Source: a virus. Taken from it: a stretch of 28,648 bases of DNA. The notes under the pieces were generated by a model, which saw nothing but the letters and a program-made list of their open reading frames with translations, did not search any database and was not told the origin of the DNA. The DNA is taken from positions 1-28,648 of the IMG/VR virus record IMGVR_UViG_3300046467_000278; one strand, given 5' to 3'. How positions within the stretch are numbered: the first letter of the stretch is position 1; every line of letters begins with the position of its first letter. Both the position numbers and the translations under genes were made by a program. Shown here piece by piece: positions 1 through 28,648 of the stretch.

Positions 1-3000
1 TAACATCAGTAGTTGCACTAAAGCCAGTTACTGATGTAACCGTTAGTCCAAAAGTTGCTGTTGTTGTTCCACTACTTGCAAATGCATAAGTTCTTCCACT
101 CTTTTCTACTGTATAAGTATTGGAGTATGCACTATAGTCTGAAGCACTTATTTCATTACTACTATTTCCTGCAAAAGTATGAGACTCATTAGTTCCTTGA
201 ACAGTATAGCCAGACTCCCCCGAAGAGTTTCCGAATTTGGTCATGGAGTAGGTAGAAGCTGTAAGCTTCTCTACCATTCCAATAATAGTATCTGTTTTAT
301 AATCTGCTAGGAAAGTAGGTTTACTAAAGGCCTGGTTGTCTCCGTCTACTACAGTAACTTTTACTGCAGGTTCAACTAATATTTCAGTATTAGAGTCTAT
401 AGTAGTTATTCGATGGTAGTAGTCAACTGATGACTTTGTAAATTTAAGTTTATTATCGACAGCTAGTTCGGTAGAAAAAACGGAACTATCTAATCCTAAT
501 ATTTGCCTTTGCTTATCTCCGACGCTACTATCCGAACAAGTAATTGTTCCTGTTGCAGTAGCAAATACACTACTTCCTACAGTATAAAATTGATCTGAAG
601 TTTCATCATGTGCTATTGCTTTAAAAGCACTTGCACTATGATCCATATAAATATACCCAGTATTTCCACCTGTAGTTGAAGTATGGACTAATCCTGTAAA
701 GTCTAATTGGGCTTGGCTTGTTATTGTATGAGTATTTATACCATCATGATGTTGTACGGTATCTGGTTCAAAAGTAACTTTTCCACCATCCAAAGTATAG
801 TCACCACTAATAGTACCTACTTTAGTTATCTTTTTATCATAACCAATAGCATTTAATTGTCCTGTTCTTGCAAAGCCTATATCAAATCTAGCATCTGCAG
901 CAACGGATCTTTTATCTTGAACACTTCTTGTAAATACTCGTAAATGAAAAATACCCGTTGTTTGGCCATCTACATCTAATGAGGTATTTGAAGTACTGCC
1001 TGCGTGAAACCATTTTGTTTTATCCTTTGAGTAAAAAACTTCATACTCTCTAACATAAAGATATGGACCTAGTTCACCTGTGTTAGGATTCAAGATTTTA
1101 GGAGGACTCCAGCTAAAAGTTATACGATTTACCATTGATTGATTATCAGCAATCAATGCTATTGAAGACTCGTGCTGTAAATTAGTAGGGGGTGGAGTTA
1201 CTGTGAATGAAGAAGGTAAGAAAATTTGTCTTTCTTCGCTTATTGCCTCATTCTTATCAACAGCATCAAATTTTGTAGCATTATATTCTAATGCTTGTAT
1301 CTCTAAAGTGTGCTCATCAGTTTCTGCTAATTGTAATATTCTAAATAATTTGGCTTCTGTTTTAGTTTTTCCTGTTGCAAGAGCAGATCTTGAAATAATC
1401 CACATTGATTCTGCTGCGGGGGCTTCTGCAAATATAACACTATTAAGTCCATCAGTATTTATAGTAAGACTACTGGGGCTTGCATTATCGCTATTATCTA
1501 TCCATTTAGTTTCTGTATTTGTAAATGGAGTCCATTGAATAAATACCATATTACCATCTTTATCAAATACATTGGCAGCTTTTTCTTCGCTATCCAGAGT
1601 TATGTCACCTTGACCATCTTCCCAACCTCTACTAGAGTCAATAATGCCATCAGAGTCTCTCCAAGCAGTAATTTCTTGACCTCTTAGGTAAGTAACATTT
1701 GATCCTTCAACTTCAATAATTGCAGAATCTTGAGCTAGTATTGCTTTATACCCGACATTAGTAGTAGTAATTTGATAATCATTATAACTATAGCCTGTTT
1801 CTACTTCCCATTGTCTATCTAACTTTATGCTTGAAGTAGAAGAACCTGTTTTTATTCTACCACCCCAACTTTTGCCTTCTTTAGCATTATCAAATACTTG
1901 AACTATATCGCCAGGTCTTAAAAAAGCAGCATTTAATCCAGTAGCAAAACTAACTGTATTAGTATGTAATTGATTACTTAAAAGTTTCCATTTTCCAAGC
2001 CTTCTAGCTTGTCCTCGTGAGGTACAACCAAAGGCACTTATACTGTCTGTTTTAAGAAACTGTCCATCTTTTTGTAACGTTTCTTCTAATTCTACAATTT
2101 CTGCTCTGGGTCTATAAAAGTCTTGTGGGTTATTCCAATTTACAATAATTTGATTAGTTCTAGTTTTAAATGCTGTGCCCTCATATTTAAACTCACCATT
2201 TATAACATTACCAGTTGTAAATTGATATACAGGATCTTTTTCAGAATCTTGTACTACGAAGGCTTCTCCATTTAACCAATAGGTCATCCCTCTAAATATA
2301 CTAGTTACATCATTTAAAACTTTAAATGCCTGTGCCTGTCCAGCTAGAACTAAGTTACAGGAAAATCTTGGCTCGTACTCATTAGTACTAATTGCGTCTG
2401 CAGTATAATTTTGATCATTAGTAGTATATAAACTAAGTAAATCTGCGGCTGCTACACCAGCAGGTACTAGTTCATCACAATATCTTCCAATTTGGTATAT
2501 TTCCCACTTATTTACTTGAGTCTGACTTAGGTAATTACCTAGTCCATAAATCTTATTAGTAATTAAATCGTTATATACCCATGCTGGATTATTACACCAT
2601 GAACTATAGAAAGTTCCATCCCAATCATATTCAGTTACATCAACCTTTTCAGTTGAACTATTTCGTCTATAGTTAGCAGGAATAAATACTTGTTCTACGG
2701 CTGTAACATTAGTTGAATCCCCACCTTCCGAAGCCGCATTTGTTATATTGGATCCTGTTACAATAGTTGAGGTGGGAGATACATTTCTTAAATAAAGAGT
2801 ATTAGTACCAATCTTATCAATCATACCTCCACTAAATAATTCTGCAGTTTTTGTTCCTGCTGCTGTAAAAGTAGGACTACCTGCTAGAGTTTTTAAATCT
2901 GCATTATTGGCATCTGTGGCAAGTGCATTTAATGTATAAGTAAATTGTGTTTCAGTTGTAACTAAACAATTAAAAGTACCATTCCAAAAATCTGCTTCTG

Positions 3001-4144
3001 AACCAGTTACTCCAGCTATTGTTGCAGTAAAGACATTACCAACAGTTATTCCATGAGCAGCACAAGTTGCAGTTGCTACATATCCATCATCTGCATCCCC
3101 GCCTGTTAATTCATCATTATCATCTACTTTTGAATCTTTATTAGCAAACTCTGCTGTTAGACTAGAAACAGACATTCCATCCTGCTTTACACTGTCTCCT
3201 ACTGTGAAGCCAGAGATGCTAGCAACCGTTACTTTGCGTCCATTATAATCTAAAGGATAATGATTAGTAGGAATACTAATTAGTTTCCCGTCTACCTCAT
3301 ATCCTCTTCCAGGAATACTTGAAAATTGTTCAGCATCTATAGCTCCTGCTATATATGCAGTATGGGGGTACTGTAACTTATCTGCTATTGAAGCTTCTAT
3401 ACTATCTATATAAATTGAATTTGAAACTTCATTATAGTCTGAAGTCACTGCACCGCCAACTCTTTCTATTTTTAGTGCCCAATCGACCATTCCAGCTTCT
3501 GCTTTATCTGCTTCTATATTAAATCCGAAAGTATGTGCGTACTTACCACTTACCTTACCTGTAAAACCAGTTGTGAATTTTCTCTTAGTATGTTGAGTTC
3601 CTACACTATCTGTCCATCTAAAGTCAATATTAAAATGTACATTAGTTCCTCTTCTATCCCCTGAATTATCTCCTTTCTTAGTAATACTTAGCATACCTGA
3701 AGTAGACATAGTAACTTTTATATAATCAGTATTTTGTTTTTCAAAACTTCCACTAGGAATAGTATGATACTGAGGTTCATTTAGCAATAATTCTGCACTT
3801 CCTATATCTCTCATGAGTGATGCGGAAGGGAAAGAATGGAAAAAATCTGCATTAGGAATTTGTGTTGCAGTTCCTTTTTCTTCTACAATTCGGAAATTCT
3901 TTATATTAGGACTACCGCTTCTTTGTCCTGTGCGCTGATTAACGTCTCTCATTCTAGTTTCATCTACTAGTATAGAGGCATCTCCATATACAAGACCTTT
4001 AATTGGACCCTCTCCTATAACGTCTATAAACGCCGCATGTTGTCGAGCAAACATATTATCATCTGCTTCAAACGGTTCACGGCCTCCTCCTTTACCTCCA
4101 GAGCCAGTAACTTTTATTAAATTTTTATCTTTAATTGTGCTCAT
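1..4144 (-). CDS. J: Tail tip / host-specificity protein J homologue (3' end outside window)
   Basis: This is the central tail-tip protein that closes the distal end of the tail and contacts the host receptor. From ATG at 4144 the frame stays open for 1381 codons to the left edge, so the C-terminus is missing. The N-terminal part carries a typical J motif (GEGPIKGLVYGDASI, about residues 43-57). Around residues 700-715 is the GCTSRGQARRLGKW segment of the phage tail-3 family. A fibronectin type III-like domain lies near residues 980-1075 (FSWSPPK, EVFYSKD). A likely insertion near residues 355-415 has an AAHGITVGNVF motif seen in many phage structural proteins. The start overlaps the end of the I gene by 14 bp. 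The order L-K-I-J supports the call. The receptor-binding end cannot be judged here. Confidence 0.93.
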   Translation of the reverse strand, partial: MSTIKDKNLIKVTGSGGKGGGREPFEADDNMFARQHAAFIDVIGEGPIKGLVYGDASILVDETRMRDVNQRTGQRSGSPNIKNFRIVEEKGTATQIPNADFFHSFPSASLMRDIGSAELLLNEPQYHTIPSGSFEKQNTDYIKVTMSTSGMLSITKKGDNSGDRRGTNVHFNIDFRWTDSVGTQHTKRKFTTGFTGKVSGKYAHTFGFNIEADKAEAGMVDWALKIERVGGAVTSDYNEVSNSIYIDSIEASIADKLQYPHTAYIAGAIDAEQFSSIPGRGYEVDGKLISIPTNHYPLDYNGRKVTVASISGFTVGDSVKQDGMSVSSLTAEFANKDSKVDDNDELTGGDADDGYVATATCAAHGITVGNVFTATIAGVTGSEADFWNGTFNCLVTTETQFTYTLNALATDANNADLKTLAGSPTFTAAGTKTAELFSGGMIDKIGTNTLYLRNVSPTSTIVTGSNITNAASEGGDSTNVTAVEQVFIPANYRRNSSTEKVDVTEYDWDGTFYSSWCNNPAWVYNDLITNKIYGLGNYLSQTQVNKWEIYQIGRYCDELVPAGVAAADLLSLYTTNDQNYTADAISTNEYEPRFSCNLVLAGQAQAFKVLNDVTSIFRGMTYWLNGEAFVVQDSEKDPVYQFTTGNVINGEFKYEGTAFKTRTNQIIVNWNNPQDFYRPRAEIVELEETLQKDGQFLKTDSISAFGCTSRGQARRLGKWKLLSNQLHTNTVSFATGLNAAFLRPGDIVQVFDNAKEGKSWGGRIKTGSSTSSIKLDRQWEVETGYSYNDYQITTTNVGYKAILAQDSAIIEVEGSNVTYLRGQEITAWRDSDGIIDSSRGWEDGQGDITLDSEEKAANVFDKDGNMVFIQWTPFTNTETKWIDNSDNASPSSLTINTDGLNSVIFAEAPAAESMWIISRSALATGKTKTEAKLFRILQLAETDEHTLEIQALEYNATKFDAVDKNEAISEERQIFLPSSFTVTPPPTNLQHESSIALIADNQSMVNRITFSWSPPKILNPNTGELGPYLYVREYEVFYSKDKTKWFHAGSTSNTSLDVDGQTTGIFHLRVFTRSVQDKRSVAADARFDIGFARTGQLNAIGYDKKITKVGTISGDYTLDGGKVTFEPDTVQHHDGINTHTITSQAQLDFTGLVHTSTTGGNTGYIYMDHSASAFKAIAHDETSDQFYTVGSSVFATATGTITCSDSSVGDKQRQILGLDSSVFSTELAVDNKLKFTKSSVDYYHRITTIDSNTEILVEPAVKVTVVDGDNQAFSKPTFLADYKTDTIIGMVEKLTASTYSMTKFGNSSGESGYTVQGTNESHTFAGNSSNEISASDYSAYSNTYTVEKSGRTYAFASSGTTTATFGLTVTSVTGFSATTDV

Positions 4145-5060
4145 GATTGTTCCAATAATCTGTGTTAGGGCCGTAACCCCCACCGTGCATGCCCCCACTG
4201 TAGTTTCTATTACTAATTGTTCTATCTCCTTGTGCGAAGCTTCCATCGTCTCTAAAGTTTCCTATCCCTACTAGTTTTCTAGTTTTTAGAGTATTATTTT
4301 CACTACTGGAACTATTGGTAAATAATGATCCCATAACAGTTGCAGAACCTGTTATTATTCTTCCATATATTAAGGGAATAGGAGCTCCTTGTTTAACCGT
4401 GTTAACTGGACCTGAAAATAAATAATTTTTTGCTTTTGAAGCAGCGCTTCCATCGGGCACATCGGGAGCAAGTAGCATAGCAGCTCCTCCAAGTAATAAA
4501 CCCATTCCTAAATAGGAAGCTCCTTGAACAGCCAACATTGCCGTCACTGATGTACCTGCTGCTGAGGCTGCTGCTGCATAAGTCATTCCTTGTGCTGTTA
4601 AAGCCGCGGCTCCTGCTGCTCCTGACAGTCCACCTGCTGCTGCGGCTGCTGCTGCTGCGGCTGGTGTAGATGCTGCAGCTACTGCGGCGGCTGTTCCTGC
4701 AGTTCCTGCACTACCAGCCATTCCAGCCATTCCAACTGCGGCTGCACCACCAGTCATAACAATTAAAGCTATTCCCACAATCATCAATAATGCTGCATTT
4801 TTACTACCAGCAATTACTGGAGCGAAAGTATAGGATTGACTCATACTAGGATCTGATAAATAACACTCATCTAAGCTGACTTGTTCATCTCCAACTAAAA
4901 CATCATAGCCTTGTATATTTTCTCCCTCGATTAAAAATTGTTTAAATCCAGAACGTTGAGCTGCAATAGCCTGCATAGCTTCTGCGGGCGAGTTTACTGC
5001 TAGGTTCCACTCTGACCCAAACTTCTCTCCTAATACTCCTTCTAAATATACTTTTCTCAT
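4131..5060 (-). CDS. I: Tail assembly protein I homologue
   Basis: This 309-residue protein sits between K and J, as lambda gpI does, and is needed to build the tail-tip complex. The first 80 or so residues look like a beta-grasp domain (RKVYLEGVLGEKFG). They are followed by a long Ala/Gly-rich hydrophobic stretch (about residues 90-200), including a run of nine alanines encoded mostly by GCT/GCA/GCG codons. The C-terminal third contains PIPLIYGRIITGS, a motif common near the end of these proteins, then a Gly/Asn/His-rich tail. The start ATG overlaps the K stop (ATGA), so translation is probably coupled. The low-complexity middle is normal for the family. Confidence 0.85.
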   Translation of the reverse strand: MRKVYLEGVLGEKFGSEWNLAVNSPAEAMQAIAAQRSGFKQFLIEGENIQGYDVLVGDEQVSLDECYLSDPSMSQSYTFAPVIAGSKNAALLMIVGIALIVMTGGAAAVGMAGMAGSAGTAGTAAAVAAASTPAAAAAAAAAGGLSGAAGAAALTAQGMTYAAAASAAGTSVTAMLAVQGASYLGMGLLLGGAAMLLAPDVPDGSAASKAKNYLFSGPVNTVKQGAPIPLIYGRIITGSATVMGSLFTNSSSSENNTLKTRKLVGIGNFRDDGSFAQGDRTISNRNYSGGMHGGGYGPNTDYWNNHEHN

Positions 5061-5764
5061 TGAAATTTCTTATGTCTTAATATTGTTCTGGATATTTGAC
5101 TCCAGATTCCGTGATAGTTGTCTCTACAAGATAATCTTTGTGGGGCATGATGTAACATTTTCCCTCTACCTACATATATTCCTGCATGATTGGTTGTATC
5201 TGCATTTAGTGCCATTAAAATAACATCATTAACTTGTAGAGTACCATTTGTTACTTTAGTAAAGCCTTCACTTGCATATCTTTCTAGATAATAATTTTTT
5301 CCCTTTTCCCAAAATTCCCACTCATAGTCCCAATCAGGTTTAAAATGGATATCTTGCTTGGCGAAATAATCTTTTACTATTGTATAACAATCATACACGC
5401 CAAATACAAAAGGTCTTCCAATTAAATCAAAAGCCTCTTCTTGGGGTTCTAGTTTTACCCACTCATCATTCCAGCCAAAAATATACCAAGGGATTCCTAA
5501 TCTATTACAGGCTGCTCGATCTACTGGACTAGGTGTTGGCTCTGCATTAGGGTGGCTATGTACTACTCCCACAACATCTCCCTCATCCGCTACTTCTTTA
5601 TAATCATAGGGATCAATTACAAAATCCTGTCTTGGATCTTCTGCTTTGTTCTTGCAAGGGAAAAATTTAATTCGCCCTTTTCTTACGGCTAATAAGCCAC
5701 AGGCTTCCTTGTCTACTTCTTTGTACACATAAGCTTTTACTTGTTCTAGTACTGGTTCGATCAT
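5057..5764 (-). CDS. K: Tail assembly protein K homologue: JAMM protease plus NlpC/P60 peptidase
   Basis: This 235-residue two-domain hydrolase belongs to the tail-tip assembly group. The N-terminal half is a JAB/MPN (JAMM) metalloprotease with E20, then HSHP (H69 and H71), S79 and D82 as the predicted zinc and catalytic residues. The C-terminal half is an NlpC/P60 cysteine peptidase with the nucleophile C126 in GVYDCYTIV and a histidine at 193 in TNHAGIYVG; a second histidine pair follows near 205. All expected residues are present, so both domains look active. In this family the P60 domain is thought to act on peptidoglycan during DNA entry or on tail-tip proteins. It starts on the last base of the L stop codon (TAATG). 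It is a virion protein, not the lysis endolysin. Confidence 0.93.
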   Translation of the reverse strand: MIEPVLEQVKAYVYKEVDKEACGLLAVRKGRIKFFPCKNKAEDPRQDFVIDPYDYKEVADEGDVVGVVHSHPNAEPTPSPVDRAACNRLGIPWYIFGWNDEWVKLEPQEEAFDLIGRPFVFGVYDCYTIVKDYFAKQDIHFKPDWDYEWEFWEKGKNYYLERYASEGFTKVTNGTLQVNDVILMALNADTTNHAGIYVGRGKMLHHAPQRLSCRDNYHGIWSQISRTILRHKKFQ

Positions 5765-7365
5765 TATCCGAAACTTGCTCCTGGGAATCCGCCGAATGGA
5801 AGAGCCACATTATCTGTTGTTTGATGTTTAATTTGGGCTTCTGCAACAGCTTGATCTGAACTACCACCGCCTGATATAGTAACAGTTGGGTTACTTGTAT
5901 AACCAGAACCGCCCACAATACCAGTAAACTTTACTACTTTATCTGTTAAACCAGAAGTAGTACCTAATACCGCTGTAGCTGATGCTCCACTTCCACCACC
6001 CCCTGAAAATCCTACTGTAGGAACACTAGTATACCCCGAACCTTGCTGTAATACGCCAGTTCCTAATACTCCAGTCAATGTTTTTATATGAACTATGTCT
6101 ACCGAACCCTTGTTAGCAACATGAGCAAATCGTTTTGAACATGAGCTTAAACGTTTACCGCAAATATCACCAAAATCCCAATAAGATATGTTAGTAGGTT
6201 TTACTAAATCATCAATACTATCAGTAGAAAGAATTGTATGTGCTACTTTACATTTATATAAAGTATTTCTACAAGCTTGAATATACCCTTTAACAGATAA
6301 GGTTCCTGTTGCACTATTGTCTGCTTGAACTACAATAGTTGAAGAGTCTCCAGATCCTCCTTTAGACTCTACGTATAAAGGAACATTTTTATGATTCCAA
6401 CTTGTGGTAGTAGCTCCTTTAATTATTAACCAGTCTCCTACCGCAAACTCAGCTGCGGTTGCTGCAGGCACAGTAATAGTTATATCTTTATTCCCTTCAC
6501 TTTCAGTCATATCTGTAATAGCGTATAAACTTCCTACAGGTCTTTGATACTCTACATAGTTTCCTACAGTATAAGATGTATTAGTCAGAAATAAAGTTGC
6601 TTCTCTATTAGCCACTAAATCTTGTCTGCCCCAAAAAGTGTACTCAAGAGCACCAGGACTACTTACATCTTTAGCAATTATATTATCATCTTTATCAAAA
6701 TATAAAGGATCCGCTGCGGACCCCTCAACTAATCTACTATCTTCTGGCCAGTCACATCCGCCTTGTGTTGTATCTTTATACTTCCAAGGACAGCGTGCCG
6801 CTAAAATAGATCTTCTAGGTAATGAGATTCCTTCTACATCAAATGCCGAAACAAGTTCAAATTCGACTATCCCTACAGTTTCACTGGACTTTCTTTCTAT
6901 ATAGAATATATCTCTGTTAAACTCTATAGGAGGATTAGTACCTAAATACTTTTCAAGAGTTCTTCGTCTTATTACTTTTGCTCCAACTAAATCGTCCCAA
7001 TCTGCTAAATATGTGTTGAAAAATTGATTTACATTTCCTAGCCTTATTGTAGGTCTTGGAAGACTCCCTGTTCCTGAGCCTCTAATTTCCCAGCCTTCAG
7101 ATTCTATAGGTAATGCTGTATACTCGCGTTGATTATAATGAGTAGCTGTACTGGAACCAAAGTTTTCTTCGTTTATTAAACTATACCATTCAATATTACT
7201 AGTACCATTTTGACCATCATGGAAATAAAGTTTGTCTTCCCCTGCCCCTCCAATATTACTGTCGGGTAGTTCTATTTCGAAAACAGTAAGATAAGCACTA
7301 GCTTGAACCTGCCCCTGTAAGTCAGTGACTAGGGCATTATTAGTGCCAGTATTGGGATTGGTCAC
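5764..7365 (-). CDS. L: Minor tail protein L homologue with extra C-terminal repeats
   Basis: This 533-residue tail-tip protein is more than twice the size of lambda gpL (about 232 residues). It starts with GTG inside the M stop codon (GTGA). Family features are the early beta-rich region (residues 30-180), cysteine pairs in CPWKYKDTTQGGC, CRNTLYKC and CGKRLSSC, and the terminal LPFGGFPG motif. Lambda gpL is reported to bind an iron-sulfur cluster, and these cysteines are the likely ligands. Two insertions explain the extra length: a mid-protein beta-rich segment (residues 200-360), and two tandem Gly-rich repeats with GSGYTS..PTV cores at about residues 438-505. The repeats lie between the last cysteine motif and the terminal motif. 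Confidence 0.9.
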   Translation of the reverse strand: MTNPNTGTNNALVTDLQGQVQASAYLTVFEIELPDSNIGGAGEDKLYFHDGQNGTSNIEWYSLINEENFGSSTATHYNQREYTALPIESEGWEIRGSGTGSLPRPTIRLGNVNQFFNTYLADWDDLVGAKVIRRRTLEKYLGTNPPIEFNRDIFYIERKSSETVGIVEFELVSAFDVEGISLPRRSILAARCPWKYKDTTQGGCDWPEDSRLVEGSAADPLYFDKDDNIIAKDVSSPGALEYTFWGRQDLVANREATLFLTNTSYTVGNYVEYQRPVGSLYAITDMTESEGNKDITITVPAATAAEFAVGDWLIIKGATTTSWNHKNVPLYVESKGGSGDSSTIVVQADNSATGTLSVKGYIQACRNTLYKCKVAHTILSTDSIDDLVKPTNISYWDFGDICGKRLSSCSKRFAHVANKGSVDIVHIKTLTGVLGTGVLQQGSGYTSVPTVGFSGGGGSGASATAVLGTTSGLTDKVVKFTGIVGGSGYTSNPTVTISGGGSSDQAVAEAQIKHQTTDNVALPFGGFPGASFG

Positions 7366-7823
7366 AGCTCAAAGACCTCTCTCGCTTTACAAGCTAAAGT
7401 ATAATAAAGGGTATTTCCCATACCTCTGCTAAATTCTTCTATTACTACTGTTACCGCTTCTTCTACATCAGCTGTAGATCCTGTGCCTGCTACTGCGGTT
7501 GTATCAGGTATGGTTAATCTACAAGAATCCACACCTGCAAGAACTGTAAAGAATCTATATAAATTATCAATATCTTCTCTAGTTCTATTATTGAATACTA
7601 GACCCCATTCTCTAGGAGTATTATTTATTCCGTCCACCATTCTCATTTCGTAACCATCCCCAAATTGAGTTTTTATAACTCTAAGTTTGGGAGTTTCTGC
7701 AGCTCCTTTGTCAAACATTACTGGGTCAGTAAAGCCATAAATGTCAGTACCGGGCGTTACTCCAGTAACTCTTGCTCCAGATGTATTTGTATTTATTGTA
7801 TTAGTTGTTAATCCTTGTGCCAT
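7362..7823 (-). CDS. M: Minor tail protein M homologue
   Basis: This 153-residue protein matches the phage minor tail protein M family. The segment KTQFGDGYEMRMVDGIN, followed by REWGLVFNNRT and the LYRFFTVLAG helix (residues 50-100), is the family core. It joins the tape-measure end of the tail to the L/K/I/J tip complex. The start is ATG overlapping the tape-measure stop (TAATG), and its own stop overlaps the L start. An N-terminal extension of about 35 Thr/Asn/Gly-rich residues precedes the core. Confidence 0.9.
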   Translation of the reverse strand: MAQGLTTNTINTNTSGARVTGVTPGTDIYGFTDPVMFDKGAAETPKLRVIKTQFGDGYEMRMVDGINNTPREWGLVFNNRTREDIDNLYRFFTVLAGVDSCRLTIPDTTAVAGTGSTADVEEAVTVVIEEFSRGMGNTLYYTLACKAREVFEL

Positions 7824-10800
7824 TATACTCTACCTTTTGCTCCTTGTCTATTAAGTAGCCCGCCTGGTCTCATTTCTACCTGTAAATGTTGTTGAACAAG
7901 TCCACCGATTGATCTTCCAAGTGCTTGCATATCTCCGCCACCAGCTACTGAAGTATTTGATTGTCCACCCTGCATACTTATAGATACGTTTACTGTGTTT
8001 CCACTAGCACCCCGTATATCTACAGGAATACTTCTATCGTTTCCTAAAGGAACAACCGCTTCTCTACCGTGTAATGTAGCTTGATAACCTGAGTTTGGTC
8101 CGTTTGCGATTCCACCTGTTGCGTATCCTGGTCCATTTAATTCTCCTCCGTATCTAGCAGTTCCTTTGAGGAATTCCATTACTGCTCCACCACCTGGCAT
8201 GAACGCCATCATAAATTTCAATGCTGCGGCTTTGAGATACATTGCAGCCATATCGGAAAGTACTGATTTAGTTAAATCTTTCATAGAGTCTTTAAATGAC
8301 TTAGTTCCGTCAACCATTGCTTGGAACATACTTACAAAACCATTTTCTATAGTACTTTGTATACCATCCATTAGTTCTTGTTCTACTTTTAAATTTGTTG
8401 GAGTCGTTGCTACTAACCTAGCTCTCTCTTTAAGTTTTTCGTTTCCTTCTGCTTCTAAATCTATATTATTGCGTAGATTTTCTAAACGAATTAGTTGATA
8501 TGCGTTTTCTATAGGATTCATAGTATAGACTCTTTTTTCCCACATCTTCATCTTATCTGTTTCAAGTTCTAAGGCTTTCATAGCTGCTTCGCCTGATAAG
8601 ACATTTGTTTCTTCAGAAATTTTTGAACCATCTACTGCTATTTTACTTAATAGAGCCTCATATACTGCTAAATTAGTATTAAAATCTTTCTGCTTCTGTG
8701 TAAGAGCTGTTCCCCCCTCACTCTCATCTTTAAAGTATTGTAAATCTTTTGTGAAGTCTACTTTATCAAAGCCTGGTATCTCTGCTGAGTGATCAACTAG
8801 TCCTGTTCCGCCATCTGCTTTACTTGTTCCTGTTGTCCAAGTCTTAGTTTGTGCCGCAGTATCACTTCCAAATTGAGTTTTCAATTCAGTAAGCATATCG
8901 GTCTTTTTAGTTTTTTGTTGCGTCTGCATATTACGCAAATCTGTTAAAGCAGCATTTGCAGCTTGCCATTCCCCTAATACAGTATTGAAGCCGTCTGCTG
9001 ACCGTTGAGCCGTATTTTCTGCTTGTATTTGTTTTTGTCGTGTTATCTCTCGCTCTACATTTAATGTAGATTCTTTAATTTGTAATAGTCTATTAGCGGA
9101 AGCTACCATTATTATTGAAAGCTCACTATTTAAGTTTGCAATTTCAAATTCTTGTCTAGTAAGGTCTATTGATTTCCTAGCTGCTACTAAATCTAAATTA
9201 GTGTCGTCTCGAAGTTTCTCACTTAATCTGGATATCTCTTCGAGTTGTTCAGTGGTTAACTCTTTTGCTTTTCCATCTTGGACATTCTGTTCCTGCATCC
9301 CTTGCATCGCTTGAGTAATATTGTCTTCAATTCCTGCATTAACATTCAGTAAGTTTGCTTTTGCAGCTAAATGCTTCTCGAATGCTTGACCCGCTTTTAA
9401 TTGGGCTGTGCGGGTTTTTAAATCATTTTGATCCATTCGTTGTTGAATACCTACACCTTTTAATTTACTTACTACCGTCTCTTGACTTATGTCCAGTACT
9501 TCTTGTTGGTTCTTCATCCCCTCTTTAACATAGTTATTTATGGCAATTTGTAAGAACCCTAAATGTTCCTGCTTCCGTCTATGGGAATCTAATTCCATTG
9601 TCCATTCTCTTTGTTGTTTTGTTACTTTAATTAGTGCTTTTGCAAGACCCCCACCACCATCACTAATTTCTTCTGCTGTTATACCAAGTATCTGTGCATA
9701 TTCTTTTAACTTTTCGCCTGCTGCTATTGATGATGAATCTTGAGCCAAAGCGTCTCCTGGACCTGTTGGGCCAGTAAACATTTTTTCAAATAAAGTCAAG
9801 TCGCTAAAATTTTCTAAGTAGTCGCTTCCCATAGTTCTTCGTGATTCTACATATAATTCCTCTAATTCTCGTGAAGTTGGTATCTGCTTTAGTTGCTCCT
9901 TACGATCCTCTGTATTTCCTACTAGTCCTGTATTAAACTGTCTCTTTTCCTTAGTTATTGCATTCGTTTCGCCTGCCATTCCTCCAATCATACGATTATA
10001 TAGATCTATTTGACTAATTATTGATTTTTGTAAATCTTGATAAGGAAGTTTACCGTATTTACCTACTGCTTTAGTTAATTGTGAATTTAATGATTTAGTA
10101 TTTTCTTCTAGCATTTTACTTGCTTGAGAGGCATCAATCATAGCATTACTCATTTGCTGATATTTCTTCATGGTGTCATCAGTAATTTCATTACCAGCTG
10201 CAAATTCTTTAGTAAGTCCAGCCATTTGAGGGGACATAAACTGTAAGCTTTTCCCTAGCTTATCAAATTCTTTTTGTGTTTTTTTGGAGATACCTTTCTT
10301 AACTTCTTCATTATACTCCCTCATTTTTTTGCCAATATCGACACTTTGGAAAGCATTACCAACTTGTTCTAATGATTCTGCTCCTCCGAGGATTGATTCT
10401 CCTCGAATTGTTGCCATTCTGTCTAGTTCTTCATTTAGTGTCCCTAAACTTTCCTGTAATTTCTTTGTTGCTTCTCTTGCTTTTTTAGCATCTTCATCTA
10501 GATCTCTTAGAAATGAGATACCTGACCAAAGCATTTGAGCTGCCATTAAAGCTATCCCAAGATACCCTACCCATTTCATAAGACCTTGAACACCAGCAGC
10601 GATTCCGCCTTTTGCTTGAGATTTTCTCATTTCTCTCTTTGCTACTTTTTCTTCGTGTTTAGCTCTTTCTGCGGCTTTCCTATACTCCGCTTCACTAGTA
10701 ATATCAACTTGACGGTTTTCACCCGCCGCGTGTATCTGCTCCATTTCTAGTACATGCTTTCTAAATGCCGCCTTTTCCTCTATATTAAACTTCATATAGA

Positions 10801-11986
10801 TGCCTTGCTTCTTCCTCATTGAAACTTTATAGGCAGCTATTTGTTGCTTACTTAGCATACTCTTCTTTTTACCGCTTGCATCTGTACCTTTTAGTTCTAC
10901 ACCGAGAGCTTGTAGTCCTTTGCCTGCACTTTTCTGTGTACCTACTGGATCTGCTTTTACCATTGCCGCAGATGTTGCAGCTATATTCATTTCTTCATTG
11001 GCTGTCGCAGCCGCAATCTGCGCCTCGCCAAAGTTTTTCTTAGCGGCTGCACCCATAGCGTTTAAGTCTGGTAACATACTGCCTACTATTGGTCTTGCAA
11101 ACAAAACGAGTGCTGCAGTTAAAGCCATTACATTATCTTTTAAGAAACCAATTAAAGGTAATAAAGTTTCAGATAAACCTACTTGAAAGCCTCTTACTAA
11201 GTCGTCGAACTCTTTAGTTAACTGACCTAATGCAAAGGAGTCTGGATCCATTACTTCTGCAATTCTTCCATATTTTTCAGTAGCTTGCGTCATAACATTA
11301 TTCATAACCGCTTGTGTTCTTTCATAAGCGTTTAATTGATCTTTAGTTTTACCTATTGTTTGAGCATACTCTCTTGTAGCATTTTCTAGTCTTAAAATGA
11401 TACCTAATTCATCCAAGAGTTCTGGTTCCGCTTTTGTTACACCACGAATTAACCTATTGAATGAATCGGTTAAATCTCTACCAAGAGCAAGTGATGCATT
11501 CTTTGCTGCAGTACCTAATTGTGTTACTTGATCTCCACTTAAACCAGATGCAATACCAATAGCCAGGGACGATGCGGCCTCTTTAAAGCCTAACATGCCT
11601 GCTGTTGCATCTTGTAATTGTACGGTTAAAGTTTGATATGCGATACCAGTAACAGCTCCAAACTGTTTCTGGCCTTCGATCATGTTGCGGACTTCGAATG
11701 AGTCCTGTAGAAATCTAAATGCTGCGGACACAGCGAATAGTTGTGCGGCTAAAGTTGCATAGATAGGTACAATACCCCCACTGATAGTTTGGGCTTGTTT
11801 GGAGAAATTCTTTGAAGCGTTGGAAGACTGACGGGATAGTCCTTTTAATCTACGGTCAGAGTCTGATACACTCCTCGCCATAGACTTCATGGAAGCCCCA
11901 GCCTGCTTTGCTTTATCTCCTAGTACCTTTAGAGTTTTCCCGTCGGAAAACTTAAATAGTACTTCTACTACATCTTTTTTTGCCAT
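7823..11986 (-). CDS. H: Tail tape measure protein
   Basis: At 1387 residues this is the longest complete gene in the window. It acts as the ruler for tail length and is likely ejected ahead of the DNA. Long helical, coiled-coil-like stretches are broken by hydrophobic segments near residues 70-93, 276-305 and 465-490, which may insert in the host membrane. The C-terminal part has the usual tape-measure ending: a Gly/Ala-rich segment with YATGGIANGPNSG and HGREAVVPLG. Using the known ruler relation of about 0.15 nm per residue, tail length would be near 200 nm. It starts 6 bp after the GT stop with no clear Shine-Dalgarno, which fits translational coupling to the frameshift product. Confidence 0.95.
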   Translation of the reverse strand: MAKKDVVEVLFKFSDGKTLKVLGDKAKQAGASMKSMARSVSDSDRRLKGLSRQSSNASKNFSKQAQTISGGIVPIYATLAAQLFAVSAAFRFLQDSFEVRNMIEGQKQFGAVTGIAYQTLTVQLQDATAGMLGFKEAASSLAIGIASGLSGDQVTQLGTAAKNASLALGRDLTDSFNRLIRGVTKAEPELLDELGIILRLENATREYAQTIGKTKDQLNAYERTQAVMNNVMTQATEKYGRIAEVMDPDSFALGQLTKEFDDLVRGFQVGLSETLLPLIGFLKDNVMALTAALVLFARPIVGSMLPDLNAMGAAAKKNFGEAQIAAATANEEMNIAATSAAMVKADPVGTQKSAGKGLQALGVELKGTDASGKKKSMLSKQQIAAYKVSMRKKQGIYMKFNIEEKAAFRKHVLEMEQIHAAGENRQVDITSEAEYRKAAERAKHEEKVAKREMRKSQAKGGIAAGVQGLMKWVGYLGIALMAAQMLWSGISFLRDLDEDAKKAREATKKLQESLGTLNEELDRMATIRGESILGGAESLEQVGNAFQSVDIGKKMREYNEEVKKGISKKTQKEFDKLGKSLQFMSPQMAGLTKEFAAGNEITDDTMKKYQQMSNAMIDASQASKMLEENTKSLNSQLTKAVGKYGKLPYQDLQKSIISQIDLYNRMIGGMAGETNAITKEKRQFNTGLVGNTEDRKEQLKQIPTSRELEELYVESRRTMGSDYLENFSDLTLFEKMFTGPTGPGDALAQDSSSIAAGEKLKEYAQILGITAEEISDGGGGLAKALIKVTKQQREWTMELDSHRRKQEHLGFLQIAINNYVKEGMKNQQEVLDISQETVVSKLKGVGIQQRMDQNDLKTRTAQLKAGQAFEKHLAAKANLLNVNAGIEDNITQAMQGMQEQNVQDGKAKELTTEQLEEISRLSEKLRDDTNLDLVAARKSIDLTRQEFEIANLNSELSIIMVASANRLLQIKESTLNVEREITRQKQIQAENTAQRSADGFNTVLGEWQAANAALTDLRNMQTQQKTKKTDMLTELKTQFGSDTAAQTKTWTTGTSKADGGTGLVDHSAEIPGFDKVDFTKDLQYFKDESEGGTALTQKQKDFNTNLAVYEALLSKIAVDGSKISEETNVLSGEAAMKALELETDKMKMWEKRVYTMNPIENAYQLIRLENLRNNIDLEAEGNEKLKERARLVATTPTNLKVEQELMDGIQSTIENGFVSMFQAMVDGTKSFKDSMKDLTKSVLSDMAAMYLKAAALKFMMAFMPGGGAVMEFLKGTARYGGELNGPGYATGGIANGPNSGYQATLHGREAVVPLGNDRSIPVDIRGASGNTVNVSISMQGGQSNTSVAGGGDMQALGRSIGGLVQQHLQVEMRPGGLLNRQGAKGRV

Positions 11987-11992
11987 AATAAA

Positions 11993-12804
11993 TTAGTTTT
12001 TGGCTCGTCTAGCCCTTGTCTCTTCTTGTCTTTTGAGACCGTCATTTGTACTCACAATATGTTCCGCCTCTATGTGTTTAAGAAAAAAGACACTAGTCTT
12101 CCAATCACTAATTTTTAGTATTCTAAGCAACGACTCCAATGCGCTCCAGTCTTTGCCCATATAAGTACCACTAGCTCCATCCCATCTATCTGGAAGAAAG
12201 GTATGTAGCAAAAAAGATTCTTGAACCTCTAATGGATAATCCGATATTTCTGTCGGCATCTCATCAAGATCAGGATCTTCCCCCATTTGTTCTTTCAAAT
12301 TTAGGTACTGGTCTACTGACATACTCTCTTGGAGTTGTCGTTTAATTAAAGCAAGTAGCTTATTTACTTGCTCTGTGTAAAATTTTCTAACTCTCCAACC
12401 TGCTCGGTTACCCAAGTATCAAAGTCTGATGAATTTTTCATCAATACTTCTACATTTTCTTGAGTAAAAGGTAAGGTTTGGTCTTGATTATCCACATCTG
12501 AAATTAGTACTAAGCTTTTGAGATATTTCATCTTCAATCCTGTCCAGCCTTTTATTACTGATCTGGTATATTCTGTTAAAAACTTTTCATCATCCAATTG
12601 TTCTTCGTATCCACGAGTTTTTCTGTTAAAAACTTGAGAGACACATCGGCCCCTTAGTTTAACTAGTTCTTCTCTGGCTAAGTAACAAAGTTTTACTTTA
12701 AAACCTGCACTGCCTGGATAATCAAACTCCACTGTTTTACTGGGAGTCATTAAAGTTTTGAGTGAAACTACTGGTGTAGCCTCTGTCTTTACTTTTTCGT
12801 TCAT
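11993..12804 (-). CDS. Tail assembly chaperone GT fusion made by -1 frameshift
   Basis: A -1 slip at codon 142 (AAT TTT, 12384-12379) joins the G frame to the downstream T frame and gives a fusion of 270 residues (142 + 128). Lambda gpGT has about 279. The T part begins at TAC 12379. It contains acidic, helical sequence around EDPDLDEMPTEISDY and a conserved-looking hydrophobic block HTFLPDRWDG, and ends in an Arg/Lys-rich tail. In the lambda system T binds the tape measure while G recruits tail-tube protein. The T frame has no good independent start. The only upstream initiator is TTG at 12415, without a Shine-Dalgarno, so frameshifting is the sensible route. Confidence 0.83.
12348..12385 (-). 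promoter_or_regulatory. Programmed -1 ribosomal frameshift signal (slippery site plus hairpin)
   Basis: Reading the minus strand in the G frame, 12385-12379 is A_AAT_TTT, a perfect X_XXY_YYZ heptamer. After slipping, the frame reads AAA TTT TAC and enters the T ORF. Four bases further on, a stem can form between 12374-12365 and 12357-12348: ten pairs including one G-U, with the seven-base loop AATAAGC. The G stop codon (12366-12364) falls in the stem and loop. The spacing, with four to six bases between heptamer and stem, is in the range of known stimulatory structures. The shift direction matches the lambda G-GT system. Confidence 0.85.
12364..12804 (-). CDS. Tail assembly chaperone G-like (zero-frame product)
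   Basis: This 146-residue protein lies between the tail-tube and tape-measure genes, where lambda G sits. It would help the tape measure fold and recruit tail-tube subunits. It resembles other G-type chaperones in size and in the early block VEFDYPGSAGFKVKLCYLAREEL. The last codons contain the slippery heptamer described separately, so a fraction of ribosomes continue into the T frame. An AGGA sequence upstream of ATG at 12804 is a modest ribosome-binding site. The call rests mainly on position, size and the frameshift; sequence resemblance alone would be weak. Confidence 0.82.
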   Translation of the reverse strand: MNEKVKTEATPVVSLKTLMTPSKTVEFDYPGSAGFKVKLCYLAREELVKLRGRCVSQVFNRKTRGYEEQLDDEKFLTEYTRSVIKGWTGLKMKYLKSLVLISDVDNQDQTLPFTQENVEVLMKNSSDFDTWVTEQVGELENFTQSK

Positions 12805-12819
12805 TTGTTCTATTCCTAT

Positions 12820-12851
12820 AAAAGGAAGGCCGGGGGTTTAATCCCCCAACC
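12820..12851 (-). terminator. Terminator-like hairpin after the tail-tube gene
   Basis: Just downstream of the major tail protein stop, the minus-strand RNA can form a nine-pair stem between GGTTGGGGG and CCCCCGGCC (two G-U pairs, loop ATTAAA; 12851-12828). It is followed by TTCCTTTTAT. The U tract is short and interrupted, so this is probably a leaky attenuator or an mRNA 3' stabiliser and not a full stop. It would make tail-tube mRNA more abundant than chaperone and tape-measure mRNA. Confidence 0.6.
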
Positions 12852-12872
12852 TAATTGTTAAAATTTAATTAC

Positions 12873-14114
12873 TTACGATTGGTAGGTAATTTTAATTTCA
12901 GACTCACCACTTTGGATGGTAGCATCTGATAAATCAGCTCCTAGACCATGGAAAGCCACGTCTAAACTGATTACATCTTCGATTGAATGAGTTGGTACCT
13001 CAAAATGTGCTCTAGGTATAGCCACATCTACTCGAGGAGTTTGTCCACTTCCGCCAATTGCGAAGTTCAAATTAAAAGCATTGGTTATTTGACCAGTACC
13101 CTCAATTATGTTTTCAAACAGTTCCGCAGAACCATTATCAACTGTATTTAAATAACAAGTAAAGTTACCACTTACTGATCTAGTACCTACTACATGTCCT
13201 AAGGGTTGGTTTACAACTCCTAGAGTTTCAGGGGTTAAGTAAGTAAGATTATTTTCTATCGTTATATTACCACCTGTTAGGGTTAGATTGTATGTGACAT
13301 CTCCAGCGGACATATCAGTGCCCGTTGAGTTAGCTGCAGAATAAACCGCAGTCATACTTGTTAATTTTTGTCTAACAAAGTTAGAAGTACTTGATACTCC
13401 TTCGTTTACTAAACCTTTTGTGGCTGCAAAGCCAGTTCCGGTACCAGTTACTAATTTTAAATGTTCTTCTACAACTGATCCTTGACCTGACCAAGCAACT
13501 TGTGCTAAGCCATCAATGTCAAAATCAACCGATGCTGAACCTACGGAACAGTTTGCAACTTTATAAATTGTTACGTTCCCATCAGCTGCGGTATCATAAG
13601 TTCCATCGGAATCATTTGCCGCTCCTAACACAAAGTATAAATCAAATACTCCTAGTGCTACTTTATTTGAATTTTCAAAATTAAATATATTTGGTTCCCA
13701 AGTTGCAGGAACTACATCAGCTCCCGCTGTCGCCCCTGGATTTGATGCATAAGAGTAGGTAGTCCCACTCATTGCTGCCCATAAGGGGCCTTCAACTGCA
13801 AATTTCTTCGCACTTCCTGCATGGCCATTACTGACCCAAGCATTAGCTGCTGCACTTGTAGTTGGTCTCATGTACGTACTGAAACTCCATTCAACTGGAG
13901 CAAGAGAATCATTGAACATCATTCGTCCTCTCTTACTATTCAGTGTTGAGCCATCTGCCGCCTCATTCAGAGTAATCTCTGAAGTATTGGTTGCTTGGCT
14001 GAATGAAAATCCATCTAGTACTGGTATCTCATAAAGTGTATCGGTTGCACTTGAATTTGCATCCACTAAAAACTTCATGTATACTTTGGTATCTCTACTA
14101 AAATGAAATGCCAT
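12873..14114 (-). CDS. Major tail (tube) protein
   Basis: This 413-residue, beta-rich, Ser/Thr/Gly-rich protein lies directly upstream of the G/GT chaperones, where the tail-tube subunit always sits in this gene order. The N-terminus (FHFSRDTKVYMKFL, then VLDGFSFSQATNTSEITLNEAADG, residues 3-55) resembles tail-tube proteins of other siphophages, as does FSTYMRP near residue 80. At 413 residues it is large for the family; the second half (about 240-413) looks like an added Ig-like or second tube-like domain. A strong AGGAG lies before ATG 14114. The hairpin after its stop fits a protein needed in many copies. The exact family was assigned by position and style, not by a search. Confidence 0.85.
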   Translation of the reverse strand: MAFHFSRDTKVYMKFLVDANSSATDTLYEIPVLDGFSFSQATNTSEITLNEAADGSTLNSKRGRMMFNDSLAPVEWSFSTYMRPTTSAAANAWVSNGHAGSAKKFAVEGPLWAAMSGTTYSYASNPGATAGADVVPATWEPNIFNFENSNKVALGVFDLYFVLGAANDSDGTYDTAADGNVTIYKVANCSVGSASVDFDIDGLAQVAWSGQGSVVEEHLKLVTGTGTGFAATKGLVNEGVSSTSNFVRQKLTSMTAVYSAANSTGTDMSAGDVTYNLTLTGGNITIENNLTYLTPETLGVVNQPLGHVVGTRSVSGNFTCYLNTVDNGSAELFENIIEGTGQITNAFNLNFAIGGSGQTPRVDVAIPRAHFEVPTHSIEDVISLDVAFHGLGADLSDATIQSGESEIKITYQS

Positions 14115-14146
14115 TATTTTCTCCTATCGTCTTTGAAAAGGGTCTT

Positions 14147-14164
14147 ACTATAGTTTTCTACAGT
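14147..14164 (-). other. Small hairpin upstream of the tail-tube gene
   Basis: The 62-bp gap before the tail-tube gene holds ACTGTAG, AAAA, CTATAGT, a seven-pair stem (one G-U) with a four-base loop. It is followed by AAGACCCTTTTC. It is too weak for a confident terminator. It may protect the 5' end of tail-tube mRNA, or mean nothing. I see no convincing promoter in this gap. Confidence 0.3.
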
Positions 14165-14176
14165 TTAACCAATTTT

Positions 14177-14641
14177 CTAATATCGGATCTCTACGACGAC
14201 TTCTCCTACGCCGAGAGGCTCCAAAACGCCTTCGTCTGTATCAACTGATAAGACTGTTGTCTGCATAGTTGTTTGAGACGCTCCTGTTGAATCATAGTAT
14301 GTTATTGGATCATAATCCTCCATTACTGTTTCAACATCTTCTAGTAACTCTTCTAGTGCTAAAATGACATCTTCGGTGTCACTTACATAGCCTCTAATAG
14401 TTACTCGTAAAAATCTGAAGCGGAATCCTCCGCCATCATATTGTCTAGTTTCTGCTCCTGCCCCTACTTGTACAGAAGGGAAGTCTGAAACTTCATCCCA
14501 CCACCTAAGTCTGGGACTAACATTCGAAACGGCTGTCCTAAAAGGAGCACTACCGTTTAAAGATTGTTCTATTTTCTCTGCGATTGCTCCTACAATGGCT
14601 CGTCTTCGCGTCGAATATTTTCTTGCTAAAGTCGCGTCCAT
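14177..14641 (-). CDS. Probable tail terminator (gpU-like) protein
   Basis: This 154-residue protein lies immediately before the tail-tube gene, the usual place of the tail terminator that caps the tube and meets the head. The sequence fits that fold: an N-terminal helix (RRRAIVGAIAEKIEQSL), a strand block (FPSVQVGAGAETR, then FRFRFLRVTIRGYV) and a helix with acidic residues (EDVILALEELLEDVETVM), ending in strands. The start overlaps the upstream gene's stop (TAATG). Similarity to known terminators is by pattern only. A head-tail joining protein of the HK97 gp10/gpFII type is the main alternative. Confidence 0.65.
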   Translation of the reverse strand: MDATLARKYSTRRRAIVGAIAEKIEQSLNGSAPFRTAVSNVSPRLRWWDEVSDFPSVQVGAGAETRQYDGGGFRFRFLRVTIRGYVSDTEDVILALEELLEDVETVMEDYDPITYYDSTGASQTTMQTTVLSVDTDEGVLEPLGVGEVVVEIRY

Positions 14642-16200
14642 TAAATTCTCCTAAGTGTGAATCGGTTTCCTATTATTCCAGTCGCTATTTCTCTAATACT
14701 AGCTCCTATTATTCTTCGAGGGTCTCTGTTTGTACTTCCTTGCTTCCCTCCTGGCTCAAAAGTTTCATATGGGTTTCTCATATAACTATATTCTATTTGT
14801 GTTCCACCCCTTGGTCCTACTAGTACATTTTCAACCCTAGCTGAATTTGCAAATCTACCTGTTCTAAACTGTAACGCAGGAGCCGACATTCTTGATGCAA
14901 CTTCCTGTGGTAAAACAGCATTTAGCATATTCCTTAAGGCTACTGGACTTGCTGAAGTTTTTGCTGTAGCTATACTTTTAGGTGCCTGTGTTGCTTTCCT
15001 TGCAACAACCGCAGCACCTGCTATGCTAACTTTTCTAGTACTTGCCTTCGATGCTGTTTTAACAGTATTTTTAGACTTTCTCTTTTGTTTCTTTGCATCT
15101 TTGAACATGGCCTTATTAACTTTAAGTCGCATGTCTGCTCTTGTCTTATGAGGGAACAATGCATCTATAACTTTCTTCTTCGCTATTGCCTTTCCCTTTG
15201 TAACAGGGCCTTTACTGGCTCCCCAAAGTTGGTCTGCTTCCTTTGCAGATAAATTAGTCATTCTTCGTGCTAACTCTCTAAACTTTCTTTTGCCGTTTTT
15301 CGATTTAGGATCAAAGGCTTTTCGAAATTCGTCCTGTATAAACTTTGAAATCTCAGGTCCATTTGCTCCTTCAACAGTTCCAGCAATAAGTAGCTTTACT
15401 CTACACTCTGCATTTATTCCAGTCGTACTAAAATCTTGCTTTAAGTCGTCTTGTACCTCAAATATTTCTTCCATCCAACCCGCTAGCATTACAGTCATGT
15501 TGCCTTGCATTGGCTTGCTCATGGCTTGAAACTCTTTAGCTGCGTTTTTACACGCTGTTCTAATTTTCTGCTCAGTTATCGTGCCTGCGGCTCCAGCTGC
15601 AACTGCATAACTCTTACTACTTCTAGAAGTTCTAGCTCTCTGTTTTGCAGCAACTTTTGCCGCTACAGGTTGAGTTATATTTGTCCCGTATTTTCTGCCC
15701 ATTCCCCTTGGAAACAATCCACCTTGATCATTGCTCTCTTCCATTTGATCAACATCTGGTTTAGTTCCATGTTCTGCTGTCATACCATTAAACAGTACCT
15801 TAACACCTGGGCCTACTATATAGTTTGCAATTTCCGTCTTAAGTTTTTTACTTACTGCCTCTTGAACATTAACACGCTGTTTATCAGGAGTGGATAAAGG
15901 AGAAAAATCAGCATGAACTATGTCATTCTTTATACTAACTTTCATACTCCAGTTCTTAGTTTTATAACCATTGCAAGTCTTAAGTAAGTGCCTCTTTAAA
16001 CCTGGCCACATTGCTTTAGTCAATTCTTTGTCAACTACTACTCCACTTAAGTCTCCTGATGTAGCAAATGCCTTAACTATTAAACCATCTAACATTTGGG
16101 AGTCAACATAAGCATCACCAAATTGATGTTCTGGAGAAACTTTTCTTCTGTCTAAGCTAAGGAGCTCGTTTATTAACTTTGCCCTGTACTCTTTAGACAT
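14641..16200 (-). CDS. Neck / head-tail joining protein, large, with gp10-like C-terminus
   Basis: This 519-residue protein lies between the gp6-like connector and the tail terminator, a slot normally filled by a small neck protein of 100-170 residues. The C-terminal 110 residues (about 405-519) look like that neck family: MLNAVLPQEVASRM, FRTGRFANSARV, MRNPYETFEPGGKQG and RDPRRIIGASIREIA. Before it lies a Lys/Ala/Ser/Thr-rich, probably disordered linker (about 320-400). The N-terminal 300 residues are unrecognised; they contain a VKVLFNGMTAEHGTKPDVDQ block and an Ala-rich helix. The basic linker could contact DNA or the portal. It starts one base into the connector stop (TAATG). The role is inferred from position and the C-terminus. 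Confidence 0.6.
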   Translation of the reverse strand: MSKEYRAKLINELLSLDRRKVSPEHQFGDAYVDSQMLDGLIVKAFATSGDLSGVVVDKELTKAMWPGLKRHLLKTCNGYKTKNWSMKVSIKNDIVHADFSPLSTPDKQRVNVQEAVSKKLKTEIANYIVGPGVKVLFNGMTAEHGTKPDVDQMEESNDQGGLFPRGMGRKYGTNITQPVAAKVAAKQRARTSRSSKSYAVAAGAAGTITEQKIRTACKNAAKEFQAMSKPMQGNMTVMLAGWMEEIFEVQDDLKQDFSTTGINAECRVKLLIAGTVEGANGPEISKFIQDEFRKAFDPKSKNGKRKFRELARRMTNLSAKEADQLWGASKGPVTKGKAIAKKKVIDALFPHKTRADMRLKVNKAMFKDAKKQKRKSKNTVKTASKASTRKVSIAGAAVVARKATQAPKSIATAKTSASPVALRNMLNAVLPQEVASRMSAPALQFRTGRFANSARVENVLVGPRGGTQIEYSYMRNPYETFEPGGKQGSTNRDPRRIIGASIREIATGIIGNRFTLRRI

Positions 16201-16796
16201 TAGATAACAACTCTGTGTAAATCTAGTACTCTTTTGATATGATCTGGGAAATCAGTGCTAGCACGATTCCCTGAAGTACCTTGATTTTGAATACTTGCTC
16301 CACCAAGACTTTGCCTTTGTTTATGCTCATCTTTTATATAATAAGTAATTAAGTCATAAATTGCTAACTGTAAGTCTCTGGGTGTACTTGAATATCCAGC
16401 ATTGTAAGTAATTCTTACTGCTCCCATACCTTTCGCCCAACTTCTCTTTTCTCCATTCTTAGTAGTTCTAATTACACCATCTGCTGCACTATCGAAATAA
16501 TACTCGTAATTACTAGTAGTTATTTCCGTATAGGGTTCAGAATATGCTGTTCTTTCTTCTACTTTGTCCACTGCTGTTACTGGACTTTCACTCAAAATTA
16601 TGGTTTGAGTAAATAAATCATCTATATTAAACGTTTCTACTTTATTAGTAGAAAAGTAATCAACAAATGATGTACCACAATATTTTTTGACAAGATCACT
16701 AACCTGTGGGACAATAACGCCAAGACGGTCGTCGTCTTTTTCGCCTCTCATTCCCTCAGCATCTTTATATTCGTAAACTGTTACTAAATCTGTCAT
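16200..16796 (-). CDS. Head-tail connector, gp6-like
   Basis: This protein of 198 residues follows the capsid gene and should form the adaptor ring below the portal. The C-terminal half has the family signature of a predicted conserved helix, DLQLAIYDLITYYIKDEH, and a Gly/Ser-rich tail. The middle contains strands ILSESPVTAVDKVEERT and YYFDSAADGVIRT, as in gp6-type adaptors. I chose ATG at 16796 (MTDLVTVYEYKD), which has GAGAAG just upstream. The longer frame opening at GTG 16838 would run through the terminator hairpin at 16806-16843 and adds a meaningless segment. The stop overlaps the next gene. Confidence 0.78.
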   Translation of the reverse strand: MTDLVTVYEYKDAEGMRGEKDDDRLGVIVPQVSDLVKKYCGTSFVDYFSTNKVETFNIDDLFTQTIILSESPVTAVDKVEERTAYSEPYTEITTSNYEYYFDSAADGVIRTTKNGEKRSWAKGMGAVRITYNAGYSSTPRDLQLAIYDLITYYIKDEHKQRQSLGGASIQNQGTSGNRASTDFPDHIKRVLDLHRVVI

Positions 16797-16805
16797 AATC
16801 TTCTC

Positions 16806-16843
16806 AAAAAATATTGTAGCAGGGGTTTGACCCCCCACTACAA
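16806..16843 (-). terminator. Rho-independent terminator after the capsid gene
   Basis: Thirteen bases after the capsid stop, minus-strand RNA reads TTGTAG, T, GGGG, GGTCAAA, CCCC, TG, CTACAA, then TATTTTTTG. This is a ten-pair stem with one small internal loop, ending in a run of six U. It has the form of an intrinsic terminator. Because essential connector and tail genes lie downstream without a visible new promoter, it must be partial or be read through. It would raise capsid mRNA relative to tail genes. Confidence 0.75.
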
Positions 16844-16855
16844 AATTATTAACTA

Positions 16856-18895
16856 TTAACTAGCTTTGTACTTGTAAGCCCACTTGGAAGTTGCACCCGC
16901 GATTAAATCGTCGAATCCAATTCTTTGTGAAGCAACAATAACTCTGCGCTGGTTAGCCACTTCGTAATCTGACTCTAAAGTCACACCACGTAATCTTGGC
17001 ATCACATAGTTTCTTGCGTATACTGCAATAGCTCCGAATCCATTAGCTGCTTGTGCAGGGAACTCGTCACAAAGAAGAATCCTTGATCCGAATACCTGTC
17101 CAATCTCGCCTCTGAGTTTGGTAGCCATGTCGCCTACTAAATTAGCATCTTGGAATTCAGCATCTTCCAATAGTTGGAAATATACTGCTTGAGATACGAT
17201 GTAAACTACGTCGTTAGGATTAACGCCATATTTACCCATATTCTTCCTCATGCTTAATAGATTAGCGGCAGTAACGGTGTCTGTTGCGACTGCGGTAGTT
17301 GATTGTGTTTGATCACTATCAGCTGCTGCCATCGTTACTAGTCCATCAAACGTTCCTGATGTATAAACACCAGTTGAATGATTTCCTAATAGGATTGCAT
17401 TTTCAATCCCTTTCGCGTGAGATCTAACGATTGACTCTCTAATCAACGGAAGAATAGGCATAATTGCATCCTCTTCTGTTTCATTTCCTAAGTATGATTG
17501 TGAAATCAGTTTCTTAGTACTAAGAGTTTTCTCTGTTAAATCAACACCACCGAATGGTGAACCATAAGTATCACCTGTTTGTGCTAAGTTACCATGTGGA
17601 GATGATCCAGTTGCGGCTTGGTTGCTAGTGAACTCTGCGTAACCACTATCTGGTAAGATAGGGATTATCATGTTCGCTGCTGTTAGAGTAATTTCTCTAA
17701 AAAGAGGTGCCAAAACTAATTCGTTTTGGATATCTCTTTCAACGTTGGTTGATACAACTTGCTCAAAGTCTGCACTTGAAACGCCAACACCCGAATGGGC
17801 ATTAACTTTTTCATGTATAGATTTGGCATATTCAGTATCGAAACCTCTGCCGGTCGCTAGACCAAGTACTTTTGCATCGACTACGTCGTTTGCAAATGCT
17901 TTTTGCCAGTCGCCTTCACCTCTGCGGTCTGAGAATATTCGTTTAGATTCGCGCATATTCATTATGTCTTCAGATCTCTCTTTCAACTCAGCTTGAAGTT
18001 CGCGGACTACTTGTCCTAAATCTTCTTGCTTTTCATTTACGCGTTTCTCGATATCTCTAACCAGAGTTTCAGCTCCAGTAGTTACTGCCCTTACGACAGT
18101 TTTGTGTTCCTCTTGCTTCGCTTCCACTGCTGCTTTCTGTTCGGCTTCTAGTTTAGCGGCATTTTCTGCTGCGTCCACTTTAGCTTTTTCGTCTGCGGCT
18201 TTAAGTTCGGCTTGCTTCATTGCATAAGATGCAACTGCTTTTTCGGCAGCGTCTTTTGCGTATGACTCAAGGTCGAACTCAGGGGAAGTTACAGGAGTGT
18301 TTTTTTCTTCTGACATCTTCGTCTCCGTTTTGTCGGCTCTCGCCTTGCTTGACTGTTCAATCTTTGCGTTAGCGTCGATTGAAGAAGTCTTTATAAAGTC
18401 TTGTTTAAACGTGTTGTACTCTTCTATATTGTCAAATGATTTGGCAATTGAGAAGACTGCGTCTTGGTTACAAGGAACCGAAACAACAGACACTTCGAAC
18501 AGTTCTGCGTCCTTTATCTTATATCCGTCGGTTTCATTGATATAATCTGCATCCTTGACTTTGAAACCTACGGAAAAAGCCCCAAGAACGCCATCTTTAA
18601 TAAGATCTTTAATATCGCCAGCTGACTTAGATATACGTGCTGTAATCTCTAAACCATCATTGCTGACTTCTATTTCTTTTGCCCGACCTATTGGTCGGTC
18701 ATAATTGTGATTGAATAAAAGGATTGGATTATTTTTATAATTATTTAACCCACCTTTAGTCCAAGCACTTGCTTCAATAATATCTCCAGCTCTGTCTAAT
18801 GAGTTGGTACTTGCTGATCCTTTGATATCAAGTCCCCCATCATCATCTTCGCCTAAGCTTTTGAAACTATTTGTCCAATGAAATATCTTATCCAT
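16856..18895 (-). CDS. Fused prohead protease (S78/HK97 type) and major capsid protein
   Basis: One 679-residue ORF encodes both head-maturation protease and capsid subunit. Residues 1-155 are an S78-type prohead protease: FNHNYDRPIG with catalytic H63, GAFSVGF with S108, and ELFEVSVVSVPCN near 131-143. Residues 200-315 form a long Ala/Glu/Lys-rich coiled coil, equivalent to the HK97 delta scaffold. The rest is an HK97-fold capsid protein, with the N-arm near 330-390 and the core ending in RVIVASQRIGFDDLIAGATSKW. Start ATG 18895 follows the small gene upstream by 2 bp. An internal ATG at residue 194 has its own ribosome-binding site (separate entry). Protease-capsid fusions are known in some phages; the mature protein is released by cleavage. 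Confidence 0.93.
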   Translation of the reverse strand: MDKIFHWTNSFKSLGEDDDGGLDIKGSASTNSLDRAGDIIEASAWTKGGLNNYKNNPILLFNHNYDRPIGRAKEIEVSNDGLEITARISKSAGDIKDLIKDGVLGAFSVGFKVKDADYINETDGYKIKDAELFEVSVVSVPCNQDAVFSIAKSFDNIEEYNTFKQDFIKTSSIDANAKIEQSSKARADKTETKMSEEKNTPVTSPEFDLESYAKDAAEKAVASYAMKQAELKAADEKAKVDAAENAAKLEAEQKAAVEAKQEEHKTVVRAVTTGAETLVRDIEKRVNEKQEDLGQVVRELQAELKERSEDIMNMRESKRIFSDRRGEGDWQKAFANDVVDAKVLGLATGRGFDTEYAKSIHEKVNAHSGVGVSSADFEQVVSTNVERDIQNELVLAPLFREITLTAANMIIPILPDSGYAEFTSNQAATGSSPHGNLAQTGDTYGSPFGGVDLTEKTLSTKKLISQSYLGNETEEDAIMPILPLIRESIVRSHAKGIENAILLGNHSTGVYTSGTFDGLVTMAAADSDQTQSTTAVATDTVTAANLLSMRKNMGKYGVNPNDVVYIVSQAVYFQLLEDAEFQDANLVGDMATKLRGEIGQVFGSRILLCDEFPAQAANGFGAIAVYARNYVMPRLRGVTLESDYEVANQRRVIVASQRIGFDDLIAGATSKWAYKYKAS
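18314..18326 (-). promoter_or_regulatory. Internal ribosome-binding site and start inside the protease-capsid ORF
   Basis: In the minus strand, GGAG (18326-18323) lies six bases before an in-frame ATG (18316-18314), codon 194 of the fused ORF. It sits exactly at the junction between the protease and the coiled-coil scaffold (product starts MSEEKNTPVTS). Initiation here would give a 486-residue scaffold-capsid protein without protease. That would set the high capsid-to-protease ratio that heads need. The placement at a domain border argues against chance, but use has not been shown. Confidence 0.6.
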
Positions 18896-18897
18896 TG

Positions 18898-19161
18898 TTA
18901 TTTCCCCTTGGTAGCAGCTTTCTTCGGAGCAGCTTTAACAGCTGGCTCTGGAGAAACAGGCGCTGGGGCAGGAACGTCTATAGGGAACCGTGCTTTTGCA
19001 GCCGCCATAACCCTATTCCAACTTCCAAACTTCCTGCGTAGTAAATAATCTCTCACAGGTACGTCGTTTCCAATTGCCTTATAATCTGCTAGTGTTATTG
19101 TGTCAACACCTTTGCTGGCTACAAATTCTGATAAAGCCTTTAGCATCATATGTTTTGTCAT
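18898..19161 (-). CDS. Small protein with a homing-endonuclease-associated-type repeat
   Basis: This 87-residue protein sits between portal and protease genes. Residues 1-60 resemble the short helical DNA-binding repeat found next to HNH homing nucleases: a helix, then DVPVRDYLLRRKFGSWNRVMAAAK. The Phe-Gly-Ser-Trp turn is characteristic. Residues 60-87 are a Pro/Ala/Lys-rich tail. There is no nuclease motif. It may be a head-associated DNA-binding protein or a decayed relic of a homing gene; its tight packing (4 bp overlap with portal, 2 bp from the capsid ORF) favours a working gene. Function is unknown. Confidence 0.6.
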   Translation of the reverse strand: MTKHMMLKALSEFVASKGVDTITLADYKAIGNDVPVRDYLLRRKFGSWNRVMAAAKARFPIDVPAPAPVSPEPAVKAAPKKAATKGK

Positions 19162-20375
19162 AATTCTTCCTCATCTGGTGAGTCCTCTGTCGGTCTCCCA
19201 CCTTCCTCTGGATTTGCGGCTGAACCTGCAATATTTGCAGGAACTCTCGGTGTATCAAATCCGTCAATTTTTTCAAACCTGAGTGCCTCCCTCGCTTCAT
19301 TCGGTGTTAATATTCCCGTGTTCACAAGTGTGGAGTAATACCCCGCCTGATCTCTCATCTCTGGTTGAAGAGCAGGAACTCCTGAAATCTCCTCATCCAA
19401 TTTAAAACCGAAGAACCTCTCGAAAGCATATCCTATTTTTCTAACTATAGGTAGTATGGTTTCTAAGTAATATAATCGGTGATTAGGACGTATGTTAGCG
19501 TTGTTACCACCATCTAATAAGATGGGTGGAATACCCATCGCTTCTAGGATTATCTTTTCATTTGAAGCTATTGCTTGCTGAAAATCTAAATCCTTGAAAT
19601 TGACTTCCGTCAAGTTCTCAACTTCTAATCCGCCATCAAGGAATAACGGTCTACGACCTCCTGATTGCGGGTTGTACCTAGCTACCCAAGCTGCTAACAT
19701 TCTTTCTTTGATTTTCTCAGAAAGTGTATTAGGTGACTTAAGTACTAAACCGGGCACTGCTCCGTTCTTAAAGAAATTATCTTGGAATCGTCTCATTGAG
19801 CCTAGTAACTGCATAGTTCTCCATGCTGGTTTTAATCTAGGAACTCCTCTATAAATAGAGTTGAAACTATTTTCTTTGATATGTATTATCTCTTTAGGAG
19901 TATAATCTACGCTGTGATCATAAGTATATTTCTTAACATACGTCTTATCATCGGTCTCTATCGTTACGTGTTCTGCTGGTAAATGATATAAATGTCTTCC
20001 ATCGAAATAAATAAAGATATTACCATCTAGTAGTAAATCGATAATTAAATTTCGTTTAAACGAATTTATATCTTGAAAGGGATTCGCTTCTTTATTAAGT
20101 AGTAAATCGACTCTAGATCGTCTTATTGACTTAATAATGTTGTTTATCCCTACAACAGGTTCGCCTACATCAAAAGGTATGTCCGCAGCGTCGTCCACTA
20201 TCATGTTAACCGCGCGGTTTACAACCTCTAATTGTTCGTAAGCATTTCTATAGTTAGTAACAGTTTCTCTAGAATCTAGGCTTAAGCCTTCATCACGGGC
20301 GATCAGGAACTGAGAGGGATTTTCTTTTTCCTCTGTTTCTTCTGTTCTGCCTAAAAATCTGTCATACCATGCCAT
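19158..20375 (-). CDS. Portal protein (HK97 type)
   Basis: This 405-residue protein forms the twelve-fold DNA channel at one capsid vertex. Its length is typical for HK97-like portals. Characteristic parts are the N-terminal helix (YRNAYEQLEVVNRAVNMIVDDAADIPF, residues 42-68), the LLLDGNIFIYFDG strand region (about 110-125), and the stem and clip segment YRGVPRLKPAWRTMQLLGSM (about 175-200). MGIPPILLDGG follows near 285-295. The C-terminus is Pro/Glu/Asp-rich. ATG 20375 lies within the last codons of the HNH gene (14 bp overlap). The gene order HNH-portal-protease-capsid supports the call. Confidence 0.93.
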   Translation of the reverse strand: MAWYDRFLGRTEETEEKENPSQFLIARDEGLSLDSRETVTNYRNAYEQLEVVNRAVNMIVDDAADIPFDVGEPVVGINNIIKSIRRSRVDLLLNKEANPFQDINSFKRNLIIDLLLDGNIFIYFDGRHLYHLPAEHVTIETDDKTYVKKYTYDHSVDYTPKEIIHIKENSFNSIYRGVPRLKPAWRTMQLLGSMRRFQDNFFKNGAVPGLVLKSPNTLSEKIKERMLAAWVARYNPQSGGRRPLFLDGGLEVENLTEVNFKDLDFQQAIASNEKIILEAMGIPPILLDGGNNANIRPNHRLYYLETILPIVRKIGYAFERFFGFKLDEEISGVPALQPEMRDQAGYYSTLVNTGILTPNEAREALRFEKIDGFDTPRVPANIAGSAANPEEGGRPTEDSPDEEEL

Positions 20376-20733
20376 GTTTATCTCTCTGTATTTTCACCCA
20401 TCTGTGTTGTTTACTTGCTGTTATTAACTTCGGTCTTTTGCCATAGATAGAGTGTAATCTTAAATGATGTTCATGACATAAAGTAACAGCTTCGTCATAA
20501 AGTTCTTTTTTGTGTTCAGCAATAAATTGCTGTCGAATATTTAAAATATCCTGTTCTTCTGTTACTTGGAGTTTCTTCTTTTTCAACCAAGATTCTAACA
20601 ACTCTGTTAATCCGTTGAAATGATGAAAATCTAAGTTTTCTATTGCTCCGCAGATATAACACTCCGTCGCTTTATTATACTGCGACTTAGCCTTATCCCG
20701 AACATACTTAACAAGATCTCTCTTTAATGTCAT
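20362..20733 (-). CDS. HNH-type endonuclease, small
   Basis: This 123-residue protein has a zinc-finger pair C25-x2-C28, the histidine pair FHHFNG at 37-38, and CHEHHLRLH at 86-94, the layout of beta-beta-alpha-metal HNH nucleases. Between them lies a basic coiled helix. HNH proteins beside terminase and portal genes occur in many HK97-type phages, where they assist terminase in cutting or packaging DNA; a homing role is the alternative. It is the first gene after the strong promoter at 20754-20794. Only about 14 bases of leader are expected, with a weak ribosome-binding site. Confidence 0.8.
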   Translation of the reverse strand: MTLKRDLVKYVRDKAKSQYNKATECYICGAIENLDFHHFNGLTELLESWLKKKKLQVTEEQDILNIRQQFIAEHKKELYDEAVTLCHEHHLRLHSIYGKRPKLITASKQHRWVKIQRDKHGMV

Positions 20734-20753
20734 AAACTTCTACTACTCTTTAA

Positions 20754-20794
20754 ATTATACTAAAATTTGGGACTAATGTCAAGAACTATTTTTG
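20754..20794 (-). promoter_or_regulatory. Consensus sigma70 promoter for the head-tail operon
   Basis: On the minus strand TTGACA (20782-20777), a 17-bp spacer and TATAAT (20759-20754) form a perfect sigma70 promoter pointing at the HNH gene. The upstream sequence CAAAAATAGTTCTTGACA (20794-20777) and the spacer end TTTAG are the same as in the promoter at 24254-24294. The predicted start of RNA is near 20747. It probably drives the HNH, portal, capsid and tail genes. Confidence 0.88.
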
Positions 20795-20806
20795 GTTCGG
20801 TGGTTA

Positions 20807-22105
20807 CTAGAAAGTAGTAGCACTTGTTTCAAACGAGTACAACGCATACCGTAATGCATCTGCCATATGAGAAGCATAGTTATGTTTTGGTTTTTCCCTC
20901 AATAAATTCGGATTCGGATCCCACTGGTATTGGTCTAGGGAGATCAGAGTTTCTTTACATTTTTGATCAACTATTAGCTGGTCGTTATCTACAATTCCTG
21001 CAACGCGACCTATTCCATCAAGGACGGACTTCTTTGCGTTTATAGTACTAATGTCGTAATTTTGTGCTAAATCAAATCGTGTTTGTTGTGCCGCCGAATC
21101 AATATAAATGTAATCAACATTCCATTTATTTATTATGTCTCTAATCTTTGACGCGTGTTCTTCCGTAGTTCTCTCAGCATCCAAATATTCATCAAGTAGA
21201 TAATAGACTTCTTTGTCCCAATCATATCCTATTACACAAAAAGCTGTAGGATCCTTAAACCCAACATCCATTCCTGCGAATACATCCATTTTACTTGTTT
21301 GTAGTTCTGAAAGGTCTTGTTGGCACTTCTCTAAGTTAAATGCCCATACCTGTCCTTCATAGGTATTAAAATCTGCCATGTATTCCTGATTGAACTCTGC
21401 TTCTGACATTGTCTTTCTAGCTTCATCAATATCTTGTTCAGAGATACGTGGATTTTCATGGTAAGTTGCTCTAACGGAAGCCCATTCCGCATACTCATCA
21501 CTGTAACCTCTATAATAAAACTCTGAAAACCAATTGTTTCTTCCTCGTGGGGTAGAAATAAATAAGGCTTTAGAGTTGAATTTATCTAAGGTAGGACGAA
21601 GTGCTATATTGAAAGCATCTCTGCCGTCTACTAGTGCTGCTTCGTCAAAAATAATTAAATCGTAAGATCGACCTACCGTAGAGTCAACTTGATTTATTGA
21701 CCCCATTCGTATAGTTGAATGATTGGATAGTTCGATTACTTTATCCTTAGCATTATCTTTGATAACTTCTAAGTCAAAGTGTTTGATAAGATTCCTCTGT
21801 AAGTCAAAGGAAATTTGTGAAAGAGAGTAGTTAGGCGACATAAGTAACACATTTGAACCTGGTACTAAACATACTAGTTGTCCAATTATGTTTGCAATAT
21901 AAGTTTTACCTTGCCTACGCGCAACTGCCGCTGAAACAAACCTATACTTAGGATTGTTCATAGCATTGATAATTGCTGTTTGTGTGGAATTGGGTTCGAT
22001 ACCCAGTAATTCCATGTAACCATCAATTGGAAGTTTAATGAATCGGTTTTCCCCGAAATCCATCAAGCCTTTGGGCTCTATGTCTGTTCTACTTATCTCT
22101 AGCAT
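20807..22105 (-). CDS. terL: Terminase large subunit
   Basis: This 432-residue packaging motor and nuclease has all main motifs. The ATPase has a Walker A variant VARRQGKT (61-68), Walker B LIIFDE (150-155) and coupling motif STPRG (184-188). The RNase H-like nuclease has acidic residues D280 (GMDVGFKDPT), D336 (YIYIDSAAQ) and D416 (ASHMADALRYAL). It cuts concatemeric DNA and pumps it through the portal. No small terminase is recognisable next to it; the 78-residue gene just upstream is a candidate by position only. The start ATG follows that gene's stop by 2 bp. A strong promoter for the next genes lies just after its stop. Confidence 0.96.
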   Translation of the reverse strand: MLEISRTDIEPKGLMDFGENRFIKLPIDGYMELLGIEPNSTQTAIINAMNNPKYRFVSAAVARRQGKTYIANIIGQLVCLVPGSNVLLMSPNYSLSQISFDLQRNLIKHFDLEVIKDNAKDKVIELSNHSTIRMGSINQVDSTVGRSYDLIIFDEAALVDGRDAFNIALRPTLDKFNSKALFISTPRGRNNWFSEFYYRGYSDEYAEWASVRATYHENPRISEQDIDEARKTMSEAEFNQEYMADFNTYEGQVWAFNLEKCQQDLSELQTSKMDVFAGMDVGFKDPTAFCVIGYDWDKEVYYLLDEYLDAERTTEEHASKIRDIINKWNVDYIYIDSAAQQTRFDLAQNYDISTINAKKSVLDGIGRVAGIVDNDQLIVDQKCKETLISLDQYQWDPNPNLLREKPKHNYASHMADALRYALYSFETSATTF

Positions 22106-22107
22106 TA

Positions 22108-22344
22108 TTAGTGGAGTGTTTCATTGCCAAAAAAACTTTCCACCTCGTTGAGTAGTTCTTGTTCTTCTACTACGTTATATAAATACATAAAAGCGAGTGC
22201 TAAATTTCTCATATCAGTTTCCTTTTCTGTTAACATTCGTTTATGTTCGGTCATTTGCATTGCGGCTAAAAAGCCTGACGCATTGACCACCGTTTCGTCT
22301 AGCCAGAGGTCTCTCCCATCTTTACTTGTTGGCATTTTACTCAT
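22108..22344 (-). CDS. Hypothetical protein upstream of terminase
   Basis: This 78-residue protein is not recognised. It is mostly helical and acidic toward the C-terminus (VVEEQELLNEVESFFGNE), with a Met-rich centre. A GAGG sequence precedes ATG 22344. It ends 2 bp before terL, a position where some phages have the small terminase; its length is short for that and no helix-turn-helix is obvious. Confidence 0.6.
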   Translation of the reverse strand: MSKMPTSKDGRDLWLDETVVNASGFLAAMQMTEHKRMLTEKETDMRNLALAFMYLYNVVEEQELLNEVESFFGNETLH

Positions 22345-22365
22345 ATTGAAAAGCCTCCTCTATAT

Positions 22366-22635
22366 TTAGCTGACTCGTGTGTTGATTGGTGTAAACATAA
22401 CAGCTGCATTTGTTGAATACAGTGCATGAGCTATATCTTTTACAATATTTACTCGTTCTCCACCACCCAAAGTAATGTTACCTACTACTGTTCCACTAGC
22501 TGCTGTTAATAGTGCTACTGCGTATGCTGTAGTACTATTATTGTATACAGACACCTCTGATGCACTTTCAACTGTTGATGCTGTGCCAGTAGTAGTTGGA
22601 GCTGCAATTGTTGCTCCTTCCAGTTTAAATCTCAT
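22366..22635 (-). CDS. Small beta-rich protein, paralogue of 23239-23520
   Basis: This 89-residue protein is rich in Thr, Ala, Val and Ser and looks all-beta. The pattern SVYNNSTTAYAVALLTAASG, then LGGGERVNIVKD and VMFTPI matches, in order and spacing, the second small protein at 23239-23520. Short proteins of this style are common in marine phages, often near structural genes. A virion decoration or accessory role is possible but unproven. It has a strong AGGAG before ATG 22635; that AGGAG overlaps the stop codon of the basic 45-residue gene upstream. Confidence 0.65.
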   Translation of the reverse strand: MRFKLEGATIAAPTTTGTASTVESASEVSVYNNSTTAYAVALLTAASGTVVGNITLGGGERVNIVKDIAHALYSTNAAVMFTPINTRVS

Positions 22636-22644
22636 TGATTTCTC

Positions 22645-22782
22645 CTAACGCTTTTTGCGTCCTTTCCCCTTCTTTTGTCGCCATTTAATCGCTCGAAGAC
22701 GTTGCTTTGCTTTCTTCTTCGACCTAGACGTTCCGGGAGTATTACTAATTTTCCATCCACCTTTTGTTTCAGTGATGGGCAT
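22645..22782 (-). CDS. Very basic 45-residue protein
   Basis: This 45-residue ORF (MPITETKGGWKISNTPGTS, then a Lys/Arg-rich second half) has 17 Lys or Arg residues, 15 of them after residue 19. AGGAG lies seven bases before ATG 22782, inside the end of the preceding gene, and its stop overlaps the ribosome-binding site of the next gene. It is packed like its neighbours, so it is probably real. The charge suggests nucleic-acid binding; nothing more can be said. Confidence 0.6.
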   Translation of the reverse strand: MPITETKGGWKISNTPGTSRSKKKAKQRLRAIKWRQKKGKGRKKR

Positions 22783-22783
22783 A

Positions 22784-22978
22784 CTATTCTCCTAGTATTT
22801 TTTCGAGCTTTCCATCGCGTTCATAGCAAGGTAAAGCAGTTAATTCCTTTACTTTCCTAAGACGCTCAAGTTTAGCTCGTTGTTTAAGAATCAATACTGC
22901 GGTTGCTTTTTCAATCGCAAGTATCATTGGTGGTAAAGTAAGTTTCTCTTCTAGTTTTTTTCTTTGTGGCAGTGTCAT
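22784..22978 (-). CDS. Hypothetical helical protein
   Basis: This 64-residue protein is Leu/Lys/Glu-rich and probably one long coiled coil (KLEEKLTLPPMILAIEKATA, LKQRAKLERLRKVKEL). AGGAGGT lies four bases before ATG 22978, the best ribosome-binding site in this cluster. A single Cys and no known motif are seen. It starts 17 bp after the small membrane protein and is separated by one base from the next ATG. Confidence 0.6.
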   Translation of the reverse strand: MTLPQRKKLEEKLTLPPMILAIEKATAVLILKQRAKLERLRKVKELTALPCYERDGKLEKILGE

Positions 22979-22995
22979 ACTACCTCCTAGAGTAG

Positions 22996-23175
22996 TTACT
23001 CTGCTTTATAGCAAGTCCAGACACCATAGCCTAGACCAACGAAAGCTGCGACTTTAGCGAGTCCGCCAAAACAAATTACCATCAGGCAACCAACAACTAT
23101 TACTGCTCCGTCCCATGATGTTCTTTCACTTACTCGGGCTTTCATCCAAGCCATTGCTGCGTTCATTTTATCCAT
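22996..23175 (-). CDS. Small membrane protein, holin-like candidate
   Basis: This 59-residue protein has an amphipathic N-terminus (MDKMNAAMAWMKARVSERTS) followed by a hydrophobic stretch from residue 24 to 53 (AVIVVGCLMVICFGGLAKVA and on). That is long enough for one long or two short membrane helices with a Lys between them. GGGAGAG precedes ATG 23175. Proteins of this type are common near lysis or structural genes of marine phages. No endolysin lies in this window, so the lysis role is only a guess. Confidence 0.6.
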   Translation of the reverse strand: MDKMNAAMAWMKARVSERTSWDGAVIVVGCLMVICFGGLAKVAAFVGLGYGVWTCYKAE

Positions 23176-23238
23176 TATTTCTCTCCCAAAAGAATAATTA
23201 TTTCTTTTCTTAGCCTAGTTATAACTAGGATATTTAAC
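23176..23238. repeat. Structured intergenic region with nested inverted repeats
   Basis: This 63-bp gap contains a perfect 16-bp palindrome CCTAGTTATAACTAGG (23214-23229). One arm also pairs with a nearby CTAGG copy (23236-23240), giving two mutually exclusive hairpins. Beside it is a second inverted repeat, AAAAGAA at one end and TTCTTTT at the other, around TAATTA (about 23188-23208). It may be an operator, an RNA processing site or a weak terminator between the upstream and downstream small genes. No promoter is clear in it. Confidence 0.5.
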
Positions 23239-23520
23239 CTAGCCTATTTGAAAAACGGCTACGGCTCTTACATCTGCGCCATCGGCCCAGAACTTGTGAT
23301 ACGTTCGTCTTTTGTGCAAGATTATATCTGCTCCTGCTCTTAAAGTTACGCACCCAATCTCTACACCAGCTGAATTAAGATAGTATATTTTAGTATCTGT
23401 TGCACCATAATTACTAAATCTAATATTAGGTGTTTCATCTGGAATATTCTCAGTGAATAAAAGTGCGCCAGCTGCTGTGGTAGGCACGTCTATTTCACTA
23501 TTGTATAGTTGTAATGACAT
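23239..23520 (-). CDS. Small beta-rich protein, paralogue of 22366-22635
   Basis: This 93-residue protein (MSLQLYNSEIDVPTTAAGAL) is predicted all-beta, with a block IRFSNYGATDTKIYYLNSAG and a later LRAGADIILHKR, ending VRAVAVFQIG. The same order of blocks occurs in the 89-residue protein at 22366-22635. I chose ATG 23520, which has GAGG seven bases upstream; the longer frame from 23559 lies inside the previous gene and lacks a ribosome-binding site. A minor virion protein is possible. Confidence 0.65.
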   Translation of the reverse strand: MSLQLYNSEIDVPTTAAGALLFTENIPDETPNIRFSNYGATDTKIYYLNSAGVEIGCVTLRAGADIILHKRRTYHKFWADGADVRAVAVFQIG

Positions 23521-23549
23521 TTCATTTCCTCTTTTTTCTTTTTCCTGAA

Positions 23550-23687
23550 CTAAGTCCATCTACCCATAGGGCATCTGGCAGTTCGTATTTTTACCTTAAT
23601 CGGCATAAAACATTTACACTTCTTACATATGTAGAGAGTGTAGAATGGACAGGTTTTGCATATAGCTAACCTGTACTCTGGTTTCAT
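23550..23687 (-). CDS. Zinc-ribbon mini-protein
   Basis: This 45-residue protein has five or six cysteines in the pattern C10-x2-C13-P, C21-x2-C24-x-C26, K31 and C39-P-x-G-x-W. It is a compact zinc-ribbon layout typical of very small phage proteins ending in CP-x-G-x-W. It likely binds zinc; a nucleic-acid or protein-binding role is inferred. ATG 23687 overlaps the TGA of the upstream basic protein (ATGA), so the two are probably co-translated. Confidence 0.7.
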   Translation of the reverse strand: MKPEYRLAICKTCPFYTLYICKKCKCFMPIKVKIRTARCPMGRWT

Positions 23688-23821
23688 CTAAGAACGCTAG
23701 GTAACTTCTGTCGCCTTTTGCGTTGTAAATTCTTTTTCCGTGCCATAAGTATCTTTTCTCTGGCTGTCGGTTCGATAGGTAAAACTTCTTCTACCTTCTC
23801 TACTTTTTTAATCTTTGCCAT
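23684..23821 (-). CDS. Small basic protein (45 residues)
   Basis: Starts MAKIKKVEKVEEVLPIEPTA and continues with a Lys/Arg-rich helix (MARKKNLQRKRRQKL). The N-terminal half is charged with both signs, the C-terminal half strongly basic. The start lies 14 bp inside the end of the gene upstream and its stop overlaps the next start. No known family is recognised; nucleic-acid binding is plausible. Confidence 0.55.
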   Translation of the reverse strand: MAKIKKVEKVEEVLPIEPTAREKILMARKKNLQRKRRQKLPSVLR

Positions 23822-23999
23822 TAGCATACTCTTTACACTCAGCGTGAGTTTTAAATTTCTTTAACATTCCGTCAGGTCCGCGTACACAATGCCAGCCTCG
23901 CTTAACACTATGCTCATACCCTTCTGGGAACTCACGTTTTGGAGCAGCCTTTACTTTAGGCGACTCAGTTATATCTTTTTTATCGTAATCTTGTTCCAT
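23808..23999 (-). CDS. Hypothetical protein
   Basis: This 63-residue protein is hydrophilic, with an acidic start and a core GYEHSVKRGWHCVRGPDGML followed by KKFKTHAECKEYANGK. The core looks like a small beta hairpin (Trp-His-Cys, Gly-Pro-Asp-Gly turn) plus a helix, perhaps a mini DNA-binding or protein-binding module. A clear AGGAG lies seven bases before ATG 23999. No function can be assigned. Confidence 0.6.
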   Translation of the reverse strand: MEQDYDKKDITESPKVKAAPKREFPEGYEHSVKRGWHCVRGPDGMLKKFKTHAECKEYANGKD

Positions 24000-24008
24000 T
24001 TGTTTCTC

Positions 24009-24206
24009 CTAAGGATGCATGGACAATATAGTCCATATGACTCCAGCCCCGCCAACGATTATCGTTCCCGCGACACCAATCATAATTGTTTCTATTCTTG
24101 TAACTTGTGAGTCTAAAGCATCAAACCGATTGAATGCAGTTTTCCATCGCTCGGCACATACAGCTTCATGTCTCGCAAGGTCTGCCGCGACATCGTCTAC
24201 GTTCAC
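24009..24206 (-). CDS. Membrane-anchored small protein, XhlA/holin-like
   Basis: This 65-residue protein has an N-terminal helical, coiled-coil-like part (residues 1-40, with RWKTAFNRFDALDSQVTRIE) and a single C-terminal membrane helix IMIGVAGTIIVGGAGVIWTIL (41-61). That layout matches haemolysin XhlA-type and some holin-associated proteins. It is the first gene after the 24254-24294 promoter. I chose GTG 24206, preceded by GGGGGAGAAAG; no ATG gives this frame. Together with the 59-residue membrane protein it could form a holin pair. Confidence 0.6.
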   Translation of the reverse strand: MNVDDVAADLARHEAVCAERWKTAFNRFDALDSQVTRIETIMIGVAGTIIVGGAGVIWTILSMHP

Positions 24207-24253
24207 CTTTCTCCCCCATAAAAATTTCCTGCGTATAAATACACATTTCCTAT

Positions 24254-24294
24254 ATTATACTAAATTTTGTGGTTGTTGTCAAGAACTATTTTTG
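24254..24294 (-). promoter_or_regulatory. Consensus sigma70 promoter for the small-gene and terminase unit
   Basis: Minus strand: TTGACA (24282-24277), 17-bp spacer, TATAAT (24259-24254), pointing at the gene starting at 24206. The 18-bp block CAAAAATAGTTCTTGACA (24294-24277) is identical to that at 20777-20794 and here includes the last codons and stop of the cyclase gene. It separates the accessory operon from the packaging genes. Confidence 0.88.
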
Positions 24295-26055
24295 TATGGT
24301 GTATATTTTAACTGGTTCCGACTTGCCTTTTACAACAACTTCGTCCAAGAATTCATATTCATACCCATCTACTAGACTATGCTCGGAAATAATTAAATCC
24401 GTCTCATAAGTCTTACAGCTACTTTCTAAGCGAGCAGCGAGGTTAACAGCATCGCCAAGAACACTGTAATCGAACCTAGTATTACTACCCATGTTGCCGA
24501 CAACACAAAGTCCTGTGTTAATTCCGCATCCAGTATGGATTTCAGGGATTTTTTCAGCTTTAAATATTTCATTTAATTCTCCTAATGCTTCTCTCATTTC
24601 AAGAGCGCACTCAGTAGCTTTTCTTTCTTGGTCTTCCACGTCTAAGGGAGCATTCCAGAAAGCCATAATGCAGTCTCCCATGTACTTATCCACACATCCC
24701 TCGTGCTTCTGTATTATCTCAGTCTGATTAGTTAAAAAACGATTAACTATCTCCACTAATTTTTGTGGATCCGACTGGTATTTTTCCGAAATTGGGGTAA
24801 ATCCCCGAATATCCGAAAATAGAAAAGTCATACGTTTTGTAACCCCACCCAGTCTCAGTAATGTTGGGTCTTTTTGTAATTTTTCAACCAAGGCAGGACT
24901 AACATAGGTCCCAAATTGTTGTTTGATCTGTAATCTCAACAAGTATTGAGTAATAAAACTACGGAATTGTACAATACTCCAGAATAAAAACAGGATCACG
25001 AGCGATCCCGAGACGTCAAGTAAGTAGGAAGACTCTATAAGCTTCCATGAAGTGAAGCCAGTCCCTCCTAATAGTACTAAAATGACAGGTACGCTAAGAT
25101 ATATGTTACTAGCTACTATCATAATTGCTATCATTCCTGTAACTAGTATGGTAAGTTCCGCCCATAGGCTCCATGAGGGTTGGGAAAGTGCGTTTCCGTT
25201 TACTATTGTGTTAAGAACTGTTGCTTGGATATCATGTGGGTACTTTACCCCGCCTGGAGTTGCTACAAGAGGAGCCACTCCCTCTGCTGTTACACCAAAT
25301 ATTACAAAGGGTGCAGGTATCGGCTCTTTTAAATACTCTAAAGCGGTCTGTCTATAGAACTTGGTATTCCAATTCGCCCAAACAGTACCGTTTTCACTAG
25401 TTATTATCTTATTGTATTGCGGAAGCCTTATCCATTCGACTCCTGTCTCTTCAGTCTTTATCTGATAGCTGGGGTCTCCAGTACCAAGTCGAAGCATTTC
25501 GAGTGCAAAGCTAGGATATATCCTATTTTCTACACTTATTGCGAGAGGAATCCTTCTTACGACCCCGTCTAGCTCTGGGCTTGTTGATATTAGCCCCACG
25601 CCTTGGCTTTCTAACGCTGACCGTAAAATTCCGGGGTATTGATATAGCCATTCTGCTGGATTTCCTCCTCCTAACTGCGCCGTTCCTACATGTGGTCCGC
25701 CTTCAAAGGCTTGCGTGCTTCCTATAAAGGAAAGTACAGTAGGAATGTGATTTAAAGTTGTCTGAAATATCTCATCTTTGCCATGAAGGTCTTTATCTGG
25801 AAAAGCTACAGTGATTCCTGGTACACCTTGAGTAATAGTCAGTAAATTAGCATACACATCTCTTGATAAAGGGTATCCTCCAAACTTTTCTACTGTATCT
25901 TCATCAATATCTACTAATAAGATCATTTCATCTTGAACTTCGTCCCGAGACATTATCAAAGCATCAAGTGACTTGAGCTCTAGTATCTGAAAAGGGTACG
26001 GATTCCAAATAAAAAGCGCCGCAAGAGCGGCAGCTAGTAGTAAATTGACTTTCAT
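24286..26055 (-). CDS. CHASE2-domain membrane nucleotide (adenylate) cyclase, class III
   Basis: This 589-residue protein is a transmembrane sensor that should make cAMP on an external signal. An N-terminal membrane helix (about 3-17) is followed by a periplasmic CHASE2 sensor (about 22-290; MILLVDIDEDTVEKFGGYPL, later FVIFGVTAEGVAPLVATPGG). Three membrane helices (about 297-365) and a class III cyclase domain (about 400-580) come next. The cyclase keeps both metal-binding Asp residues (FSDIRGFT and KYMGDCIMAFW), the Lys before MGD for adenine binding, and the GDAVNLAARLE motif with catalytic Asn and Arg, so it looks active. I chose ATG 26055, which overlaps the previous stop (TAATG), over the TTG at 26082. 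The gene is unusual for a phage. FecR genes often neighbour such cyclases in bacteria, as here. Guanylate cyclase activity is the alternative. Confidence 0.9.
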   Translation of the reverse strand: MKVNLLLAAALAALFIWNPYPFQILELKSLDALIMSRDEVQDEMILLVDIDEDTVEKFGGYPLSRDVYANLLTITQGVPGITVAFPDKDLHGKDEIFQTTLNHIPTVLSFIGSTQAFEGGPHVGTAQLGGGNPAEWLYQYPGILRSALESQGVGLISTSPELDGVVRRIPLAISVENRIYPSFALEMLRLGTGDPSYQIKTEETGVEWIRLPQYNKIITSENGTVWANWNTKFYRQTALEYLKEPIPAPFVIFGVTAEGVAPLVATPGGVKYPHDIQATVLNTIVNGNALSQPSWSLWAELTILVTGMIAIMIVASNIYLSVPVILVLLGGTGFTSWKLIESSYLLDVSGSLVILFLFWSIVQFRSFITQYLLRLQIKQQFGTYVSPALVEKLQKDPTLLRLGGVTKRMTFLFSDIRGFTPISEKYQSDPQKLVEIVNRFLTNQTEIIQKHEGCVDKYMGDCIMAFWNAPLDVEDQERKATECALEMREALGELNEIFKAEKIPEIHTGCGINTGLCVVGNMGSNTRFDYSVLGDAVNLAARLESSCKTYETDLIISEHSLVDGYEYEFLDEVVVKGKSEPVKIYTIQK

Positions 26056-26900
26056 TAGTCTTGTGTTACTGCAATGGTACAACCACCTACAGTTATGCAG
26101 GTCTGAGTTAGAGTATAGTTCTGTGTTGTATTACTATGCTGTGAAATATCTAAATCAGTTCCATAAGTTCCATTGAGTGTGATAGTTGCGTTGTGTTCAC
26201 CATTTCCGTCTTGAAGATAATCTACTACATTGTCATCATTGTTGATAGTTAGATAAAATTCTTTTCCACCATCAGCTTTTTGTTTACCAAAGACAGAGTT
26301 ATCATCTCCGTATAAGTAGATTCTTGCATTATGCCCACTACAGATATTAGCAGAACAATTTCGTTGTTGTCCAACTATTGTATTATTATTTCCGTGTATA
26401 TCTAAAGTAACTGAATGACCCCCGCCTTCTGTGTTATCTACAGCCCAACTAGTATCTGTTCGACTTGAAATTTCAAATCCTTGCGCCCACCATAGTTTAT
26501 TGTCTGTTCCATAACTTACGTGGAATTGAATATCATTTTTATTACAAGCAGTTCCTTTAGTACAATTTTGCCAGAGTTTTATATCTTGGTCGTCAAAGTC
26601 TATATCACCGCCCCAAGCAACTCCTGAACCCCAACTAGGATAATCATTAGCATATCCAATTTCATTATTATTCCCTTTCTGATAAATCTCAATATCAACG
26701 TTGTCTCCGTCTCCTAATGAAAAGAATATATCATTGTTATATCCTTCTTGAGTAATATCTAAAGTTAGGTTATCTCCTTGAGCTACCTGATCAATAACTA
26801 TTTCATTATCTCCCCAAACCTTTTGTGCTCCGAAAATTAGTACTAAAATGACGGCAAGACAGCCGAAGTATACAATAGTAATTTTGTTATTTTCTTTCAT
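26055..26900 (-). CDS. Curlin-like repeat protein, exported
   Basis: This 281-residue protein has an N-terminal hydrophobic anchor or signal (ITIVYFGCLAVILVLIFGAQ, residues 7-26), then many strand-like repeats resembling CsgA/curlin repeats: DITQEGYNNDI, EIYQKGNNNEI, DIHGNNNTIVGQ and LYGDDNSVFGKQ. These Gln-x-Gly-x-Asn-Asn and Gly-x-x-Asn patterns give a beta-solenoid or amyloid-type fold. Three short Cys-bracketed loops (NCTKGTACN, NCSANICSG, TCITVGGC) are unlike E. coli CsgA and suggest disulfides. The C-terminus resembles the partial protein at 28528-28648. ATG overlaps the upstream stop (TAATG). A cell-surface adhesin, fibre or matrix subunit is likely; no CsgG- or CsgF-like export gene is in the window. 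Confidence 0.72.
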   Translation of the reverse strand: MKENNKITIVYFGCLAVILVLIFGAQKVWGDNEIVIDQVAQGDNLTLDITQEGYNNDIFFSLGDGDNVDIEIYQKGNNNEIGYANDYPSWGSGVAWGGDIDFDDQDIKLWQNCTKGTACNKNDIQFHVSYGTDNKLWWAQGFEISSRTDTSWAVDNTEGGGHSVTLDIHGNNNTIVGQQRNCSANICSGHNARIYLYGDDNSVFGKQKADGGKEFYLTINNDDNVVDYLQDGNGEHNATITLNGTYGTDLDISQHSNTTQNYTLTQTCITVGGCTIAVTQD

Positions 26901-27274
26901 TAAAATCTCTTCCTCCAGTAAATGCCATTATGTGCAACTACTAATCCTTGGGTTGCATTCAACCACCACAAGGCTTTTTCTCTCTTAATTAAATCTTTGT
27001 CCAACATATAGTAGATTCCAATATTTCCTATTACTTTAAGCATCACTACCTCGTGTTTTTGTGGGTGAGAACCTAAAATTGGGTTCGCCTCATGGATCAT
27101 GCAGTTAGATAGTTTTTGACAATCTATCATTTTAAATGCCTGATAAGTATCTAGTGCAGATAAGGCTATATAGCTATGATATAGCTTTCTTTCCGTCTCA
27201 GTCCATTGTTTATAGGCAGCGTCGCATGAGCCTGCTGCACTTAAAAATAATATTGCTAGTAGGAGCTTAGTCAT
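26900..27274 (-). CDS. Putative lipoprotein, unknown family
   Basis: This 124-residue protein begins MTKLLLAILFLSAAGSCDAA, a signal peptide with a possible lipobox (A-G-S-C17). The mature part has a pattern seen in small phage and bacterial proteins: helix LYHSYIALSALDTYQAFKMI, then CxxxxxC (C-QKLSN-C), EANPILGSHP, a hydrophobic helix (VIGNIGIYYML), and a basic end. I chose ATG 27274, which overlaps the stop of the 59-residue gene (ATGA), over TTG 27292. It would sit at the outer membrane or inner membrane face of the periplasm, near the FecR and cyclase products. Confidence 0.65.
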   Translation of the reverse strand: MTKLLLAILFLSAAGSCDAAYKQWTETERKLYHSYIALSALDTYQAFKMIDCQKLSNCMIHEANPILGSHPQKHEVVMLKVIGNIGIYYMLDKDLIKREKALWWLNATQGLVVAHNGIYWRKRF

Positions 27275-27450
27275 GTTGTTTCCATATAGCAATTCTTGGT
27301 TACGTGCTGATTATTCATCTGACGTGCCCAGTCTAGCTCTTGGATAAGTCTATTGTACCATTGCTTATCGTGTTCAGTGTTAGGTCTAGATAACTCCTCT
27401 TTGAGTTGTTCGATCCTTACCTCAATATAATTTGGTTTTACTCTTTTCAT
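27271..27450 (-). CDS. Hypothetical 59-residue protein
   Basis: This short cytoplasmic, highly charged protein (MKRVKPNYIEVRIEQLKEEL and a second helix QWYNRLIQELDWARQM) looks like a two-helix coiled coil. AGGAG lies eight bases before ATG 27450, 11 bp after the FecR stop. Its stop overlaps the start of the lipoprotein gene (ATGA). No family is recognised. Small helical proteins with this LKEEL and WYNRLIQEL style are common in phage genomes, which supports a phage origin for the cassette. Confidence 0.6.
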   Translation of the reverse strand: MKRVKPNYIEVRIEQLKEELSRPNTEHDKQWYNRLIQELDWARQMNNQHVTKNCYMETT

Positions 27451-27461
27451 ACGAAATCTCC

Positions 27462-28583
27462 TTAATTCGTTTGTGTTATAATTATACTTACCGCGTACCC
27501 ATCTCCTACGGTTATTAAACTTTCTTTTTCATCTGTTATAGTGCTTATTGATGCATTTGCATATATAGGCATCTTAATACTGATTATTCCTGTTACTTCA
27601 CGATAAAACCATATTTGACCAGATGAGTCAACTATAGTATTATACTGACTATCTTTATCAAAACCTGGTGCTGTACCCGTTATATTAACATTATCAAAGC
27701 CTTTGCTTTTCTTTCTACTAAGTAGATCGCCTTCTTCGATAATGGATAGCATATCTTGTAAAAAATCTACATTTAGTAGATCCATATCAAGTTCTGTATA
27801 TTCTAATTCTCTTTTATCTAAGTGATCTTTCTCTAATTCATTAAATTCAAGAAAATCAGCAGTGAATACATTGGTTTTACTATTTTCATTTGCTTCTTCT
27901 TGTACTGCTTGTTGCACCTCTGCAGGAGCACTTACAATAAATAAATTATCAATTTGAGCAACAGTAATATTTGTAATAGTTACAGGTCTTACTGGAGGAG
28001 TTGAAATAGTGGATACCATCGTTGCTTGGTATGCTTCATTTAGTGTTACTACTCCGCCCTGATTAGTTACTGTTATCTCTCCAGACGCATGTCCATTTAA
28101 GTCTGGTAAAAGAATGATTAGGCTACGTCCCAACTCATCTACGGTAGCTGTGAAATCCGTTCCACGAATACCAATAGTAGCCGTAGGAGTTTCAATCCTA
28201 ATGTTTGCCTTGTTAATCATTCCAAGTTTGCCAGAAGTGAATCTGGCTGTTCCCATAGCAAACTTCATTGCCATTTTAGATTTTGAAGGATCGGGGTCAT
28301 AAATAACCTCGTCTATCAAAACCCTGCTATGTTCTGTTAGCCGTAGTTCTGCTTCATCAGCAAATTCCACCGCTATGCGCCCGTTGCCCGTATTGAGCGT
28401 ATCGTATAATTCTACGTCTGCTCCTACTGTGGCAACAAGTTCATTTTGCGCTCTAGTTAAAGAGCCGATTCCCGTTTGTTCTGTAATGTCTCCTATTGGA
28501 GCTGCCCATACAGTGACGGGGAAAATACTAATCAGTAGTATCTTTCTGGTTAATTGTAACAGTTGCACCTTCTGAGTCCACAT
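27462..28583 (-). CDS. FecR-domain exported protein
   Basis: This 373-residue protein has an N-terminal signal peptide (IFPVTVWA, cleavage near residue 28) and a FecR domain (about 35-170): the GNGRIAVEFADEAELRLTEH strand pair and the hallmark TPTATIGIRGTDF at about 130-142. The domain continues to a NQGGVVTLNEAYQAT segment. The remaining 170 residues are acidic and unrecognised (ELEKDHLDKRELEYTELDMD). FecR domains sense or bind ligands in the periplasm; here no sigma factor is adjacent, so it may act with the CHASE2 cyclase. ATG 28583 lies within the end of the previous gene (56 bp overlap) with no clear ribosome-binding site; GTG slightly downstream is an alternative start. Confidence 0.85.
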   Translation of the reverse strand: MWTQKVQLLQLTRKILLISIFPVTVWAAPIGDITEQTGIGSLTRAQNELVATVGADVELYDTLNTGNGRIAVEFADEAELRLTEHSRVLIDEVIYDPDPSKSKMAMKFAMGTARFTSGKLGMINKANIRIETPTATIGIRGTDFTATVDELGRSLIILLPDLNGHASGEITVTNQGGVVTLNEAYQATMVSTISTPPVRPVTITNITVAQIDNLFIVSAPAEVQQAVQEEANENSKTNVFTADFLEFNELEKDHLDKRELEYTELDMDLLNVDFLQDMLSIIEEGDLLSRKKSKGFDNVNITGTAPGFDKDSQYNTIVDSSGQIWFYREVTGIISIKMPIYANASISTITDEKESLITVGDGYAVSIIITQTN

Positions 28584-28648
28584 CTATATTTATTATGCCT
28601 GAGCAGGAAGAAATTCCACTAGGACAGGTTCCAGATTTTTGAATAATG
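28528..28648 (-). CDS. Curlin-like repeat protein, C-terminal end only
   Basis: Only the last 39 codons lie in the window; the gene continues to the right. The visible end reads IIQKSGTCPSGISSC, then INIDVDSEGATVTINQKD, with a Cys-bracketed loop followed by beta strands and a Gln-Lys end. It has the same style as the end of the 26055-26900 protein. It is probably a second member of the same curlin-like family. Its last 56 bp overlap the FecR gene in another frame. Confidence 0.5.
   Translation of the reverse strand, partial: IIQKSGTCPSGISSCSGIINIDVDSEGATVTINQKDTTD

Follow-up and report, generated by a model that had tools for sequence, protein, structure and literature searches.

A CHASE2-adenylate cyclase closing a curli-FecR island of marine siphophages is a candidate signalling subunit of the island

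Why would a phage carry a transmembrane receptor with an adenylate cyclase domain? The question is raised by a gene in a viral stretch of 28,648 bases, hereafter the window, which is an entire IMG/VR record, linear and probably a fragment; the longest records of its relatives reach 75.5 kb. A sequence-only reading had taken the gene for a stand-alone sensor and overlooked the FecR-domain and curlin partners encoded in the same window (Table 1). With these partners, the gene is more likely to serve a system of surface fibres as its signalling component than to sense the environment on its own.

Table 1. Features of the window
Feature	Position	Strand	Basis or remark
Central tail fibre J-like protein, clipped by contig end	2..4246	-	phrog_31 3.7e-149; siphovirus tail
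Tail tape measure protein, 1387 aa	7823..11986	-	phrog_3779 9.8e-39
Head protease and major head protein, fused	16856..18895	-	phrog_80 2e-38, phrog_617 4.9e-35; T5-like relatives
Portal protein	19158..20375	-	Pfam Phage_portal 7.1e-57
HNH-like small protein between portal and terminase	20362-20733		phrog_3497
Second perfect promoter of the sigma-70 type, between terminase and HNH ORFs	20754..20782	-	consensus search
Terminase large subunit, T5-like	20807..22105	-	46-50% identity over 97-98% to T5-like phages
Small ORF, 65 aa, one hydrophobic segment (by eye)	24009..24206	-	kept 3' of the cyclase in T5-like relatives
Sigma-70 type promoter, perfect TTGACA-N17-TATAAT	24282-24254	-	0 mismatches; precedes small ORFs and packaging genes
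CHASE2-adenylate cyclase, 589 aa	24286..26055	-	last gene of the curli island; Pfam, phrog_35576, catalytic residues, AF2 model
Curlin 2 (second curlin-repeat protein), 281 aa	26055..26900	-	Pfam Curlin_rpt 3e-4, barely over cut-off; equivalent position in other phage islands
Small 130-aa protein, hydrophobic N-terminus, weakly DUF5658-like	26900..27292	-	Pfam DUF5658 E=0.083, under cut-off
FecR-domain protein, secreted, 373 aa	27462..28583	-	Pfam FecR 3.2e-10; phrog_37870 2.2e-70; AF2 model; C-terminal motif
Curlin 1, C-terminal end, clipped by contig end	28528..28648	-	frame ends ...ATVTINQKDTTD, stop 28530-28528

The cyclase frame is uninterrupted from ATG to TAG; a TTG at 26082 could serve as an alternative start and would extend the protein to 598 aa. 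The ATG and the stop codon of the upstream curlin gene overlap in the sequence TAATG, which suggests that the two genes are translationally coupled. The Pfam domains CHASE2 (E=1.1e-30) and Guanylate_cyc (E=2.6e-20) both pass the cut-off, and the best PHROG match, phrog_35576 (E=1.2e-149), covers approximately the whole length; that library thus already contains a phage family of exactly this architecture. The AF2 model (pLDDT 87.8) contains a CHASE2 fold, three long helices and a cyclase fold, the latter resembling the structures 3r5g, 1wc1 and 2w01. By Pfam and model together, the protein runs from a CHASE2 domain through transmembrane helices into a class III cyclase domain. The catalytic set read from the sequence is complete: D415 and D461, which we take to be the metal residues, K457 and D529, presumably selecting ATP, and N538 and R542, presumably acting on the transition state. 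The earlier description of an intact, full-length CHASE2 class III cyclase is thus confirmed. Its natural interpretation is a transmembrane receptor that would read the periplasm and make cAMP from ATP.

Among the matches listed, the same six residues are present in 195 of 197 full-length phage cyclases (T5-like 69/69, T4-like 61/63, untyped 65/65), the invariance of K457 and D461 being partly built in since both lie within the retrieval probe KYMGDC. One of the two exceptions runs off the end of its contig (L194); the other, from the isolate Melnitz, is without D529 and N538. The equivalents of these residues in Melnitz (L083:13932-15983) are Ser, unlike in nearly all other phage copies, and this cyclase may be inactive or altered. 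The median dN/dS over 497 T5-like cyclase pairs, which are not independent, is 0.17 for the whole gene, 0.23 in the CHASE2 part and 0.074 in the cyclase part, indicating strong purifying selection.

The genes surrounding the cyclase are those of a phage. The terminase, the portal protein and the fused protease-capsid gene are of the T5-like head type. The tail cluster contains the tape measure, major tail, minor tail and J proteins with a lambda-type tip, and no sheath or baseplate family occurs among the best matches; judged by these genes, the tail is non-contractile. By its gene content the window comes from a lineage of marine siphophages whose head is T5-like, and the gene is, as had been claimed, phage-borne and conserved in a phage lineage. 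T5-like siphophages have terminally repeated genomes of about 110-120 kb. No tRNA and no Rfam match were found within the window. The cyclase had also been placed directly beside the packaging genes in the same orientation. The strand is indeed shared with the terminase, portal and capsid genes, but 2.2 kb containing small ORFs separate the cyclase from the terminase. For the 65-aa ORF, 76 family members were gathered from the window, from L001, which duplicates part of it, and from the first 80 viral loci.

The cyclase belongs to an island with the gene order CsgF, CsgG, curlin, FecR, curlin, cyclase (curli are exported by type VIII secretion). In the window this assignment follows from FecR upstream of the cyclase and the curlin-repeat proteins; CsgF, CsgG and most of curlin 1 are lost to the contig end. 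The remnant of curlin 1 covers the last 39 codons, and complete curlin 1 genes of relatives, e.g. in contig L020, end alike. The nearest long relative, L002, whose cyclase is 92% identical, contains both CsgF (1.5e-13) and CsgG (7.4e-47). The 130-aa protein is an optional member of the island, with homologues between FecR and the cyclase in some other T5-like contigs.

The distribution of the island was analysed in IMG/VR. A scan with the cyclase matched at least 599 stretches, of which 80 loci were kept; two further scans used HTVC008M and a bacterial island as queries. After removal of duplicates with identical cyclase ends, the matches listed contained 204 distinct viral contigs: 74 T5-like including the window, 65 T4-like and 65 untyped, with no podovirus islands recovered as a group of their own. 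CsgF, CsgG and FecR are all present in each of the 68 listed viral contigs that extend at least 6.5 kb beyond the cyclase on its upstream side (T5-like 20/20, T4-like 20/20, untyped 28/28; the remaining contigs are too short), and FecR is present in 103 of the 104 listed with at least 2.5 kb. Curlin genes occur in every island seen. Since these contigs were gathered by cyclase similarity, the frequency of islands lacking a cyclase cannot be read from them. A scan based on the terminase, and therefore blind to the cyclase, yielded 80 contigs; 21 extended 5.5 kb upstream, and 20 of these encoded the cyclase. L336, one of the terminase-matching contigs from the SAR86 order described below, has T5-like genes and contains 4.8 kb upstream of the small ORF and no cyclase, which counts against every relative carrying the island. 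The island is nearly fixed in the T5-like siphophage lineage. It is found in hundreds of marine phage contigs and annotated in the isolates HTVC008M and Melnitz, and a version with the cyclase was published in 2022 for Pelagibacter myo- and podoviruses (Wittmers et al., PMC9599517, excerpted text). The suggestion that such a sensor is not standard phage cargo is therefore not upheld.

Several further genes were observed near the island. In L002, IscU-like (NifU_N) and IscA-like iron-sulphur assembly genes adjoin it upstream (L002:2073-2811). PAPS-reductase-like genes lie upstream in three T5-like contigs (L018:3521-4585, L020:2426-3472, L060:2422-3489), and a tryptophan-halogenase-like gene immediately precedes CsgF in the viral contig L245 (L245:3658-4914), the cyclase of which is closely related to the bacterial copy discussed below. 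Adenylate cyclase in Acinetobacter phage records and CsgG in a Salmonella phage record of 1.5 kb look like bacterial DNA filed as phage (records CAKLQH020000011.1, CAKLQF020000009.1 and OR851715.1).

The cyclase is followed by one of two perfect TTGACA-N17-TATAAT promoters of the window, where shuffling predicts 0.01. The stop codon had been reported inside the promoter; in fact 3 nt separate the end of the codon from the -35 hexamer downstream. Among the matches listed, the 3-nt gap and the 17-nt spacer are identical in 67 of the 74 T5-like contigs, and 69/74 have a promoter with 11 or 12 of the 12 consensus bases within 150 nt past the cyclase, whereas the best match in shuffled copies of the 150-nt stretches has 10/12. 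T4-like contigs have a promoter of at least 11 bases behind the cyclase in just 7 of 62 cases listed. With this junction kept in T5-like but not in T4-like contigs, the cyclase is part of the resident architecture of the lineage. In T5-like phages the island stops just ahead of a strong promoter directed toward the packaging genes and so resembles a transcription unit of its own, perhaps an earlier one. A 75.6-kb relative contig stops 64 bp past the cyclase, close to the locked promoter (L059:11747-11810), which may be a genome end or an assembly break.

The island FecR consists of a leader sequence, a FecR domain starting from residue 31, a disordered linker and a C-terminal beta domain. In the AF2 model (mean pLDDT 75.9) residues 31-205 are ordered, the linker is acidic, and the beta domain spans 301-370. 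The leader helix leads straight into the FecR domain, with no anti-sigma region ahead of it in sequence or model. A structure search with the model matched the FecR domain to the cell-surface signalling domain of PupR (6ovk, E=2.1e-4). The sole PDB sequence match of FecR is 5ix9 (E=0.0067), a cell-surface anchoring domain of an antifreeze adhesin, which superimposes on the FecR domain over 62 columns at 1.3 A rmsd. Domains of this kind hold adhesins in outer-membrane pores.

The tail of FecR resembles a curlin strand. The motif hydrophobic-x-hydrophobic-x-Q, at most 4 residues from the end, occurs in 110 of 112 distinct FecR C-termini compared with 6.0 in shuffled ones; the pattern was written post hoc, when the sequences had already been inspected. 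Elsewhere in the island it is found in curlin 2 (87/90), curlin 1 (31/91), the cyclase (17/135), CsgG (1/102) and CsgF (1/80), and the controls are empty (terminase 0/33; bacterial FecR relatives outside islands 0/16). Profiles of the C-terminal domain of FecR and the C-terminus of curlin 2 align end to end with an hhalign probability of 45%, a moderate to weak value; the same tail profile gives 1.4% against curlin 1 and 0.3% against the cyclase. By these criteria the island FecR nearly always finishes in a curlin-like strand. The tail provides a concrete, testable link between fibre and sensor, which was left open in the published accounts consulted, where FecR was read as iron-related.

We consider it somewhat better than an even bet, with a probability of roughly 0.55, that the cyclase is the signalling subunit of the island, FecR relaying the status of the fibre or of its secretion to CHASE2 and the cytoplasmic domain changing, presumably raising, host cAMP. 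During infection CsgG and CsgF would form an outer-membrane pore, through which curlins would be exported. Secreted FecR would bridge the pore and the inner membrane, having its folded domain in the periplasm, a long linker and the curlin-like C-terminal strand. Its state (pore-plugged, fibre-joined or free) would be sensed in the periplasm by CHASE2, and in the cytoplasm the class III domain of the cyclase would respond by altering the cAMP level. The output would be mediated by the host, through CRP-type regulators or a cyclic-nucleotide-gated channel; we assign it to host machinery because no phage cNMP receptor (PF00027) was found in a set of 43 records, comprising the window and some of those from which the first 80 loci came, a weak negative as many of them are fragments.

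The role of FecR as the carrier of pore or fibre information to CHASE2 is suggested by precedents in Burkholderia and Sinorhizobium meliloti, described below, and in bacterial loci. FecR-domain genes occur within the fetched flanks of 20 of 80 bacterial CHASE2-cyclase loci, in five of these directly upstream on the same strand. Presence of the island in a further phage lineage, its conserved architecture and the strong selection on the cyclase make an incidental association unlikely. The relay is weakened by the low profile homology between FecR and curlin, by the post-hoc nature of the motif and by the fact that FecR accompanies a minority of bacterial CHASE2 cyclases. It is also opposed by Melnitz, for which the excerpted text of PMC9004378 reports that cell clumping was not seen on infection, although the Melnitz cyclase is the one without two catalytic residues. 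Phages that make their hosts grow curli and encode a matched receptor cyclase would change how abundant bacteria of the ocean signal, both at the surface and through second messengers.

A candidate host was found through the terminase. Proteins 73-76% identical to that of the window are encoded in two of 203 genomes of the order to which SAR86 cluster bacterium AG-422-E19 belongs; no near-match was observed in 289 genomes of the class of the bacterial contig L084 discussed below or in 274 genomes drawn evenly from the class of genome G044. The matches are phage contigs inside assemblies, of which one (G592) appears to be a MAG, as its contig C34 agrees in length and cyclase position with L115, a MetaBAT bin, and none displays the island; a SAR86-type host is therefore suggested tentatively. 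In the same order, proteins with cNMP-binding domains are present in 51 of 202 genomes, and one of the two phage-bearing genomes encodes a CRP-like protein (L417). In all six loci with a scanned protein, the SAR86-type CHASE2 cyclase has in its vicinity a protein that combines ion-channel and cNMP-binding domains; among solved structures this protein is most closely related to Mll3241, a cyclic-nucleotide-gated K+ channel (E=2.7e-39). SAR86 genomes, as at L094:9866-14957, group the cyclase with this K+ channel, a channel of the MscS type and a DUF481 protein. This is a first candidate host, and it comes with candidate targets of cAMP. A more elaborate variant of the relay is a checkpoint: FecR would plug the CsgG pore with its tail in the fibre outside and its folded domain inside, CHASE2 would read the plug, and cAMP would open the K+ channel of a SAR86-type host, coupling assembly to membrane potential and lysis time. 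This variant we regard as very improbable.

One alternative, which we think unlikely, is a general host-takeover enzyme, whose constitutive cAMP would shift host catabolism or transcription, the placement in the island being mere co-transfer. It agrees with the intact catalytic domain under the tightest constraint, with the cAMP receptors of the likely host group and with the zero count of phage receptors. However, not one of the 68 sufficiently long contigs listed has the cyclase without the island, and the CHASE2 part is constrained too. Moreover, a constitutive enzyme needs no periplasmic sensor: according to the excerpted text of PMC5498481, S. meliloti CyaD1 deprived of CHASE2 produces cAMP constitutively.

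Less probable still is a device for timing lysis, in which the CsgG pore would depolarise the envelope and the cyclase would help to time release. Pore timing was proposed for the CsgGF of Melnitz, the cyclase being unmentioned in the excerpted text (PMC9004378), and the K+ channel adjoining the SAR86 cyclase means that cAMP could shift the membrane potential. On the other hand, the curlin genes present in every island seen would be superfluous for a pure pore, and the T5-like island looks like a unit separate from, and possibly earlier than, the packaging genes.

The relationships of the cyclases were analysed in a tree of 87 representatives, built by a quick method without bootstrap. All phage cyclases group together with a single bacterial one and apart from the 36 other bacterial CHASE2 cyclases (SH-aLRT 100). 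The 15 T5-like rows form one supported group (100) together with the untyped short contig L039, which has the T5-like promoter at the identical place. The bacterial member, L084, is a contig of a Caulobacteraceae MAG with the island CsgF-CsgG-curlin-curlin-FecR-cyclase at 5944-12004, flanked by genes that look, by eye, like a glycosyltransferase, a peptidase and a TonB receptor; it is one of the five loci with FecR directly upstream. It nests with L244 and L245, both from phages, and, the deep branching of the tree being uncertain, transfer may have gone either way. L084 is either an exception to the statement in PMC9599517 (excerpted text) that the cyclase, the kinase and FecR are foreign to canonical bacterial curli operons, or a transfer from phage. 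A wide bacterial reservoir of the island was considered and rejected, as among 385 genomes of this class a full-length island FecR occurs once, in the genome of L084 itself, the next best matches covering the FecR domain only. Although CHASE2 cyclases are common in bacteria and L084 has the island amid non-phage genes, there is next to no chance that bacterial DNA was misassembled onto a phage contig or that the gene is a decaying passenger: the identical junction in contigs from many metagenomes excludes the chimeric join that had been feared near 24290, the clade is otherwise phage-only, two isolates carry the island, the catalytic set is kept and dN/dS is low.

The module has several relatives among known systems. 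FecR of the FecA-FecI-FecR iron-citrate system and PupR have in common with the island FecR a periplasmic signalling fold; however, FecR of the Fec system has a cytoplasmic N-terminal anti-sigma domain and a single membrane helix, whereas the island FecR has neither and is extracytoplasmic after its leader. Its name thus does not imply a role with iron citrate, and iron regulation by this protein is unsupported. In S. meliloti, CyaD1, CyaD2 and CyaK are CHASE2-domain AC/GCs that act downstream of a barrel in the outer membrane (PMC13001267), and the Clr-target proteins under discussion include SMc02177, which has a FecR domain (PMC5498481; both from excerpts). This system, likened here by description and not by sequence, is chromosomal and employs the regulator Clr and the barrel NsrA, whereas the phage has FecR and curli genes. 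The Burkholderia BiofilmReg operon is similar in that a secreted LysM-FecR protein shares an operon with a CHASE2 receptor, in this case a histidine kinase, and interruption of the response regulator abolished biofilm; its output is the kinase and response regulator rather than cAMP, and the excerpted text names no curli genes (PMC5192318).

The cyclase AGE60353 of the T4-like Pelagibacter phage HTVC008M has the same CHASE2 and class III domains and like neighbours; it is 37% identical over 96% and branches among the T4-like phage cyclases, not within the T5-like clade. The closest system is the type VIII secretion module of HTVC023P-type podoviruses and pelagimyophages (PMC9599517), whose gene set and order match those of the window lineage; as excerpted, that paper states that FecR and the cyclase are not in every phage island. 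In the podoviruses a histidine kinase precedes CsgF, whereas none was found in the four ORFs of at least 100 aa scanned upstream of CsgF in L002, the one contig so scanned. Phage CHASE2-cyclases and the curli-FecR-cyclase island of myo- and podoviruses were thus already known; the open-licence literature searched describes no island in a siphophage, no FecR tail and no SAR86 host. Compared with the published module, the window lineage differs in its siphophage carrier with a T5-like head, in the additional 130-aa gene between FecR and curlin 2 and in the promoter fixed 3 nt past the cyclase stop, and the present analysis adds to these the selection figures, the FecR tail and the leads to SAR86 and its channel.

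Follow-up and report, generated by a model that had tools for sequence, protein, structure and literature searches.

Why would a virus carry, packed end to end, genes for curlin-like proteins, a secreted FecR-domain protein and a membrane-bound nucleotide cyclase? The window in which they lie is a whole IMG/VR virus record, a linear fragment of 28,648 bases that is cut inside the first curlin gene. We read the region, with a probability of roughly 0.6, as the 3′ end of an otherwise complete curli (type VIII secretion) module of viral kind, combined with an envelope-to-cAMP signalling arm and borne by a siphovirus. The identity of the module is itself hardly in doubt.

The ORF list and a reading of the sequence place six densely packed ORFs, all on the (-) strand, between positions 24286 and 28648 (Table 1). 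From 28648 downward they encode the curlin fragment, the FecR-domain protein, a 59-aa ORF, a small secreted protein, a second curlin-like protein (curlin2) and a CHASE2 cyclase. Read directly from the sequence, the first curlin and FecR genes overlap by 56 nt (28528–28583), an 11-nt gap (27451–27461) separates FecR from the 59-aa ORF, an ATGA junction (27271–27274) joins the latter to the small-protein gene, and TAATG junctions connect the small protein with curlin2 (at 26900) and curlin2 with the cyclase (at 26055). The six-gene unit described in the initial annotation, with its overlaps and 11-bp gap, is borne out at every junction. A longer cyclase ORF, beginning with TTG at 26082, was also listed by the ORF program; the ATG start suffices.

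Table 1. Positions of the module genes and of the boundary that follows them in the window.
Feature	Position	Strand	Basis or remark
First curlin-like (CsgA/B-type) protein, C-terminal 39 aa	28528..28648	(-)	5′-open ORF at window end; ends ...ATVTINQKDTTD
Secreted FecR-domain protein, 373 aa	27462..28583	(-)	Pfam FecR and predicted structure
59-aa ORF, predicted soluble	27271..27450	(-)	ORF list, locus comparison
Small secreted protein, 124 aa, weakly DUF5658-like; accessory slot of the module	26900..27274	(-)	
Second curlin-like protein (curlin2), 281 aa	26055..26900	(-)	Pfam and predicted β-solenoid
CHASE2, membrane helices and class III nucleotide cyclase, 589 aa, ATG start	24286..26055	(-)	
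Sigma-70 consensus TTGACA-17-TATAAT, perfect	24254..24282	(-)	most likely unit boundary, directed into the next genes
65-aa coiled-coil and membrane-helix protein	24009..24206	(-)	first gene of the next unit

The identity of the first curlin-like protein rests on the nearest relative of the window, L002 (89% over the match), which holds the full gene between those for CsgG and FecR. Curlin2 matches the Pfam Curlin_rpt family at 3e-4, barely above the cut-off. Its AlphaFold2 model shows a signal helix and a β-solenoid (pLDDT 75, pTM 0.75), and the protein has a conserved C-terminal cap, YxLxQxCxTxGGC. In VIA-align comparisons the model resembles Pontibacter CsgA (8c50; Z 14.1, r.m.s.d. 8.9 over 188) and is outranked in this by SufD-type solenoids, so that the fold on its own identifies a solenoid rather than a curlin; a Foldseek search with the model gave no significant match. 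The 124-aa protein had been labelled a lipoprotein. This label is weak: the cysteine of its SAAGSC motif is kept in near relatives only, and the majority of homologues start with a plain Sec-type signal that lacks it. Among the compared loci, the 59-aa ORF is matched only in the window and in its own copy (L001).

The remainder of the module is seen in the relatives. L002, whose cyclase is 92% identical, holds both csgF and csgG, in the order small terminase, IscU, IscA, two small membrane proteins (97 and ~90 aa), CsgF and CsgG, followed by curlin, FecR, the small protein, curlin, cyclase, the 65-aa protein and the large terminase; Pfam recognises CsgG (6.5e-47) and CsgF (1.5e-13) among its upstream genes. 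The full module in relatives thus consists of two small membrane proteins, CsgF, CsgG, curlin, FecR, in some the small protein, curlin and CHASE2-cyclase. Cyclase relatives are encoded in at least 599 IMG/VR stretches. A distinct virus locus counted as testable if 5.5 kb or more of sequence preceded its cyclase, and CsgF, CsgG, curlin and FecR are present in all such loci (77/77); two small membrane proteins precede csgF in 74/77, HTVC008M included. The window, which ends before the csgF/csgG position, itself shows first curlin (fragment), FecR, second curlin and cyclase in order. The commonest T4-like order occurs in siphoviral loci as well, save that in many of the latter a small secreted protein replaces the second curlin. 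The 65-aa protein is kept in nearly all siphoviral loci and marks the boundary outside the module. A search for the same gene order elsewhere, which the initial annotation had proposed, found it across many virus contigs and also in HTVC008M and Melnitz, and this recurrence argues that the gene set is more than chance. The further proposal of a single sensing and surface system is supported for the unit and the sensor pair, and its surface remodelling is plausible; it missed the CsgG/CsgF export pore, whose genes would lie beyond the window end.

Several expected components were sought around this core. Of the viruses tested, among them HTVC008M and Melnitz, none showed a kinase domain in the genes before csgF, and 14 siphoviral contigs showed no HATPase_c; the small membrane proteins upstream of csgF are probably the published 'histidine kinases', of which the described modules have one or two. 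CsgE and CsgC gate and chaperone curli export in bacteria. Neither these nor CsgD were recognised on reading the upstream ORFs of seven loci. One bacterial contig (L084) carries FecR and the cyclase alongside curli genes, which departs from the published account.

The 373-aa protein has FecR (PF04773; 3.2e-10) as its sole Pfam domain. Its predicted structure comprises a Sec-type signal helix (residues 2–20), a periplasmic signalling fold of FecR/PupR type (~27–221), a variable linker modelled with low confidence and, at the C terminus, a confidently modelled region of six strands ending IIITQTN. The modelled FecR domain aligns with the cell-surface signalling domain of PupR (6ovk; Z 15.6, 2.4 Å over 134 residues) and with the cell-surface anchoring domain 5ix9 (Z 7.2). 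Canonical FecR anti-sigma regulators possess an N-terminal cytoplasmic anti-sigma part and a membrane helix before the periplasmic domain. Here, unlike in the canonical FecIRA system, the signal helix directly precedes the FecR domain and an N-terminal anti-sigma part is lacking; signal helix and signalling fold together indicate a secreted signalling-type domain devoid of it.

The end of this protein is conserved within the module. Within four residues of the stop, 115 of 118 module FecRs but 0 of 18 non-module bacterial FecRs finish with a [IV]x[IV]xQ strand, a few other residues being tolerated at the strand positions, counts that come from related, non-independent sequences whose groups are only ~35% identical. 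Q371 is invariant in 42 aligned sequences, and 89 of the 150 curlins of these loci carry a similar end. When the last 76 residues were compared by profile with the two curlin families, P was 0.04 and 0.02; the FecR N-domain, taken as a control, did no worse (0.02 and 0.07), and for this reason we claim the terminal motif alone and not homology between FecR tail and curlin. The tail offers a lead, though no proof, that FecR and the fibre are physically linked. In a rather unlikely elaboration, FecR would be a fibre-coupled sensor whose C-terminal strand binds or caps curlin in the periplasm or within the pore while its FecR/PupR domain signals to the CHASE2-cyclase, cAMP then reporting fibre export to the host. 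If true, the phage would regulate its own surface amyloid through a closed feedback loop; we know of no comparable control of curli in either bacteria or phages.

Association of FecR with CHASE2 is also seen outside viruses. In cellular CHASE2-cyclase loci without curli, FecR adjoins the cyclase in 8 of 79; these loci hold 13 FecR genes in their flanks, for which 2.6 adjacent cases were expected (p 0.001). FecR and a CHASE2 kinase are likewise neighbours in the BiofilmReg biofilm operon of Burkholderia (PMC5192318). Together, the excess adjacency and the Burkholderia neighbours support FecR and CHASE2 acting together.

The cyclase itself shows strong matches to CHASE2 (1.1e-30) and Guanylate_cyc (2.6e-20) in Pfam, and its closest solved relative is CyaB (3r5g; 2.4e-32). 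Its catalytic residues, D415, K457, D461, S531, N538, R542 and K576, supply the features of class III enzymes, namely two metal Asp, the purine Lys with Asp/Thr/Ser, and the transition-state Asn and Arg. D415, K457 and D461 are present in all 231 cyclases compared and the other catalytic positions in 227–230, and with its catalytic residues intact the enzyme is likely to produce cAMP. A scan of 14 virus contigs, HTVC008M and Melnitz turned up no cNMP_binding domain; since the phage contigs searched encode no cNMP-binding protein, a host receptor would read the signal. The Pycsar anti-phage system was considered and rejected: PycC profiles match the shared catalytic domain (1.8e-27), yet the three neighbours scanned (FecR, curlin2 and the small protein) match no PycTM/PycTIR effector.

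The head genes of the carrier are closest to those of T5-like phages, with a large terminase ~50% identical to that of Pectobacterium phage My1 and a capsid 33–37% identical to T5-like ones. Resemblance to T5 is weak in the tape measure, and the PHROGs to which the tail proteins belong are lambda-type (minor tail, tail assembly and central fibre J). By these genes the carrier is a siphovirus without a cultured relative holding the module: among 50,697 phage records, only HTVC008M and Melnitz strains match the greater part of both the cyclase and FecR. The known carriers are podoviruses and myoviruses of Pelagibacter and OM43, and the siphovirus structural genes found here limit the label 'pelagiphage', not the identity of the module. 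A quick maximum-likelihood search with 64 cyclases, supported by SH-aLRT only, groups the 15 siphoviral sequences in one clade (99) and those of T4-like viruses in a second (99); together with one cellular sequence, the viral cyclases all stand apart from 20 cellular CHASE2-cyclases (100).

The coding strand of the window contains two perfect sigma-70 consensus promoters (24282..24254 and 20782..20754), where 0.02 are expected in shuffled sequence. The former begins 3 nt past the cyclase stop, and of 74 siphoviral loci, 72 keep a promoter at this place that agrees with the consensus at 11 or all 12 positions; control windows inside the cyclase gene reach at least 10 of 12 in just 33 of 1150. 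Another near-consensus promoter lies near the small terminase gene in most relatives with upstream DNA, and few occur in between. Going by consensus and conservation, the module most likely closes a single transcription unit served by polymerase of host type, and transcription most likely begins afresh behind it for the large terminase and virion genes. Terminator-like hairpins showed no excess over shuffles, and Rfam gave no match in the window or five related loci, where the glutamine riboswitch of Melnitz was not found.

Taken together, these features suggest the following course of events. In the infected cell the module would be transcribed from the host-sigma-70-type promoter near the small terminase gene. 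CsgG and CsgF, known from the relatives, would form an outer-membrane pore through which both curlin-like proteins exit and assemble into surface fibres; export of fibres is probable. The FecR-domain protein would stay in the periplasm and read the state of the envelope or the fibre, its curlin-like C-terminal strand perhaps touching curlin subunits, and would act on the CHASE2 domain of the inner-membrane cyclase. The chances of such FecR–CHASE2 signalling to cAMP we consider about even. The cAMP would then act on host CRP-type regulators. That several virus groups retain the whole set is an argument for fibre export and signalling acting in concert. A benefit to the phage through a changed cell surface is more tentative; the likeliest form would be aggregation that draws new hosts close, or a barrier against rival phages.

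Other readings of the same genes have to be weighed. It is scarcely credible that they are passengers, an acquired bacterial operon now silent and decaying. The window does show a mere fragment of the first gene, but this reflects the assembly end, not decay. Compared with L002, dN/dS is 0.07 for the cyclase, 0.13 for FecR and 0.16 for curlin2, against 0.04 for the large terminase as a yardstick; as judged from these low values and from catalytic residues essentially invariant in 231 cyclases, sequence decay of the module is excluded. Deep conservation across virus groups and the expression of pelagiphage module genes in metatranscriptomes (PMC9599517) speak against passengers too. Purifying selection, synteny and fold predictions also back three views of the initial annotation, that the genes form one unit, that it encodes mostly envelope products and that FecR and CHASE2-cyclase form a pair. 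A role in lysis timing was proposed for Melnitz, in which CsgF and CsgG were found (PMC9004378): a signal-opened CsgG pore would leak or depolarise the envelope in pinholin-like fashion, with curlins, FecR and cyclase as mere gates. Pore proteins are always present in the testable loci, the next unit opens with a 65-aa coiled-coil membrane protein of holin-accessory look, and Melnitz-infected cells showed no clumping by TEM and cytograms (PMC9004378). However, CsgG spans the outer and not the inner membrane, and two curlin-like proteins under selection, with conserved solenoid and cap, would be superfluous to a bare pore, and we regard this role as unlikely.

Decidedly unlikely is uptake, proposed in PMC7029224 and PMC9599517, whereby an ungated CsgG pore would admit nutrients, cofactors or iron compounds and FecR would read iron-type ligands. 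It would fit the FecR/PupR-type fold, the lack of a recognised CsgE gate in the upstream ORFs read and the frequency of the Fe–S assembly genes IscU and IscA in the same loci (18–20 of 26 siphoviral), but it leaves two curlins and CsgF unexplained, and the FecR-type protein has neither adjacent FecI/FecA partners nor an N-terminal anti-sigma region. We likewise assign little probability to cAMP as the main product, the cyclase reprogramming host metabolism through host CRP with the fibre part as sensor input. The near-invariant active site would agree with this, as would the host target implied by the failure to find a phage receptor; yet some podoviral modules have curli and FecR without a cyclase (PMC9599517), so the fibre part can stand alone. 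Fibre export coupled to envelope signalling remains our preferred account.

The initial annotation knew of no described phage system of this make-up; one is in fact described, the module being published for pelagimyophages and pelagipodophages (PMC7029224, PMC9004378, PMC9599517). CsgF and CsgG with unknown partners were reported in pelagimyophages in 2020 (PMC7029224), and the arrangement HK-CsgF-CsgG-CsgA/B-FecR-CsgA/B-AC in pelagipodophages and pelagimyophages in 2022, with viral curli proteins at all 65 GOV2.0 stations (PMC9599517). The published module and ours share homologous proteins in the same order (CsgF, CsgG, curlin, FecR, curlin, adenylate cyclase). Ours differs in its siphoviral carrier, with T5-like head, lambda-like tail and cyclases in a single clade, in the extra 59-aa and small secreted genes, in a promoter-bounded unit that includes the small terminase gene, and in upstream genes without a kinase domain. 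A PMC literature search found no report of siphoviruses with curli genes. Pelagibacter phage HTVC008M (cyclase 37% identical, FecR 42% over the matched part) and Methylophilales phage Melnitz (35% and 34%) both hold the whole module; they are T4-like myoviruses in which it lies between replication and tail genes, whereas here it lies between the small and large terminase genes. With bacterial curli operons of the csgBAC-csgDEFG type the module shares the CsgG pore, CsgF and curlin-repeat subunits, but FecR and CHASE2-cyclase are built in and CsgE, CsgC and CsgD are not recognised. Burkholderia BiofilmReg likewise sets a periplasmic FecR-domain protein beside a CHASE2 receptor, with a link to biofilm; there the CHASE2 domain belongs to a histidine kinase, accompanied by a response regulator (PMC5192318), whereas here it belongs to a cyclase. 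The phage module of curli, FecR and cyclase hence extends beyond pelagipodophages and pelagimyophages to a third, long-tailed virus group, a lineage with unrelated head and tail genes that keeps it under strong selection in its own promoter-bounded unit. New here are the siphoviral carrier, the fixed boundary promoter, the FecR tail motif and the upstream genes without kinase domains; the conserved tail and the promoter, which is fixed 3 nt past the cyclase, open function and timing to direct tests.

A curli (type VIII secretion) module also occurs on a bacterial contig, L084, where it is flanked on both sides by bacterial genes. In the cyclase tree, a maximum-likelihood tree of 64 cyclases, the L084 cyclase belongs to the viral clade and is nested within it (support 100), and among the 385 genomes examined from the same bacterial class, the module FecR is found at full length in one, that of the L084 contig itself. 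The L084 module may have passed from a virus to a bacterium or be related to the donor's; otherwise, the contig is a chimera. A CsgG match (40%) was also found in the tiny, 1,499-bp record OR851715.1 (Salmonella phage S.Kent 1-2-1), possibly a mislabelled record that contains host curli DNA.

Features of the window and of compared loci (L002, nearest relative; L028, L069 and L080, further loci; L084, bacterial contig)
Feature	Locus and positions	Details
Fe-S assembly genes	L002 2079-2811	NifU/IscU N-domain 4.5e-38; IscA-type 5.7e-16
TonB-dependent receptor, 812 aa	L069 490-2928	match 4.2e-41
DNA/RNA non-specific endonuclease (PF01223)	L080 3500-4108; L028 1375-1992	
Prohead protease and major capsid protein, apparently one 679-aa ORF	window 16856-18895	
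Second perfect sigma-70 consensus promoter	window 20754-20782	lies between the genes for large terminase and portal protein
CsgF-CsgG-curlin-curlin-FecR-cyclase	L084 3947-10004	CANGEH010000001.1, Caulobacteraceae MAG

Fe-S assembly genes lie between the small terminase gene and the curli module in L002 and in most siphoviral loci (18-20 of 26). In L069, a phage contig of the window's siphoviral lineage, a TonB-dependent receptor gene adjoins the small terminase gene, and in some loci an endonuclease with a signal-like start immediately precedes the module. In the window, a single ORF matches both the HK97 protease profile and major head protein profiles, which suggests a fusion of the prohead protease with the major capsid protein; the second consensus promoter is also kept in relatives.

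FecR domains are also contained in giant alphaproteobacterial ORFs of up to 6,913 aa (same 385 genomes). The top solved-structure match, by sequence, to the module FecR profile is an antifreeze adhesin anchoring domain (5ix9, E 0.09). From these two observations, FecR-type folds may have a wider role in surface-fibre anchoring.
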